Shown here: in pieces, positions 1 to 64,000 of the stretch | How the letters are laid out: every line of letters begins with the position of its first letter | Numbering within the stretch: the stretch's first letter is position 1 | Assembly: GCF_020177575.1 (NCBI RefSeq) | Contig: NZ_JAHTBK010000001.1 | Location: 1,671,875 to 1,735,874, forward strand | DNA from: Hasllibacter sp. MH4015 | GTDB taxonomy: Bacteria; Pseudomonadota; Alphaproteobacteria; Rhodobacterales; Rhodobacteraceae | Length of the DNA: 64,000 nucleotides | Direction of reading: 5' to 3' | Notes under the pieces: model-generated | What the model was told of the DNA's origin: nothing | What the model saw: only the letters and a program-made list of their open reading frames with translations | Database searches by the model: none | Made by a program: the position numbers and the translations under genes

Positions 1-178
1 ATCCGCAGCCACGGCGCGGCCATTGCAGTCCAATCCATCGACATCCCTCCGCGGTGCACCACGCCACCCTTGCCTGCATGGCGCCCCACAGAAAAGGGAA
101 TACGCCGCATCGCCTATGCCTTTACGCCCAATGCCCCAATCCTTATATCTTCGCTCAGGTACACAAGCGGATGGCCAC

Positions 179-541
179 ATGACCGAGCAGACACCCAAGA
201 TGGAAGGCGCGCCGCTGATCCGGCCCTCCACCACCGACCACGCGCTCTACGATTCTGTCGTGGAGGCGTGCCGCTCCGTCTACGATCCTGAAATCCCGGT
301 GAATATCTATGACCTCGGCCTGATCTACACGATCGAGATCGGCCCGGAGAGTGATGTCGAGATCATCATGACCCTGACCGCACCCGGTTGCCCCGTTGCG
401 GGCGAGATGCCGGGATGGGTCGCCGACGCGGTGGAGCCACTCGACGGCGTGAAGACGGTGAACGTGGAAATTACTTGGGAGCCGCCCTGGGGCATGGACA
501 TGATGTCCGACGAGGCGCGCCTGGAGCTTGGCTTCATGTAA
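179..541 (+). CDS. SufT-like Fe-S cluster assembly protein (MIP18/DUF59 family)
   Basis: A 120-residue protein of the MIP18 (DUF59) family, whose members help mature iron-sulfur proteins in the cytoplasm. The family core is visible: DPEIPVNIYDLGLIY near residue 40, then LTAPGCPVAGEMP with the conserved cysteine, and a C-terminal EITWEPPW stretch typical of SufT-like members. The reading frame is open back to position 23, but the upstream residues look like translated leader, so I start at the ATG at 179. An A-type Fe-S carrier lies about 1 kb downstream on the same strand, which fits a role in Fe-S assembly. It could equally be called PaaD-like, but there are no paa genes nearby. Confidence 0.88.
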   Translation: MTEQTPKMEGAPLIRPSTTDHALYDSVVEACRSVYDPEIPVNIYDLGLIYTIEIGPESDVEIIMTLTAPGCPVAGEMPGWVADAVEPLDGVKTVNVEITWEPPWGMDMMSDEARLELGFM

Positions 542-739
542 AGCCGCGTCCGCGCCCAAACGCGACCCGGTTTTTCCCTCCTGTAAAGACAGGCATTCCT
601 TAACCTTCGGGGCGCTTGTTCCCGGCCCCCGCCCCTGCCATGATCCGCCTGGGGTAAAGACGCAGGGGCCAGCATTCTCGCCGGCTGCCGGTGCCGCGCA
701 ACGGGCGCGCGCACCCGATCACGAGGATTGATCACCCGG

Positions 740-1417
740 ATGGCAGCCTACACGTTTTCGGCCCTGTTCCTGGCCCATGTGATCGCCGATTACGTGCTCC
801 AGACCACGTGGATGGTCGTGAACAAGAAACGTGCCATCGCGATGGCAGCCCATATCGGGTTGGTCCTTGGCACCATGTGCCTGACGACGCTGTCCTTCCA
901 TCCCGGTTTCATCGCGCTCGCCCTGGCCCATCTGTGGATCGACATCGTCAAGACCTACGCGATGCCCGAAGGTTTGGGGGCCTATGTCGCGGACCAGCTT
1001 CTGCACATCGCCTCCATCGCCGGGGTGGCCCTGTTCTTCCCGATGATCTGGGCGATGAGCCCGCTGGCGGACGTCGAGAACCTGCCGCTTTACTACATGA
1101 TCGCTGCGGGCGTGCTTTTCGCCGCGCGCGGCGGGCAATATGCGGTCGCCACCATCGTCGCGCGCCAGGGGCTTGGCAAAAGCGACGGCGTGGTCGTCGG
1201 ATGGGCCGAACGCGCGGCTTTGTGCGTAGTGCTGATCGGCGGCTTTCCGATCCTCTCCGCGGCGGTTGTGGCCGCCAAGGGCCTCTACCTTGCCGTTCGT
1301 GCGCCGGGTCGCGAGGATCTGGGCCGCAAACGTCTGATCCTTGGAACGATTGTCAGCCTTCTATGGGGCTTCGGCGTGGCCATCCCCCTCGCCCTTGTGA
1401 TGCCGATGATGCAGTGA
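740..1417 (+). CDS. DUF3307 family membrane protein
   Basis: A 225-residue polytopic membrane protein matching the DUF3307 family, which has no established biochemical function. The N-terminal signature is visible: a hydrophobic helix followed by LAHVIADYVLQTTWMV and a charged NKKR turn. About six membrane segments can be drawn over the whole length. I chose ATG 740 (MAAYTF); a TTG at 728 in the same frame is directly abutted by the purine-rich GAGGA and so has no spacing for a ribosome site. It lies between the SufT-like gene and the A-type carrier on the same strand. No function is inferred from position. Confidence 0.75.
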   Translation: MAAYTFSALFLAHVIADYVLQTTWMVVNKKRAIAMAAHIGLVLGTMCLTTLSFHPGFIALALAHLWIDIVKTYAMPEGLGAYVADQLLHIASIAGVALFFPMIWAMSPLADVENLPLYYMIAAGVLFAARGGQYAVATIVARQGLGKSDGVVVGWAERAALCVVLIGGFPILSAAVVAAKGLYLAVRAPGREDLGRKRLILGTIVSLLWGFGVAIPLALVMPMMQ

Positions 1418-1434
1418 CACCGGCCTTGCGGGGC

Positions 1435-1463
1435 TTGAGCCGAAGTACACAGGCGCTTACATA
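1435..1463 (+). promoter_or_regulatory. Candidate sigma-70-type promoter of the A-type Fe-S carrier gene
   Basis: TTGAGC (1435-1440) and TACATA (1458-1463) are separated by exactly 17 bases and lie 33 bases upstream of the ATG at 1497. This fits a housekeeping promoter by eye. No binding site for IscR or RirA was recognised. Confidence 0.45.
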
Positions 1464-1496
1464 TCCCCCATACGCGTCATCCAAAGGACCGCCCCG

Positions 1497-1868
1497 ATGT
1501 TCGGTATCCCCGGAAAACAAGCCGTCACCATGACCGACAAGGCCGCGCGGCAGATCGCCAAGCTCATGGAGCAGGGCGGCACGCAAGGTCTGCGGATCGG
1601 GGTGAAGAAGGGCGGCTGCGCGGGCATGGAATACACCATGGATTACGTGTCCGAGATCGACCCCAACGATGAGGTGGTGGAACAGGATGGCGCGCGGGTG
1701 ATGATCGCCCCCATGGCGCAGATGTTCCTGTTCGGGACCGAGATCGACTACGAGGTGTCGCTGCTGGAGGCGTCCTTCCAGTTCCGCAACCCCAACGTGG
1801 CCGATGCCTGTGGCTGCGGTGAGTCGATCAAGTTCAAGGATATCGACGAGTTGAGCGCCGAGACGTGA
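1497..1868 (+). CDS. A-type Fe-S cluster carrier (HesB/IscA/SufA/ErpA family)
   Basis: A 123-residue HesB/IscA-type protein. It probably carries nascent Fe-S clusters to client proteins in the cytosol. The three cluster-binding cysteines of the family are in place: Cys in KKGGCAGMEY (about residue 41) and the C-terminal pair in ADACGCGESIKF (about residues 106-108). Length and ending are normal for the family; the short N-terminal leader (MFGIPGKQ) is slightly longer than in E. coli IscA. The stop codon overlaps the GTG start of the TfoX-N gene (GTGA). Which of SufA, IscA or ErpA it corresponds to cannot be decided without a tree, so no symbol is given. Confidence 0.9.
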   Translation: MFGIPGKQAVTMTDKAARQIAKLMEQGGTQGLRIGVKKGGCAGMEYTMDYVSEIDPNDEVVEQDGARVMIAPMAQMFLFGTEIDYEVSLLEASFQFRNPNVADACGCGESIKFKDIDELSAET

Positions 1869-2191
1869 GCGTTTCGGCGGAGGAGATTGCCCACGCGGTG
1901 GAGCTGTTCTCGGGTCTTGGCGACATCACCACACGCAAGATGATGGGCGGGTTGTGCCTCTATCACGAGGGCACGATTTTCGCGCTTCTGATGTCCGACG
2001 GGCAGCTTTACCTCAAAGGCGCCGGGGACTTTCAGCAGGTTCTCGAAGACGAGGGCTGCACCCGCTGGCAGTATCAACGCGAAGGGCGCGACAAGCCGAC
2101 ATTCATGCCCTACTGGACCATGCCCGATGCGGCGCTCGACGATCCCGATGTCGCCGTCGCTTGGGCCCGGCGGGCGCTTGCCCATCTCTGA
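1865..2191 (+). CDS. TfoX/Sxy N-terminal domain protein
   Basis: A 108-residue protein made only of the TfoX N-terminal domain: an N-terminal helix, then DITTRKMMGGLCLYHEG, then LYLKGAGDF and a C-terminal helix (DPDVAVAWARRAL). Full-length TfoX/Sxy of gammaproteobacteria controls competence, but the stand-alone N-domain proteins common in alphaproteobacteria have no proven role. Start is GTG at 1865, overlapping the stop of the preceding gene by 4 bases (GTGA), which implies translational coupling to the A-type carrier. That coupling is the only functional clue. Confidence 0.8.
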   Translation: MSVSAEEIAHAVELFSGLGDITTRKMMGGLCLYHEGTIFALLMSDGQLYLKGAGDFQQVLEDEGCTRWQYQREGRDKPTFMPYWTMPDAALDDPDVAVAWARRALAHL

Positions 2192-2227
2192 TATGGAACC
2201 TTGCGGGCCCTTGTTCGTTTGGCTCTC

Positions 2228-3934
2228 ATGGCCATACCCAAACCTGTCTTCCCGCTGCATCGCCTCATCGGGGCACTCTTCCTGTGCATCGCGTGCCTCG
2301 CTACGCCATTCGCCACACCGCTGAATGCGCAATCACCCGAGGCGCATTTCTTCGACAGCCCACCCGTCAACACCGGCCTTGGCCCCAGGCCCGAGGTGAT
2401 TGATCTGCGCACGCCGCGCAGTGCCATGGCGAGCTTTATCGCCGCCACGCAATCCGGCGATTACGAAAGTGCGGCCCACGTGCTCGATCTAGGCGACCTC
2501 CCGCCGGAGGTGCAGCGACGCGAAGGGGCCGACCTGGCGCGGCGCCTTTCCGTTGTGATCGACCGACAAGCGATCCTCGATTGGTCATTGTTGCGCAACC
2601 GCGCCGATGGGCTCAACGCTATCGGGCCGGATCAGGACCCCATGGTGGGGGAGCCGCGCCGGTCTCTTTTGCTGCGAGAGTTGGACCTGACCCCTGCGCC
2701 GGCCGCCTTGCGCCTGAACCGCATCCGCTCCGGCGGCGAAGGTGGCGATCTGGTCTGGGTCTTCTCCCGTGAAACGGTGGCCGACATCGACGCCCTCTAC
2801 GACCGCTACGGCCCCTCGGAATGGGAGGCCCTGTTGCCGCCCGCCCTCACCCAAGACGCATTCGGTGGCCTGATGTGGTGGGAGCTGATCGGTCTACCGC
2901 TGCTATTGCTCACGGCGGCGGCGACCGGGTTTTTGACCGCACGGATTTTCCGGCCCATCCGCAAACGCGCTGGCCGATTGGGGGAGCGTATCGTTGCCGC
3001 GGCGCAGACGCCCGCGATCATCGCGGCGGTCACGACAATCCTGTCCTGGGGCACGACGCAGGTGCTTGTCTTCTCCTCCGTCCTGTCGACCTTCATCTCG
3101 CCCCTCGTGGCCATCGGGTACACCACCGCGGCGCTGATGCTGGTGATGAATGTTCTGGGCGCGATACTAGAGCGGCTGATGGGCCCCGACGCCGCCGACC
3201 TGACCCATCGCGAGGTGGCCGAGCAGCGCCGGGCCGCGACCCGGGTGGCGGCGTTGCGGCATATGCTCACCGTTGTGGTCTTCCTCGTGGGCGCAGGCAT
3301 CGTCATGTCCCAGGCCGAGATTTTCCGGGGCCTCGGCTTGTCGCTTCTCGCCTCCGCCGGGGCGGTCACGCTCGTCATCGGCTTCGCCGCGCGGCAGGTC
3401 TTGGGCAATATTCTCGCCAGCCTGCAAATCGCGCTCAACCAATCCGCGCGGGTCGGCGACCGGATCATGTGGCACGACAAGCTGTGTTACGTGGAACAGA
3501 TTAACTTCACCTACGTCTTGCTGCGCAATTGGGACGATACGCGTGTCGTCGTCCCGGTGTCGGAGTTCGTTTCCGAAACCTTCACGAACTGGACGCTGGA
3601 AGATCCGGCGATCTTACGCATCCTCAAATTCAAACTCTCGCCCGACGCCGATCTGGATGCCCTGCGAAAGGCGTTCCACGAGATCCTGGAGGATATGAAA
3701 GCCGGCGACCACGGGTCGGAGATGGGCGACATCGACGAGGCCGAGATGGTCGTCGCCGGGCAGGATGCCCTGGGGATCGACGTGTGGTTCGGGGTGCCGT
3801 GCCTTGATCCGTCCACCCAATGGGGCGTGTCGTGCACGGCGCGCGAGCGGATCGTTCAGGCCGCGCGCGACATTGCCGAGCGCTCCGAACGCCCGGTCTT
3901 CCCCGACGGCGCGGTGATGGAGGCCGCGGCCTAG
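2228..3934 (+). CDS. MscS-family mechanosensitive channel with long N-terminal domain
   Basis: A 568-residue MscS-type channel of the inner membrane that should open under hypo-osmotic tension. From ATG 2228 the protein starts with a signal-like segment (FPLHRLIGALFLCIACLAT) and a periplasmic domain of about 170 residues. Then come four or five membrane segments ending in the pore helix region (GLSLLASAGAVTLVIGFAA, then RQVLGNILASLQIALNQ). Next is the beta domain with VGDRI and VVVPVSEF, and a cytoplasmic alpha-beta domain. An in-frame TTG at 2201 would add nine residues and is less likely. The gene is convergent with the oxygenase, with two bases between the stop codons. Confidence 0.87.
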   Translation: MAIPKPVFPLHRLIGALFLCIACLATPFATPLNAQSPEAHFFDSPPVNTGLGPRPEVIDLRTPRSAMASFIAATQSGDYESAAHVLDLGDLPPEVQRREGADLARRLSVVIDRQAILDWSLLRNRADGLNAIGPDQDPMVGEPRRSLLLRELDLTPAPAALRLNRIRSGGEGGDLVWVFSRETVADIDALYDRYGPSEWEALLPPALTQDAFGGLMWWELIGLPLLLLTAAATGFLTARIFRPIRKRAGRLGERIVAAAQTPAIIAAVTTILSWGTTQVLVFSSVLSTFISPLVAIGYTTAALMLVMNVLGAILERLMGPDAADLTHREVAEQRRAATRVAALRHMLTVVVFLVGAGIVMSQAEIFRGLGLSLLASAGAVTLVIGFAARQVLGNILASLQIALNQSARVGDRIMWHDKLCYVEQINFTYVLLRNWDDTRVVVPVSEFVSETFTNWTLEDPAILRILKFKLSPDADLDALRKAFHEILEDMKAGDHGSEMGDIDEAEMVVAGQDALGIDVWFGVPCLDPSTQWGVSCTARERIVQAARDIAERSERPVFPDGAVMEAAA

Positions 3935-3936
3935 AC

Positions 3937-4848
3937 TCAGGCCGTTTCAGCGCCCTGCAGGTGCGTGTAGGTTTCCGTGTACCGCTTCGACAGATGCGCG
4001 CCCGCCGTGATGGGCGCCTGCCCCGGGGCGGAGACATCGGTGTCGTAGACCGGGTTGAAGAAAAGCGGGATTGAAATCCGCTCCAGCGGACCGCCGATCA
4101 CGCGATGCGGCGTGGCACGCACCTGTCCCGCGGTCCACATCTCCAGCATCTCGCCGAAATTGATGATGAAGGCGCCGGGCTGCGCCTCCACCGGAACCCA
4201 TGTGCCATCACGCAACTGCACCTCCAGCCCCGGCTGGCCGTCCGTCGCCAGCAATGTCAGGCATCCGTAATCGGTATGGGCGGCGATCCCGAAATCCTTC
4301 TCTCCTGCCCAGTCGGGTCGCTCGGGGTAGTAATTGCCGCGCAGAAGGGCCATCGGACGCGCGAACTTGTCGGCGAAGAAATCCTGATCCCGGCCGATCG
4401 CCGCCGAAATTCCGCGCAGAAGGTCCAGCGCCACGGCGCGGGCTTGGCTGAAATAGCCCTCCACCATCCGCTGAAACCCCTCCGGCGCGTCGGGCCATTG
4501 GTTGGGCGCATAGACCGGAAGGCGCGCGAACGGATCGCCGGGCGGCAATTCCACGCCGCAATCGAACACTTCCTTGTAGTCGGGATTGGCGTCGGGATCG
4601 ACCTGCTCTGACCCCGCGCCGCCCCAGCCACGGTTCGATCCGGTGACGTTCATGTTCACCGCCTCCTTCACCGCGCGCGGCCCCTTGAAGAACGCGCGAT
4701 AGGCGGCGATCACCTGTGCGACGCCTTCGGCGCTCAACGCGGTGTTGTGGAGCGTCAGGAACCCGATCTCCTCCGCCCCGCGTCGTGCGGCGTCCAGGGC
4801 CTCCGGATCGCGGGCCGCAAGGGCGTCGGCGTCAATGTGCGGGATCAT
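3937..4848 (-). CDS. 2-oxoglutarate/Fe(II)-dependent oxygenase, isopenicillin-N-synthase-like
   Basis: A 303-residue oxygenase of the IPNS/DIOX superfamily, expected to oxidise a small substrate in the cytosol using Fe(II), O2 and usually 2-oxoglutarate. The metal triad is visible as AAHTDYGC (His-x-Asp) and ATPHRV (His), followed by the cosubstrate-binding RISIPLFF (Arg-x-Ser). The start at 4848 is supported by GAGAGG ten bases upstream; an in-frame ATG at 4875 lies before that site and is rejected. The substrate is not predictable; homologues are annotated variously as gibberellin-type, ethylene-forming-like or unnamed oxygenases. It is divergent from the triosephosphate isomerase gene. Confidence 0.85.
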   Translation of the reverse strand: MIPHIDADALAARDPEALDAARRGAEEIGFLTLHNTALSAEGVAQVIAAYRAFFKGPRAVKEAVNMNVTGSNRGWGGAGSEQVDPDANPDYKEVFDCGVELPPGDPFARLPVYAPNQWPDAPEGFQRMVEGYFSQARAVALDLLRGISAAIGRDQDFFADKFARPMALLRGNYYPERPDWAGEKDFGIAAHTDYGCLTLLATDGQPGLEVQLRDGTWVPVEAQPGAFIINFGEMLEMWTAGQVRATPHRVIGGPLERISIPLFFNPVYDTDVSAPGQAPITAGAHLSKRYTETYTHLQGAETA

Positions 4849-4923
4849 TGGTGAAACACCTCTCGGGTTGACCATGGGCTATGCGCCTGCCATCGCAGGG
4901 GCACACATCGGATGGAGGCGGCC

Positions 4924-5670
4924 ATGGCACGCAAATTGGCGGCAGGCAATTGGAAGATGAACGGAAGCCTCGCGGCTCTGGCGGAGGTCGACGCCCTGAT
5001 CGGCGATCTGGACGGCGGGTGCGAGGTGCTGCTGTGCCCGCCCGCCACGCTGATCGCGCCGATGGCGGCGCGTGCTACGGGCTCCGCCCTGATGGTCGGG
5101 GCGCAAACCTGCCACCCGGCTACATCGGGCGCCCATACCGGAGACCTGTCTGCGGCGATGCTGGCGGAGGCCGGTGCCACCCACATCATCACCGGCCATT
5201 CGGAACGGCGCACCGATCACGGGGAAACCGATGGCGACGTCGCGGCACAGACCCAAGCGGTCCTGGATGCGGGCCTGATCGCCATCGTCTGCGTCGGAGA
5301 GACGGAGGCGGAGCGCGATGCAGCGGTAACGCTCAACGTGATCTCCACGCAGCTTGCCGGTTCCATCCCCGAAGGTGCCGCACCCGCCCAGATCGTGGTG
5401 GCCTATGAGCCGGTCTGGGCCATCGGCACAGGCCGCACCCCGACGCTGGACCAGATCGCCGATGTGCACGCCCATATCCGAGAGGAACTGTCCGAGAGAC
5501 TGGGGGCGGCACAGGCCGATCACATTCCGCTCCTCTACGGCGGGTCGGTCAAGCCGGGCAACGCGGCAGAGATTTTCGGTGTGCAGCATGTGGATGGTGC
5601 CCTGGTCGGCGGCGCATCCCTGAAGGCCGCCGATTTCGGCCCGATCGCCGCGGCCCTTGCCGCAAGCTGA
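4924..5670 (+). CDS. tpiA: Triosephosphate isomerase
   Basis: A 248-residue TIM-barrel enzyme interconverting dihydroxyacetone phosphate and glyceraldehyde 3-phosphate in glycolysis and gluconeogenesis. Diagnostic motifs: the N-terminal AGNWKMNG with the catalytic Lys, GHSERR with the catalytic His, and AYEPVWAIGTG with the catalytic Glu and flexible loop 6, then LYGGSVKP in the phosphate-binding region. ATG 4924 gives the canonical MARKLAAGNWKMNG start; an in-frame ATG at 4912 would add MEAA. No other glycolytic gene is adjacent. The protein is complete and shows no missing active-site residue. Confidence 0.97.
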   Translation: MARKLAAGNWKMNGSLAALAEVDALIGDLDGGCEVLLCPPATLIAPMAARATGSALMVGAQTCHPATSGAHTGDLSAAMLAEAGATHIITGHSERRTDHGETDGDVAAQTQAVLDAGLIAIVCVGETEAERDAAVTLNVISTQLAGSIPEGAAPAQIVVAYEPVWAIGTGRTPTLDQIADVHAHIREELSERLGAAQADHIPLLYGGSVKPGNAAEIFGVQHVDGALVGGASLKAADFGPIAAALAAS

Positions 5671-5678
5671 CCGCCCAC

Positions 5679-5714
5679 AAAAAAGGGCCGCCCACGCCCA
5701 ACGGCAGGCGGCCC
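5679..5714 (-). terminator. Rho-independent terminator of the PPC-domain gene
   Basis: Eight-base stem GGGCCGCC (5685-5692) with GGCGGCCC (5707-5714) and a 14-base loop. On the minus strand it is followed by six U residues (complement of 5679-5684). It sits directly after the minus-strand gene ending at 5731 and about 10 bases after the tpiA stop. Confidence 0.8.
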
Positions 5715-5730
5715 GCATCTCAACCGCGCA

Positions 5731-6987
5731 TCAAGGGGCCGGAACGTACCGTTCCGTCGCGATGCGGATGATCCCCTGGTAGCTGTCGGAATACTGCCGC
5801 ACCGCCAGCAGGTAGCGCCCGGGATTGACCCGTGCCACGATTTGGCTGTTCAGGGTTCCGCCGCTGTCGTCATTGAACGCGATCTCCTGACCGATATCGT
5901 TGTAGAGGATGATCAGCGGATCACTGTCCGTCACCTCAACGGCGTCGATCACGATGGCCCCGCCCTCGGGCACGGTGAAGGAGAACCACGTCGCGTTCCG
6001 TCCGGAGATCTGCTGATCGCGGACCGATCGGCTGGGCAGCTCACCCATATCGACAATCGGGTAGGACCCGTCGAGCGGCGGGGCCGCGTCACCGATATCA
6101 TAGAGCTGGTGCAACGCGGCCTCGGCGTCGTATTCCACGACCGACAGGGTCACGGGCTGGTTCGGATCGGACAGCGCGCGCATGCCGATGCAATAGGTGC
6201 CCGGCTGGAGCGGCGACGTGAAGTCGATCCTGCTGTTGAGCGATTGGTAATCGTCGTTTTCCGCAAGCAGCGTTCCGTTGCCGTCGAACACGTAGATATA
6301 TGGATCGGCGGACGGGTTTTCTGCGGTGATCGACACCGGCTGCGCACTGTCGAGGACAAAGCGATAATAGGGCGCGCCGTTGGTCGAATTCGTCGCGGAA
6401 ACGCCGTCGCCCAACTGGCCGTCAATGGGACCGGTGCCAAGTGGGATTGCGGGGGTTTCGGATGTGCAGGGGTCGATCCCCACGAAGAGGGAGCCGCCAC
6501 CGCCGAAGAACCCGCCGCTCAGGCCCTGGGTGATCGCCTCGTGTTCCAGACGTCCGACCTGTACATCGGCGTTGAGGCTGCCGCCCGCCCATCCGCGGGT
6601 GGCCAGGCAATACTCTCCGGCCTGCAATTGCGTCTCCGCGCGCGAGGCGAGGCCGCCACCGCTGTCGTCATCGGTCACAACCAGCGTGCCATTGGCGTCA
6701 TAGACCTCGATCACGCTGTCGCCGGTCGGGTTGGGCTGCGCCTCAAGGCGGAATTCGCCGGGCGTGCTGACGCTGAAATAAACGACATTGTTGCCCTGGG
6801 CCGGGATCGGAAGTCCGGCGATGAACAACGGACCCTCAGAGGTGGAGATATCCGACGCCTCCGGGCTTCCGCCGATCCATTGGCCGGTCGCGCCGACGCC
6901 ACCGCAAGACACCGCCTGGGCCGAGGCCGCGGCGGCACTCAGCGCCAGCGCCGCCGTCGTGGCAAGCGCGGTAAAGGTATAATTCAT
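5731..6987 (-). CDS. Secreted protein with three pre-peptidase C-terminal (PPC)-like domains
   Basis: A 418-residue exported protein. It opens with a Sec signal peptide (a hydrophobic Ala-rich core ending in ASAQA near residue 24). Three similar beta-sandwich modules of about 100-120 residues follow, each with the PPC pattern: a Val-Tyr-Phe or Tyr-Arg-Phe strand, a VIEVYDANG, IYVFDGNG or LIILYNDIG strand, an acidic DDDSGG, NDDYQS or NDDSGG turn, and a closing AGEYCLA, PGTYCIG or PGRYLLA strand. PPC domains usually accompany secreted proteases, but no catalytic domain is present, so this is probably a binding or structural periplasmic or extracellular protein. The start is fixed by GGAGG seven bases before ATG 6987; the ATG at 6993 overlaps that site. 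Confidence 0.8.
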   Translation of the reverse strand: MNYTFTALATTAALALSAAAASAQAVSCGGVGATGQWIGGSPEASDISTSEGPLFIAGLPIPAQGNNVVYFSVSTPGEFRLEAQPNPTGDSVIEVYDANGTLVVTDDDSGGGLASRAETQLQAGEYCLATRGWAGGSLNADVQVGRLEHEAITQGLSGGFFGGGGSLFVGIDPCTSETPAIPLGTGPIDGQLGDGVSATNSTNGAPYYRFVLDSAQPVSITAENPSADPYIYVFDGNGTLLAENDDYQSLNSRIDFTSPLQPGTYCIGMRALSDPNQPVTLSVVEYDAEAALHQLYDIGDAAPPLDGSYPIVDMGELPSRSVRDQQISGRNATWFSFTVPEGGAIVIDAVEVTDSDPLIILYNDIGQEIAFNDDSGGTLNSQIVARVNPGRYLLAVRQYSDSYQGIIRIATERYVPAP

Positions 6988-7168
6988 TAGCATTCCTCCA
7001 AATCGTGCCGAAGGCGTCCTGTCGCGCGTCGGCTCCGATGGTCATTTATGCATGACGCCCCCGCGTGATCCAGCAAAAGACGCGCCCCGGGTGGCGGGGA
7101 AATTTGGGCATTGGGCGACGCCGACGCGGTGCTGGCCAGTGGAATAAGGCCCTGCCATAGTCGGGCCT

Positions 7169-9010
7169 ATGGTCGAGTCAGCCCCGCTTTCCCCCGCGCG
7201 CCCGCGCGCCAGCCGCCCCCGGCGTGCGATCTGGGCCGTTGCGCTTACCGTGGTCCTGGGCCTTGGCATCTTGCTGGCGCTTTCGCCGCGCATCGAACGG
7301 ATCTACCTGCGCCAGGCCGGGACGGAGGACACCGCCACCCTGCAACTGGCAACCGAGGTTTTGCGCGGGGCGTTGGAGCGGACGGAAGCGCTGCCGGCCC
7401 TGATCGCGGAACGCCCCATTTTGCGACAATTGCTGGCCGAGCCGGGGAATGAGGGGCTCGCCCCCTTCACGAACGAGATGCTGCGCAATATGGCCCTGTC
7501 GCTGGACGTGTCCGATATCTACGTCATGGATGTCGAGGGCCACACGATCGCCGCGTCCAATTACCGGGCTGACCGCTCCTTCATCGGACAGAATTTCGCC
7601 TATCGCCCCTATTTCACCGATGCGATGAATGCCGGCCTGGGCCGGTTCCATGCCCTTGGCACCACGTCGGGGCAGCGTGGCTATTTCTTCGCGGCGCCCA
7701 TCCTCGACAACACGCTGATCGTCGGGGTCGTGGCTGTGAAACTGAGCCTCGATGAATTCGAGGATGCGTGGCAGGAAAGCGATGCGTCGATCATCGTGAC
7801 CGACACCAACAACGTGATCTTCCTGTCCGACCGACCAGATTGGCATTTCGCCACGCTCGGCCCATTGCCCCCCGCCGCGCTCGACCGGATCGAGGCGACA
7901 CGCCAATACCCCGCGGCCCGCCTGACCCCGTTGACCGTCGCCTCCGAGCGATTGAGCGATGGCCTCGACCTGACCACCGTCGGGGAGGAGGCGTTCGTGC
8001 AACAAACCGCTCTGATCGCCGCGCCGGGGTGGCGCGTTTCGATCCTGACGCCGACCGGTCCCGCAATCCAGCAGGCGTGGAGCACGATGTTTCTCATGGC
8101 GCTTGTCGTGGTGATGCTGGGGCTTGTGATCGCCACCATCCTTGGCCGCCGCGCGCGCCTGATCGAACGGCTGGCCGCCGAGCAATCCCTTGCGGCCCTG
8201 TTGGAGGCTCGCGTGGCGGAACGCACGGCAGAGCTCAAAGACGAGGTGGAGGAGCGGCGCGCGACCGAGGATCGTCTGCGCCGTACCCAGGCGGAGCTTG
8301 TGCAGGCGGGCAAGCTGGCAGCACTTGGGTCGATGTCCGCCGCGCTCAGCCACGAATTCAACCAGCCCCTCGCCGCCGTGAAATCCTACGCGGAAAATGC
8401 GGGCACCTTCCTCGATCGCGCGCGGGTCGCGGATGCGCGCGACAACATCTCGCGCATCTCCGCGCTGGCCGACCGGATGGCCACGATCTCCAAGCATCTG
8501 CGCAATTTCGCCCGCCGCCCGCAGGACAAAACCGGTCCGGTCTCCCTCGGGCCGATTGTCCGTGACGCGTTGGAACTGATGGATGCGCGCCTGCGTGCGG
8601 AGGGGGCGGATGTGGTCTTCACGCCGCCCGAGGTCGATATCTGGGCGCGCGGCGGGCCGGTGCGGTTGCAACAGGTCGTCGTGAACCTGCTGGGCAATGC
8701 ACTCGACGCGATGGCGGATCAGGACATGCGTCCGATCCACCTTACCGTGACCGGGGGGGACGCACCGGAAATCCGCGTGCGCGATTTCGGCCCCGGCCTG
8801 TCCGACGACGCGCTGGCCCAGGCGTTCGATCCGTTCTTCACCACCAAGGATCCCGGTCACGGACTGGGCCTGGGTCTGTCGATTTCCTACAATATCATCC
8901 GCGATTTCGGCGGGCGGCTGCTGGCGGAGAATGCACCGGATGGCGGCGCGATCTTCCGCGTGACGCTGGAGGCGGCCGCCCCCGACGCGCCCGAGATGGC
9001 CGCCGAATGA
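7169..9010 (+). CDS. DctB-like sensor histidine kinase
   Basis: A 613-residue membrane histidine kinase of the DctB type. Order: short Arg-rich cytoplasmic leader, membrane helix at about 20-40, a periplasmic double-PDC-like sensor (about 45-300), second helix at about 310-330, coiled-coil linker (RVAERTAELKDEVEERR), the HisKA box SHEFNQPLAAVKSY with the phospho-acceptor His at residue 395, and a HATPase domain (NLLGNALDAM, DFGPGLS, GHGLGLGLS). The stop overlaps the regulator start by 4 bases (ATGA), so the pair is co-translated. In the classical system DctB senses C4-dicarboxylates; here the downstream transporter is of the TAXI type, so the ligand may differ. Confidence 0.88.
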   Translation: MVESAPLSPARPRASRPRRAIWAVALTVVLGLGILLALSPRIERIYLRQAGTEDTATLQLATEVLRGALERTEALPALIAERPILRQLLAEPGNEGLAPFTNEMLRNMALSLDVSDIYVMDVEGHTIAASNYRADRSFIGQNFAYRPYFTDAMNAGLGRFHALGTTSGQRGYFFAAPILDNTLIVGVVAVKLSLDEFEDAWQESDASIIVTDTNNVIFLSDRPDWHFATLGPLPPAALDRIEATRQYPAARLTPLTVASERLSDGLDLTTVGEEAFVQQTALIAAPGWRVSILTPTGPAIQQAWSTMFLMALVVVMLGLVIATILGRRARLIERLAAEQSLAALLEARVAERTAELKDEVEERRATEDRLRRTQAELVQAGKLAALGSMSAALSHEFNQPLAAVKSYAENAGTFLDRARVADARDNISRISALADRMATISKHLRNFARRPQDKTGPVSLGPIVRDALELMDARLRAEGADVVFTPPEVDIWARGGPVRLQQVVVNLLGNALDAMADQDMRPIHLTVTGGDAPEIRVRDFGPGLSDDALAQAFDPFFTTKDPGHGLGLGLSISYNIIRDFGGRLLAENAPDGGAIFRVTLEAAAPDAPEMAAE

Positions 9011-10359
9011 GCCCTGCCCCGCCTCCCGACACCGCGCCCGTGATCTTCGTCGATGATGAAGAGGATCTGCGCCGCGCGGCGGAACAGACGTTTTCCCTGG
9101 CTGAGCTTCCCCTGCTGCCCTGCGCCACGGCGCAGGAGGCCCTGGCCCATGTCACCCCCGCCTTCCCCGGCGTGATTGTGACCGACATCCGGATGCCCGG
9201 CATGGACGGCACGGAGTTGATGGAGGCGGTCCTGTCGCGCGACCCCGACATGCCGGTGATCCTCGTGACGGGACACGGCGACGTGGATCTCGCCGTCAGC
9301 TCCATGCAGCGCGGCGCCTATGATTTTGTCGAAAAACCCTACAATCCCGCGCGATTGGTCGAAACCGTGCGGCGCGCACTGGAAAAGCGCCACCTGACGA
9401 TGGAATTGCGCGCCCTGACCGCCGGGGCCTCGGAAGGGGGGGATGATCCCATCGCCAACCGCCTGATCGGGCGCAGTGCGGTCATGGCGCGTCTGCGCGC
9501 CGATCTGCGCGCCGTGGCCGCCACGCACGCCGATGTCCTGATCGAAGGGGCCACCGGCACCGGCAAGGAGGTCGCGGCCCGCGCGCTCCACGCCGCCTCC
9601 GCGCGGGCGGCGCGGCCCTTCGTGGCGATCAATTGCGCCGCATTGCCCGACGCGATGATCGAGTCGGAGCTTTTCGGCCACGCGCCGGGCGCATTCCCCG
9701 GCGCCACGCGGGAGCGGTACGGCAAATTCGAACACGCCCGCGGCGGCACGCTCTTTCTCGACCAGATCGACAGTCTGCCGCTGCCGGTGCAGGGCAAATT
9801 GCTGACCGCGCTCCAGGACCGCGCCATCACGCCCCTTGGCTCCAATGAGCCGGTGGCTCTGGACCTGAGGGTCGTCGCGGCGTCCAAGCGCGCCCTGGCC
9901 GAGGCGGTCGCCGAAGGGTCCTTTCGCGACGATCTGCTCTATCGTCTGAACGTCTTCACCCTGCGCTTGCCCCCGCTTTCGGCCCGGCGGGAGGATATTC
10001 CCGGCCTCTACCAGATCCTCCTGGCCAAGGCGTCGGCACAGCATGGCCGGCCCGTACCGCGCGTGACGACCGATGATCTTGCCCGCCTCGCCGCCCGTGA
10101 CTGGCCCGGCAATGTGCGCGAGCTGCGGAATGAGGCGGAGCGGGCGATCCTGGGCCTCGACCGATCCGACCTGCCCCAGCCCACCGGCCGATTGTCCGAT
10201 AGAATGGCCGAGCACGAGCGGGGCCTGATCGCCGCCGCCCTCGCCGCCAATTCCGGTGTCATCAAGGCCACGTATGAGGCCTTGGGGATCAGCCGCAAAG
10301 CCCTTTACGAGAAGATGCAGAAGCACGGATTGGACCGGCAGGCTTTCCGCAGCGACTGA
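9007..10359 (+). CDS. DctD/NtrC-like response regulator with altered sigma-54 loop (GAFPGA) and Walker B (DQ)
   Basis: A 450-residue regulator: receiver domain with phospho-acceptor Asp60 (VIVTDIRMPG), AAA+ domain, and a C-terminal Fis-type helix-turn-helix (AALAANSGVIKATYEALGI). Walker A is intact (EGATGTGKE, Lys187). The sigma-54 contact loop reads GAFPGA, with Pro231 where GAFTGA has Thr, and Walker B reads TLFLDQID, with Gln253 in place of the catalytic Glu. Both changes are single-base steps from the canonical codons. Thr in GAFTGA contacts sigma-54, so activation through sigma-54 is doubtful. It probably acts by DNA binding with the sigma-70 holoenzyme, or is a weak ATPase. It likely controls the TAXI-TRAP genes just downstream. 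Confidence 0.88.
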   Translation: MSPAPPPDTAPVIFVDDEEDLRRAAEQTFSLAELPLLPCATAQEALAHVTPAFPGVIVTDIRMPGMDGTELMEAVLSRDPDMPVILVTGHGDVDLAVSSMQRGAYDFVEKPYNPARLVETVRRALEKRHLTMELRALTAGASEGGDDPIANRLIGRSAVMARLRADLRAVAATHADVLIEGATGTGKEVAARALHAASARAARPFVAINCAALPDAMIESELFGHAPGAFPGATRERYGKFEHARGGTLFLDQIDSLPLPVQGKLLTALQDRAITPLGSNEPVALDLRVVAASKRALAEAVAEGSFRDDLLYRLNVFTLRLPPLSARREDIPGLYQILLAKASAQHGRPVPRVTTDDLARLAARDWPGNVRELRNEAERAILGLDRSDLPQPTGRLSDRMAEHERGLIAAALAANSGVIKATYEALGISRKALYEKMQKHGLDRQAFRSD

Positions 10360-10370
10360 CGAAATCGCCC

Positions 10371-10419
10371 GATGGGTAAAAATCGACACATCGGACTCCC
10401 GGTGATGGGTCGAAACCCA
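10371..10419 (+). promoter_or_regulatory. Repeated GATGGGT and TGGGT-N4-ACCCA dyad upstream of the TAXI receptor gene
   Basis: The intergenic region before the receptor gene holds GATGGGT at 10371-10377 and again at 10404-10410 (33 bases apart, about three helical turns). The second copy forms an inverted repeat TGGGT CGAA ACCCA (10406-10419). These could be operator sites for the DctD-like regulator encoded immediately upstream. No GG-N10-GC (-24/-12) sigma-54 promoter was found between 10360 and 10555. Confidence 0.35.
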
Positions 10420-10555
10420 CCCACTTTCCCGATTCAATACGCGTGTTAGCGCAAACAACCGGGATGTTTCATTGCCGTCCCCTAAGTCAGGCGTCACCAA
10501 CCAAGCCAAGCGCGCGGGATGGGAGCCCGGGCGCGGAAATCCTAGGGAGAATTCC

Positions 10556-11551
10556 ATGACTTTCACGAAATTGGGCGCGCTGACGCTCACCACTGCCATT
10601 GTGGCCACGTCCGCGTTCGCCGACGGCCACCAGGACCGCACCGGCTGGCCCGAAAGCTTCACGCTCGGCACCGCAAGCCAGGGCGGCACCTACTTCGCCT
10701 ATGGCTCCGGCTGGGCCAACCTGGTGGCGGAAGAGCTGGGCATCTCCGGCGGCGCCGAAGTGACTGGCGGCCCGATGCAGAACATGGCGCTGGTCCATAC
10801 GGGCGAGGCACAGTTCGGCATGACCACGATGGGCCCGGCGGCGGATTCGCTTGCGGGCAACAACCCGATCGCACCCGGTCTGCAAATGACCAATGCCTGC
10901 GCGATGTTCCCGATGTACGAGACGCCGTTCTACATCGCGGCGCTTGCCTCTTCGGGCATCAACTCCGTGTCCGAAATCCCGGCCGGCGCGCTGATGGGCT
11001 TCGGCCCTGCAGGCTCCACCGCCGACACCTACTTCCCGCGCATGATGGAAGCCCTCGGCGCAGAGGTGGAGCGTCGCAACGGCAGCTTCAACGACATGGG
11101 CAGCCAGCTGCAGGACGGTCTTCTGGATGTATGGGGCGTTGCAGGTGGCGTTCCGACGCCCGCGATCAGCCAGCTTGAGGCGCAGACCGAGATCTCCATC
11201 ATCGAGATGAGCGAGGACGAGCTTGCCACGATCCTCGAAAGCTTCCCGGTATCGCCGTTCGAGATCACGGCGGAGACGTACCAGGCCCTCGATGCCGCCT
11301 CACCCGCCGTGTCGATGTGGAACTTCGCCATCGCCAATTGCGAGTTGCCCGACAGCTTCGTCTACGCGGTCGTGGACACGATCATGGCCGACAACGAGCG
11401 GATGGTGAACATCCACCGCGCGGCCACCGCAACGCTGCCCGAGAACTGGGATGCGAATAACGGTGTGATGATGTGGCACCCCGGTGCGGCCCAGTGGTTC
11501 ACCGAAAATGCCGGGGCGGAAATCGCTGCCGACATGATCCACGGTAACTGA
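10556..11551 (+). CDS. TAXI-family TRAP transporter solute receptor
   Basis: A 331-residue periplasmic binding protein of the TAXI (TRAP-associated extracytoplasmic immunogenic) family. The start at ATG 10556 is preceded by AGGGAGA; residues 1-22 are a signal peptide (cleavage near SAFADG). The family hallmark follows as FTLGTASQGGTYFAYGSG, with later LVHTGEAQFGMTT and GFGPAGSTADTYF. It should capture an organic solute and hand it to the fused permease encoded two genes downstream. TAXI substrates are poorly known; a few family members bind glutamate-like compounds. A strong stem-loop follows the stop codon, consistent with higher expression of the receptor than of the permease. Confidence 0.93.
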   Translation: MTFTKLGALTLTTAIVATSAFADGHQDRTGWPESFTLGTASQGGTYFAYGSGWANLVAEELGISGGAEVTGGPMQNMALVHTGEAQFGMTTMGPAADSLAGNNPIAPGLQMTNACAMFPMYETPFYIAALASSGINSVSEIPAGALMGFGPAGSTADTYFPRMMEALGAEVERRNGSFNDMGSQLQDGLLDVWGVAGGVPTPAISQLEAQTEISIIEMSEDELATILESFPVSPFEITAETYQALDAASPAVSMWNFAIANCELPDSFVYAVVDTIMADNERMVNIHRAATATLPENWDANNGVMMWHPGAAQWFTENAGAEIAADMIHGN

Positions 11552-11560
11552 TAGACCTTA

Positions 11561-11587
11561 GGGGCGGGCCTGTCCTTGGCCCGCCCC
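11561..11587 (+). promoter_or_regulatory. Intercistronic stem-loop after the TAXI receptor gene
   Basis: A perfect 10-base stem (GGGGCGGGCC at 11561-11570 with GGCCCGCCCC at 11578-11587, 7-base loop) lies 9 bases after the receptor stop. No U-tract follows, so it is more likely an mRNA-stabilising or partially attenuating hairpin that raises receptor over permease transcript than a full terminator. Confidence 0.6.
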
Positions 11588-11604
11588 AACCCTTGAGTAC
11601 GCCG

Positions 11605-12297
11605 ATGTTCGCGCGATCCCACCTGACATACGAGGCGCTGCCCCTGCCCGACCGGATCGCGGTGGATGACACCGCCATGCGCGCCGCCGCACAGGCCGCC
11701 TACGACGATATCCGCACCCGCCACACGGTCCGCGATTACGCGGAGACGCCCGTCCCCCGCGACGTGATCGAAAGCTGCGTCATGGCCGCCGGAACGGCCC
11801 CTTCGGGCGCAAACCACCAGCCATGGCATTTCGTAGCCATCGCCGATCCGGCGCTCAAGGCCCGCATCCGCGAGGAAGCGGAACTGGAGGAGCAGCGCTT
11901 TTATGACGGCGGCGCGGGCGATGAATGGCTCAAGGCGTTGGAGCCCATCGGGACCGACGCCTCCAAACCGCACCTGACCACCGCGCCATGGCTGATCGTG
12001 ATCTTCGCGCAGCGTTGGGGCGCCTTCGACGACGGCACGCGGTTCAAGAATTACCACGTGCCCGAAAGCGTCGGCATCGCGACGGGCTTCCTGATCTGGG
12101 CGCTGCACCGCGCCGGGCTGTCGGTTCTTACCCACACGCCGAACCCGATGAAATTCCTCAACGGCGCCCTCGATCGCCCGGCCTCCGAGAAACCGACGAT
12201 GATCCTCGCCGTGGGGCACGCCGCGCCCGATGCGACCGTGCCCGCCGTCGCCAAAATCAAGAAACCGCTGACCGAAATCCTCAGCATCAAGGACTAG
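11605..12297 (+). CDS. Iodotyrosine-deiodinase-like flavoprotein (nitroreductase superfamily)
   Basis: A 230-residue FMN protein of the nitroreductase superfamily that resembles iodotyrosine deiodinase (IYD) rather than nitro-group reductases. The FMN motifs RHTVRDY and TAPSGANHQPWHFV are present. The IYD substrate triad is present with exact human spacing: Glu96, Tyr100 and Lys121 correspond to Glu157, Tyr161 and Lys182. The C-terminal half also matches (RPASEK, DATVP, KKPLTEI). IYD reductively removes iodide, bromide or chloride from halotyrosines. The gene lies between the TAXI receptor and permease, suggesting that the imported compound is its substrate; this is inference. ATG 11605 is chosen over TTG 11593. 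A general quinone or nitro reductase remains possible. Confidence 0.85.
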   Translation: MFARSHLTYEALPLPDRIAVDDTAMRAAAQAAYDDIRTRHTVRDYAETPVPRDVIESCVMAAGTAPSGANHQPWHFVAIADPALKARIREEAELEEQRFYDGGAGDEWLKALEPIGTDASKPHLTTAPWLIVIFAQRWGAFDDGTRFKNYHVPESVGIATGFLIWALHRAGLSVLTHTPNPMKFLNGALDRPASEKPTMILAVGHAAPDATVPAVAKIKKPLTEILSIKD

Positions 12298-12335
12298 GGC
12301 CGGACGATCCTCCGCCCGCGAAAGGGACTGACGAC

Positions 12336-14897
12336 ATGACCGACCGCACCGCCGAGACCCCGCTCGACGATCAGGATACCGGCCCCGTGATCGCCGAGGG
12401 CGTGGATGAGGAACCGGTTGAAAGCAACCGTCGCCTGTTCACCGGCGGCAGGCTTCTGTTCATCGCGGCACTCTCCACGATCTACGCGGGCTTTCACATG
12501 GCCGCGCTCAATGGCCTGTCGCTGTCGAACATCACGGGGATCGAGATCGGGTTCCTGCCGCAATTCCCGATGGAGACGTGGAATTTCCGCATCGTGCACA
12601 TCGCGGGCGCGCTGGTTCTGGGCTTCGCGCTCTTCTCGGCGCATACGTTCGGCGGCAATCCCGATGAGGATCGGCAGACCCGCCTCCTGGGGTTCCTGGG
12701 CATCGCTCTGGCCCTGCCCGTGCTCTACGCGGGCTATACCGCGATGGGCTTCATCGGTCAGATCACGTCGGGCGACCTGCCGCAGATGGGTGGGCTGACG
12801 ACATGGGCGTCCTTCCCGGGGACGGAGACCTTTGCCGCCGAAACCTACCATTTCGGCCTGCCATTGCTGGTCTCGACCGGCGGGGGGATTCTTCTTGGCT
12901 GGTTCGAGCGTCAGCGCCGGTCGGACATCGCAATATCCGACATCGTTCTTGCGCTTTGTGCCATCGTCGTCGCGCTCTACCTCGTAGCGATCTACGGCAC
13001 CGCGGCGCGCAATTCGGTCGGCACGCCGTTCGTGCCCATCGGGGTCGCGTTCGCGGCCACAGCGGGCGCGGCGCTGATCCTCGAACTTACGCGCCGTGTC
13101 ACGGGCCTCGCCCTTGTGGTCATCACCGGCGTGTTCCTTGCCTACACCTTCACCGCGCATCTGCTGCCCGGCATCCTGGCCGTCCAGAACCCCTATTCGT
13201 GGCAACGGTTCTTCGGCCATGTCTATTCGGATGCAGGCATCCTCGGGCCGACGACCGCCGTGTCTTCGACCTACATCATCCTCTTCATCATCTTCGCGGC
13301 CTTCCTCCAGGCCTCCAAGGTGGGCGATTATTTCGTCAACTTCGCTTTCGCCGCCGCCGGTCGGGCGCGCGGCGGACCGGCGAAGGTCGCAATCTTCGCC
13401 TCCGGCCTGATGGGCATGATCAACGGCACCTCCGCGGGCAACGTCGTGGCCACCGGGTCGCTCACCATCCCGCTGATGAAAAAGGTCGGCTACCACAAGA
13501 AAACTGCCGGCGCGGTGGAGGCCGCGGCGTCCACCGGGGGCCAGATCATGCCACCGATCATGGGTGCGGGCGCCTTCATCATGGCCGAGATCACCGGCAT
13601 CCCCTACCAGGAGATCGCGATTGCCGCGATCATTCCCGCCATCCTCTACTTCGCCTCGATTTACTTCATGGTCGATTTCGAGGCCGCCAAGCTTGGCATG
13701 CGCGGTATGCGCGAAGATGAGCTGCCGAAATTCAAGGCCATGGCGCAGAAGGTCTTCCTGTTCCTGCCCATCGTGATCCTGATTGTGGCGCTGTTCCTGG
13801 GCTATTCCGTCATACGCGCAGGCACATTGGCCACGATTGCGGCCGTCGTCGTGTCATGGGCCGCGCCACAACACTTCGCGCTGCGCGGGGGGGGCTGGTC
13901 AATCCAGCGCCTGCTTGTCGTCGCCATCTCGATCCTGACGGTCCTGCTGACGATCGTCTGGCTCGCCACGCCCGCGCCCGAGCCGGGGCAGCCGCAAAGC
14001 GACCTCATCAACACGCTGATCCTCGTGACCGGCCTCGTCATCGCGGTCAGCTTCGTGTTCATCTCCGTCTTGGAATTCCTGCGCCCCGGCGCGCAGCAGG
14101 GCCTGGGCGTCAAGGGCATGGTCCGGGGGCTGGAGCTCGCGGGCGTGATGTCGATCCAGATCATCGCGGTCTGCGCCTGTGCGGGCATCATCGTGGGCGT
14201 GATCTCACTCACCGGGGTGGGCGCGCGCTTCTCCAACGTGCTTCTCGACCTCGCGGGCGTCAGCCAGCTTCTGGCGCTGTTCTTCGCCATGTGCATCGCG
14301 ATCCTTCTGGGCATGGGCATGCCGACAACCGCGGCCTACGCCGTCGCGGCCTCCGTCGTGGCGCCGGGCCTGGTGGAGTTGGGCATCCCCCACCTGACGG
14401 CGCACTTCTTCGTCTTCTACTTCGCGGTCGTCTCTGCCATCACGCCGCCCGTGGCGCTTGCCTCCTACGCAGCGGCGGGCATCTCGGGTGCCAACCCGAT
14501 GGAAACTTCCGTCGCGTCGTTCAAGATCGGCATCGCCGCCTTCATCGTGCCCTTCATGTTCTTCTACAACGGCAACCTTTTGATGCAGGGTGCGGAACTG
14601 GTCGAAGTGGGTGGCGAGATGGTTCACCAGGCACCGGCGTGGTACAATATCGTGCGTGCGCTCGTTACCGCGACGGTAGGCATTTTCCTGCTGACCTCCG
14701 GCATCCAGGGCTGGTTCATGGGCGGACGGGCCGTCTGGTTCCTGCGCGTGGGGCTTATCATCGCCGCGCTCCTTTTGATCGCGGGCGGTCTCGTCACCGA
14801 CCTCGCGGGCATCGGCCTTGCCGTTGCGATCTTCGCGGTCCAGCGCTTCGTCAAACCCGCGCCGATGACGACGATCCCGGTGCGCGGCGCCGATTGA
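12336..14897 (+). CDS. TRAP transporter fused permease (4TM/12TM, TAXI type)
   Basis: An 853-residue inner-membrane permease in which the small (DctQ-like) and large (DctM-like) TRAP subunits are fused, as is usual for TAXI systems. Residues 1-35 are acidic and cytoplasmic; hydrophobic segments then run to the C-terminus. DctM-type signatures include GLMGMINGTSAGNVVATGSL, AAASTGGQIMPPIMGAGAF in the first half, and the reciprocal GMGMPTTAAYAVAASV and SAITPPVALASYAAAG in the second. It works as a Na+- or H+-coupled solute importer with the receptor at 10556-11551. The ATG at 12336 follows the deiodinase-like gene by 38 bases, so the three are probably one transcript. The open frame upstream of 12336 is a shadow of that gene. 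Confidence 0.93.
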   Translation: MTDRTAETPLDDQDTGPVIAEGVDEEPVESNRRLFTGGRLLFIAALSTIYAGFHMAALNGLSLSNITGIEIGFLPQFPMETWNFRIVHIAGALVLGFALFSAHTFGGNPDEDRQTRLLGFLGIALALPVLYAGYTAMGFIGQITSGDLPQMGGLTTWASFPGTETFAAETYHFGLPLLVSTGGGILLGWFERQRRSDIAISDIVLALCAIVVALYLVAIYGTAARNSVGTPFVPIGVAFAATAGAALILELTRRVTGLALVVITGVFLAYTFTAHLLPGILAVQNPYSWQRFFGHVYSDAGILGPTTAVSSTYIILFIIFAAFLQASKVGDYFVNFAFAAAGRARGGPAKVAIFASGLMGMINGTSAGNVVATGSLTIPLMKKVGYHKKTAGAVEAAASTGGQIMPPIMGAGAFIMAEITGIPYQEIAIAAIIPAILYFASIYFMVDFEAAKLGMRGMREDELPKFKAMAQKVFLFLPIVILIVALFLGYSVIRAGTLATIAAVVVSWAAPQHFALRGGGWSIQRLLVVAISILTVLLTIVWLATPAPEPGQPQSDLINTLILVTGLVIAVSFVFISVLEFLRPGAQQGLGVKGMVRGLELAGVMSIQIIAVCACAGIIVGVISLTGVGARFSNVLLDLAGVSQLLALFFAMCIAILLGMGMPTTAAYAVAASVVAPGLVELGIPHLTAHFFVFYFAVVSAITPPVALASYAAAGISGANPMETSVASFKIGIAAFIVPFMFFYNGNLLMQGAELVEVGGEMVHQAPAWYNIVRALVTATVGIFLLTSGIQGWFMGGRAVWFLRVGLIIAALLLIAGGLVTDLAGIGLAVAIFAVQRFVKPAPMTTIPVRGAD

Positions 14898-15015
14898 CGC
14901 CCGCCCCCCGGCGGCTCCATTAAGGACAGCGCGCGCCTTGGCTGATACGCCGGGGCGCGCGTTCGCTTTTCACGTTGTTCCCGATCCCGCACTTGCCCGT
15001 CGGAGGCTCTCGAAT

Positions 15016-16197
15016 TTGGCCCTGCCCGTCCTAAACCAATCGCCCACGGCGGACGATTTCGTTCAGAACCCCTACCCGTTCTACGACCGCGCGCGCGCCG
15101 CTGGGCCGCTGTTTCACTGGGCGGACTATGACCTGCCCTGCACCACGACCCATGAGTTGACGAGCCTGATCCTGCGCGACCGGCGTTTCGGGCGGGAGCC
15201 TGTGCAGGCGCTGCCGATCCCCGATCACCTCAAACCCTTTTACGCGGTCGAGGCCCATTCGATGCTGGAGCTGGAGCCGCCCCGCCACACCCGCCTGCGC
15301 GGCCTTGTCCTGCGCGCCTTCACCTCGCGCCGCATCGCCGGGCTCGCACCCGAGATCACGCAGCTCACCCATGACCTTATCGACGCCTTTCCGGGCGGTG
15401 CGCACGATCTGCTCGACACGTTCTGTCGCCCCCTCCCCGTGACGATCATCGCGCGCCTGTTGGGCGTACCCGAGGCGATGGCCCCCGACCTGCTGCGCTG
15501 GTCCAACGCGATGGTGATGATGTACCAGGCGGGCCGTACCCCCGAAGACGAGCGCAAAGCGGTCGCCGCCACCGAGGATTTCGTGGCCTTCCTGCGCAGC
15601 TACGTTGCCGAGAAGCGCACCCGTCCCGCCGATGATCTGATCTCCGCCCTCATCGCGGCGGAGGAGGCGGGAGAGAAATTGTCCACCGACGAACTCATCA
15701 CCACCTGCATCCTGCTGCTGAACGCGGGGCATGAGGCGACAGTGCATTCGCTTGGCAATGCCATCAAGCTTTGCCTCGAACAGGGACATCGCCCCCCCAC
15801 CAAGGCCAGCCCCTTCACCGAAGAGATGTTGCGCATCGACCCGCCGCTCCACATGTTCACGCGCCACGCCTACGAGGAGGTGACGCTGGCCGGCCACACC
15901 TTCCGACGCGGCGATCAGGTGGGCCTTCTTCTGGCCGCGGCCAATCGCGATCCCGCCGCCTACCCGGACCCGGAGACGTTCGACGCCACCCGGTTCTCCG
16001 CATCCCGAAAACCGCCCGCGCAACTGGCCTTCGGTGCGGGCCTGCATTTCTGCGTCGGCGCGCCGCTTGCGCGGTTGGAGCTTGATATCGCCCTGCCAAG
16101 CCTCTTTGCGCGCCGCCCCGACCTCGCGCTGGCCCGACCACCGCGTTACGCCGACATCTTCCATTTCCACGGGCTTGACGCTCTGATGGTGCGCTGA
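15016..16197 (+). CDS. Cytochrome P450
   Basis: A 393-residue soluble bacterial P450, expected to hydroxylate an unidentified substrate. Signatures: I-helix LLNAGHEAT (oxygen-activating AGxET), ExxR as EEMLR, and the haem-binding loop FGAGLHFCVGAPLA with the Cys ligand. The start is TTG 15016, supported by GGAGG nine bases upstream; the upstream extension to 14938 has no such site and would add a non-P450-like leader. No ferredoxin or ferredoxin reductase is encoded nearby, so electron donors must come from elsewhere. The stop overlaps the ATG of the site-2 protease gene (TGATG), a tight coupling of two otherwise unrelated functions. Confidence 0.93.
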   Translation: MALPVLNQSPTADDFVQNPYPFYDRARAAGPLFHWADYDLPCTTTHELTSLILRDRRFGREPVQALPIPDHLKPFYAVEAHSMLELEPPRHTRLRGLVLRAFTSRRIAGLAPEITQLTHDLIDAFPGGAHDLLDTFCRPLPVTIIARLLGVPEAMAPDLLRWSNAMVMMYQAGRTPEDERKAVAATEDFVAFLRSYVAEKRTRPADDLISALIAAEEAGEKLSTDELITTCILLLNAGHEATVHSLGNAIKLCLEQGHRPPTKASPFTEEMLRIDPPLHMFTRHAYEEVTLAGHTFRRGDQVGLLLAAANRDPAAYPDPETFDATRFSASRKPPAQLAFGAGLHFCVGAPLARLELDIALPSLFARRPDLALARPPRYADIFHFHGLDALMVR

Positions 16198-16904
16198 TGG
16201 GCGACGCGCCGCTGTTCACGCTTCGCGGTCCGTGGCGCATCCCGATCCAGTTCAACAGCAGCCTGTTGTTTCTGGCCTTTCTCTTCGGGTTTCTGTTCAT
16301 CGACCGGGGCATCGGTCCTGCCGCAATCGCTTTCGCCATGATTATCGTCGCGATCTTGCTCCACGAGCTTGGTCACGCCGCCGCCTGTGTCGCCCAGGGC
16401 GTGCCGGTGCAGCGGGTCGTGTTGTTCGGCGGCGGCGGGTATTGCGAATATTCCGGCCATGTCACGCCCCGGCAGACGGAGTTCATCGCCGTCGCCGGGC
16501 CGCTGGTGAACCTCGCGCTCTGGGCCATCGCAACCTTGGCGCTGCCCTCGCTGGCCGTCGAAATCATCCCGGCAATGGAAATCAATGGCCGCACCACGAC
16601 CCCGTTTGTGTCGGGCGGTCAGGCCTATCGCCTGTTGGAAACCTTTGCGCAACTCAATCTGTTTCTGGCGCTCTTCAACCTCGTGCCTGTCCTGCCGCTC
16701 GATGGGGGGCGGCTTCTGCATTCGTGGTTGCACCGCTTCGTGCGCGGCGTCACGGCCAACAGGATCATCGGCGGCGTCGGCGTTTTGCTGTCGGTTCTGT
16801 GGATACCGCTGATGTTCGCGGCTTTCTTCACGTTCGGCTTCGTGCTGCTGTTCTTCCCGAACCTGATGCTGCATTGGCGATTGTTGCGGAGAGGGTACGG
16901 CTGA
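16197..16904 (+). CDS. Site-2 protease family membrane metalloprotease (M50)
   Basis: A 235-residue polytopic M50 peptidase. The zinc motif HELGH (in ILLHELGHAA, about residue 60) and the second motif NLVPVLPLDGGRLL, which supplies the Asp ligand, are both intact, so it should be catalytically active inside the membrane. It has about six hydrophobic segments and no CBS or PDZ domain, unlike the sigma-factor-processing RseP and SpoIVFB-CBS types. ATG 16197 shares one base with the P450 stop. Substrate unknown; no anti-sigma factor is adjacent. Confidence 0.88.
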   Translation: MGDAPLFTLRGPWRIPIQFNSSLLFLAFLFGFLFIDRGIGPAAIAFAMIIVAILLHELGHAAACVAQGVPVQRVVLFGGGGYCEYSGHVTPRQTEFIAVAGPLVNLALWAIATLALPSLAVEIIPAMEINGRTTTPFVSGGQAYRLLETFAQLNLFLALFNLVPVLPLDGGRLLHSWLHRFVRGVTANRIIGGVGVLLSVLWIPLMFAAFFTFGFVLLFFPNLMLHWRLLRRGYG

Positions 16905-17107
16905 GGTGCCGCGCGGATCGGCGCGCTAGACGCAGGCAAACCGTGGGCGAAGGCCGACTGCACGAAAATCTGTGGCCGATCAACACGGCCATGATCCAAG
17001 CGGCAGGCGGCGACCGGCGCTCGTTAATTTCTTTTGCTAAAGCCGACGCCCCGACACGGCAAACAAGCACGGTCATCGCACGGCCAAGCGACGCGCGCGT
17101 GGCCGCG

Positions 17108-19981
17108 CTATTCTGCCGCGTGCTTCTTGGCCGGGTTCAACATCGGCTTGAGATACCGCCCGGTATGGCTTTCGGCCACCTCCGCCACCTCTTCCGGCGT
17201 CCCCTCCGCCACGATCCGCCCGCCGCCATCGCCGCCCTCGGGGCCGATGTCGATCAGGTGATCGGCGGTCTTGATGACGTCGAGGTTGTGTTCGATCACC
17301 ACCACCGAATTGCCCTGATCCACCAATTCGTGCAGCACTTCCAGAAGCTTGCGCACATCCTCGAAATGCAGGCCCGTGGTGGGCTCATCAAGGATATAGA
17401 GCGTCCGCCCCGTCGACCGTTTCGCCAGCTCCTTCGACAGCTTTACCCGCTGCGCCTCACCGCCCGAAAGCGTCGTGGCCTGCTGACCCACCTTGATATA
17501 GCCCAGGCCAACACGCATCAGCGCGTCCATCTTTTCCCGGATACTCGGCACCGCCTTGAAGAAGGTCTGAGCATCTTCAACCGTCATATCAAGAACGTCC
17601 GCTATACTCTTGCCCTTGAACTGAATTTCCAAGGTCTCACGGTTATAGCGCGCGCCCTTGCAGGTCTCGCATTGGACGTAGACATCGGGCAGGAAATGCA
17701 TCTCGATCTTGATGACACCGTCGCCCTGACAGGCCTCGCACCGCCCGCCCTTCACGTTGAAGCTGAACCGCCCCGGCTTGTAGCCGCGCGCCTTCGCCTC
17801 GGGCAGACCGGCGAACCAATCGCGAATGGGCGTGAAGGCGCCCGTATAGGTGGCCGGGTTCGACCGCGGCGTCCGCCCGATGGGCCGCTGGTCGATGTCG
17901 ATCACCTTGTCGAGGTGTTCCAGCCCCTTGATCGTCTCGCACGGCGCAGGCGTCTGCCGCGCCCCGTTCAGCTTCATGGAGGCGGTCTTGAACAGCGTCT
18001 CGATAGTCAGCGTCGACTTGCCGCCGCCCGACACGCCCGTCACGCAGACGAATTTGCCTAGCGGAAAATCAGCGGTGACGGATTGCAGATTGTTGCCCGT
18101 GGCCTTCACCACGCTCAGCTTCTTCTTGTTGCCCTTCCGCCGCGTCGCGGGCACCGAGATCTCGCGCCGCCCCGCAAGGTAATCCCCGGTGACGGAGCCT
18201 TTGGTGGCGATGATCTGGTCCACGCTGCCCTGGGCCACGATCTCCCCGCCATGGACACCCGCGCCGGGACCGATATCGAAGACGTAATCCGCCTCCCTTA
18301 TCGCTTCCTCGTCATGTTCCACGACGATCACGGTATTGCCCTGATCGCGCAGGTTTTTCAGCGTCGTCAGCAGCCGGTCGTTATCGCGCTGGTGCAAGCC
18401 GATGGACGGCTCATCGAGCACGTAAAGCACCCCCGTCAGGCCCGAGCCGATCTGGCTCGCCAACCGAATCCGCTGGCTCTCGCCGCCCGACAGCGTTCCG
18501 GCATTCCGGCTCAGCGCCAGGTATTGCAGACCGACATTGTTCAGGAACCCAAGCCGCTCCCGGATTTCCTTCAGGATCGCCCGGGCAATCTCGTTTCTTT
18601 GCGCGGTCAGCGCGTCCGGGACAGTGTCGATCCACTCCAACGCCTCGGCAATCGACATCTGCACCACCTGCCCCACGTGGCGCAGATCGCCCGCCTTGCC
18701 GATCTTCACCGCCAGCGCCTCCGCCCTCAGGCGATAGCCATGGCAGGTCCCGCAGGGGCGGTTGTTCTGGAACCGCTCGAACTCCTCCCGGATCCAGGCT
18801 GAATCCGTTTCCCGATACCGGCGCTCCATGTTGGGGATCACGCCTTCAAACGTGCGCTCCACCTGGTAGACGCGCCCACCCTCGTCGTAGCGGAACTTGA
18901 TCTCGTCCTCGCCCGACCCGCGCAAAAAGACCTGCTGAATGTCCTCCGGCAGCTTTTTCCACGGCGTCTTCGCGTCGAACCCGTAATGCTTTGCAATCGC
19001 CTCGATGGTCTGGACGAAATAGGGGCTCTTCCCCTTCCGCCACGGCGCAATCGCCCCGTCTTCCAGCGACAGCGTGACATCCGGCACCATCAGGCCGGGA
19101 TCGAAGTAAAGCTCCTGCCCCAGACCGTCGCAGGACGGGCAGGCCCCGAACGGCGCATTGAACGAAAACAGGCGTGGCTCAATCTCGGGGATGGTGAAGC
19201 CGCTTTCCGGGCAGGCGAAATTCTCCGAGAATGTGAAGCGCTCCGGCTCCCCCTCCTTCGGGGCGGTTTCAAGGATCGCAATGCCATCGGCCAGGTCCAG
19301 CGCCGTGCGGAACGAATCCGCCAGCCGCGTTTCCGTCCCCTCACGCACCACGATCCGGTCCACCACCACGTCGATGTCGTGGCGAAATTTCTTGTCCAGT
19401 GTCGGCGGGTTGTCCAGATCGTGGAAGTCGCCATCCACCTTCACCCGCTGAAACCCCTGCTTGCGCAGCTCCAGGAACTCCTTGCGGTACTCTCCCTTCC
19501 GGTCCCGCACGATGGGCGCGAGCAGATAGGCGCGCGTACCCTCCTCCATCGCCATGACGCGATCGACCATATCCTGCACCTGCTGTGCTTCAATGGGCTT
19601 GCCGGTGGCGGGGGAATAGGGTGTGCCGACACGGGCATAAAGCAGGCGCAGGTAATCGTAGATCTCCGTCACCGTGCCGACGGTGGAGCGCGGGTTTTTC
19701 GACGTCGTCTTCTGTTCGATGGAGATTGCGGGCGACAGACCCGAAATGTGATCGACGTCAGGTTTCTCCATCATATCAAGGAATTGGCGCGCATAGGCCG
19801 ACAGCGACTCCACGTATCGCCGCTGCCCCTCGGCATAGATCGTGTCGAACGCCAAGGACGACTTGCCCGATCCCGACAGGCCCGTGACGACCACAAGCTG
19901 ATCGCGCGGAATATCCAGGTCGATATTCTTCAGATTGTGCTCGCGCGCACCGCGCACTTCGATCTGCTTCAGCTCTGGCAT
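17108..19981 (-). CDS. uvrA: Excinuclease ABC subunit A
   Basis: A 957-residue UvrA, the damage-recognition ATPase of nucleotide excision repair. Both ABC modules are complete: Walker [15 protein letters not shown] near the N-terminus and [10 protein letters not shown] in the second half, with signature sequences [12 protein letters not shown] and [12 protein letters not shown]. Zinc-finger cysteines are visible in [20 protein letters not shown], and [14 protein letters not shown]. The start [18 protein letters not shown] at 19981 aligns with known UvrA proteins; an ATG at 19993 adds four residues. A LexA-type box lies 66 bases upstream, so SOS control is likely. Confidence 0.97.
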
Positions 19982-20047
19982 CAAGGCCCCCATTAACCGT
20001 CGCGTAACACATAGGGGAGTGCGCCCGAGTCTCCAACCGAAAATGAA

Positions 20048-20062
20048 GAACGTTTCAGGAAC
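20048..20062 (-). promoter_or_regulatory. LexA (SOS) box upstream of uvrA
   Basis: GAACGTTTCAGGAAC, read on the gene strand as GTTC-N7-GTTC, matches the alphaproteobacterial LexA box exactly. Its near edge is 66 bases upstream of the uvrA start, and it overlaps the stop codon (20055-20057) of the upstream MFS gene. uvrA of Rhodobacter is known to be LexA-controlled through this motif type. Confidence 0.75.
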
Positions 20063-21161
20063 GCGCGGCGCGATAGGCCAGCCCTGTCAGGCACGCGGCA
20101 CCAAGGCAGACGACAATCGCCACGGGCAGATACGCCCCCTGCCCCAGGGCCGCCAGAACGGGCGTTCCCGTGAAGGTCCCGATATTGCCAAGCTGTGCGA
20201 GCGCGCCGTTTGACAGCGCCCGGTCGTCATCGGCGTCGTTCAACCAAGGCACAGCGGCAAAGCCCGCGCCCGCCACGATCCCGCTGACGCCCATGGCAAG
20301 GATCAGGACATAGGGCGCGAGCATCCCGGCGATCATCGTAAGCGCGAATAGTGCGGCCATGGCGATGAAGGTCGTCCAGACCAGCGTGCCGGGCGCGATC
20401 CACCGGGCAAGCACACCGGCGGCGAACGATCCCACGATGCCCGCAAGCGGCAGGACCGGGGCAAGCCAAAGGGCATCCAGCGCGGCGGGCAGGAACGTGA
20501 TCAGGGCAAGGAACAGCATCGCGTAAATGCCGTGGCCCAGCCCCGGCGCGAACAGGCGCGGCGTGGTGTAGATCATCACATGGTCCGACAGACGCGGCAG
20601 CGGGCGGCGCGCAACCGTCACGCCCCGCGGCAAGATCGCCCACAGCACGCCCAGCATGATCGCCGCACACAGGGCATGCCCGCCATAGGCCAGCCGCAGG
20701 TCATCCCCGATCAGAAGGGCCGCCAGCGCGAAACCCACCCCGAAGAAGGTGGCCCAAAGGCCCATGACCATCGCCCGGTCCCTCGGCGCGGCCAGCCCCG
20801 CCATCAGGGTCGGCACCGCCACAACAAGCACCAGATGGCCCGCCCCCTCGACCACGCGCAGGGCCATGAAACCGGGGAACGGCGGCAAGATCGCCTGCGC
20901 CGCGCCCACAAGGGCAGAGGCACCAAGCGCCCAAAGGATCGCGCGGCGTGGGCCGAAGCTGGCCGTTATCCCGCCCGCCATCGCGCCGAACAAGATGCCT
21001 ATGACTGCAACGCCGGACACTGCGAAGGCCACCGGCCAGCCCGGATAGACCTGTGCCAACCCCTCCAGCGTCAGCGAGACCTTGGTGAACTGCGCCCCCG
21101 CGATCAGGCCGGTCAGGTACAGCGCCGCGATCAACGGCCAAGGGGTGCGGGTCGCGGGCAT
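20055..21161 (-). CDS. Major facilitator superfamily transporter
   Basis: A 368-residue MFS carrier with about eleven or twelve hydrophobic helices. The conserved loop 2-3 region is recognisable as [20 protein letters not shown]. The ATG at 21161 ([16 protein letters not shown]) begins directly before the first helix; the much longer open frame upstream is antisense to the VWA gene and is not coding. Substrate is not predictable. The gene reads toward uvrA, and the uvrA LexA box lies across its stop codon. Confidence 0.85.
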
Positions 21162-21320
21162 GGCGCAGGCATGATCTGTTTCAATCTGGGCGTCAAGCGC
21201 GGGGGTGCGACGGGGGAAAAGGCGGGAAATCCGGCCCTTTGCGCAAAGTCCGGAACACGTTACCGTGACATCCAAAGATCGGATTCTGTCCGGTTGCTGC
21301 CCCTTTTTGACTTCAGACGG

Positions 21321-24300
21321 ATGATTATGATGCGCGCTTTTTTTCTCGCCCTTTTCACGATTTTGATGCTTCCCCTGGCCGCTTTGGCCCAATCCACCGA
21401 CCGCCCGAACACGATCCTCGTGCTTGACGGGTCGGGCTCCATGTGGGGGCAGATCGACGGGGTGAACAAGATCGTCATCGCGCGCAACGTGATCCGCGAC
21501 ATGCTGGCAGATATGGCCGATGACGTATCGCTTGGCCTGACCGTCTATGGCCACCGCGAACGGGGAAGCTGCGGCGATATCGAGACGATTGTCGAACCTG
21601 CGCCATTCACCCAGGACCGTATTCTGGACGCCGTGAATTCCATCAATCCCCGCGGCCGTACGCCCATGACCGATGCCGTGATCGCCGCCGCGCAATCGTT
21701 GCGCCACACCGAAGAAGCCGCGACCGTCATCCTCGTCTCGGACGGGATCGAGAACTGCAATCCCGACCCCTGCGCCATCGCCACCGAGTTGGAGCAATCG
21801 GGCGTTGCTTTCACCGCCCACGTGATCGGCTTCGACGTCGCCTCCGAGCCGGAGGCGCGCGCGCAGATGCAGTGCATCGCCGACAATACCGGCGGACAAT
21901 TCCTGACCGCCGACAACGCCGCCGAGCTGTCCGCCGCGCTGGAACAGGTGGTCGAGGCCGCCCTGCCCACGCCGATGCGGATCGAGGCGCAAGTGATGCC
22001 GCAAGGCACGCTGCCGACGCGGCCCGTGACGTGGCTTCTGACCGGGGCGGACGGCGATGTCATCTCCTCCGGGATCGAGGCGCCCGCCATCGACGTGCAG
22101 CTTTTCCCCGGCCGCTACCTCGTGCAGGCCACCCGCGTCGAACCGGACGGCCCGCAAACCTATCAGACGTCCTTCGACGTGATCCAGGACCGCTCGGACC
22201 TGATCGTGGTGGCCATGCCCCCGATCATCGAGACGAGCCAGGTGACCTTCACCGCGCGGGTGGAGCCGGAGATGAGTGTCCCGGCCTCCCCCCTCAACTG
22301 GACGCTGTCCGACGATGCGGGCACCGTTCTTCTGGGCCCCGTCGCAGCGCCCGGTGGCAATGTCGCCCTTCTGCCCGGCGATTATCTCCTGACCGTTGAG
22401 CGTGTGAACCAGGGCACCACGCACGAGGCCCGCTTCACCGTGGAGCCGAACCAGCCGCGGGAGGTCGTGATCCCCCTGCCCGCCATTTCGGTCGATGTGA
22501 ATTTCATCGCACGGATCGGCAGCGTCAGCGGCCTGCCCGTGACCGACCCCGTGATCTGGGAGGTCACACCGCTTGATCCCGCGCCCGAAATCGCGACTAC
22601 AAACCCGGCCAGCGTCGCACTCAGCCGGGGCGCCTATCGCGTCACCGCCTACTGGACCGCACAGGAGGTCGAGGTCAGCACCGATTTCGTGATCGTCGAT
22701 CAACCGCGCGAAATTGTGGTGGTCTTCGACGAACCCATCCCCCAGGCCTCGATCACCACGGTCGCACAGGCCCGCGCAGGCGACACGATCGAGGTCGCCT
22801 GGACCGGCCCCGGCGGCAACAGCGACTGGCTGGGTTTCTTCGAGCCGTCGAATACCGGCAACCACGGCCACCAGGCGGGCTCGACCGTCCGCATCAACCA
22901 GGGCAACCCGCTGCAAATGCGCGTCGCCCCGATCCCCGGCACCTATGAACTGCGCTACATCGACGCCGAAAACGGCCGCCGCGTGCTCGCCCGCGTTCCG
23001 TTCGAGGTTCTGCCCCAGCCCGCATCGGTCCAGACCGTGACGGGTGTGGCCGGAAGCCAGGCGACCGTCGAATGGACCGGCCCCAATTTCGAGGGTGACT
23101 GGCTCGGCTTCTTCCCCGTCGACAACACGGCCAACCACGGGCACCAGTCACTGTCCTCGGTGCGCCTGGACGGGACGACGTCACCCGCCACGCTCAACTA
23201 CCCGGCCGAGGCCGGAACTTACGAGCTACGGTATGTCATGGCGCTGGGTCGCACGACGCTCGCCAGCCAGACCGTGGAAGTGACCGAAGTGCAGGCCACG
23301 CTCACCACCTCCCCCACGGGAACAGCCGGCGCACAGGCCGAGGTCGGCTGGACCGGCCCCGCATACGATAGTGACTGGATCGGCTTCATCAGCCCGGACA
23401 ATACGTCCAACCACAGCTATGAGTTCGCAACCCGCGTCGCCGTGGCAAGCGGCAACCCCGTGCGGCTCAACTACCCCGCCGCGCCAGGCACTTACGAGCT
23501 CCGGTATGTCCAAGCCCAGGGCCGTCAGGTGCTGGCCCGCATGACCGTGGTGGTCGGTGAGGTCGAGGCGTCCCTGACCACCTCCCCCACGGGAACGGCA
23601 GGCGCGCAGGCTGAGGTCGGTTGGACTGGCCCCGCTTATGACAACGACTGGATCGGATTCATCAACCCCGATAACACCTCCAACCACAGCTACGACTTCG
23701 CGACGCGCGTCGCCGTCAGCAGTGGCAACCCGGTGCGTCTGAACTATCCCGCTGCCGCCGGAACCTACGAACTCCGGTACGTCCAAGCCCAAGGCCGTCA
23801 GGTCCTCGCCCGCATGACCGTCGTGGTCGGAGAGGTCGAGGCATCCCTCACAACCTCCCCCACCGGCATAGCTGGCGCACAAGCCGAGGTTGGCTGGACC
23901 GGCCCCGCCTACGACAACGACTGGATCGGGTTCATCAACCCCGATAACACCTCCAACCACAGCTACGATTTCGCCACGCGCGTGGCGGTCAGCAGCGGCA
24001 ACCCGGTGCGGCTCAATTACCCCGCCGCTCCCGGCACCTACGAACTCCGGTACGTCCAAGCCCAGGGCCGTCAGGTCCTCGCCCGCATGACCGTGGTGGT
24101 CGGAGAGGTCGAGGCGTCCCTCACAACCTCCCCCACCGGCACCGCTGGCGCACAGGCGGAGGTTGGCTGGACCGGCCCCGCCTATGACAACGATTGGATC
24201 GGGTTCATCAACCCCGAGAATACCTCCAACCACAGCTACGATTTCGCCACGCGCGTCGCCGTCAGCAGTGGCAACCCGGTGCGTCTGAACTACCCCGCTG

Positions 24301-25721
24301 CCGCCGGAACCTACGAGCTCCGGTATGTTCAGGCCCAAGGCCGACAGGTCCTCGCCCGCATGACCGTGGTGGTCGGTGAGGTCGAGGCGTCGCTGACGAC
24401 ATCGCCGACGGGTGAGGTCGGCCAGACCGCCGAGATCGGATGGACAGGCCCCGCATATGACGGCGACTGGATCGGGTTCATCAATCCGGACGACACATCG
24501 AACCACAGCTATGACTTTGCCAGCCGCGTGGCCGTCAATACAGGCAACCCGGTGCAGCTTGCCTATCCCAATGCGCCCGGCACGTACGAGCTGCGCTACA
24601 TCCAGGCGCAAGGCCGTCAGGTGCTGGCGCGGATGAACGTTGTGGTGGAGGAAGCAGAAGCCTCCCTCACCGTCCCGCAAAGTGTGGAAGCCGGATCGAC
24701 CATCGAAGTGACTTGGACCGGGCCGAACGCCCCGCGCGATTACATCGGCATCGGGCCTGCCGGGGCCACGGGTGGTGGGCAATGGCAAAACTATTCCCGC
24801 ACCAGCGATGGCAACCCGCTGCGCCTTCTGATGCCGCCAGAGCCCGGGGAATACGTGATCCAGTATTTCCTCAATCAGGGCAACCGGTCGCTGGTCAGCG
24901 TGCCCGTCACCGTGACGGCGGTTGAAGCGGGTCTGACCGCGCCCTCCAGCGCGATTGCCGGTGAAACGATCGAGGTCGGTTGGACCGGCCCCGATCAAGC
25001 GAACGATTACATCGCAATCGGTCGCGTCGGGGCGACCGGCGGGGGCCAGTGGGAGAACTACACCCGCACGAATGCTGGCAACCCGTCCAGCCTGCTCGTT
25101 CCCGCCACGCCGGGGGATTACGTGATCCAGTATTTCCTCAACCAGGGCAACACGTCGCTCGCCACGTTCCCGCTCACCGTGCTGCCGGTGGAGGCAAGCG
25201 TGACCGCGCCCGCCAGTGCCGTGGCCGGTGAAACGATCGAGGTCGGCTGGACCGGGCCCGATTACGTCAACGACTATATCGGCATCGGACTGGTCGGGGC
25301 CACCGGCGGCGGCCAATGGCAGGCCTATTCCCGCACGTCCAGCGGCAACCCGGTGCAACTTCGCGTCCCCGTCGCCCCCGGCACCTACGAGATCCGGTAT
25401 TTCGTGAACCAGGACAATACCGAGGTCGCGATCACGACCATCGAAGTAACCGAGGTTCAGGCCATCGTGACCGCGCCCGAAACCGCCGCCGCGGGGTCAT
25501 CCATCGAGGTGGGCTGGGTCGGACCGGATTACGACAACGATTTCATCGGGATCGGACCGGCCGGCGCGACCGGTGGCGGCCAATGGCAAAGCTATCAGCG
25601 CACGTCGCAGGGCAATCCCGTGACCTTGGCCGTGCCGTCCGAGCCCGGCTCTTACCTGATCCAGTATTTCCTGAACCAAGGGAACACGCCCATCGGCTCC
25701 GTGCCGATCACCGTGCAGTAG
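21321..25721 (+). CDS. Giant secreted VWA-domain protein with eleven tandem repeats
   Basis: A 1466-residue exported protein. Signal peptide at residues 1-25 (RAFFLALFTILMLPLAALAQ region). VWA domain at about 28-220 with an intact MIDAS: DGSGS in TILVLDGSGSMWG, Thr in RGRTPMTDA, Asp in VSDGIENCN. Three Ig-like linker modules follow (about 220-474), then seven class-A and four class-B repeats of 89-92 residues to the end. Class A carries WTGP, DWIGF and GTYELRY; class B carries WTGP, DYIGIG and GATGGGQW. No anchor or sorting motif is visible at the C-terminus. It is probably a periplasmic or surface protein binding partners through metal-dependent VWA contacts; function unknown. ATG 21321 and in-frame ATGs at 21327 and 21330 are all possible starts. 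Confidence 0.85.
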   Translation: MIMMRAFFLALFTILMLPLAALAQSTDRPNTILVLDGSGSMWGQIDGVNKIVIARNVIRDMLADMADDVSLGLTVYGHRERGSCGDIETIVEPAPFTQDRILDAVNSINPRGRTPMTDAVIAAAQSLRHTEEAATVILVSDGIENCNPDPCAIATELEQSGVAFTAHVIGFDVASEPEARAQMQCIADNTGGQFLTADNAAELSAALEQVVEAALPTPMRIEAQVMPQGTLPTRPVTWLLTGADGDVISSGIEAPAIDVQLFPGRYLVQATRVEPDGPQTYQTSFDVIQDRSDLIVVAMPPIIETSQVTFTARVEPEMSVPASPLNWTLSDDAGTVLLGPVAAPGGNVALLPGDYLLTVERVNQGTTHEARFTVEPNQPREVVIPLPAISVDVNFIARIGSVSGLPVTDPVIWEVTPLDPAPEIATTNPASVALSRGAYRVTAYWTAQEVEVSTDFVIVDQPREIVVVFDEPIPQASITTVAQARAGDTIEVAWTGPGGNSDWLGFFEPSNTGNHGHQAGSTVRINQGNPLQMRVAPIPGTYELRYIDAENGRRVLARVPFEVLPQPASVQTVTGVAGSQATVEWTGPNFEGDWLGFFPVDNTANHGHQSLSSVRLDGTTSPATLNYPAEAGTYELRYVMALGRTTLASQTVEVTEVQATLTTSPTGTAGAQAEVGWTGPAYDSDWIGFISPDNTSNHSYEFATRVAVASGNPVRLNYPAAPGTYELRYVQAQGRQVLARMTVVVGEVEASLTTSPTGTAGAQAEVGWTGPAYDNDWIGFINPDNTSNHSYDFATRVAVSSGNPVRLNYPAAAGTYELRYVQAQGRQVLARMTVVVGEVEASLTTSPTGIAGAQAEVGWTGPAYDNDWIGFINPDNTSNHSYDFATRVAVSSGNPVRLNYPAAPGTYELRYVQAQGRQVLARMTVVVGEVEASLTTSPTGTAGAQAEVGWTGPAYDNDWIGFINPENTSNHSYDFATRVAVSSGNPVRLNYPAAAGTYELRYVQAQGRQVLARMTVVVGEVEASLTTSPTGEVGQTAEIGWTGPAYDGDWIGFINPDDTSNHSYDFASRVAVNTGNPVQLAYPNAPGTYELRYIQAQGRQVLARMNVVVEEAEASLTVPQSVEAGSTIEVTWTGPNAPRDYIGIGPAGATGGGQWQNYSRTSDGNPLRLLMPPEPGEYVIQYFLNQGNRSLVSVPVTVTAVEAGLTAPSSAIAGETIEVGWTGPDQANDYIAIGRVGATGGGQWENYTRTNAGNPSSLLVPATPGDYVIQYFLNQGNTSLATFPLTVLPVEASVTAPASAVAGETIEVGWTGPDYVNDYIGIGLVGATGGGQWQAYSRTSSGNPVQLRVPVAPGTYEIRYFVNQDNTEVAITTIEVTEVQAIVTAPETAAAGSSIEVGWVGPDYDNDFIGIGPAGATGGGQWQSYQRTSQGNPVTLAVPSEPGSYLIQYFLNQGNTPIGSVPITVQ
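22743..25721 (+). repeat. Tandem in-frame repeat array inside the VWA gene (7 class-A + 4 class-B units)
   Basis: Unit starts: A1 22743, A2 23019, A3 23289, A4 23562, A5 23835, A6 24108, A7 24381, B1 24654, B2 24921, B3 25188, B4 25455. A3-A7 are exactly 273 bases apart; B1-B4 exactly 267. A4, A5 and A6 differ by only one to three residues but by about thirty silent bases (A4 versus A5). A6 looks mosaic: its first half matches A5 and its second half matches A4. Confidence 0.92.
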
Positions 25722-25740
25722 GAGCTGCTCGAAGCAAAAG

Positions 25741-25771
25741 GGGGCGCCGCATTCCGCGCGGCGCCCCTTTT
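25741..25771. terminator. Bidirectional Rho-independent terminator between the VWA gene and lpdA
   Basis: A perfect 10-base stem, GGGGCGCCGC (25741-25750) with GCGGCGCCCC (25758-25767) and a 7-base loop, is flanked by AAAAG on the left and TTTTC on the right. It can therefore terminate both the plus-strand VWA gene and the minus-strand lpdA gene. Confidence 0.88.
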
Positions 25772-25855
25772 CTAATTCTTATACTATAACGCGTTTTTCG
25801 TTATCTATCAGAGGTATGACCCCCCGTATCACGCGTGAAACCGGGCGCGTTTCTC

Positions 25856-27253
25856 TCAGATATGGATCACGCGGTCATAGGCGTCGAGCACGCTCTCATG
25901 CATCATTTCGCTCAGCGTCGGGTGCGGGAAGACGGTCTCCATCAGGTCCTCCTCCGTGGTCTCCAGCTTCTGGCCCACGACATAGCCCTGGATCAGTTCC
26001 GTGACCTCCGCGCCAATCATATGGGCACCCAGAAGCTCTCCGGTTTTCTCGTCGAACACGGTCTTGATCATGCCCTCTGGCTCGCCCAAAGCGATGGCCT
26101 TCCCGTTGCCGATGAACGGGAAGCGTCCGACCTTGACCTTGTAGCCCCTTTCCTTCGCCTTCGCCTCGCTCAACCCGACGGAGGCGACCTGCGGATGGCA
26201 ATAGGTGCAACCGGCAATGCTCTCGGGCTTAATCGGATGGACATTGTTTTTGCCCGCGATCAACTCCGCCACCATGACCCCTTCGTGGGAGGCCTTGTGC
26301 GCCAGCCACGGCGCGCCCGCGATATCGCCGATGGCATAGAGCCCGTCGACGCCGGTGCGGCAAAACTCGTCCGTCACCACGTGGGTCCGGTCGATCTTCA
26401 CGCCGAGCTCTTCCAGGCCGAGGTTTTCGACGTTGCCCACGATCCCGACGGCGGAAATCACCGTGTCGAAATCGTGCTTTTCGACCTTGCCGCCGACCTC
26501 GATATGGGCCGTCACCTTGTCCGCGCTGCGATCCAGCTTCTTGACCATCGCCTTTTGCAGGATCTTCATCCCCTGCTTCTCGAACGACTTCTTGGCGAAG
26601 GCGGAAATCTCCTCGTCCTCCACCGGCAGCACGCGGTCCATGACCTCCACCACCGTCGTGTCGGCCCCCAGCGTGTTGTAGAAGCTGGCGAATTCGATCC
26701 CGATGGCCCCCGACCCGATCACCAGCAGCTTTTTCGGCATATGCGGCGGCGTCAGGGCGGCCTTGTAGGTCCAGACACGCTTGCCATCGGCCTCAAGCCC
26801 CGGCAATTCGCGGGCCCGCGCGCCGGTGGCGAGGATGATATTCTTCGCCGTCAGCTCCTCCGTCCCATTCTCGGTCTTGACCGACACCTTGCCCTTGGCG
26901 GGGATCGTCGCCTCCCCCATGATCGTCGTGACCTTGTTCTTCTTCATCAGATGCGCCACGCCCCCCGAAAGCTGCTTGGCTACCTTGCGGGAGCGGTCGA
27001 CGACCTTGTCGAGGTCATATCCGATGCCATCGGCGCTCAACCCGAATTCCTTCGCCCGGTGCATCAGGTGGAACACTTCCGAGGATCGCAGCATCGCCTT
27101 GGTGGGAATGCAGCCCCAGTTCAGGCAGATCCCGCCCATATGTTCCCGCTCGACAATCGCCGTCTTCAGACCAAGCTGGCTGGCGCGGATCGCGGCGACA
27201 TAGCCGCCGGGGCCTGCGCCGATTACGATTACGTCGAAGTTCTGTGCGGCCAT
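25856..27253 (-). CDS. lpdA: Dihydrolipoyl dehydrogenase (E3)
   Basis: A 465-residue flavoprotein that reoxidises dihydrolipoamide in 2-oxoacid dehydrogenase complexes. FAD-binding GAGPGGYVAAIRA, redox-active disulfide GGICLNWGCIPTKAML, NAD-binding GSGAIGIEFASF, and the active-site HPTLSEMMHE near the C-terminus are all present. The Asn-Trp between the two redox cysteines resembles the pyruvate-dehydrogenase-associated E3 form more than the NVGCIPSKA form usual with 2-oxoglutarate dehydrogenase. ATG 27253 is preceded by AAGGA at about nine bases; the longer start at 27286 is not supported. No E1 or E2 gene is adjacent. Confidence 0.95.
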   Translation of the reverse strand: MAAQNFDVIVIGAGPGGYVAAIRASQLGLKTAIVEREHMGGICLNWGCIPTKAMLRSSEVFHLMHRAKEFGLSADGIGYDLDKVVDRSRKVAKQLSGGVAHLMKKNKVTTIMGEATIPAKGKVSVKTENGTEELTAKNIILATGARARELPGLEADGKRVWTYKAALTPPHMPKKLLVIGSGAIGIEFASFYNTLGADTTVVEVMDRVLPVEDEEISAFAKKSFEKQGMKILQKAMVKKLDRSADKVTAHIEVGGKVEKHDFDTVISAVGIVGNVENLGLEELGVKIDRTHVVTDEFCRTGVDGLYAIGDIAGAPWLAHKASHEGVMVAELIAGKNNVHPIKPESIAGCTYCHPQVASVGLSEAKAKERGYKVKVGRFPFIGNGKAIALGEPEGMIKTVFDEKTGELLGAHMIGAEVTELIQGYVVGQKLETTEEDLMETVFPHPTLSEMMHESVLDAYDRVIHI

Positions 27254-27378
27254 GGGGTCGGTTCCTTCTGGCAAGTCCGGTGTCATTCAGCGTTTGTTCA
27301 ACGTTAAACTATTCTCCGAAGCGCGACAATTGACGCTAGGTCGCAGGCCGGGTTGCAAGCGGCGCATGGGTCAGCGGA

Positions 27379-27948
27379 TCACGCCGCATCCTCCATCTCG
27401 CGCAGGATCGCGCCGTAGCCGCCGTCATCAAGAAACGCCTGCTCCGCCTCTGTCGTGGACCGGCCAAGCGCCTCGTTACGATAAGGGAACCGCCCGAAGC
27501 GGCGGATGATTTCCCGGTGAACGCGCGCGTGAAGGTCGTTGTTCCCCTCCTCCATCCGCGTCTCCATCAGGTCGACGGCGATATCCTGGTGGGCCATCTC
27601 CTCGGAATGCATGAAGGGCATATAGGCGAACTGCCGCATCGTGCCCTCGATCTCCCGGTCCCAGCCCTGGGCGAGCATCTTGCCCGCCACGTCGCGGCCC
27701 ATGGCATCGGTCGCAAAGGCGCGGGGGTCGTCGCGGAACATGTTTCGGGGAAATTGGTCGAGCAAGATGATAAGACCCAGCGCGCCATTCGCATCCACGG
27801 CCCAATCATCAAGGGTGCCGTCATGGGCCGCCTGCCACGCGGACATGAACCTGTCGCGGATGGCCTGATCGAAATCGTCATCCTTGGCGTACCATTTCTC
27901 CGGCCCCGCAGTTTCCCAAAACTCCAGAACCTCTGCCGCATCGGTCAT
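27379..27948 (-). CDS. DUF924 family protein
   Basis: A 189-residue cytosolic protein of the DUF924 family (helical, TPR-like fold; no defined activity). Family landmarks: VLEFWETAGPEKWY at the N-terminus, LGLIILLDQFPRNMFRDDPRAF with the DQFPRN core, and MPFMHSEEMAHQD. ATG 27948 overlaps the stop of the preceding MFS gene (ATGA), so the two are translationally coupled. The coupling suggests a shared but unknown role. Confidence 0.88.
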   Translation of the reverse strand: MTDAAEVLEFWETAGPEKWYAKDDDFDQAIRDRFMSAWQAAHDGTLDDWAVDANGALGLIILLDQFPRNMFRDDPRAFATDAMGRDVAGKMLAQGWDREIEGTMRQFAYMPFMHSEEMAHQDIAVDLMETRMEEGNNDLHARVHREIIRRFGRFPYRNEALGRSTTEAEQAFLDDGGYGAILREMEDAA

Positions 27949-29240
27949 TTCGTCGCCTCCCCCGTGTCGCTGCCGTCGCTGGCCATTTCCTCGGCCGCCT
28001 CGACATACAACTCCTGCGCGGTCTCCACCGCAACCGCCGATCCGGCGCCGGGCATCAGGTTGGCATAGGGCACGGCGTCGTAATCATCCTCTTCCACGTA
28101 AGCCGAGGCCCGCCGCGTCATCCGGTAAAGGCCGTAGATTGTGACCGCCAGCAGCACGAGGGCAAGGAACAACCAGAACCCGCTCGGCCCCATCCAACCC
28201 ATCATCAGGCCAAGGATCGGCGGGCCGCCGATGGCCCCGATCCCGTTGACGAAGACCATGCCCCCCGATGCGGCGGCCATGTCCTCCACCTCCAGGTAGT
28301 CGTTGATATAGGCGATCAGCAGCGCATAAAGCGGCTGCGCCAGACCGCCCGACAGGGCCGCGATGACCAGAAGGGCGACATAGCTTTGCGCCAGAACCAC
28401 CCCGGCCAGCGCCACGAGCGCGCCCAACCCGGCGGCCATCACGATCAACACGCGGCGATCCATCCGGTCGGACATCCACCCGATCGGGTATTGCAGGACG
28501 ATCGCCCCCACGAAGAACGACGAGATGAAGGCCGACAATTGCCCAAGGCTCAGCCCCACTTCCGTGGCATAGACCGGTGCCATGGCGAATTGCCCCGCAA
28601 AGACGCCGCCCAGAAGCAACATGCCCACCACGCCGAAGGGGGAGGCGACGAATAGCTGCCTGAGCGACATCGGGCGCGTCGCCTCGATCGACGGGGTCGG
28701 CACGGCAGATAGAAGGATCGGCGCAAAGCTGAGCGAGACAAGGATCGAAGGAATGATGAACAGGATCCAGCCCGACGGATCGCCCGCGGCCAGAATGCCC
28801 TGCCCCGCCACCAGCCCCATCATCTGCATCAGCATATAGGTCGACAGCGCCTGGCCCCGCGTCTCGTTCGTGGCCCCGTTGTTGAGCCACGATTCGGCGG
28901 TGACATAGACCCCCGAGAGGCTGAAGCCGAGCGCCACGCGCAGGATCATCCACGCAATCGGCTCCGTGACGATGGGAAAGGAGATCACGATGGCCGAGAT
29001 GAAGGAGCCGAGCGCCGCGAAGACCCGCACATGGCCCACCCGCGCGATGAACATCGGCGCCATGCGGCTGCCCCCCAGGAACCCGAGGAAATAGGCCGAC
29101 CCGATCAGCGACAATTCGAAGGTCGAAAAACCCTCGATCGCACCGCGCACCCCCATGAGAGAGCCTTGCAGGCCATTGCCGATCTGCAAGAGGAACATGC
29201 CCAGAAGAAGCGCCCACGCGCTGCGGATGACGGCAATCAT
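27945..29240 (-). CDS. MFS transporter (YcaD/UMF1-like layout)
   Basis: A 431-residue major facilitator with about twelve helices and an unusually long acidic cytoplasmic tail after the last helix (EEDDYDAVPYANLM and then a Glu/Asp-rich end). The start MIAVIRSAWALLLGMFLLQ at 29240 is preceded by GGAG at seven bases. Loop 2-3 is seen as YFLGFLGGSRMAP, and helix 5 contains LGFSLSGVYVTAESWLN, a pattern typical of the YcaD-type subfamily. Its stop overlaps the DUF924 start by 4 bases. Substrate unknown. Confidence 0.87.
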   Translation of the reverse strand: MIAVIRSAWALLLGMFLLQIGNGLQGSLMGVRGAIEGFSTFELSLIGSAYFLGFLGGSRMAPMFIARVGHVRVFAALGSFISAIVISFPIVTEPIAWMILRVALGFSLSGVYVTAESWLNNGATNETRGQALSTYMLMQMMGLVAGQGILAAGDPSGWILFIIPSILVSLSFAPILLSAVPTPSIEATRPMSLRQLFVASPFGVVGMLLLGGVFAGQFAMAPVYATEVGLSLGQLSAFISSFFVGAIVLQYPIGWMSDRMDRRVLIVMAAGLGALVALAGVVLAQSYVALLVIAALSGGLAQPLYALLIAYINDYLEVEDMAAASGGMVFVNGIGAIGGPPILGLMMGWMGPSGFWLFLALVLLAVTIYGLYRMTRRASAYVEEDDYDAVPYANLMPGAGSAVAVETAQELYVEAAEEMASDGSDTGEATK

Positions 29241-29320
29241 GGTGAACTCCTCGTGGTGTGGCCACTCGGGACCGATGCGTGCTCTGCCCCGGTCTGGGCC
29301 GAATCGCAGGGCCGCATCTG

Positions 29321-30376
29321 TCAGGTTTGCGACGGGATCAGCAAAGATGCGTCGCCATAGGAAAAGAACCGGTAATCCTGCGCAATGGCGTGGGCGTAGA
29401 CACGGTCCATCCTGTCCTTGCCCATCAATGCGGAGACGAGCATCAAAAGCGTCGATTTCGGCAGGTGGAAATTCGTCATCAGGGCGTCGGTGATCTTCCA
29501 CGCGTATCCGGGGTAGATGAAGATGTCCGTCGTTCCCTCGAAGGACTGCATCGTGCCATCGGTCCGGGCCGCGGATTCGATCAGGCGCAGCGCGGTTGTG
29601 CCCACCGGGATGATCCGCCCCCCGGCCTGCCGGGTCGCGTTCATTTCTGCCGCGGCCCGGGCGCGCACCTCGCCCCATTCGGCGTGCATCTTGTGGGTGG
29701 TGACATCGTCGACCGTCACGGGCAGGAACGTGCCCGCGCCGACATGGAGCGTCACGAAGCTCATGTCGATCCCGTGCGCGCGAAGCGCCTCCAACAGGGG
29801 CGGATCGAAATGCAGGCTGGCCGTGGGGGCCGCGACGGCGCCTAGACGGTCGGCCCAGATCGTCTGGTAATCGTCCCGGTCCCGTTCATCCGGCGCGCGC
29901 TTGCCCGCTATGTAGGGCGGCAGCGGCATGGCGCCCGCGGCATTCAAGGCCGTGTCGAAATCGTCCCCCGCCAGGTTGAAGGCCAAACGAAGACCTTCAT
30001 CCATCGCGTGAACATCCGCTGACAGGTCGTTGGAAAAAATGATTTTCTCGCCCACACGCAACTTGCGCATCGGCTTGGCCAGCGCCGTCCAGGTCTGGTC
30101 GGCCTGCGGCTCCATCAGGGTCACTTCGATCTTGGCGCGCACCTCCCCCTCGGGCGTCTGGCGCATGCGATATCCGGTCAGGCGCGCGGGGATCACGCGG
30201 GTGTCGTTGAGGATCAGACGGTCGCCCGCTCGCAACAGCCCCGGCAGGTCGGACACGACATGGTCGTGGATCGCGTCCCCGTCCGCCAGCAGCAGCTTGG
30301 CCGAGGATCGGGGCCGCGCAGGCCGCGTCGCGATCAACCGCTCCGGCAGGTCGAAATCGAAATCATCCAAGCGCAT
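29321..30376 (-). CDS. queA: S-adenosylmethionine:tRNA ribosyltransferase-isomerase
   Basis: A 351-residue QueA, which transfers and isomerises the ribosyl group of SAM onto 7-aminomethyl-7-deazaguanine in tRNA, the penultimate step of queuosine synthesis. Recognisable blocks: [19 protein letters not shown] at the N-terminus, [20 protein letters not shown], and the C-terminal [18 protein letters not shown]. Length and ends are normal. Its ATG shares one base with the stop of the upstream AsmA-like gene (TGATG). Confidence 0.96.
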
Positions 30377-33300
30377 CAGCCGTCCCCATCACCGAAATCC
30401 GGCGGCGGCGCGCGGAAGATCTCGCGGAAGATCCCCGGTGTCAGGATCGACAGGGGATTGACCGAAACACTCGTCTCGGACCCGTCGTAGATGGCGCGAT
30501 AGTTGAAGCCGAACAAGCCCTCCCGGCGCGGCGCGAACAGGGCCCCCAACACCCCGTTCACGAGGTAGAGGGGAGACACGACGCCCTGCACCTCGAACCG
30601 TTCGGAGGCGACGTCATAGACCCCGTCCATGGATATCCCCATCGACGGGCCGACCGCCGTGCCTTCCTCAAGGAACAGGCGCTGGGGGGTGATGCGGAAC
30701 CGCGCCTCCACCTCGCCCATATTGATGCCCTCGCCGCCAAGCTGTTCCAACAGGCCCACGACGGAAATCAGGTTCAGCAATTCCGCCATGACAGGGGCGT
30801 TGCGCATGCGCGGCCCGTCGATCGTGACGCGCCCGTCATATTGACCCGCCTCCGGACGCGCGGCGAGGATCAGGTCGAATTGCCCGCCATGCATGTTCTC
30901 GAAAATGTCGGCCGCACGCAGAACCGCGCCGCCATCGGCACTTTGCAGGCGGACAGAGGGGCCGTTTGCACTGGGCACCAATTGGCCGCTCACCGCAGCC
31001 GCGCCGTTCACACGGCCCCGGAAATTCCCGCTCATCGAAGCGCCGTCCAGATCGGCGCGCAGATCGGTCAGGGCGATGCCGCCGGTGATCTGCAACCGGT
31101 CCAGCGCGATGTTCAGCGGACCCACATCGCCCGACGACCCGCCGGTATTGGCGAGCGACGGCATGGTCCGGAAATCGAGGATGCCGCTGGAAATCTCGAT
31201 CCCCGGCGTCTGGTTGCGCCGCCCGATCAACCCACCCTGCACGTCCAGCCATTGGCCCACCCGGAAGCGCCCGGCGGACAGGCGGTTCAGCCATCCGTCC
31301 TCGGTAAAGCTGACAGCCCCCTCAAGGCTCAGCCCCGCCCCTTCCAGCACGAGGTTTGAGACGGCGGGCCGGTCGCCCAAGCGAATATCGGCGGAAAAAG
31401 CACCCGTGCGGCCCGCCGGCATCGACCACGCAAGCGCCGGGATGGCCAGCGCGATCCCGTCCAGATCGGAGGAGACGGAGACGCTCGCCGGGCCGTTGGC
31501 GCGCAGGTAGACGATGACATCGGCCTCCCCCCGGCCCGAGATCAGCCAGGCCGGTAGCTCCACCCCGAACCGCGCCAACGCGTCCCGCGACAGGGTGGCG
31601 CGCGCGCGCACCTGGCTTCCGGGCGGCGCATCGGGGGCCATGGCAACACGCCATTGGCCCGTGACCGACACGCCGTCCAGTTCCGCCGGGCCGCCGATGG
31701 TCAACGCCTCGTTATCCATCGCCACGACGATCCGGTCGGCGGTGAGCAGGCGATCCGGCACCAATTCCGACCCGCGGTAATTCGTGACAATCGCGTCCAC
31801 ACGTATATCGAGGTCGCCCATCCCCGCATCGGGGGGACGGTCCACGAGGTGCGTGGCCAGCTCTGCCGTCGCGCGCACGCGGCCCTGGCCGATTTCATCG
31901 GGCGCGAATCCGCTCGTCTCCAGCACGGCGAAGGGGGGGCCGGCCAGCACATGCATCAGATCGGGCAACGCGCCCTGCAATTCCAGGTCGAACACGGCCA
32001 GCGGACCGGGCACGGCGACATTCTCGATCACCATGCGCGAACCGGCCAGCCCGACCTGTCCCTGCCCCTCCACACCCACGCCACCGCCATCCAGGCCCAC
32101 GACCAGTTGCGTGTCGATCAGGTTCAGGTAGCCGGACGCGCCGCGGATGGGCGGGGCGGCGGGCAAGGCCCGAATGTCGGCCCCGTTGAAATCGAACGAC
32201 AATTCGTGGTGCGGGCGCGCGCCTGCCGCCTGTCGAAACGCGAAATCGACCCCGCTTGCACGCGCCGCGATCAGGCGCTCCTGCACCCACCAGCGCGTGT
32301 TGGGGATCGCGGCCACCGGCCAGTAGGACATAATCGTCGGCAGATCCGCCTCGTCCAGCTGCGCATCGACCGACAGGGCAAGACCGGCCGCATCGGCCTG
32401 CATCCGGCCCCGCGCCGTGGCGCGCATATCGCCCCGGAACAGCACCGCCTGTCCGACCTCCAGCATCACCGCATCGCCCAGATGCAGGCGCAAATCCACC
32501 TCCGCCCCGTCCAGCGCCACGGCGGCATCGAACATGCCCTCGGGATCGGCGGTGATGTCGCTGAGGCTGAATTGACCGGTGAACACGTCGCCTTCGGGAG
32601 ACACATCCGCATGGCCATGGCCCGCGAAGGTCAGCGCATCGGCCCGCAGCATCAGCCGCTCGAACATCGCGCGTCCGGTGTTGGGGTCGTAATCCAGCGC
32701 CGCCTCGATCCGCTGAAAGGCCAGGGGTGCCGCCTGCCCCGGCAGGCTCAGCACGCCCGCGCCCACGTCGATCCACCCCTCGACCGCGCCGATCGTTCCG
32801 TCATCGGCCATGGCCGCCCGCAGTGCCCCGTCAATCGGGGCCCGCATGAGGTCGAGCCACGCGAGCGCCGGAGTGCTGGCGGCCAGGTCGCGGGCGGCCA
32901 GCGTGTCGAATTCCATGCCCAACTCGGTCACGCCAAGCCGCCGGTCGCGGTCCAGCGTGATCCGCAACCGCGCGTTGCGACTGCCCTCCAACTCTCCTGC
33001 CATGTCGAGGTTGAGGCGCAGGCCCGCGCGCACCAGCCGCATCTCCGCCCCGTGCAGGCGCAAGACCTGTCCGCTCAATTCGTCGGACAGCTGCACCTCC
33101 AACGCTTCGCCCCGCACCTCTTCCAGACCGCTGAAGACCGCGCCGGAGAACATGGTGTCGAGCCGGGCCAGCGTCTCCACCAGACTCAGTTCCGCCGCCT
33201 CGGCCTGGGCATCGGCAGCGCCCGCGAAATCAAGGTCGATGCGCCCATCCTCGGACCGGGTCAGGTTCACGCCTGCCCCGGTGATCACGACGCGCCGCAC

Positions 33301-33672
33301 CTCCATCCGGCCGCGCAGTAGCGGGCCTGGTGCCACTCGTGCGCGCAACGCCGGCAGGGCCGCGCGCACCTCCCCCTCCGGTGTTCGCAATTCCACGTCC
33401 CGGAATTCCAGCGCCGGGGCCCGCCCGCCCTGGGGCAGTGCCAGCACCATGTCGCCTATGGCGAGATCGCCCGCGCGCATGGACGCGTTGATCCGCGCCT
33501 CGATCCGGTCCTGAATCGCCTCCGGCAGGCTCATCGGGGCCGCGTAAAGCCGCACCCACATTGCGCCCGCAGGCAGGAAAACAAGGACCGACAGCACCAA
33601 CAGTCCCGCGATGATCCACCGCCGGGCCCGCCCCGACCGTGCCTTGGCCGGCTCTGTGGGATCCTCTGTCAT
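30376..33672 (-). CDS. YhdP/AsmA-like envelope protein (DUF3971)
   Basis: A 1098-residue protein with a basic cytoplasmic leader, one membrane helix at about residues 18-40 and a very long periplasmic part rich in beta strands. The middle ([20 protein letters not shown]) is characteristic of DUF3971. The C-terminal AsmA_2-like region ends in [29 protein letters not shown] and [16 protein letters not shown]. Members of this superfamily (YhdP, TamB, AsmA) are thought to bridge the periplasm and move phospholipids to the outer membrane; that role is transferred by family only. It overlaps queA by one base downstream and is divergent from bcp. Confidence 0.87.
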
Positions 33673-33783
33673 ATCGCCCGGCTGCTCCGCCCCGATCTTG
33701 TGCCTTTATTCTCGCTGCAATTCGCCTAGCTTGCAAACCCGAAGCGCGGCCCGTGATCCGCCCTAGACCAGGAGTGATGAAGA

Positions 33784-34245
33784 ATGCTTGAACCCGGCCA
33801 GCCCGCCCCGGATTTCACCTTGCCCCGCGATGGCGGCGGCGATGTGACCCTGTCCGATCTCCGCCCGCAGAATGTCGTGCTGTATTTCTATCCCAAGGAC
33901 GACACGCCCGGCTGCACGAAGGAGGCGATCGCCTTCACCGGTCTCGCCGATGCCTTTGCGGAGGCCAACACCGTGATCCTCGGCATCTCCAAGGACACCG
34001 CTGCCAAGCACGAGAAGTTCATTGCGAAACATGACCTTGGCGTCACCCTCGTCTCCGACGCCGAGGCCGATATCTGCGAGCAATACGGGACGTGGGTGGA
34101 GAAGAACATGTACGGCAAAAAATACATGGGCATCGAACGCGCCACGTTCCTGATCGACGGGCAAGGCAACATCGCTCAGATCTGGCACAAGGTGAAAGTG
34201 CCGGGCCATGCCGAGGCGGTGCTGGAGGCCGCGCGCGCCCTCTGA
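33784..34245 (+). CDS. bcp: Bcp/PrxQ-type thioredoxin-dependent peroxiredoxin
   Basis: A 153-residue peroxiredoxin that reduces hydrogen peroxide and organic hydroperoxides. The peroxidatic Cys44 sits in YPKDDTPGCTKEA, with conserved Thr41/Pro42. The E. coli enzyme has its resolving cysteine five residues after the peroxidatic one; here that position is Ile49, so the enzyme is either 1-Cys or uses the only other Cys, at about residue 100 (ADICEQYG). Length and C-terminus are normal. It is divergent from the YhdP-like gene, with a DUF455 gene 38 bases downstream. Confidence 0.93.
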   Translation: MLEPGQPAPDFTLPRDGGGDVTLSDLRPQNVVLYFYPKDDTPGCTKEAIAFTGLADAFAEANTVILGISKDTAAKHEKFIAKHDLGVTLVSDAEADICEQYGTWVEKNMYGKKYMGIERATFLIDGQGNIAQIWHKVKVPGHAEAVLEAARAL

Positions 34246-34283
34246 TCCGCCCGCCCTTCCCCGCAAGCCCGAAAGCGACCGCG

Positions 34284-35099
34284 ATGATCCCCCTTTCCGA
34301 CATGGCCGATCAGGTCCTACGCACCGCCGATGCGCGCGCAAAGACCGCCCTGTCCCGGCGTTTCGCGGCGCAATGGCAGGCGGCGCGACAGGGTGGCGCG
34401 CGGCCCGAGATCGGCCTTGCCACGCCCCCCGAGCAGCCCGCGCGACCGGACGCGCCGGAGCTTCTGGACCCGCGCGACGTACCCCGCCGAAAGCCCGGAA
34501 CCGCGAAGGGGCGCACGGCGATCCTGCACGCCGTGGCGCATATCGAGCTGAATGCTGTCGATCTGCATTGGGACATCATCGCGCGGTTTTCCGGCACACC
34601 CCTGCCGATCGGCTTCTTCGACGATTGGGTGCGCGCGGCGGACGAGGAATCCAAGCATTTCAACCTGATGGCCGATTGCCTAGAGGCGGGCGGCAGCCAT
34701 TACGGCGCCCTGTCCGCCCATGCCGGCATGTGGCGTGCCGCCGATGACACGAAGGACGATCTGATGGGCCGCCTTGCCGTCGTGCCAATGGTGTTGGAGG
34801 CCCGCGGCCTCGACGTCACCCCGGGCATGATCGGGCTGTTCGAGCGGGCGAAGGATGACCCGACGGCCGCGATGGCGGTGGATGCGCTCAAGGTGATTTA
34901 TGCCGAGGAAGTGCATCACGTCGCCTATGGCTCGAAGTGGTTCCATTTCCTGTGCGGCCGCCACGACCTCGACCCGAAAGAAGCGTTCCACGACCTTGTC
35001 CGGCGCTACTTTCACGGGTCCCTCAAGCCACCCTTCAACGAGGAAAAGCGCGCCGAGGCGGGCATTCCGCCCGACTTTTACTGGCCGTTGGCCCAGTGA
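34284..35099 (+). CDS. DUF455 ferritin-like domain protein
   Basis: A 271-residue protein of the DUF455 family, which has a ferritin-like four-helix fold. Likely metal-binding carboxylate/histidine motifs: AVAHIELNAVDLHWD, AADEESKHFNLM, and IYAEEVHHVAYG, the usual E..ExxH pattern of di-iron proteins. This suggests a di-iron oxygenase or oxidase, but no reaction is established for the family. ATG 34284 is chosen because upstream sequence in this frame is shared with bcp. Co-transcription with bcp is likely and could point to oxidative stress; inference only. Confidence 0.85.
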   Translation: MIPLSDMADQVLRTADARAKTALSRRFAAQWQAARQGGARPEIGLATPPEQPARPDAPELLDPRDVPRRKPGTAKGRTAILHAVAHIELNAVDLHWDIIARFSGTPLPIGFFDDWVRAADEESKHFNLMADCLEAGGSHYGALSAHAGMWRAADDTKDDLMGRLAVVPMVLEARGLDVTPGMIGLFERAKDDPTAAMAVDALKVIYAEEVHHVAYGSKWFHFLCGRHDLDPKEAFHDLVRRYFHGSLKPPFNEEKRAEAGIPPDFYWPLAQ

Positions 35100-35301
35100 C
35101 CGCCCGATCTGGTACAAGAACCTCACCAAAATCGGCGGTTTTTCGCCGGATTCGTGCATTTTTTGGTGCGCTTTAAGCGGTTGTTGATTAGGGTGTTGAG
35201 ACAATGAGCGGTGTGTCTTATCCCCAAGCCACCCGCCGCTGCCGCCGGGGACAAGTCGGTGCGCGGGCATAATTACCAAGGGGAAGCGAGGCGTAAGGAC
35301 A

Positions 35302-36639
35302 GTGACATCTCGGCTTTTAAGTCGCGTGAATGCGGCGCTTGAACGGCACCTGCCGGAACAACGGCTCTTCCTGAAATCGGAGGATGGTACGCGATTCATT
35401 CGCCTGCGCCCCGTGACCCAGGCCGGGCTGATGTTCGGCTCCGCCGTTTTCGTGGGGTGGACGGTCATCGTCACCTCGATTTTCCTGATCGACACGATCT
35501 CGTCCGGCAATGTCCGGGATCAGAGCATCCGCGAACAGGCCATGTACCAGGAGCGGATGAACGCCCTGGCGCTGGAACGCGACGAACGCGCCGCCGCCGC
35601 TGCCGCCGCCCAGGAACGCTTCGCGCTTGCGATGGACCAGGTCTCCAACATGCAGACCCGCATCCTCGACAGTGAGGAACGGCGCCGCGAACTGGAAACC
35701 GCCGTCGACGTGATCCAGGCCACCTTGCGACGCACCATCGACGAACGGGACGAGGCGCGCCTCGCCGCTGCATCGCTCGAAAACGAACTCCGCGCCGATA
35801 CCGGCACCGTGCAGACCGCCGCCGCGCGCGAGCAGGAGCTTGAACAGACCCTCGCCTTCCTCACCGAAGCCCTCGCCCTGACCGCGGAATCGCGCGACGA
35901 CGGCTACACGATGATGGCGGAGGCCGAGCAGACCATCGTGGAGCTTCAATTCGAGGCCGCGCTGATGGAGGAACGCCAGAACCGCGTGTTCCGCCAGCTG
36001 GAAGAGGCCGTCGCCGTCTCCATGGAGCCGCTGGACGAGATGTTCAGCGCCGCGGGGCTCAGCACCGACGATCTGATCGAAAGTGTGCGCCGCGGCTATT
36101 CCGGTCAGGGCGGGCCGCTGATGCCCATCGTCTCCACCACCGGCGGCGACCCCGACCCCCTGTCGCTGCGCGCCAATGAACTTCTGTCGGCGCTTGACGA
36201 GATCAATCTGCATCGCCTGGCCGCCGAACAGCTTCCCTTCGCTGTGCCGGTGGCAGGCAACTTCCGCAACACCTCCGGCTTCGGCTATCGCCGCGACCCG
36301 ATCAACGGCGGTCAGCGGCTTCATGCCGGTGTGGACTTCGCCGGTGGCAGGGGCACGCCGATCGTGGCCGGTGGGGCGGGAACGGTCATTTTCGCCGGCC
36401 GTCAAAGCGGTTACGGTCTGATGGTGGAGATTCAACACAGCCACGGATACACAACCCGCTACGCGCACCTGACGCGCATCCGGGTCAGCGAAGGGGAAAG
36501 GGTCTCGCGCGGCGAACTCTTAGGTGATATGGGCTGCACGGGCCGGTGTACGGGGACGCATTTGCACTATGAAGTGCGCCGAAATGGGGACCCCGTTAAC
36601 CCGATGACCTTCATAAGGGCAGGACGCAATGTTTTCTAA
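35302..36639 (+). CDS. M23 family peptidoglycan endopeptidase with coiled-coil domain
   Basis: A 445-residue inner-membrane-anchored LytM-type endopeptidase. Order: cytoplasmic leader, one membrane helix at about 36-60, long alanine/glutamate-rich coiled coil (about 70-240), linker, and a C-terminal M23 domain. Zinc and catalytic residues are present: HAGVDFAG (His and Asp) and GTHLHYEVRRNG (HxH). It should therefore be active, unlike EnvC-type proteins. Start is GTG 35302, with GAGG about ten bases upstream. Its end overlaps the bactofilin start by 11 bases, an arrangement known from other bacteria where bactofilin positions an M23 enzyme for cell-shape control. Confidence 0.9.
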   Translation: MTSRLLSRVNAALERHLPEQRLFLKSEDGTRFIRLRPVTQAGLMFGSAVFVGWTVIVTSIFLIDTISSGNVRDQSIREQAMYQERMNALALERDERAAAAAAAQERFALAMDQVSNMQTRILDSEERRRELETAVDVIQATLRRTIDERDEARLAAASLENELRADTGTVQTAAAREQELEQTLAFLTEALALTAESRDDGYTMMAEAEQTIVELQFEAALMEERQNRVFRQLEEAVAVSMEPLDEMFSAAGLSTDDLIESVRRGYSGQGGPLMPIVSTTGGDPDPLSLRANELLSALDEINLHRLAAEQLPFAVPVAGNFRNTSGFGYRRDPINGGQRLHAGVDFAGGRGTPIVAGGAGTVIFAGRQSGYGLMVEIQHSHGYTTRYAHLTRIRVSEGERVSRGELLGDMGCTGRCTGTHLHYEVRRNGDPVNPMTFIRAGRNVF

Positions 36640-37261
36640 ATCCAAGATCAACGAACCCGGACCCAAGCAAGGCGGTGGCGCCGATGCAGGGTCCACCGGT
36701 GCCGGTTCGGCCTCTGCGTCGGGCTCAACCTCGGGAGACAGCATGAACAAGTCGAACACCTCCGCCGCATCCACGGGCAGCAAATCCAAGCCGCAGCCGT
36801 CGATGCTCAGCTCCGACCTGACCATCGTGGGCAACCTGCGCACGACGGGCGATATCCAGGTCGAAGGCACGGTTCAGGGCGACATCCGCGCGCACCTTCT
36901 GACCGTGGGCGAAAGTGCCAATATCGAAGGTGAGATCGTGGCGGACGACATCGTCGTCACGGGCCGTGTCGTGGGCCGGGTCCGCGGCCTCAAGGTCCGC
37001 CTGACCTCGACCGCCAAGGTCGAAGGCGACATCATCCACAAGACCATCGCGATCGAAAGCGGCGCCCATTTCGAAGGGTCCGTGCAGCGCGCCGAAGATC
37101 CGCTGTCGACGGGCGCGAACAACCCCGCGCCGCGCACATCGGTCAGCACCGGCGGATCGTCGGGGGCGGAGGCGCCGTCCTCCTCCATCGCGCCGTCCTC
37201 CTCGATCCCGCGTCCCGCCGCGGCAGGCCCCGTGCCACAGCCCTCGGCCAAGGATAGCTGA
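36629..37261 (+). CDS. Bactofilin (polymer-forming cytoskeletal protein)
   Basis: A 210-residue bactofilin. The disordered Gly/Ser-rich N-terminal tail (to about residue 55) precedes the beta-helical bactofilin core: SSDLTIVGNLRTTGDIQVEG, VQGDIRAHLLTVGESANIEG, ADDIVVTGRVVGRVRGLKV, ARAKVEG-like repeats, and IESGAHFEGSVQR. A Pro/Ser-rich C-terminal tail follows. Bactofilins polymerise without nucleotide on the inner face of the membrane and recruit wall enzymes. The 11-base overlap with the M23 gene argues for a joint function. A Rho-independent terminator follows 37 bases after the stop. Confidence 0.93.
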   Translation: MFSKSKINEPGPKQGGGADAGSTGAGSASASGSTSGDSMNKSNTSAASTGSKSKPQPSMLSSDLTIVGNLRTTGDIQVEGTVQGDIRAHLLTVGESANIEGEIVADDIVVTGRVVGRVRGLKVRLTSTAKVEGDIIHKTIAIESGAHFEGSVQRAEDPLSTGANNPAPRTSVSTGGSSGAEAPSSSIAPSSSIPRPAAAGPVPQPSAKDS

Positions 37262-37297
37262 GCCTGACCGGGCCGACACCAGATCTGACACAGGATC

Positions 37298-37325
37298 AGC
37301 CGGGCCAATCGCCCGGCTTTTCTTT
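37298..37325 (+). terminator. Rho-independent terminator of the M23-bactofilin operon
   Basis: AGCCGGGC (37298-37305) pairs with GCCCGGCT (37311-37318) around a 5-base loop, followed by a T-rich tract to 37325. The only listed start of the next gene (TTG 37324) lies inside this tract. Confidence 0.82.
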
Positions 37326-38763
37326 GCCGCCCCTCTGCGCGCCGGAGGCGCGGCCCTACGTGCTGGTCGCGTGCATCCTCGCCTCCGCGCTTGGCTTCAT
37401 CGACGGCACGATCATCTCCATCGCATTGCCCGCCATCCGCGACGGCCTTGGCGCGTCCCTGCCCGAGGGGCAATGGATCAACAACGCCTACCTGCTGCCG
37501 CTGTCGGCGCTGATCCTCCTGGGCGGTGCCATCGGCGACCGGTTCGGACTTGCGCGGACCTTCGTGGCGGGCATCGGCGTCTTCGTCCTCGCCTCCCTGA
37601 TCTGCGCCGTGGCGCCGACAACGGAAGTGATGATCGCGGGCCGTGCGCTCAAGGGCCTTGGTGCGGCCGTCATGGTGCCCGGCTCCCTGGCGCTGATCGC
37701 GCGCGCCTATCCGAAGGAGGATCGGGGCCGCGCCATCGGCATCTGGGCGGCATCCTCGGCCATCACCACCGCGCTTGGTCCGATCCTGGGTGGCGTCGCG
37801 CTCAGCTTCGGCGGGCCGGAGGTCTGGCGCTGGCTGTTCGCGATCAACCTGCCGCTCGGCGGGCTCGCCATCTGGCTCATCATGGCCCATGCCAAGGCCG
37901 ACCCGGCGCAGCCTGACCATCCGCTGGACCTGCCCGGCGCGGCGTTGATTTCCGCCTCACTTGCCCTGATCGCCCTCGCGTTGACGGGTTTCGACGGCTT
38001 CACCCCCCGCACCCTCGCGCTTCTAGGAAGCGGCTTTGCCTGCCTCATTGCCTTCCTTCTGTGGGAGGGGCGCAACGCCCATCCGATGGTTCCCCTCAGC
38101 CTCTTCTCCAACCGCACCTTCTCGGCGGCGAACCTCGCCACGTTCCTCATCTATTTCGGGCTCAGCACGGTCCTGTTCTTCCTGCCAATGACATTGATCG
38201 CGGGCTGGGGCGTGGCAGAGACGCTGACATCGCTCGCTTTCGCGCCCCTGTCGGTTTTCATCGGCGCGTTGTCGGCCAAGGCCGGGGCATGGTCCGACAA
38301 ATACGGGCCGGGGCGCATGATCGGCGGCGGCGGGATGATCGTGGCGCTGGCCTTCGCGATCCTGGGGCTTAGCGCGCCGCTTCAAGATTTCTGGCTGGCC
38401 GTGATGCCCGGCACGATCCTCCTGGGGCTCGGCCTCGGCCTTGTCGTCAGCCCGCTTTCGACGGCGATCATGGGATCGGTGCCGGAGGATCGCTCGGGCA
38501 CAGCCTCGGGCCTCAACAACGCCGTAAGCCGGGTGGCGGGCCTGATCGCCGTGGCGCTGATGGGGTCGGTCGCGGCGCAGGCCTATGGAGCGGCGGGCGG
38601 CATGGCGAGCTTCGGGGAATTCTCCGACACGCCCGGCCACGGGGCGGCGATGACCACCGCCTTCGCGATCCTGTGCTACATCGTGGCGATCATCACGGCC
38701 CTCGGGGCCGCCATTGCCTACCTCGCCACCCCGTCACCCGCGGCGACGGTGGCGAAGCGATAG
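37324..38763 (+). CDS. MFS drug exporter, DHA2 (EmrB/QacA-like) family
   Basis: A 479-residue, 14-helix drug:H+ antiporter. Motif D1 is seen as ALGFIDGTIISIALPAI, motif A as LGGAIGDRFGLARTF, and motif C in the fifth helix region as GPILGGVAL. The export substrate cannot be predicted. The start is uncertain: TTG 37324 lies in the T-tract of the upstream terminator and has no ribosome site, while the first helix begins around residue 12. A GTG at 37360 would cut into that helix. The 3' end overlaps the convergent DUF2189 gene by 46 bases. Confidence 0.87.
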   Translation: MPPLCAPEARPYVLVACILASALGFIDGTIISIALPAIRDGLGASLPEGQWINNAYLLPLSALILLGGAIGDRFGLARTFVAGIGVFVLASLICAVAPTTEVMIAGRALKGLGAAVMVPGSLALIARAYPKEDRGRAIGIWAASSAITTALGPILGGVALSFGGPEVWRWLFAINLPLGGLAIWLIMAHAKADPAQPDHPLDLPGAALISASLALIALALTGFDGFTPRTLALLGSGFACLIAFLLWEGRNAHPMVPLSLFSNRTFSAANLATFLIYFGLSTVLFFLPMTLIAGWGVAETLTSLAFAPLSVFIGALSAKAGAWSDKYGPGRMIGGGGMIVALAFAILGLSAPLQDFWLAVMPGTILLGLGLGLVVSPLSTAIMGSVPEDRSGTASGLNNAVSRVAGLIAVALMGSVAAQAYGAAGGMASFGEFSDTPGHGAAMTTAFAILCYIVAIITALGAAIAYLATPSPAATVAKR

Positions 38764-39524
38764 ATATGCCACGTCGCGTGGCCCAGGATCGGCAGCACGA
38801 CGTAAAGCCCCAGCAATCCCGGCAGCATCGCAAGGAATGTCAGCCCCGCGATCACGGCGCCCCAGACCAGCATGACCTGCGGGTTTTGCCGTACCACGGC
38901 GACGGACGTGATCATCGCCGTCACGAAATCGACCTCCCGATCCAGGAGAAGCGGCAACGACACCACCGTCAGAACGAACAGCACCAGCGCAAAGACCGCC
39001 CCGAACGCGCCCCCCACGATCAGCATCGTGATCCCTTCGGGCTGCAGCAGGTAGGCGTATGAGCTTGTCACATTCGTGAGCGCCGACGGCCCGAGGAACA
39101 GGGCAAACAGCATATGCGCGAAAAATGACCAGAACAGGAAATAGACGATCACCACCCACGCCATCGACGGAAGCTGACGCAGGCGTTGACGCCAGATCAC
39201 CCCGAAAATCTCGTTCCGCGCCCAGGTGTCCTGTCCCGCTTCCAGCCTGCGGGACACTTCGTACATCCCCACCGCCAGAAACGGCCCCAGAAGCGGGAAA
39301 CCGAAGGTCAGCGGGATCGCAAGCCATTCATATTCCAGCACGAAAAGTAGCAGGTAGATCAGCCAGCCGCCCATGACATAGACGTTGGCAAAGAACAGCC
39401 CCATCATCGGCTTGCGCAAGAAATCTTTCCATCCAAGGCGCAGGGCGCGGGTCAGGTCCGACATTTCCATATCCCGGATCGCCGGGGCGCCCTCGCCGAC
39501 GGGATGGCCCGTGATGTCGCTCAT
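38718..39524 (-). CDS. DUF2189 family integral membrane protein
   Basis: A 268-residue protein with an approximately 25-residue soluble leader and six hydrophobic helices. Family features: LTRALRLGWKDFLRKP before the first helix, FPLLGPFLAVGMYEVSRRLE, and the ending ILGHATWHIYRF. DUF2189 proteins have no known biochemical role; they are common in Rhodobacterales. The last 15 codons overlap the convergent DHA2 gene. Confidence 0.85.
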   Translation of the reverse strand: MSDITGHPVGEGAPAIRDMEMSDLTRALRLGWKDFLRKPMMGLFFANVYVMGGWLIYLLLFVLEYEWLAIPLTFGFPLLGPFLAVGMYEVSRRLEAGQDTWARNEIFGVIWRQRLRQLPSMAWVVIVYFLFWSFFAHMLFALFLGPSALTNVTSSYAYLLQPEGITMLIVGGAFGAVFALVLFVLTVVSLPLLLDREVDFVTAMITSVAVVRQNPQVMLVWGAVIAGLTFLAMLPGLLGLYVVLPILGHATWHIYRFATVAAGDGVAR

Positions 39525-39585
39525 GCCAGCATCCTCCCACGGGAAGTGTAGCCCGTGACCTCCCGGCGCGTAAAGAATGTGCGGA

Positions 39586-40956
39586 TCAGGCCGGATCGCG
39601 CGGGCGGCGCGGGCCGATCATCCGCTCCCAATCCTGCCCAAGGCCAAGGATGCGGGCATCCGCCCCGTGCGGCCCGATCAGCTGGAGCCCGTGGGGCAGC
39701 CCGCCCGCCCCGTATCCCGCCGGCACTCCGAGGCTCGGCAAACCCGCCAGGCTGGCGGGAACCACGACCTCCATCCAGCGATGGTAGGTGTCCATGGGCC
39801 TGCCGCCGACCTCCCTCGGCCAATCCCATTCCACCGGGAACGGCCAGATCTGGGTTGCGGGCAGGACGAGGGCATCGAATGTGGTGAAGAGGTCCGCGAA
39901 GGCCGCAAGCAATGCGCGGCGTGTCGTTGTCGCGGCCTCGATCTCCGCGCCCGTCAGGGACAGGCCGCGCGCGATTTCCCATTGGCATTGCGCGTTCAAT
40001 TGCCCGCGCGCGACCGGATCGGCACAATACCGCCCCAGCTCCTGCGCCACGACGAACGCACGCAGGTCGGTCCAAGCACGCCAGATATCGTCCGCCGGAA
40101 ATGGCGGCGCGATGGCCTCGATCCGCCACCCCAGATCTTCGGCGCGCGCCACCGCCGCCTCCCCCGCTTGCAGCAAATCCGCTTCCATCGGGTAGGCCCC
40201 ACCCCAATCGCCAAGCCATGCAATGCGCGGATGCGGGCCGGGCGCGGCGATCTCCACCCGCCGCTCGCACAGCGTCTCCAGCAAGCGGCCCAAATCCGCC
40301 ACGTTCCGCGCCATCGGCCCGTGGGTGGACAGGCGGTGGAGCAGAACGTTGTCCCGCACCTCCCCCGGCACCAGCCCCACACTTGGCCGAAAGCCCCAGA
40401 CATCGTTCCACGCCGCCGGGTTGCGGAGCGACCCCATCATGTCCGACCCGTCCGCGATGCTCAGCATTCCGGTCGCCAAGGCTGCCGCCGCCCCGCCGCT
40501 CGACCCGCCCGCGCTCAACGCCCGGTTAAACGGGTTGCGCGTGGCCCCGAAAACCGGGTTCGTGCTGTGGGAACCGAAACCGAATTGCGGCACGTTGGTC
40601 TTGCCGATCACGATTGCGCCCGCGGCCTTCAGGCGCCGCGCCAGGCCGTCATCGACCTCCGGCACGAAATCCGCGAGCGGCGGAAACCCCCAGGTGGAGC
40701 GCACGCCCCTTACCGCCACGAGGTCCTTGATCGCCACCGGAATACCGTGGAGCCAACCATCGCGCGCCATCGCCTCCGCCACCCGCGCCTCGCCCATCAA
40801 CACTTCGCGGTCGCGCAGGGACACGATGGCGTTCACATCTCCGTTCACCGCGTCAATCCGTGCCAGCGTCGCGCGCATCAGGTCCACGGGGGAGATGTCC
40901 CGCGCGTGAATGCGGCGGCTCAGATCGCCCGCGCCCGATTGCAACAGATCATCCAT
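39586..40956 (-). CDS. Amidase-signature family hydrolase
   Basis: A 456-residue amidase-signature enzyme hydrolysing an unidentified amide. The Ser-Ser-Lys triad is complete: Lys in PVAIKDLVAV, cis-Ser in the DGSDMMGSLRNPAA region, and nucleophile Ser within SAGGSSGGAAAALATGM context. ATG 40956 is preceded by GGGAG; a longer frame to 41031 overlaps prfB and is unlikely. It lies 71 bases after prfB on the same strand. Not GatA, because no gatB or gatC is adjacent and the C-terminal half is unlike GatA. Confidence 0.88.
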   Translation of the reverse strand: MDDLLQSGAGDLSRRIHARDISPVDLMRATLARIDAVNGDVNAIVSLRDREVLMGEARVAEAMARDGWLHGIPVAIKDLVAVRGVRSTWGFPPLADFVPEVDDGLARRLKAAGAIVIGKTNVPQFGFGSHSTNPVFGATRNPFNRALSAGGSSGGAAAALATGMLSIADGSDMMGSLRNPAAWNDVWGFRPSVGLVPGEVRDNVLLHRLSTHGPMARNVADLGRLLETLCERRVEIAAPGPHPRIAWLGDWGGAYPMEADLLQAGEAAVARAEDLGWRIEAIAPPFPADDIWRAWTDLRAFVVAQELGRYCADPVARGQLNAQCQWEIARGLSLTGAEIEAATTTRRALLAAFADLFTTFDALVLPATQIWPFPVEWDWPREVGGRPMDTYHRWMEVVVPASLAGLPSLGVPAGYGAGGLPHGLQLIGPHGADARILGLGQDWERMIGPRRPRDPA

Positions 40957-41027
40957 GGTCCCGCGCTCCCCGCTGATGTGGCCGAAAGCGCCCGCCGAAC
41001 GCCGTGAGGCGCGGGCCGCACCCGCGT

Positions 41028-42155
41028 TCACTCCTCGGCGTTGGCCTCCGCCCGGCCCTTGCCGGACACGCCGTGGGCCAGAACACTCGCCATCAGCCCA
41101 TCGATATTCCCGTCCAGCACCCCTTGCGTGTCGGACGTCTCGAACGACGTCCGCAAATCCTTCACCATCTGGTAGGGCTGCAAGACATAGGACCGGATCT
41201 GATTGCCCCAGCCCGCGTCACCCGCATTCTCATGGGCCTCGTTGACCAGCGCCGAACGCTTGTCCAATTCCATCTGGTAGAGCCGGGATTTCAGCGCCTT
41301 CATGGCGATGTCACGGTTCTGGTGCTGGGATTTCTCCGAACTCGTCACCACGATGCCGGTCGGGTGGTGGGTGATGCGCACGGCGGAATCGGTCGTGTTC
41401 ACGTGCTGCCCGCCCGCGCCCGAGGATCGATAGGTGTCGATGCGGATATCGGACGGGTTCACCTCGATCTCGATACTGTCGTCGACCACCGGGTAGACCT
41501 TCACGGAGGTAAAAGAGGTGTGCCGTTTGGCCGCTGAATCGAACGGGCTGATCCGCACGAGGCGATGCACCCCCGATTCCGATTTCATCCAGCCATAGGC
41601 ATTGTGCCCGCTGATCTTGTAGACCGCCGATTTGATCCCCGCCTCTTCCCCGGGGGAGAAGCTTTGCAATTCCACGTCATAGCCACGCTTTTCGGCCCAC
41701 CGCGTGTACATCCGCGCCAGCATCGACGCCCAGTCGCAGCTTTCCGTGCCACCCGCGCCGGAATTGATTTCAAGGAACGTGTCGTTGGCGTCAGCCTCTC
41801 CGTCCAGAAGCGCCTCAAGCTCCTTCGCTGCCGCCTCTTCCACCAGCGTGGCGAGGGCGGCTTCGGCTTCCGCGACCACTTCCGCGTCGTCCTCCATCTC
41901 TCCCAGTTCGATCAGCTCGGCATTATCCTCGACCCCTTGCTTGATCGCCTCGTAGGTCTTCAACTTGTCGACCAGCACCTGCCGGTCGCGCATCAGCTTC
42001 TGGGCCTTTTCCTGGTCGTTCCAGAGGTTCGGATCCTCCACCATCGCGTTGAATTCCTCCAGGCGGTGCGGGGCTGTCTCGATATCCATCCGCTGGCCCA
42101 GAAGGGTCAGGGAATTCCGGATCTTCTCGATATTGGCTTGGGTCTCGGCGCGCAT
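41028..42155 (-). CDS. prfB: Peptide chain release factor 2
   Basis: A 375-residue RF2 that releases peptides at UGA and UAA. Both functional motifs are present: the codon-reading tripeptide SPF in VRISPFDSAAKRH, and GGQ in SSGAGGQHVNTTDSA. The start MRAETQANIEKIRNSL at 42155 aligns with the family. The frame is continuous: there is no in-frame UGA near codon 25, so the autoregulatory +1 frameshift of E. coli prfB is absent. The gene sits between PBP1A and the amidase on the same strand. Confidence 0.96.
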   Translation of the reverse strand: MRAETQANIEKIRNSLTLLGQRMDIETAPHRLEEFNAMVEDPNLWNDQEKAQKLMRDRQVLVDKLKTYEAIKQGVEDNAELIELGEMEDDAEVVAEAEAALATLVEEAAAKELEALLDGEADANDTFLEINSGAGGTESCDWASMLARMYTRWAEKRGYDVELQSFSPGEEAGIKSAVYKISGHNAYGWMKSESGVHRLVRISPFDSAAKRHTSFTSVKVYPVVDDSIEIEVNPSDIRIDTYRSSGAGGQHVNTTDSAVRITHHPTGIVVTSSEKSQHQNRDIAMKALKSRLYQMELDKRSALVNEAHENAGDAGWGNQIRSYVLQPYQMVKDLRTSFETSDTQGVLDGNIDGLMASVLAHGVSGKGRAEANAEE

Positions 42156-42397
42156 GGGGCAAGGCTTCCTCGGATCGTGCTCCGCAGATGTAGTGGATCG
42201 CCCTGCCGCCCTCAACCCGGTTGGGGGCCGACGAAATCAAAGGCGACGGGACGCCCGGCCACGCTCATTGAGGATGCTGCGTCCAGCCCGGCTGGACCGA
42301 TCCACGAAGCGCGCCGGGGTCAGGCTCAAGCGGATGCGGAATCACGGCAAAGCCGTTCATGGCCCTGACAATGACGCCGAGAGCCGTCTTGGCCCGC

Positions 42398-44962
42398 CTA
42401 GTACAACCCGCCGGAACTTAACGTGCCGAAGCCGGTGGCGGTCGGCACCCGCGCGCGGTCGCCATCGGAAGTCTCCACGATGATCCCGGCCCCGCCGCCG
42501 CCATTGCCCTCATCCCCGCGCCCGAACATCGGGATGTCGGAGGACATGGCCCACCCGCCATCGATGATCGACAGGATGCCGCCATAGGGTTCTTCGCCTT
42601 CGCGGAACAATTCGAACACCACGTGGTCGCCGCGCGACCCGTCGGGCAAGCGCGCACCCGAGAAGCGGTCGATCGGGTAGAACTGGCCACCCTCCGGCAC
42701 AGGGAAATCACCCGAGCCGTATTCCTCGATCGCCTCAAGCATGAACCGCTGGAACACCGGGCCGCACATCCCGCCACCCGACGCGCCGCGCCCAAGGCTT
42801 TCGGGCTGGTCATAACCGATATAGCAGCCCGCCACGATGTTGGAGGTGAAGCCCACGAACCAGACGTCGCGCGCATCGTTGGTGGTGCCGGTCTTGCCCG
42901 CCGTGGGCACCGGCAGGTTCACCGTGCCCGACGCCGTGCCGCGCTGGACCACGCCGCGCATCATGGAGGTCAGCTGATAGGCGGTGATCGGGTCGATCAC
43001 CCGCTCGCGCGTGGATACGATCCGCGGCGCCAGCCCCTCTTCAAGGGACGCCAGCTCACAATCGGGGCACAGGCGCTGGTCGTGGCGATAGACGGTCTCG
43101 CCATAACGGTTCTGGATTCGGTCCACGAGCGTCGGCTCCACCCGCTCGCCGCCATTGGCGAACATCGCGTAGGCCGCGACCATGCGGAACAGGGTCGTTT
43201 CCTGCGATCCCAGGGAATTCGCAAGGAAAGGCTGCATGTCGTCGTAGACCCCGAAGCGTTCGGCGTAGCGCGCGATGGTTTCCATGCCCACATCCTGCGC
43301 CAGGCGCACGGTCATCAGGTTCCGCGACCGCTCGATCCCGGTGCGCAGCGGCGATGGCCCGTAGAACTGGTTCGACGCGTTCTGGGGTCGCCAGATCCCC
43401 TCCCCCGTCGCCACTTCGATGGGCGCGTCGATCACGATCGTGTTGGGACTATAGCCTGAATCCAAAGCCGCCGCGTAGACGAAGGGCTTGAAGGACGATC
43501 CCGGCTGCCGCGTCGCCTGCGTGGCGCGATTGAATGACGAGGCCTGGTAGGAGAACCCGCCCTGCATCGCCAGCACCCGGCCCGTATGGACATCCATCGC
43601 CATGAACGCTCCCTGAACCTCCGGCACCTGCCGCAGCGTCCAGCGGAGGAAGCTGCCGTCGCTGTCGCTGGTCATGCGCCGGACATGGACCACGTCGCCC
43701 ACGCTCAGCAGATCCCCGGCCACACGGGCGGTATTGCCGCGCGATCCATCCTCGCGCAGCGGCCTTGCCCAGGTGACATCATTGGCCGGGATGAAATGGC
43801 CGTCCTCGTCTTCCTCCACCCCCTCGATCCCGATCCGGGCGGAACTGTCGCCGACCTCCAGCACCACGGCGGCGAACCAGCCGTCGATGTCGCGCGGAAT
43901 TTCCGCCTCCGCCAGGGCCGCGCGCCAGCTTGCCTCGTCGCTCAACCGCGCCGGGTCGATCGTGTCGGTTGGCCCCCGCCAGACGCCGAGGTTGCGGTCG
44001 TAGCGTTCCAGCGCCCGGCGCAGCGACATCTCCGCCACTTCCTGAAGGCTCTCATCCATGGTCGACCGCACCGCATACCCGCCCGAGAAGAACTCGTCGG
44101 CGCCGTATTCCGCGCTCAACTGGCGACGGATTTCGTCGGTGAAGTAGTTGCGCGGCGGGCGGGTGAAGCGGAAGGCTTCGATATGGCCGCCCTGCACCGT
44201 TTCCAGCGGCGCGGCCTGCGCCGTCTCCATCTCTTCCTCGGTGATATAGCCGTTTTCGTGCATCTCCCGCAGAACGTAATTCCGGCGCGTGATGGCGCGC
44301 TCGTAATCGTCGACCGGGTGGAACCGCGACGGGGCCTGCGGAAGCGCGGCGAGGTAGGCCACCTGCTCCAGCGTCAGATCCTCCAACGTCGCGTTGAAAT
44401 AGGTCTGCGCGGCGGCAGTCACGCCATAGGAATTCTGGCCGAGGAAAATCTCGTTGAGGTACAGCTCAAGAATGCGGTCCTTGCTCAACGTACGCTCGAT
44501 CCGGGCGGCAAGGATGATCTCGCGCACCTTCCGCTCCACCGTGCGGGAGCCGTCCAGAAGGAAGTTCTTCATCACCTGCTGGGTGATGGTGGAGGCGCCG
44601 CGCACATCGCGGCCCCGGGACCGGACCGCTTCCACGAAGGCGGCGGCAATGGCGCGCGGGTCATAGCCCGCGTGGTTGTAGAAGTTGCGATCTTCCGCCG
44701 ATACGAACGCGAAAGCCACCAGGTCGGGGATTTCCTCGGCCGGCGTGAATAGCCGCCGCTCCGATGCGAATTCGTCCACGATCATGCCCTGGCGCGAATA
44801 GATCCGGCTGATCGTCGGCGGCGCGTAATTCGCCAGTGTTTCATGGTCCGGAAGGCCACGGGAATAGAGGAAGATCAGCCCGCCAATCCCCAACGCGGAA
44901 AACACGAGGCCAAGTGTCACGGCGCTGAAAATCGCACCGAAAACTCCGATAATGAATCGCAT
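42398..44962 (-). CDS. mrcA: Penicillin-binding protein 1A (bifunctional transglycosylase/transpeptidase)
   Basis: An 854-residue class A PBP that polymerises and cross-links peptidoglycan. One N-terminal membrane helix (FIIGVFGAIFSAVTLGLVF) is followed by the GT51 domain with the catalytic EDRNFYNHAGYDP and GASTITQQVMKN. An OB-like insert follows (about 330-430). The transpeptidase has SSFKP (SxxK), SRN (SxN) and KTGTT (KTG). ATG 44962 starts just before the helix; the frame continues to a TTG at 44983. A strong promoter lies 31 bases upstream. Neighbours amiC and rne match common alphaproteobacterial order, with two genes inserted. Confidence 0.96.
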   Translation of the reverse strand: MRFIIGVFGAIFSAVTLGLVFSALGIGGLIFLYSRGLPDHETLANYAPPTISRIYSRQGMIVDEFASERRLFTPAEEIPDLVAFAFVSAEDRNFYNHAGYDPRAIAAAFVEAVRSRGRDVRGASTITQQVMKNFLLDGSRTVERKVREIILAARIERTLSKDRILELYLNEIFLGQNSYGVTAAAQTYFNATLEDLTLEQVAYLAALPQAPSRFHPVDDYERAITRRNYVLREMHENGYITEEEMETAQAAPLETVQGGHIEAFRFTRPPRNYFTDEIRRQLSAEYGADEFFSGGYAVRSTMDESLQEVAEMSLRRALERYDRNLGVWRGPTDTIDPARLSDEASWRAALAEAEIPRDIDGWFAAVVLEVGDSSARIGIEGVEEDEDGHFIPANDVTWARPLREDGSRGNTARVAGDLLSVGDVVHVRRMTSDSDGSFLRWTLRQVPEVQGAFMAMDVHTGRVLAMQGGFSYQASSFNRATQATRQPGSSFKPFVYAAALDSGYSPNTIVIDAPIEVATGEGIWRPQNASNQFYGPSPLRTGIERSRNLMTVRLAQDVGMETIARYAERFGVYDDMQPFLANSLGSQETTLFRMVAAYAMFANGGERVEPTLVDRIQNRYGETVYRHDQRLCPDCELASLEEGLAPRIVSTRERVIDPITAYQLTSMMRGVVQRGTASGTVNLPVPTAGKTGTTNDARDVWFVGFTSNIVAGCYIGYDQPESLGRGASGGGMCGPVFQRFMLEAIEEYGSGDFPVPEGGQFYPIDRFSGARLPDGSRGDHVVFELFREGEEPYGGILSIIDGGWAMSSDIPMFGRGDEGNGGGGAGIIVETSDGDRARVPTATGFGTLSSGGLY

Positions 44963-44992
44963 GATACGCCTGCCGTTCCCCAATAATGTGCC

Positions 44993-45021
44993 TGTATACG
45001 CGCGCGCGCGGGCCCGGTCAA
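44993..45021 (-). promoter_or_regulatory. Sigma-70-type promoter of mrcA with alternating CG spacer
   Basis: On the minus strand TTGACC (45021-45016) and TATACA (44998-44993) are separated by exactly 17 bases. The spacer is mostly alternating CG: 44993-45010 is an 18-base alternating pyrimidine-purine run. The -10 lies 30 bases before the mrcA ATG, leaving a short leader. Confidence 0.72.
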
Positions 45022-45104
45022 AACGCTTGCGCGGGAAATCGCCGGGAAAAATGGTGGTTTATCGTCACATTCGCGGCACCGGCGACGCGGGCCCCGCGCC
45101 CATG

Positions 45105-46316
45105 CTACTGCCGCCGCAACGCCGCGGCTGCCGCATCGGCCTCCGCCCACGCAATCACGGCCCCCGTGATCGCCGCCTGCATCCGCGCGCGCCATTGCGG
45201 ATTGCGGATATTCTCCAGATCGCCCCCTTCACTCAGGAACCCGATCTCCAGAAGGACGGCGGGGAAATCCGCGGCCTTCAGGACGGAAAACGCCCCCTCG
45301 CCCCTCGGCTGTGCATGGAGGTCGAGGCCCGTCGTGTCGATGGCCTGCACCAGGATATCGGCAAATGCCCGGCTGCGCGGCCCGTTTTCAACCCGTGCAA
45401 GGTCGATCAGGACCGACGCGATTTCATCGTCCGTCCCCGACAGGTCCACGCCCTGCAACAGGTCCGCCCGGTCGTGCTGTTCGGCCAGGGCCGCCGTGGC
45501 CGCGTCCGATGCGGTGTCCGACAGGGTGTAGACCGTGGCACCCTGCGCGCGCCCTTCCGCGATTGCATCGGCATGGAGCGAGATGAACAGATCGGCCCCC
45601 GCCGCGCGCGCCAGCGTCACCCGCGTGGGCAAGGGCACGAACACGTCGCTGTCGCGGGTCATCGCCACTTCGATTCGCCCCGTCCGGCGCATCACCTCTC
45701 GCAATTCGCGGGCAAAGGCGAGGATCAGTTCGGCCTCCGAAAAGCCGTTGCGCAAAGCGCCGGGGTCGATGCCGCCATGGCCGGGGTCCAGCATCACGAT
45801 GAATGTATCGCCCGCGGCCGGCACGGGCGCCTCGGTCACGACCGGAAGCAGCGTGCCGCCCACGCCGGGCGGCGCACCGGCAGCTTCGGCAAAACTCGCG
45901 GGCTCCGTGGGGACGAGGGTAAGCGTGATCGCGGCCTCGCCGGTGGCGGGGTCGGTCTCCATCGCGGCGATCTCCGGCAGCAACGGCTCGGTCAGGGTCA
46001 GGACCAGACGCGACCAACCCGGAGTGGAGGATCCGCCCATCGCGATCCCGTCCACCGGGCGGGCCGCGTTGAAATTGCCGGGCAAGGCGTCGAAATTCAC
46101 CTCCCGAAAATCCATCACGACCCGCATCGGTTCATCAAGCGTGAAGACCCGGAACGGCACCGCCTGCGACAGGGCAAGCTGCAGCGTCACGCCGCGGCGG
46201 TTGCTTGTGAGTGACGAGCCGTCGGGCAAGGCGCGCGCCAACGCGCCAAGGGTCTGGGCATGGGGGGAAACTGGTACGCATACCAGCATCAGGACGATCA
46301 GGACTGCTCGAAACAC
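45105..46316 (-). CDS. amiC: N-acetylmuramoyl-L-alanine amidase (AmiC type)
   Basis: A 403-residue exported cell-wall hydrolase that cleaves the amide between MurNAc and the stem peptide. From GTG 46316 it has a signal peptide (VFRAVLIVLMLVCVPVSPHAQ), an AMIN-like localisation domain (about 25-150) and an Amidase_3 catalytic domain. Zn ligands are visible in VMLDPGHGGIDPGA and DLFISLHADA, with the catalytic Glu in VLLEIGFLSE. The start is supported by AAGGGA eight bases upstream; a TTG at 46352 would put twelve charged residues before the signal. It reads toward mrcA. Confidence 0.93.
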   Translation of the reverse strand: MFRAVLIVLMLVCVPVSPHAQTLGALARALPDGSSLTSNRRGVTLQLALSQAVPFRVFTLDEPMRVVMDFREVNFDALPGNFNAARPVDGIAMGGSSTPGWSRLVLTLTEPLLPEIAAMETDPATGEAAITLTLVPTEPASFAEAAGAPPGVGGTLLPVVTEAPVPAAGDTFIVMLDPGHGGIDPGALRNGFSEAELILAFARELREVMRRTGRIEVAMTRDSDVFVPLPTRVTLARAAGADLFISLHADAIAEGRAQGATVYTLSDTASDAATAALAEQHDRADLLQGVDLSGTDDEIASVLIDLARVENGPRSRAFADILVQAIDTTGLDLHAQPRGEGAFSVLKAADFPAVLLEIGFLSEGGDLENIRNPQWRARMQAAITGAVIAWAEADAAAAALRRQ

Positions 46317-46368
46317 CGGGTTGATCCCTTGTTGTTTGCAGCCTTGTACCAAATCGGCGCGCGGTGGC

Positions 46369-47520
46369 CTAGCCTTTGCGCGCGGCCATGAACCGGATCA
46401 GCCGCGCCACCCCTTCCTCGATATCCGCGGTGCTGCGGGCGTAGGAAAACCGCAACGCCCGCGCGCCCCGTGTCTTGTCGAAATCAAGACCCGGCGTCAC
46501 GGCCACACCGGCCTCTCGCAAGATGTCGGCGGCGAAGACAAGCGCGTCGTCGGTGAACTCGCCCACATCTGCATAGACGTAGAACGCCCCGTCCGCCGGC
46601 GCGGTCTTGGTCAAACCCGCGCGCGCCAAGCCGTCCAGCAGGATTTGCCGATTGCGTCCGTAAACCGCCCGGTGCCCGTCCAATTCCGCCCGGCCCTCGG
46701 CGGACATCGCCCCAAGGGCCGCGACCTGCGCCGCGTGGGACGGGCAGATGAACATGTTCTGGGCCAGCCGCTCGATGATCCGCACGTGATCCGGCGGCAC
46801 CACCATCCAGCCCAACCGCCACCCAGTCATGGAGAAGTATTTGGAGAACGAGTTGATGACATAGACATCATCCGTCACCTCCAACGCGCTGACCGCGCGG
46901 CCCTCATATTGCAGGCCGTGGTAGATTTCGTCGGAGATCAACGCGATGCCCCGCTCCGTGCAAGCCTCTGACAAGGCGCGCAATTCCGGCTCGAACAGCA
47001 TGGTCCCCGTGGGGTTGGCCGGGCTGGCCACGATCAAGCCGTCAAGGCCGTCTTCCAGATGCGCAGGCGTCGGCTGATAGCGCGTGTCGGCCTGGGTCTG
47101 AAGGCCCACCGGTTCCAGCGACAGGGCCGTCAGGATCTGCCGGTAGGAGGGGTAACACGGCTCCCCCAAGGCTACACGCGCGCCCGCGTCGAAAAGCGCG
47201 GTGAAGGCGAGGATGAAGGCCCCCGACGCCCCGGCGGTCAAGACGATCCGCGCGGGGTCGATGTCCAGATCGTACCATTCGCCGTAAAGCGCCGCGATTT
47301 CCGCGCGCAGGTCGGGCCGCCCCAGCGCCACGGTGTATCCCAGCGGCCCCTGCCCCATCTCCTCGGCCAGTTGCGCCCGCGCGGCCTCCGGCGCGCCGGT
47401 GCCCGGTTGACCCACCTCCATATGAATGATGTGGCGGCCCGCCTCTTCCGCCGCGCGAGCTTGCTCCATGACATCCATCACGATGAACGGATCGACTTGC
47501 GCGCGTCTGGAATGTTGCAT
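46369..47520 (-). CDS. PLP-dependent aminotransferase, class I/II
   Basis: A 383-residue fold-type I aminotransferase resembling the aspartate/aromatic or alanine-type group. The PLP Lys is in SFSKYFSMTGWRLGW; also seen are HMEVGQPG, SPANPTGT with the conserved Asn, SDEIYHGL with the Asp, and the C-terminal RFSYARS with the substrate carboxylate Arg. ATG 47520 has GAGG five bases upstream; the longer open frame to 47721 covers the dsbA-like gene on the other strand. The amino donor cannot be assigned. It is divergent from the dsbA-like gene. Confidence 0.9.
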   Translation of the reverse strand: MQHSRRAQVDPFIVMDVMEQARAAEEAGRHIIHMEVGQPGTGAPEAARAQLAEEMGQGPLGYTVALGRPDLRAEIAALYGEWYDLDIDPARIVLTAGASGAFILAFTALFDAGARVALGEPCYPSYRQILTALSLEPVGLQTQADTRYQPTPAHLEDGLDGLIVASPANPTGTMLFEPELRALSEACTERGIALISDEIYHGLQYEGRAVSALEVTDDVYVINSFSKYFSMTGWRLGWMVVPPDHVRIIERLAQNMFICPSHAAQVAALGAMSAEGRAELDGHRAVYGRNRQILLDGLARAGLTKTAPADGAFYVYADVGEFTDDALVFAADILREAGVAVTPGLDFDKTRGARALRFSYARSTADIEEGVARLIRFMAARKG

Positions 47521-47644
47521 CGGGCACCTCAAGGTTTCGTGATCGGTGAAACCAGCCGAGCGCGCCCGCGTCAATGGCTGCGGGGTGGCGAGGCGCGCTG
47601 GATGTGCTAGGCCTGTGCCGAACCGTCTGACGGAGAGTGACTTG

Positions 47645-48397
47645 ATGAAACGATTGCTAATGGGCGCGGCCGCGGCGGCGCTGTTGACCGCGCCGGTCGC
47701 CGCGACCGAGATCGGCGACATGAGTGCGGCGGAACGGCAGGCCTTCCGCGAGGAAATCCGCGCCTATCTGCTGGAAAACCCCGAAGTTCTGATGGAAGCC
47801 ATCGCCGTCCTGGAACAACGCCAGGCCGAGGCGGAGGCGGAGGCACAACAATTGGCCGTGGTCGAGAACGAGAATGCACTCTTCAATTCCGCTTTCGACC
47901 ATGTCTGGGGCAATCCCGATGGCGACGTGGTGATCGTGGAATTCGTCGATTACCGCTGCTCCTTCTGCCGCCGCGCCCATCCGGAGGTGGAGGAATTGGT
48001 GGCCGCCGACGGCAATATCCGCATCATCACCAAGGAATTCCCGATACTGGGCGAACAATCGACGCTTGCCAGCCAGTTCGCCATTGCCACCCGCGTGGCC
48101 CTGGGCGGGGAGGCATATGAGCTGGTCAGCGACGGGCTGATGGCCATGCGCGCCGACGTGACGGAGCTGGCCCTTGCGCGGCTGGCCACCGATCTGGGCC
48201 TCGACAGCGAGGCGATCTTCGCTGCCATGGACGACCCGCTGGTGCAGGCCACGATCGACTACAATTACGAATTGGCGCAGCGCATGGGTATCACCGGCAC
48301 GCCGTCCTTCGTCTTCGGCGACCAATTGGTGCAGGGCTACGTCCCGCTTCCCAACATGCAAGACATCGTCGCGGTCCTGCGCGATACCGCCGAGTAA
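47645..48397 (+). CDS. DsbA-family periplasmic thiol oxidoreductase (Com1-like)
   Basis: A 250-residue exported thioredoxin-fold protein. Signal peptide at residues 1-20 (MKRLLMGAAAAALLTAPVAA), a helical extension (about 25-80) with an acidic ENPEVLMEAIAVLEQRQ segment, and a thioredoxin-like domain with active site YRCSFCRR. The cis-Pro motif GITGTPSFVFGDQ follows. The CSFC dipeptide and N-terminal helices resemble Com1/ScsC-type disulfide isomerases rather than classical DsbA. It may oxidise or isomerise envelope proteins. A terminator lies 24 bases after the stop. Confidence 0.9.
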   Translation: MKRLLMGAAAAALLTAPVAATEIGDMSAAERQAFREEIRAYLLENPEVLMEAIAVLEQRQAEAEAEAQQLAVVENENALFNSAFDHVWGNPDGDVVIVEFVDYRCSFCRRAHPEVEELVAADGNIRIITKEFPILGEQSTLASQFAIATRVALGGEAYELVSDGLMAMRADVTELALARLATDLGLDSEAIFAAMDDPLVQATIDYNYELAQRMGITGTPSFVFGDQLVQGYVPLPNMQDIVAVLRDTAE

Positions 48398-48420
48398 CGC
48401 GAAGCCTTGACCTCACAACA

Positions 48421-48449
48421 AAAGGGCGCCCGGTCGGAGCGCCCTTTTT
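48421..48449. terminator. Bidirectional Rho-independent terminator between the dsbA-like gene and rne
   Basis: AAAGGGCGC (48421-48429) pairs with GCGCCCTTT (48439-48447) around a 9-base loop, with T-runs on both strands. It closes the plus-strand dsbA-like gene, and the minus-strand rne gene if rne ends at 48493. Confidence 0.82.
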
Positions 48450-48492
48450 CGTGTCTGACCGCTGGCGTGGCCCGGGACGGTGGCCGCTGGCG

Positions 48493-51134
48493 TCAGCCGC
48501 GCGACCACCAGCCGCGCCGCTTGGGCTTGGCGGGTTCGTCGGACGCGGCATGATCGGCCTCCGCCGCCACGGGTTCAGGCTCGGGTTCGGGTGCAGGCTC
48601 CGGCTCCGGTTCCGGCGCGGGCTCCGGGTCCATCGACGCTTCGGGCTCAGGCTCAGGCTGTGGCTCGGGCTCCGGCGCTGGGTCGGCAGCCGCCTCAAGC
48701 GCCTCCGGCGCGGCCTCTGCGGCAACCGGCGCATCGGCCGGCCCCTCGGGCGTCGTGTCCTCCGCCGTCTCGTCACTGTCCGACGGCTTGCGGCCCCGTC
48801 CGCCCCGGCGCGACCGGCGGCGCTTCTTGGGCTGCTCCTCGTCGCCTTCGGCATCCGGCATGGCGTCACCTTGCGCGGCGCCGTCGGCTTCGGCCGGCGC
48901 GGCCTCTTCGGTCGCCCCCTCGTCCTCGGAATTGCCTTCGCGCCCTCGCCGTTGGATGCGTCATCCCCGTTGCGGCGGCGGCCACGGCCCCCGCGGCGGC
49001 GGCGGCGCTTCTTGCGGGGCTGTTCGTCGTCCTCAACCTCGGGCGTGTCGACCACGTCCTCTTCGACCGCAGCGGCATCGTCGTCGCCGTCGATGTCATC
49101 CATAAGGGCCGCATCCATGGATACGACGGGGGCGACCGCAGTGATCTTGCGCGTCGCGGTCTTGAACTTCTCGATCTTGAAATCCGGCACGACCAGCGAC
49201 GCGTCCGCCTCGATCCGGATCGCCATGCCGGTCCGCGCCTCGATCGCATCGAGATAGTCGCGCTTGAAGTTGATGAGGAAGTTCACGATGCCCACCGGTG
49301 CGGTCAGGACAACTTCCTTGGACCGGCCCCGTGTGCCCTCCTCTTCCAACTGGCGAAGGATCGAAAGCGCAAGGCTGTCATCCGAACGCACCAGGCCGGT
49401 GCCGTGGCAATGGTGGCAGGCCTGCGTCGTGGCCTCCAGCATGCCGGGGCGCAGGCGCTGGCGCGACATTTCCATCAGGCCAAAGCTTGAGATCCGCCCC
49501 ACCTGAATGCGCGCGCGGTCGGTCTTCAACCGGTCCTTGATGCGCTTTTCCACGGCGTTGTTGTTGCGCCGCTCATCCATGTCGATGAAGTCGATCACGA
49601 TCAGGCCCGCCAGATCGCGCAGGCGCAATTGCCGCGCCACTTCTTCCGCCGCCTCAAGGTTGGTCTTGAGCGCCGTATCCTCGATGGAGCCTTCCTTGGT
49701 GGACCGACCGGAGTTCACGTCGATGGCCACCAACGCCTCGGTCACGCCGATCACGATGTAACCGCCGGATTTCAACTGCACCGTCGGGTTGAACATGTCC
49801 GCAAGGTACGACTCAACCTTGTGCTTGGCGAACAACGGCATGTGGTCGACATGCTGTTTCACGTTCTTGGCGTGGGACGGCATGATCATCTTCATGAAGT
49901 TCTTGGCGTGGCGATACCCCGCCTCGCCCTCCACGATCACCTCGCCGATATCGCGATTGTAGAGGTCGCGGATCGTGCGGTGGATCAGGTCGCCTTCCTG
50001 GTAGATCGGCGCGGGTGCGATGCTTTTTAGCGTCAACTCGCGGATCTGTTCCCATTGCCGTTGCAGGTATTCGTAATCGCGCTTGATCTCGGTCTTGGTG
50101 CGTTGCGCACCCGCCGTGCGCACGATCAGGCCCGCGCCTTGCGGCACGTCCAAAGCCGTGGCGATTTCCTTGAGCTTCTTGCGGTCGGCGGCATTGGTGA
50201 TCTTGCGGGAAATCCCGCCACCGCGCGCCGTGTTGGGCATCAACACGCAATAGCGACCGGCAAGGCTGAGGTAAGTCGTCAGCGCCGCACCCTTGTTGCC
50301 ACGCTCTTCCTTGACGACCTGAACCAGCATGATCTGGCGGACTTTCACCACCTCCTGGATCTTGTATTTGCGCGGGCGCGGCTTGCGCACCGGGCGGATC
50401 TCGTCCTGGTCATCATCGTCGGCGACGGTTTCCGCGTCGTCTTCCGCGGCATCCGCCGGATCGACCTCCGCCGCGTCCTCGTCGCTGGCATCGTCATCCC
50501 CGGCCCCGTCTTCGCTCGCCCTGTCGTCGCTGGCCCCGTCGTCGCTGGCCTCTGCCGCGTCGTCGGTCTCCGGCGCATCGGCTTCATCCACGGGCGCCCC
50601 GGCATCGGTGTCATCGTCGTCAGGCGCGCCTTGTACGGCGCCGATATTCTCCTCCACCGCGTCGGCCATGGCCTCGGCGGCGGCTTCATCGGCGGGGTCA
50701 AGCTCCACCACATCCATGCCCGAGGGTGCGCCGGTGGTCACGGCATCGGCATTCGTCTCCTCGGCCTTCGTGTCGGACCGGCGGCGGCGGCGGCGGCGCT
50801 TTGGTTTGGAGGTTTCTTCCTCGTCCTCCCGGGCCTGCTGTTCGGCATAGGCGCGTTCCTCGGCCAGAAGCGCCTCGCGGTCCGCGACGGGGATCTGGTA
50901 GTAATCGGGATGGATTTCCGAGAACGCGAGGAACCCGTGGCGATTGCCGCCGTAATCCACGAAGGCGGCCTGCAACGACGGCTCTACCCGTGTCACTTTC
51001 GCCAGATAAATGTTGCCTGCGAGTTGCCGCTTGTTCAGCGACTCAAAGTCGAATTCCTCAACCTTGTTGCCGTCTGCCACCACAACGCGGGTCTCTTCCG
51101 CGTGGGTGGCATCGATGAGCATCTTTTTTGCCAT
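48493..51134 (-). CDS. rne: Ribonuclease E, with an apparent -1 base frameshift in the C-terminal tail
   Basis: RNase E, the main endonuclease of mRNA decay and rRNA processing. From ATG 51134 (AAGGA five bases upstream) it has a split S1 domain with a long Asp/Glu/Ala-rich insert (about residues 100-245). The catalytic domain carries VAIDVNSG and LIVIDFIDMD (the two catalytic Asp) and CHHCHGTG (Zn-link cysteines). A basic/acidic scaffold tail follows. Near 48935 the frame breaks. Re-reading with one extra base restores NSEDEGATEEAA, then an RRGGRGRK segment, (PE)n repeats and the typical terminal KRRGWWSRG, stopping at 48493. Unrepaired, the frame runs through the terminator into the dsbA-like gene to 48291. 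Confidence 0.9.
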
Positions 51135-51593
51135 GATATCCTTGCTCGTAACAGCCCCGCGCCCCGATCCGGGGCCAAGCCCCGCGGTGCGAGTTTCAAG
51201 GCGTCACGTTGTGCTGATGTGGCGATGGGCGCAGGCCGGATGGCCGGGGCCAGGGGCCCCGATATCATCTCCGTCCGGTCAATTGCGCAATGCATCGCGA
51301 CTGTCTCCGGTGGCTTGGGCCGCGTGTCATGCGTCCGGCCACCCATTCATGCCCCTCGGGGCGGTTGCTTGCTGGCCCCCAACCGCGTCTCAGCGCGCCC
51401 TGGGCCAAGTGACCTGCGCCCCCCGGGCGGTGCGGCGTCATCGCGCGGCACGAACATTGGGGGGGCAGAGAAACTGATCACCGGCACCATGCCGGTCCGG
51501 TCACATTAAGGGTGTGGTGTGTAAAAAGACAATGGGCAAACGTCCGCCACGGGGCAGTTTCGCCGCGATGGCCGCCCCCGTCACCGCGCGAGC
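51135..51593 (-). promoter_or_regulatory. Long leader/intergenic region upstream of rne
   Basis: This 459-base stretch has no convincing gene. It reads as an rne leader with GC-rich hairpins, for example CCCCG-N3-CGGGG at about 51161-51173, next to a second GGCCAAGCC-type fold. In enterobacteria a long rne leader mediates autoregulation by RNase E; that is a plausible analogy, not shown here. Confidence 0.4.
51505..51532 (-). promoter_or_regulatory. Candidate promoter of rne
   Basis: TTGTCT (51532-51527) and CTTAAT (51510-51505) are 16 bases apart on the minus strand. Use of this promoter would give an rne leader of roughly 360 bases. The match to consensus is moderate. Confidence 0.35.
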
Positions 51594-52454
51594 CTACCAC
51601 GCATCGGTGCATCGGAGCCGGAAGGTGAAGGCATCGCGCGCCTCCTCCGCCCCCGCCTCGGCGCAAAGCGCGTCGATCCACGGCTGTTCCGTCGCCAAGA
51701 CCCCCGGCACGAACGGCGTGTTCGCGCCGAACGGGGCCCAGGGGCGGATCAGGGTCACCCAGGCGGCAATCGTGCGATAGACGGGCATCGGCGCGTCGCC
51801 GGGCGGCGGGGCGGCCAAGGGGTCGGGCCAATCCTCGAACATCATCGTGGCGATCTGCGCATTCGCCGCACCGGGCAGCGTCACGCCCAGGTAATCCGGC
51901 GCGAAATACGTCAGAAGGCCCGATCTGTCAGACAGGATGACGATGTCGTAGGGCGGCCCATAGGGGGCATCGCGCTGGCGCGGATATCTGCGGTTGTCGC
52001 TGCCCGACGGCGGACCAAGCGTGATCCCGCGCACATCCCCCGGCCGCTCCACGAGGCCCAGGAGCGGATGCTCTTCCGGCCCCACCTCCGCGTAGCCGCC
52101 GATGGGCAGCCAATCGGCCTCCATCTCGATGCCCAATGCCACGGCCATACCGCAAATCTCGTCACACAAGGTGCCCGCATTGCCGATGAACAGGACCCGG
52201 CGGCCTGTCAGGGACAGCGTCTCGGGCGCGATCGTGGCACCGGCAATGGCACTGCGCACCTGCGCCAGCCGCAGCTGGTTCAGGACGACCGGCACGACGA
52301 AAACCGCGGCAACCGCCCCGACCATGACAATCCCCACCACGCGGTAGCCGCGCCGCGCCAGGAAGACACCAAGCGCCACGATGGCGGCCAGCGCAAGCGC
52401 AATACCCGCCAGGATGGCGAGGATAATCAGCGCCCCCTCGTCGGTCAGAACCAT
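51594..52454 (-). CDS. Membrane-anchored CX3C protein, copy 1 of a tandem family (unrecognised)
   Basis: A 286-residue protein I do not recognise. Two N-terminal membrane helices (about residues 8-33 and 39-60) are followed by a soluble domain. The domain begins with LSLTGRRVLFIGNAG and a CX3C pair (Cys97, Cys101), then a DIVILSD strand and C-terminal cysteines (ALCAEAG, LRC). The same layout occurs in the next two upstream genes, so this is a family triplicated in tandem. It is the last gene of the apparent operon, starting four bases after copy 2 stops. The LTG-x-x-VL-x-x-G strand resembles the start of a Rossmann-like or SGNH-like fold, but no catalytic motif is certain. Confidence 0.7.
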   Translation of the reverse strand: MVLTDEGALIILAILAGIALALAAIVALGVFLARRGYRVVGIVMVGAVAAVFVVPVVLNQLRLAQVRSAIAGATIAPETLSLTGRRVLFIGNAGTLCDEICGMAVALGIEMEADWLPIGGYAEVGPEEHPLLGLVERPGDVRGITLGPPSGSDNRRYPRQRDAPYGPPYDIVILSDRSGLLTYFAPDYLGVTLPGAANAQIATMMFEDWPDPLAAPPPGDAPMPVYRTIAAWVTLIRPWAPFGANTPFVPGVLATEQPWIDALCAEAGAEEARDAFTFRLRCTDAW

Positions 52455-52458
52455 GCCC

Positions 52459-53358
52459 CTACTCCACCACCACGGCGCAGTCCCGGTAATCCGGACGCCC
52501 CTCCGGCCCGCACAGGATTGCGCCGACCTCCCGCGTGTTGGCCGACACGCGCCAGCTCAGGCCCGGATCATGGGCGTGGGAAAAGTCGATGTCGCCCAAG
52601 GGCGTGAACGGCAGGCCGCCGAAGACATGGCTGTGGCGGGAATACTCGAACCGCGTCACCAGCGGGGTCAGCGCCACCGGATCGAAGGCGGTCAAATCGC
52701 CCGCCTCGAACACTATGTATTCCATCCACAAGGTGTTGGTCGGAAACACGCCGTAGGTTGGGACGTCGGGCAGGATCTCGGCCTCCGCGCGGGGCGCGAG
52801 CGACGCATGGTCCATGACTACGTAATCAATCCGCTCCGGTATCGCGGGCACGCTCGGTGTATCGGCAGGCAGGCCCGGGATTAACGGCTCCGCGAAGGTG
52901 TGGATCACCCGGTCCAACAGGTCGACGGGCCCATCGCCGAAGCGCAGATCAAGGCTGCGCCCGTGGCCGAAATAGACGGCATCCGCCGGGCTGAACTCCG
53001 CCACGGCCCGGCACAGATCGGAACAATCGTGGGGCGTATAGCGCGATCCGCCGACGAAAAGCACATGCGCCCCGGTCAAATCAATCGGCGGCATGGACAC
53101 TTCATGGGCCTCGATCGCCGCGATCTGCGCATCCAGCACCCGCTGGTCTAGGATCGGCGGCGCCGCAACCAGCGCGGCGGCGGCGATCCCGAAGGCCACG
53201 CCAAGCGCCATGCTGATGCGCGACAAACCATAGGCGCACAGACCCAGCAACCAGACCAGGCCCCATCCAAGCCCCAGAACCAGCACCACGGCCACAAGTC
53301 CGCCCAGCGCGATGATCCAGAACAGGGGCGCGCGTGAAGGGCCGGCGGGTTTGGGCAT
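52459..53358 (-). CDS. Membrane-anchored CX3C protein, copy 2 of a tandem family (unrecognised)
   Basis: A 299-residue paralogue of the flanking genes. Two or three N-terminal helices (about 12-70) lead into PPILDQRVLDAQ, then IDLTGAHVLFVGGS, the CX3C pair (Cys112, Cys116), DAVYFGHGRSLDL, RIDYVVMDH, and the ending AILCGPEGRPDYRDC. Start ATG 53358 has GGAG seven bases upstream; an in-frame start at 53412 lies before that site. Copy 3 shares DQRxLDxQ, DLTG, AVYFGxxRSL, ERIDYVV and LCGP with it, so these two are closest. Function unknown. Confidence 0.72.
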   Translation of the reverse strand: MPKPAGPSRAPLFWIIALGGLVAVVLVLGLGWGLVWLLGLCAYGLSRISMALGVAFGIAAAALVAAPPILDQRVLDAQIAAIEAHEVSMPPIDLTGAHVLFVGGSRYTPHDCSDLCRAVAEFSPADAVYFGHGRSLDLRFGDGPVDLLDRVIHTFAEPLIPGLPADTPSVPAIPERIDYVVMDHASLAPRAEAEILPDVPTYGVFPTNTLWMEYIVFEAGDLTAFDPVALTPLVTRFEYSRHSHVFGGLPFTPLGDIDFSHAHDPGLSWRVSANTREVGAILCGPEGRPDYRDCAVVVE

Positions 53359-53434
53359 GGTCGTCTCCGTATCGGTCCGGCGGACGGTGGCCACTGCCCT
53401 GATCGGCGTCAACCCACGACGGCGCCTGCGCGCG

Positions 53435-54295
53435 TCATTGCATCGCGGCGCGACACGCCTCGGCGCGCGGGCCGCACAGGAACAGCGCCGCGTCGATCAG
53501 GTTGTCGTCGTAGTAGGCGCCATGGGCACTCCCCGTTTCGAAGGAGGCATAGCGCCCCGCCGGAACACCGGGAATATAGGGAAACCCCAGGCGATTGCGG
53601 GCGATCATGAGGCGCGAAAAGACCAATTCGTCGGTCTCGAGGTTCAGCGCCAGCGGCTCGGACGTCTCGTATACGCGGACGCTGCGCCGCGCGTGGGACA
53701 AAGCGTAGAATCCGTAGGTCCCGATCTCCTCGATCAGCGCGTCGCCGTCCCAATCGGTCAGGCCGTCCAGCACCACGTAATCTATGCGCTCCGGTGTGAC
53801 CTCGACGGGCGTGGCCTGGGTGGGGAAGGACGACGGCACTCCATCTGGGAAGGTGAAGATGCGCCGCTGCGTGAAGTCGACCCGCGTGGCGTCGCCGGGG
53901 ATGAAGGCAAGACTGCGATCATAGCCGAAATAGACCGCCTCCGCCCCGCTGTGGTTGAACAGCGCGTAGCACAGGACCGAACAATCGACGGGCGCATAGG
54001 GCCCCGACCCCATCACCAGAACCGTCCGCCCCGTCAGGTCGATCGGCGCGGCGTCGACATTCATGTTGCGCGCCGCCGTCAATTGCCGATCCAGGATGCG
54101 CTGATCGAACATCGGCGGCACGCTGACCGCCGCCAGCACGAGCACAAGGGCCAAGGCCCCCGCCCACGCGCGCCACCGCCACAACACATAGACCAGCCCC
54201 AGAGCCACCCAGAACAACACTGCGGCGAGGTTGACGAAAACGAACAGCACCACGGCGATTGCCGCGAAGATTGCGGCCTGCTTCAGAGGTGACAT
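53435..54295 (-). CDS. Membrane-anchored CX3C protein, copy 3 of a tandem family (unrecognised)
   Basis: A 286-residue paralogue. Two N-terminal helices (about 7-38 and 44-60), then PPMFDQRILDRQ, IDLTGRTVLVMGSG, CX3C (Cys105, Cys109), EAVYFGYDRSLAF, ERIDYVVLDG and a C-terminal LFLCGPRAEAC. GAGGGT stands six bases before ATG 54295. The gene begins 16 bases after the stop of the DctD-like regulator and so is probably cotranscribed with that two-component pair. The domain is likely periplasmic if the two-helix anchor places it there, and the cysteines could form a disulfide; both points are inference. Confidence 0.72.
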   Translation of the reverse strand: MSPLKQAAIFAAIAVVLFVFVNLAAVLFWVALGLVYVLWRWRAWAGALALVLVLAAVSVPPMFDQRILDRQLTAARNMNVDAAPIDLTGRTVLVMGSGPYAPVDCSVLCYALFNHSGAEAVYFGYDRSLAFIPGDATRVDFTQRRIFTFPDGVPSSFPTQATPVEVTPERIDYVVLDGLTDWDGDALIEEIGTYGFYALSHARRSVRVYETSEPLALNLETDELVFSRLMIARNRLGFPYIPGVPAGRYASFETGSAHGAYYDDNLIDAALFLCGPRAEACRAAMQ

Positions 54296-54311
54296 TCCGG
54301 CACCCTCGCGT

Positions 54312-55628
54312 TCAAAGGTAATCCGACCGGCTCAACCCGTATTTCGCCATCTTCTCGTTAAGCGTCCGGCGCGGCAGGCAAAGCTCATCCATCACGCTGG
54401 CGATGGAGCCGCGATGCCGCCGCATCGTGTTGTCGATCAACATCCGCTCGAATGCCTCGACATATTCCTTCAGGGGCTTGCCCTCCCCGATGGCCTGGGG
54501 CGCGATCTGGGTGTTGTCGGACATCAGCAGCGACGCGATGGAGCCGGAGCCCCGGCGTTGCTGCAAGATCGCGCGTTCCGCGATGTTGATAAGCTGGCGC
54601 ACGTTGCCCGGCCACGGCGCTTGCAGCAATTGCGCGGCCTCCTGGGCCGTGACCTGCGGCGCGTCGGTGCCGTATTCCTCCGAAAACTGCTCCCCGAACC
54701 GGGTGAAGAGCGTCAGGATATCCTCGCCCCGCGCCCTGAGCGGCGGCAGGTCGATGCGCATCGCGGCCAGGCGGTAGAACAAATCGGGGCGCAGCGCCGC
54801 CTCGCAATTCTCGGGCTCGGGCGCGTTGCAGATGGCCACGATCCGCGTCTCCGCCGGCGTCCCCTGATCGTTGATGAAGGTCAGAAGCCGCGCCTGCAAC
54901 GCCTGGCTCAATGCCTCCACATCCTCCAGCACCAATGTACCGCCGCGGGCCTGTTCCACCAGCGGCTTGTCCTGATCCTCGCCCACCGGCCCGAACAGCT
55001 TGGCCGACAGATCCTCCTCCTCGTGGGCCGCACAGCTCAGCACCACGAAATGCTTGCCCGCCCGTGGCCCCACCGCGTGTAGCGCATGCGCCACCAGCGT
55101 CTTGCCCGTCCCCGTCTCCCCGGTGATCAGCACGTGGCCGTCGGCCTGGCCGAGGTCGAGGATGTCCTCGCGCAACCGGTCCATCACCGGGCTCGACCCG
55201 ATCAGCTTGCGCATCAGCACCGTGCCGTCGCTCAATTCCTTGCGAAGCGCCCGGTTGTCCAAGGTCAGGCGGCGCTGCTGCCCCGCCCGCTTGGCCAGAT
55301 CCGTCATCCGGTCGGGGTTGAACGGCTTTTCAAGGAAATCGTAGGCCCCGATCCGCATCGCCTCCACCGCCATGGGCACGTCGCCATGCCCGGTAATCAG
55401 GATCACCGGAATGCCGCTATCGACGCCCATCAGCCGCTTGAGGAACGCCATCCCGTCCATCCCCGGCATCTTCACATCCGTCACCACCACGCCCGGAAAG
55501 TCCGAGCCGATGGCCTTCAGCGCATCCTCCGCGCTGGCATAGGTTTCGGTGTCAAACCCCGACAGGGCCAGCCATTGGCTGATCGACTGCCGCATATCCT
55601 GCTCATCATCCACAATCGCGATCTTCAT
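54312..55628 (-). CDS. DctD-like response regulator lacking the GAFTGA loop
   Basis: A 438-residue regulator: receiver with Asp51 (VVVTDVKMPG), AAA+ domain with Walker A ITGETGTGKTLVAHAL, and a Fis-type helix-turn-helix (RGSIASVMDELCLPRRTLNEK). Between LFG and GGTL the segment is about six residues shorter than usual and contains no GAFTGA; Walker B reads TLVLEDVE. Sigma-54 contact is therefore very unlikely. NtrC of Rhodobacter capsulatus, which also lacks GAFTGA, is known to act with sigma-70 RNA polymerase, a reasonable model. AAAGGA precedes ATG 55628 by nine bases. It pairs with the kinase gene 21 bases upstream and is followed by three CX3C membrane genes. Confidence 0.88.
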   Translation of the reverse strand: MKIAIVDDEQDMRQSISQWLALSGFDTETYASAEDALKAIGSDFPGVVVTDVKMPGMDGMAFLKRLMGVDSGIPVILITGHGDVPMAVEAMRIGAYDFLEKPFNPDRMTDLAKRAGQQRRLTLDNRALRKELSDGTVLMRKLIGSSPVMDRLREDILDLGQADGHVLITGETGTGKTLVAHALHAVGPRAGKHFVVLSCAAHEEEDLSAKLFGPVGEDQDKPLVEQARGGTLVLEDVEALSQALQARLLTFINDQGTPAETRIVAICNAPEPENCEAALRPDLFYRLAAMRIDLPPLRARGEDILTLFTRFGEQFSEEYGTDAPQVTAQEAAQLLQAPWPGNVRQLINIAERAILQQRRGSGSIASLLMSDNTQIAPQAIGEGKPLKEYVEAFERMLIDNTMRRHRGSIASVMDELCLPRRTLNEKMAKYGLSRSDYL

Positions 55629-55649
55629 GTCGCAGATCCTTTTACCGTC

Positions 55650-57422
55650 TCATTCCGCGGCTGCCGTCACATCGGCCTGTTCGCCAAGCGCCGGAAGCCG
55701 TATTTCGAACACCGCGCCGAAGGCCGCCGAATTGCGTGCCGTCAACCGTCCGCCAAGGTCGCCCACGATCCCGGAGGAGATCGCAAGGCCCAAGCCAACC
55801 CCTTCTCCGGGCCGCTTGGTGGTGTAGAATGGCTCGAACAAAGCCTCCAGATCGTCAATCCCCGAACCGGTGTCACGCACAGTCAGGACAACCTCGTCCC
55901 CTTGCACGATCATCAGGTCCAGTTCCCGTCGCTCCGCCCCCTTCATCGCGTCCAGCGCGTTGCGCAACAAGTTGATGATCACCTGCTCCAATCTCAACCG
56001 GTCCGCCATGACCATCGCGGGCTTGCGCGGTAGCGATTGCGTGATCTCCACCGTGTCGGTCCTCAGCTGTGGCTCCATCATGGTGAGAGCGCCCTTCAGC
56101 GCCTCGCGCATATCCACCGGTTCAAGCGCGTCTCCGCCCTTGCGGGCATAGGATTTCAGCTGTCGCGTGATCGCGCCCATCCGCTCGATCAGGTCGTCGA
56201 TCCGCTGGAAACTCGACGCCGCTTCTTCCGTCCGTTTGCGCTGCAACAACAGCCGCGCCCCGGCGAGGTAGGTTTTCATCGCGGCCAGCGGCTGGTTGAG
56301 TTCGTGACTGACCGCCGCCGACATCTCGCCAAGGGCGGCCAGTTTCTGGCTTTGCTGAAGGCTCTGTTCAGCCTCCTCAAGGGTCCGTTCGACCTTCTGA
56401 CGTTCGGCAATTTCCCGCTGTAGCCTGGAGTTCAGGCGGCGCAGTTCCGCCGATTCCCGTGCCAAAACAGCGCTTTGCATCCGCGCGCGTCGGCTCAATA
56501 CGTAAAAACCGCCCGCCAGAAGCAGCGCGAATCCCATGATCTGAAGCGCCAGGACGGAATTCACCCGCTCCCTGACCGAGGCATAGGCGGTGTAGCTGAC
56601 GATCCGCCATCCCCGGAACGGGATGCGCGTCTCCAGCCGGATCGTGGCATTGCCGAAGAAGTTCGGACCCGGATCGCCAAAGGCCCAGTCCCCCGCCCCT
56701 TCGAGCGCCCGCTGGATCGCGGAGGGCGGCGCGCGCAGCGCCATGGCCTCCGCCTCCGTCCTGCCGCGCCAGCGCGGTTCCGTGGACAGGATGATCTCGC
56801 CCTGGGAATTGGCCAGGAACACCGCCTCCGACGTGCCACGCCACCGGTCCACCAGGCGCGCAAGGTCGATCTCCACCAGGATCACGCCAAGCAGGCCATC
56901 GCCATTCTCGATCCGGCGCGAGAAGGTGAAATCGAAGCGCCCCGTCTCCGGCTCGTTGGAGGTGAAGACCGTGTCGGGGGACCGCGTGGCCTCAACAAAG
57001 AAAGGCTCCGTGTTGCGGCGTTCGGAAATGCGCGCGCGGTCCGTGGCCGCCACAACCCGCCCCTCGCGGTCCAAAAGCAGGATGGAGGCCGCGCCGATAT
57101 CCTCCACGTAGGAAATCAGGTATTGCGACGTCGTGCCGTAATCGTTGGCCTCCAGCGACCGGATCAACGACGGGTCACGGCTCAGCAACAGCGGCACGAC
57201 CTGGTGGCGCTGGATTTCCGAGATGACGGAGCCGGAATAGATCGCCAGCCGCAATTCCGCCCGGTTGCGCGTCGTTTCCGTGAACCGCTCGGTCAGCCAG
57301 ATGTTGGAAATCCAGATCACCGCCACAGCGCCGCCCAGGAACACGACCATCAGCGCGCGCAGCAGCCAGGGGCGCCGGAACGGGCTGCGCCGGGGGGGAA
57401 TGGGGCGATCTGCCAAACTCAT
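55650..57422 (-). CDS. DctB-like sensor histidine kinase (second copy)
   Basis: A 590-residue kinase. Arg/Pro-rich leader, membrane helix at about 22-42, a periplasmic PDC-type sensor (about 45-290), second helix at about 300-320, coiled coil (AELRRLNSRLQREIAERQ), HisKA box SHELNQPLAAMKTY, and HATPase domain (NLLRNALDAM, DTGSGIDD, GVGLGLAIS). It is a distant paralogue of the kinase at 7169-9010; the sensor domains share little by eye. ATG 57422 is the best start although no strong ribosome site precedes it. No DctPQM transporter is adjacent; the following genes are its regulator and three membrane proteins of unknown function. Confidence 0.88.
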   Translation of the reverse strand: MSLADRPIPPRRSPFRRPWLLRALMVVFLGGAVAVIWISNIWLTERFTETTRNRAELRLAIYSGSVISEIQRHQVVPLLLSRDPSLIRSLEANDYGTTSQYLISYVEDIGAASILLLDREGRVVAATDRARISERRNTEPFFVEATRSPDTVFTSNEPETGRFDFTFSRRIENGDGLLGVILVEIDLARLVDRWRGTSEAVFLANSQGEIILSTEPRWRGRTEAEAMALRAPPSAIQRALEGAGDWAFGDPGPNFFGNATIRLETRIPFRGWRIVSYTAYASVRERVNSVLALQIMGFALLLAGGFYVLSRRARMQSAVLARESAELRRLNSRLQREIAERQKVERTLEEAEQSLQQSQKLAALGEMSAAVSHELNQPLAAMKTYLAGARLLLQRKRTEEAASSFQRIDDLIERMGAITRQLKSYARKGGDALEPVDMREALKGALTMMEPQLRTDTVEITQSLPRKPAMVMADRLRLEQVIINLLRNALDAMKGAERRELDLMIVQGDEVVLTVRDTGSGIDDLEALFEPFYTTKRPGEGVGLGLAISSGIVGDLGGRLTARNSAAFGAVFEIRLPALGEQADVTAAAE

Positions 57423-57483
57423 GGGGTGAAGCCTAGGGCGCACCCGCCTTCCGCTCAAGCCGATTGCATCCGGTAAGCCACGC

Positions 57484-58152
57484 TCAGGCGGTTACCAGCG
57501 CCTCCGCAAGGCCCGCGAAAAGCGCGCTGCCGTCCTGCGTGGCGTGGCTCGGGTCAACCGCACGCTCGGGATGGGGCATCAGGCCGAGGATGCGGCGATT
57601 GGCGCTCAGCACGCCCGCGATATCCGCCCGCGACCCGTTGGGATTGTCGCCATAGGTGAACGCGATCCGGTCCTCCCCCCGCAGGGTCGCAAGACCGTCC
57701 TCGTCGATCTGGTAATTGCCGTCGTGATGGGCGATCGGGATCGCGATTGATCTACCATTGATATACCCTGACGTGAACGGGCTGTCGGTTGTCGCGACCT
57801 CCAGCACCTCCGTCCGGCAAACGAATTTCAGCCCCGCATTGCGCATCAGGACACCGGGCAGAAGCTGCGTTTCGCACAGGACTTGGAAGCCGTTGCAGAT
57901 GCCCAGGACATGGCCGCCCCGCCCCGCAAACTCCGCCACCGCGCGCATGATCGGCGATTTCGCCGCGATGGCCCCGCAACGCAGGTAATCGCCGTAGGAA
58001 AAGCCGCCGGGAATGCCGACCACGTCGATCCCGTCCGGCAGGCCCGTGTCCTTGTGCCAGACCATCGACACCTCGAACCCCGCCGCGCGGAAACCCACGG
58101 CCAGGTCGCGGTCGCAGTTTGATCCGGGAAAGACAAGAACGGCGGCTTTCAT
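57484..58152 (-). CDS. purQ: Phosphoribosylformylglycinamidine synthase, glutaminase subunit
   Basis: A 222-residue class I glutamine amidotransferase supplying ammonia to PurL in purine synthesis. The nucleophile Cys lies in [13 protein letters not shown], the oxyanion motif is [11 protein letters not shown], and the His-x-Glu partners sit in [11 protein letters not shown]-terminal [17 protein letters not shown] is typical. The gene follows an alcohol dehydrogenase gene by 12 bases instead of following purS directly. Confidence 0.96.
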
Positions 58153-58164
58153 GGCAAGGATCCT

Positions 58165-59208
58165 CTATCGGGTAAAATCGGTGATGACGGCCACGCCGGG
58201 TGGGGCCGCACGATCGAAAAGCGCAAGCTCCGCACTGGCATCGCCAAGGGCGACACGCCGTGCGATCAGCGGCGACAGGTCCAGTTCCGTCGCCTCCAGG
58301 AATGACAGAAGCGAAGGGTAGCGATGGGCGGGCATCCCGCGTGTCCCATAGATCGCGACCTGCCCGGAATAGACGGCATCCCACGGCAATTGCATGTTGG
58401 AATGCGCGCCCGCCGGCATACCGATCTGCACCATCCGGCCCATTTTCCGAAGAGATTTCAGGGCGTTGACGACCGTGGGTGCAATCCCCAGCGCCTCCAC
58501 CGCGAGATCGACGCCGCCGCCCGTGGCCGCCCGCATCGCGCCTGCCGGATCGTCCGTGCTTGCGTCGACCACGACTTCCGCGCCCAACGCGCGCGCCAAC
58601 TCCAGCTTCTCCGGCACCACATCAGCCAGTGCAACCCGCGCGCCCATCGCGCGGCCGAGCATCAGCGCCGCAAGGCCCACACCACCGCCGCCCCAGATGC
58701 CGAGCCATTCGCCGGGCGCCAGGTCCGCGCGCCCCGTCAGCCCATGCCACGCGGTCGTCACGCGACAGCCCAGAGCGGCAGCCAGCGCGGGGTCCATCCC
58801 CTCGGGCAGGGCCGTCAGGTTGGCATCGGCATGGGGCACCGCCACGGCCTCCGCATAGGCACCGTCATAGGTGAAGCCGGGCACGGCTTGCGTGGCACAG
58901 ATCGTGGCATGGCCCGCGCGGCAATCGGCACAGCGCCCGCATGACAGGATGAACGGCGCGATGACACGGTCGCCCTTGCGCCACGTGCGCACGTCCGCGC
59001 CCACCTGGCGCACAATGCCGCAGAATTCGTGTCCCGGTATATGGGGCAGGCTCACATCGGGATCCGCGCCGGTCCAGGCATGCCAATCCGACCGGCAAAT
59101 CCCGCAGGCCAGCACCTCCAGCACCACCCCATCGGACGGGCAAACCGGATCGGGCACCTCCGTCACGTCCAACGGCGCGCGCCAGTTGGTCAGGCGGGCG
59201 GCTTTCAC
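58165..59208 (-). CDS. Zinc-dependent alcohol dehydrogenase (MDR family) between purS and purQ
   Basis: A 347-residue medium-chain dehydrogenase. The catalytic Zn site is seen in LACGICRSDWHAW and PHIPGHEFCG; the structural Zn is held by CGRCADCRAGHATIC; the NAD(P)-binding segment is GIWGGGGVGLAALM. The substrate alcohol or polyol is not predictable. GTG 59208 overlaps the purS stop by 4 bases (GTGA) and GGAG lies eight bases upstream, so it is coupled to purS. The enzyme has no known place in purine synthesis, which makes its position between purS and purQ odd. Confidence 0.9.
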   Translation of the reverse strand: MKAARLTNWRAPLDVTEVPDPVCPSDGVVLEVLACGICRSDWHAWTGADPDVSLPHIPGHEFCGIVRQVGADVRTWRKGDRVIAPFILSCGRCADCRAGHATICATQAVPGFTYDGAYAEAVAVPHADANLTALPEGMDPALAAALGCRVTTAWHGLTGRADLAPGEWLGIWGGGGVGLAALMLGRAMGARVALADVVPEKLELARALGAEVVVDASTDDPAGAMRAATGGGVDLAVEALGIAPTVVNALKSLRKMGRMVQIGMPAGAHSNMQLPWDAVYSGQVAIYGTRGMPAHRYPSLLSFLEATELDLSPLIARRVALGDASAELALFDRAAPPGVAVITDFTR

Positions 59209-59438
59209 CCCGCCATCTCCACCCGATAGCTCTCGATCACCGTGTTGGCGAGCAGCTTTTCGCACATCTCGGTCACGTCGGCCTCCGATGTGCCATCGGC
59301 CAGGTCCAGCTCGATCACCTTGCCCTGCCGCACGCCGTCCACGCCGTCGAAGCCCAAAGCGCCCAGTGCCGATTTCACCGCCTCCCCCTGCGGGTCAAGC
59401 ACACCTTGTTTGAGCATCACGGTGACGGTCGCTTTCAT
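59205..59438 (-). CDS. purS: Phosphoribosylformylglycinamidine synthase, PurS subunit
   Basis: A 77-residue PurS, the small structural subunit that joins PurQ to PurL. The sequence MKATVTVMLKQGVLDPQGEAV, FDGVDGVRQGKVIELDL and the short C-terminal helix are typical, as is the length. It lies 68 bases after purC. Its stop codon overlaps the start of the dehydrogenase gene. Confidence 0.94.
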   Translation of the reverse strand: MKATVTVMLKQGVLDPQGEAVKSALGALGFDGVDGVRQGKVIELDLADGTSEADVTEMCEKLLANTVIESYRVEMAG

Positions 59439-59506
59439 GGCACGCGGCCCCCTCTTTCCTGTTTCAATACACCTAAAGTCCGATCGCCCGACGGGGCGGT
59501 GCGGCT

Positions 59507-60268
59507 TCAGTTGATCAATGTCGGTTTCGATACGCCCGACGGACCCTGCGGCATCACGCCGAGGCGGCGGGCAACTTCCGTATAGGCATCGGCCAGATCG
59601 CCGAGGTCGCGGCGGAAGACGTCCTTGTCGAGCTTGCGGTTTGTCTCCATGTCCCACAGGCGGCAGCTATCGGGGCTGATCTCGTCGGCCACGATCAGGC
59701 GCATGAAATCGCCGTCCCAGATGCGCCCGATCTCGATCTTGAAATCCACCAGCTTGATGCCGACCCCCAGCATCAGACCGCTGAGGAAATCGTTCACGCG
59801 CAGCGCGAGGCTCACCATATCGTCCAGATCCTGCTGCGCAGCCCACCCGAAGGCGATGATGTGTTCCTCGCTGACGATGGGATCTCCCAATTCGTCGTTC
59901 TTGAGGTAGAATTCCACGATCGGGCGCGGCATTGGTGTGCCCTCCTCGATCCCCAGCCGCTCGCAGATGGAACCTGCGGCGACGTTGCGCACGACCACTT
60001 CCAGCGGAATGATCTCCACCGCGCGGATCAGTTGCTCGCGCATGTTGAGCCGCTTGATGAAATGGTTCGGCACGCCGATGGCGCTCAACCCTTGCATGAA
60101 GAACTCGCTCAGGCGGTTGTTCAACACGCCCTTGCCGTCGATCACATCGCGCTTCTCGGCGTTGAACGCGGTCGCGTCGTCCTTGAAATATTGAACGAGC
60201 GTGCCCGGTTCGGGGCCTTCATACAGGATCTTGGCCTTGCCTTCATAAACCAGCTTGCGGCGTGCCAT
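59507..60268 (-). CDS. purC: SAICAR synthase
   Basis: A 253-residue phosphoribosylaminoimidazole-succinocarboxamide synthase (purine synthesis). Signatures: [52 protein letters not shown] and [16 protein letters not shown] 60268 is chosen; the frame runs upstream to 60829 without coding character, antisense to the zeta-inhibitor gene. It heads the purC-purS-dehydrogenase-purQ group and is divergent from the ATPase inhibitor gene. Confidence 0.96.
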
Positions 60269-60448
60269 ATGTGATGTCCCCGAAATTAAATGGGCGGCCA
60301 CGGCAGCGGCCGCCGGTCGTTTCGCCTTGCCAATAGGCCATAGGGCGTCCTGTCGCAAGCGTAGGGCGGATGTGTCCGCTTGCGGCCCCTTCGCGCAGGG
60401 GTCTATGGTTGCGCAGAACACGTCACGACCATCCACGGAGCCGCTCCC

Positions 60449-60763
60449 ATGTCCAGTTTCGACGACCGCGAAAACGCGTTTGAAAACAAGTTCGCCCACG
60501 ACGCAGAGATGCAGTTCCGGGCCGAAGCCCGCCGCAACAAGCTCATGGGGCTTTGGGTGGCCGAAGCGCTGGGAAAATCCGGGGATGACGCCAACGCCTA
60601 TGCCGCGGAGGTCGTGAAGGCCGATTTCGAGGAAGCGGGCCACGAGGATGTCATGCGCAAGGTGATGGGCGACCTGGACGGCAAGATCCCCGAAGCCGAG
60701 GTCCGCGCGAAATACGCGGAGCTTCTGACCGTGGCGAAGGCGCAGTTGATCGACGAGGTGTGA
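60449..60763 (+). CDS. DUF1476 protein: F1-ATPase inhibitor zeta subunit
   Basis: A 104-residue helical protein matching the DUF1476 family. In Paracoccus denitrificans this family is the zeta subunit, which binds F1 through its N-terminus and blocks ATP hydrolysis. [36 protein letters not shown] and [13 protein letters not shown] match the family. Length is normal. It is divergent from purC across 180 bases and is not near the atp operon. The inhibitory activity varies between species, so function is by family only. Confidence 0.9.
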
Positions 60764-60825
60764 CGCGCGCCCGGGGGGTGTGCCGAACCGGCGCGCCCGC
60801 ATCCGTTGCAGGGGATGAGCCGCCA

Positions 60826-60844
60826 ACATGAGGCCACCTCATGT
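60826..60844. promoter_or_regulatory. Perfect palindrome upstream of the homocysteine methyltransferase gene
   Basis: ACATGAGG and CCTCATGT form a perfect 8-base inverted repeat around a 3-base centre, 88 bases before the methyltransferase ATG. It could be an operator for a methionine-cycle repressor or an RNA hairpin. No SAH or SAM-II riboswitch consensus is seen around it. Confidence 0.45.
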
Positions 60845-60931
60845 AAATGATGCAAGTTTTGCGGCTTGCTCATAATGCCACGCCTTTCTAAGCCTCGCCC
60901 ATGCGCGACGCCCCCGAAAGGACGCCCCAAG

Positions 60932-61957
60932 ATGCCTGACGCCCTCCGTGATCTTCTGAGCACCCGCGACTGGCTTCTGGCCGACGGCGCGACGGGCACG
61001 ACGCTGTTCAACATGGGGCTTCAATCGGGCGATGCGCCCGAATTGTGGAATGTCGATCACCCCGACCGCGTTCGCGCGCTTTACCAGGGGCCGGTCGATG
61101 CGGGTTCGGACCTGTTCTTGACCAATTCCTTCGGCGGCACCGCCGCGCGTCTCAAACTCCACGATGCCCAGTCGCGCGTGTTCGAGCTGAACCGCGCCGC
61201 CGCCGAGATCGGGCGCGAGGTCGCAGATGCGGCGGGCCGCCCTGTGATCGTCGCAGGCTCCGTCGGCCCCACGGGGGAGATCATGGCGCCGATGGGCGCG
61301 CTCACCCACGACATCGCGGTCGAGATGTTCCACGAACAGGCCGAGGGTCTGAAAGCGGGCGGCGCGGATGTGCTCTGGGTCGAGACCATCTCCGCGCCCG
61401 AGGAATACAGGGCCGCCGCCGAGGCCGCGAAGCTGGCCGACATGCCCTGGTGCGGCACGATGAGCTTCGACACCGCCGGGCGCACGATGATGGGTGTCAC
61501 CTCCGCCGCGATGTCAACAATGGTGGAAAAGCTGGACCACAAGCCGATGGCGTTCGGGGCCAATTGCGGTGTCGGGGCGTCGGATCTGTTGCGCACGATC
61601 CTCGGGTTCCGGGCCTCGGGCACCGAACGGCCGCTGATCGCCAAGGGCAATGCGGGCATCCCGAAATACGTGGACGGCCATATCCACTATGACGGTACGC
61701 CCGAGTTGATGGTGCGCTACGCGGTGCTGGCGCGCGATGCGGGGGCAACGATCATCGGTGGCTGCTGCGGGACCACGCCGGAGCACCTGGCACAGATGCG
61801 CCGCGCGCTGGAAGGCACGCCGCGCGGTGCAACGCCGAGCCTTGAGCAGATCGCGGAGGCCCTGGGCGGGTTCTCATCCGAGGTGGACGGGACAGAGGCC
61901 GATGGCGGTGGCGGACCGGTCCGCGCGCGGCGCGGGCGCAGGCGTGCGCGGGCCTGA
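60932..61957 (+). CDS. Homocysteine S-methyltransferase (Bmt/MetH N-domain type)
   Basis: A 341-residue zinc-dependent methyltransferase homologous to betaine-homocysteine methyltransferase and the homocysteine domain of MetH. Zn ligands: Cys in FGANCGVGA and the Cys pair in IIGGCCGTTPEHL. LLADGATGTTLFNMGLQSG at the N-terminus and FLTNSFGGTAARL are typical. ATG 60932 has AAAGGA about nine bases upstream; the longer start at 60866 is not supported. The C-terminal 25 residues are Gly/Arg-rich and probably disordered. With the corrinoid protein at 63278 it may form part of a split methionine synthase; a direct betaine-dependent enzyme is the alternative. Confidence 0.88.
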   Translation: MPDALRDLLSTRDWLLADGATGTTLFNMGLQSGDAPELWNVDHPDRVRALYQGPVDAGSDLFLTNSFGGTAARLKLHDAQSRVFELNRAAAEIGREVADAAGRPVIVAGSVGPTGEIMAPMGALTHDIAVEMFHEQAEGLKAGGADVLWVETISAPEEYRAAAEAAKLADMPWCGTMSFDTAGRTMMGVTSAAMSTMVEKLDHKPMAFGANCGVGASDLLRTILGFRASGTERPLIAKGNAGIPKYVDGHIHYDGTPELMVRYAVLARDAGATIIGGCCGTTPEHLAQMRRALEGTPRGATPSLEQIAEALGGFSSEVDGTEADGGGGPVRARRGRRRARA

Positions 61958-62057
61958 CGCGGGCCACGCCACCTGCCAGACCGGCGAAGTGGTGACATTC
62001 CAGTACGGGCGCTCACGACTGGCGCTCGATCCCGTCCTCCGGCATCGCCATCCGTTC

Positions 62058-63128
62058 TCAGAACAGCGCCATCTGGTCCCCCTTTGCCAACGGCACTTCG
62101 AACAGATCCGTGCGGAGCGGCGGCAGTTTTTGGTCCAGCCCCGCTGCTCGGGCGGCGCGCTTGAAGCGCTGCTGCAAAAGGTTCGCCCAAATTCCCTCCC
62201 CCGTCATGCGTTTGCCCCAGGCCGCGTCGTAGGGCTTGCCGCCGTGCATGTCGCGCAGCTTCGACATCACCCGCTCCACCCGGTCGGGATAATGCTCCGC
62301 CAACCAGCTTTGCCACAGCTCCGACACTTCCAGCGGCAGGCGCAGGGGGATCATGGTGGCGGCCGCGGCCCCGGCATCGCGCGCCGCCGCGACGATGGCC
62401 TCGATCTCGTGATCGCTCAGCCCTGGCACGATGGGCGAGATCATCACCCGCACCGGCACACCCGCCGCCGCAAGCCGCTCCACCGCCCGCAACCGGCGGA
62501 GCGGGGTGGGCACCCTCGGCTCCATCTTGCGCGACAGATCCGCGTCAAGCGTCGTGACGGAGATCCCCACCGCCGCAAGCCCATCCCCGGCCATATCCCC
62601 CAGAATGTCGATGTCCCGCCCCACCAGCACACCCTTGGTGGCGATGCCCACCGGGTGGCGGAACGCCTGCAAAACCTCGAGGATACCGCGCATGATGCGA
62701 CGCTCGGCCTCGATCGGCTGATAGGCGTCCGTGTTGGTGCCGATGGCGATGGTCGCACATCGGTAGGACGGGCGGCGCAATTCACGCTCCAACACCGTCG
62801 CCGCATCGGGGCGCGCAATCAGCCGGGTCTCGAAATCCAGGCCCGGCGACAGGCCCAGATAGGCATGGGTCGGCCGCGCAAAGCAGTAGATGCAGCCATG
62901 CTCACACCCGCGATAGGGGTTGATCGAACGGTCGAAGGGCACATCGGGGGACGTGTTGCGCGTGATGATGCTGCGCGGCACCTCCTCCGTCACTTCGGTG
63001 CGCAAGGGCGGCAATTCTTCTGCAAGATCCCAGCCGTCATCCACCGCTTCCCGCGCCACGGCCTCGAACCGGCCCGTCGCATTGGACAAAGCCGCGCGTC
63101 CTTTCGCTTTATGATGCCTGTTATCCAT
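62058..63128 (-). CDS. PA0069-family radical SAM protein (COG1533, SplB-like)
   Basis: A 356-residue radical SAM enzyme. The [4Fe-4S] motif is CEHGCIYCFARPTH, followed by GLDFETRLI, IAIGTNTDAYQPIE and GVPVRVMISPIVPGLSD. Annotation systems often call this group DNA repair photolyase because of distant similarity to spore photoproduct lyase, but its substrate is not proven. ATG 63128 is chosen over the 63275 start. A GTTC-N7-GTTC box lies 12 bases upstream, which supports damage-induced expression. The gene separates two methionine-cycle genes on the other strand. Confidence 0.87.
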   Translation of the reverse strand: MDNRHHKAKGRAALSNATGRFEAVAREAVDDGWDLAEELPPLRTEVTEEVPRSIITRNTSPDVPFDRSINPYRGCEHGCIYCFARPTHAYLGLSPGLDFETRLIARPDAATVLERELRRPSYRCATIAIGTNTDAYQPIEAERRIMRGILEVLQAFRHPVGIATKGVLVGRDIDILGDMAGDGLAAVGISVTTLDADLSRKMEPRVPTPLRRLRAVERLAAAGVPVRVMISPIVPGLSDHEIEAIVAAARDAGAAAATMIPLRLPLEVSELWQSWLAEHYPDRVERVMSKLRDMHGGKPYDAAWGKRMTGEGIWANLLQQRFKRAARAAGLDQKLPPLRTDLFEVPLAKGDQMALF

Positions 63129-63140
63129 TGCACCAGAATG

Positions 63141-63155
63141 GAACAAAAACGGAAC
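63141..63155 (-). promoter_or_regulatory. Putative LexA (SOS) box upstream of the radical SAM gene
   Basis: GAACAAAAACGGAAC, read on the gene strand as GTTCCGTTTTTGTTC, fits GTTC-N7-GTTC exactly and lies 12 bases from the ATG at 63128. The spacing suggests repression by occlusion of the transcription or translation start region. Confidence 0.6.
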
Positions 63156-63277
63156 ATCCGCAACCGAAGTCGCGCGCCCGCCGCCCCATGTCGCAAATCG
63201 CCAATCCGCCCGCGGGCAATTGCCTAGATAGTCTGAAAAAGCCCGGCGTCCCCGCCGGTTAGCAGGAGCATCCATCC

Positions 63278-63985
63278 ATGTCCGACCAAGAAGACGACAT
63301 CATCCTGTCCGAGCTGAGCGACGAGGACCTTGTCGCGCAGATGTTCGACGACCTCTACGATGGCCTCAAGGAGGAAATCGAGGAAGGCGTGAACATCTTG
63401 CTCGAACGCGGGTGGGAGCCCTACCGCATCCTGACCGAAGCGCTGGTGGGCGGCATGACCATCGTGGGCCACGATTTCCGCGACGGAATCCTCTTTGTGC
63501 CCGAGGTCCTGATGGCCGCCAACGCAATGAAGGGCGGCATGGCGATCCTAAAGCCGCTCCTGATCGAAACAGGCGCGCCGCGCGTGGGCAAGATGGTGAT
63601 CGGCACCGTGAAGGGCGACATTCACGACATCGGCAAGAACCTCGTGTCGATGATGATGGAAGGCGCGGGCTTCGAGGTTGTGGACCTCGGCATCAACAAC
63701 GCCGTGGAAAGCTATCTGGAGGCGCTGGAATCGGAAAAACCCGACATCCTTGGCATGTCCGCCCTTCTGACCACGACCATGCCTTACATGAAGGTCGTCA
63801 TCGACACGATGAATGAGAAGGGCATCCGCGACGATTACATCGTGCTGGTGGGTGGCGCGCCGCTGAACGAGGAATTCGGCAAGGCCATCGGCGCTGACGC
63901 CTATTGCCGGGACGCCGCCGTGGCGGTGGAAACCGCCAAGGAATGGGTCGCGCGCAAGCACAACCAGATGGCCGCTGGCGCCTGA
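63278..63985 (+). CDS. Corrinoid (B12)-binding methyl-carrier protein
   Basis: A 235-residue two-domain corrinoid protein like MtbC/MtmC or the central module of MetH. The N-terminal helical cap (about 20-95) is followed by a Rossmann B12-binding domain with the base-off signature GDIHDIGKNLV, supplying the His ligand to cobalt, then MSALLTTTM and VGGAPLNEEF. It carries methyl groups between a donor-side methyltransferase and a recipient such as the homocysteine methyltransferase at 60932. Rhodobacterales with split MetH use such a separate module; a methylamine system is the alternative, but no mtbA/mttB-like gene is seen. AGGAG precedes the ATG. Confidence 0.9.
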   Translation: MSDQEDDIILSELSDEDLVAQMFDDLYDGLKEEIEEGVNILLERGWEPYRILTEALVGGMTIVGHDFRDGILFVPEVLMAANAMKGGMAILKPLLIETGAPRVGKMVIGTVKGDIHDIGKNLVSMMMEGAGFEVVDLGINNAVESYLEALESEKPDILGMSALLTTTMPYMKVVIDTMNEKGIRDDYIVLVGGAPLNEEFGKAIGADAYCRDAAVAVETAKEWVARKHNQMAAGA

Positions 63986-64000
63986 ACCCCCGCGCCGCTC

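Follow-up and report, generated by a model that had tools for sequence, protein, structure and literature searches.

Does an iodotyrosine deiodinase (IYD) homologue encoded between the receptor and the permease of a TAXI-TRAP transporter belong to a dedicated system for halogenated amino acids, or is it an optional insert in a transporter operon? The question was raised by a window of 64,000 nt (the whole stretch of DNA that was analysed) from Hasllibacter sp. MH4015, the genome of which comprises 3.71 Mb on two contigs. A first-pass annotation had proposed that the locus senses, imports and reductively dehalogenates a compound such as halotyrosine. The five genes that it had listed were all recovered at their positions, and Pfam and NCBIfam profiles agreed on their types. 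The P450 gene at 14938–16197 had been absent from it.

The gene set and the IYD homologue

The six genes, all on the + strand, encode, in this order, a histidine kinase of the Cache type, a regulator of the NtrC type, the TAXI receptor, the nitroreductase-fold protein, the fused TRAP permease and the P450. The features are as follows:

7169–9010, + strand: DctB-like sensor histidine kinase (dCache_1, just under the cut-off; HisKA; HATPase_c)
9007–10359, + strand: NtrC/DctD-type response regulator with a GAFPGA loop (Pfam and NCBIfam domains)
10556–11551, + strand: TAXI-family TRAP solute receptor (PF16868, 182.1 bits; TIGR02122, 140.5 bits, cut-off 84.35)
11561–11587, + strand: 10-bp GC hairpin between the receptor gene and the IYD gene (-26.6 kcal/mol, z -3.26)
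11605–12297, + strand: IYD homologue, 230 aa from its ATG (PF00881)
12336–14897, + strand: fused TAXI-TRAP permease, 853 aa from ATG 12336 (TIGR02123, 600.7 bits, cut-off 320.65)
14938–16197, + strand: cytochrome P450 (PF00067, 104.4 bits)

The models for the receptor and the fused permease both scored above their cut-offs within one gene set, which identifies it as a TAXI-TRAP system, and the IYD gene lies between these two genes. Elsewhere in the genome only one weak TAXI receptor match (29.7 bits) was found. The dCache_1 domain of the kinase reached 44.2 bits in the Pfam search, versus a cut-off of 45. The receptor reading frame is open from TTG 10472, and a start at ATG 10556 yields, by eye, a Sec-type leader; an in-frame TTG is also present upstream of the IYD gene, at 11593. 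No T run follows the GC hairpin in the window sequence. The IYD and permease genes are separated by 38 bases and the permease and P450 genes by 40 bases; these short gaps suggest one transcript, and the IYD gene is probably co-transcribed with the transporter genes. Further downstream in the window, a long reading frame (20532–25721) was seen by eye to encode an internal secretion-like leader, a von Willebrand-like region and about 10 related repeats, of which about five hardly differ from one another.

The assignment of the nitroreductase-fold protein was analysed by comparison with solved structures. PF00881 matched it with 78.4 bits (cut-off 23.5). The top solved match of the 230-residue protein in a phmmer search was 5ko7 from Haliscomenobacter (202.9 bits), the next were four animal IYD chains (124–131 bits), and 6pz0, the chain of which is named iodotyrosine deiodinase, reached 72.7 bits. 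All solved matches not named IYD scored 40 bits or less, and the phmmer scores thus clearly separate IYDs from other nitroreductase subgroups. The entries 5ko7, 5ko8 and 5krd are listed as "Nitroreductase"; we take them to be the IYD of Haliscomenobacter hydrossis.

The residues E96, Y100 and K121 (numbering from ATG 11605) align with E153, Y157 and K178 of mouse IYD and with the same triad of the Haliscomenobacter protein, so that the exact spacing of the human triad (E157, Y161 and K182) claimed in the first-pass annotation was borne out. In addition, T178 aligns with mouse T235. The Glu-Tyr-Lys triad comprises the substrate-binding residues of IYDs, and the Thr is at the position of a mouse FMN contact that favours dehalogenation over nitroreduction. 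The match of the triad is not a matter of chance, because the window protein shares 94 of 191 aligned residues with the Haliscomenobacter protein and 81 of 195 with mouse IYD. Triad and Thr were kept in all 202 collected homologues, which shows consistency but is no independent test, because similarity to the window protein had been the basis of the collection. The genome encodes two further nitroreductase-fold proteins; they match other subgroups, with YdjA-like and NfsA/YcnD-like proteins as the nearest, and contain none of these four residues.

The animal IYD/DEHAL1 structures (3gb5, 3tnz, 4ttb, 5yak) share the triad spacing and the Thr with the window protein. Animal IYDs carry a transmembrane domain according to the available text of PMC3930498, whereas no transmembrane segment was seen by eye in the window protein. 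Of the eight FMN contacts of mouse IYD given in that text, five are identical in the window protein, and R97, S98 and R275 are replaced by H, T and K. In comparison with the Haliscomenobacter IYD, which has the same triad and Thr, two FMN contacts differ (H for R and K for R). In the available text of PMC4708624 the mammalian enzyme DEHAL1 is described as also debrominating free bromotyrosine in vitro, and bromo-hydroxyphenylacetate as causing no inhibition, which fits a triad that grips the amino acid.

The protein might have drifted to another reaction, e.g. flavin reduction or the reduction of a different zwitterionic phenol. The distance from the solved IYDs and the three changed FMN contacts are in line with such a drift, as is the precedent of C. 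elegans SUP-18, an IYD orthologue with an unknown substrate according to the available text of PMC3930498. However, the triad and the Thr were retained in the window protein and throughout the homologues, and we regard a changed reaction as improbable.

A reference tree gathered all 13 IYD rows to a single side of one branch with low support (34/53; 31% of 200 bootstraps), and it gave no clear family placement because long branches meet in it. The AlphaFold model was confident, with a pLDDT of 86.5 and a pTM of 0.84. A comparison with PHROGs yielded a generic nitroreductase match (32.3 bits) for the IYD homologue and no match for the TAXI receptor. Taken together, the sequence comparisons support the proposed iodotyrosine-deiodinase-like enzyme, and the window protein is very likely an IYD-type dehalogenase.

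Distribution of IYD and TAXI genes

All 13 genomes of the genus contain the TAXI receptor. A whole IYD gene is present between receptor and permease in four of them, and in a fifth genome the IYD is cut to its first 90 residues while receptor and permease are still present. Thus, the IYD is absent or broken in 9 of 13 genomes that all keep the receptor. A weak match in G003 (29.5 bits, residues 28–104, elsewhere in the genome) was read as another nitroreductase-fold protein and was not counted. The receptors of the genus form one clade (SH-aLRT 96), and so do its IYDs (98/98). Because both trees contain a single clade for the genus, an early presence of the IYD in the genus, followed by several losses, is probable.

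Next, the association was quantified in the family with one genome per genus. The IYD was found in 90 of 295 genera. Receptor orthologues with at least 65% identity were found in 48 of the 295, mostly without IYD, and a threshold of E 1e-30, by which receptors that are less closely related were also counted, yielded 70. Two of the 48 close receptors show a stop inside the match. IYD and close receptor occurred together in 9 genera, versus 14.6 expected (Fisher p = 0.06, towards avoidance), and according to their coordinates the two adjoin each other only in the genome of the window and in G152. The gene neighbourhoods were read over about 6 kb in both directions as far as the contigs reached, and some were cut short by contig ends. 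The 86 IYD loci of the family that were examined consist of 82 plus four more; they cover the 90 IYD-bearing genera except the four with the lowest scores. The IYD adjoined TAXI genes in two of the 86, i.e. in the genome of the window and in G152, and in none of 36 further genomes of the class. Among the best 80 named loci, several of which had short flanks, the IYD was beside TAXI genes in two, both of the genus of the window and both matching genus genomes by their coordinates. These 80 loci were not added to the family sample because others of them probably overlap it. A conserved IYD–TAXI association was not borne out at any of these levels, and its lack is one of the outcomes that the first-pass annotation itself had named as refuting its proposal.

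Genes were called with a simple GC-position script, and errors among the calls are possible; the IYD of the window, for instance, escaped the script under an extended permease reading frame and was set by hand. Three candidates were not counted as adjacent. In L075, one of the 80 named loci, a TAXI pair is about 5 kb from the IYD, with other genes between. In L343, from the class sample, a different TAXI receptor is 4.5 kb and a DctB-like kinase (by eye) 2.4 kb from the IYD, again with other genes between, one of them on the opposite strand. In L265 the permease match was weak (45.8 bits) and on the other strand.

The settings of the IYD genes were varied. Among the 82 one-per-genus loci, genes resembling MbfA, AEC or S-formylglutathione hydrolase were within two genes of the IYD in 32, genes resembling ArgP or LysE in 17 and TAXI genes in two, whereas the other 31 had none of them; the non-TAXI labels reflect a reading of the sequences and not profile matches. 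The labels cluster by lineage on the IYD tree, with 17 changes versus a mean of 42 in shuffles. The first setting is exemplified by L228, L232, L240, L250 and similar loci, in which the AEC-like gene can be on either side of the IYD. In many of the loci L202–L219 the IYD follows an ArgP-like regulator, which has a LysE-like exporter on the opposite strand as its neighbour. This setting hints that amino-acid export may be a partner process of the IYD.

The second genus, that of G152, deserves separate consideration. Its IYD is also between TAXI receptor and permease, with an exchanger-like gene beside it, as read from the sequence. The receptor of G152 is nearest to that of G208, a genome without an IYD match. 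The G152 IYD joined the IYDs of the genus of the window in 0 of 200 bootstrap trees, but a single origin was not rejected (AU p = 0.199), and in the 19-row reference tree the G152 IYD was the nearest row outside the genus. The two genera thus have the IYD at one and the same site of the operon while their IYDs are set apart in the free tree, which hints at repeated recruitment, and it would be remarkable if the gene had arrived there twice. In L179 and L187, however, this gap is occupied by other genes, and it may simply tolerate inserts. It is rather unlikely that there were two or more independent recruitments of the IYD into this gap of one TAXI-P450 operon, owing to an import of tyrosine-like aromatics, some of them halogenated, by its transporter. 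In L171 and L187 (G152 and G208) the receptor gene was seen by eye to follow genes resembling those of valine breakdown (acyl-CoA dehydrogenase, enoyl-CoA hydratase-like protein and 3-hydroxyisobutyrate dehydrogenase).

Receptor pocket, P450 and regulator

The binding pocket of the receptor was compared with those of solved relatives, i.e. 8s4j and 1us4/1us5, which we take, from the residue numbering, to be the glutamate receptors VcGluP and TtGluBP. They belong to the same family as the window receptor. The pocket positions of VcGluP were taken from the available text of PMC11574862. Tyr45 is kept in the window receptor, whereas S75, Q93, E125, Y200 and M201 of VcGluP are replaced by P, T, T, V and A. 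The nearest solved relatives include glutamate receptors, but a glutamate type was rejected for the window receptor because five of the six positions differ. In particular, glutamate is an unlikely ligand because Q93, which makes the largest contribution to glutamate binding in VcGluP according to the available text of PMC11574862, is a Thr.

TAXI loci were mapped for the window and for 30 others of the 48 close-receptor genera. From a total of 43 mapped loci, three with receptor or permease not called were dropped. An alignment of 42 receptors showed that four of the six pocket columns are invariant, whereas one has either Tyr or Phe and another either Phe or Val. At the position of VcGluP Gln93 all 42 have Thr, and at that of Y200 Phe is present in 40 of 42 relatives. 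No column of the receptor alignment separated the six IYD-bearing operons, one of them with a remnant, from the 36 without IYD. The idea of receptors that are specialised in IYD-bearing operons thus gained no support. The tie between IYD and TAXI is a local one that many of the genomes lack, and the receptor bears no sign of it.

In all 13 loci of the genus, and in 5 of 27 other loci, the P450 is one of the two called genes that follow the permease; its nearest solved match is 8yhn (256.9 bits). The P450 is a steadier partner of the TAXI operon than the IYD. Transporter and P450 might form a core that handles an aromatic or bulky carboxylate, usually non-halogenated, with the IYD as an add-on for halogenated forms. 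The P450 counts, the lack of a glutamate-type pocket and the coinciding position of the IYD in the two genera would be in agreement with such a core, but 22 of the 27 TAXI loci outside the genus had no P450 call downstream of the permease, and we consider it unlikely.

In a dedicated system, a halogenated aromatic amino acid would be sensed by the two-component pair, taken up through the TAXI transporter and dehalogenated by the IYD. The same-strand operon layout, the recurrence of the gene between receptor and permease in a second genus, the IYD of which is separate in the free tree, and the five pocket differences from VcGluP, which make another ligand likely, all speak for it. Against it, 9 of 13 genus genomes keep the receptor with the IYD absent or broken, 84 of the 86 examined IYD-bearing family genera and all 36 further class genomes lack an adjacent TAXI gene, co-occurrence is not raised, and the pocket hardly differs with and without IYD. 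The proposal of a dedicated system is thus weak, and we regard it as quite unlikely; that the operon imports halogenated aromatic amino acids at all has about one chance in eight.

The two-component pair had been annotated as DctB/DctD-like. As far as domain types are concerned this was confirmed, and the domain order is the same as in DctB/DctD and NtrC. A kinase homologue was called upstream in all 13 genus loci. A reading of the regulator as a sigma-54-dependent activator did not stand. The loop of the regulator is GAFPGA instead of GAFTGA, genus relatives also have GAFAGA or GAFEGA, and the loop is altered in all 12 of 13 genus loci in which the regulator was called (in L164 it was not called). 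A model search for rpoN was negative in all 13 genus genomes, one of them 83% complete; the same model detected rpoN in 4 of 14 control genomes, Caulobacter among them. The sigma-54 reading of the pair was therefore dropped. According to the available text of PMC10274813, NtrC of Rhodobacter capsulatus and of Caulobacter, which are without the GAFTGA loop, act at sigma-70 promoters; there the motif is deleted, whereas it is altered in the window regulator. The altered loop, the negative search for rpoN and this precedent together make a sigma-54 DctB/DctD circuit unlikely here. A second kinase and NtrC-like regulator pair, again DctB/DctD-like by eye, is encoded on the - strand of the window (54312–57458), and its regulator seemingly misses the GAFTGA region. 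The mode of action of NtrC-type regulators without sigma-54 is worth attention.

A probable role for the IYD homologue

The reading that we prefer, with a probability of about 0.68, is that the gene encodes a halotyrosine dehalogenase and is an optional insert in an older transporter operon. The product would be a reductive dehalogenase of the IYD type that depends on FMN. Free halotyrosine would be bound by its charged amino and carboxyl groups to the triad E96-Y100-K121 and thereby kept over the flavin, and its iodine, bromine or chlorine would be exchanged for hydrogen with two electrons supplied by reduced FMN. The resulting tyrosine could be used or broken down by the cell; the genome contains an HPPD gene at another locus. 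In this lineage, the IYD gene would have been inserted between receptor and permease of an older TAXI-TRAP operon with its two-component pair and P450. This operon does not appear to need the IYD, and the receptor is not visibly changed in its presence. The IYD is most likely an accessory or passenger gene, and its product a salvage or clean-up enzyme for cytosolic halotyrosine, whatever its source.

To our knowledge, the role of IYDs for bacteria is unclear to date. Bacterial IYDs as such are already known, and the available text of PMC13078365 cites a range from mammals to bacteria. In a literature search that reached only a minority of subscription papers, no paper with both "TRAP transporter" and "iodotyrosine", no title on the gene context of bacterial IYDs, and no earlier case of a TAXI transporter linked to a halogenated amino acid were found. 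If the IYD was recruited repeatedly because the transporter imports such compounds, a TAXI transporter would be tied to a halogenated amino acid, and P450 and reductive dehalogenase would be alternative first steps. For the TAXI family, a ligand that is guessed from an enzyme gene in the operon could mislead in this case, and the P450 is the better clue. For the IYD, its presence in 90 of 295 sampled genera of one family in varied settings points to a general clean-up of halotyrosine and not to one fixed pathway.
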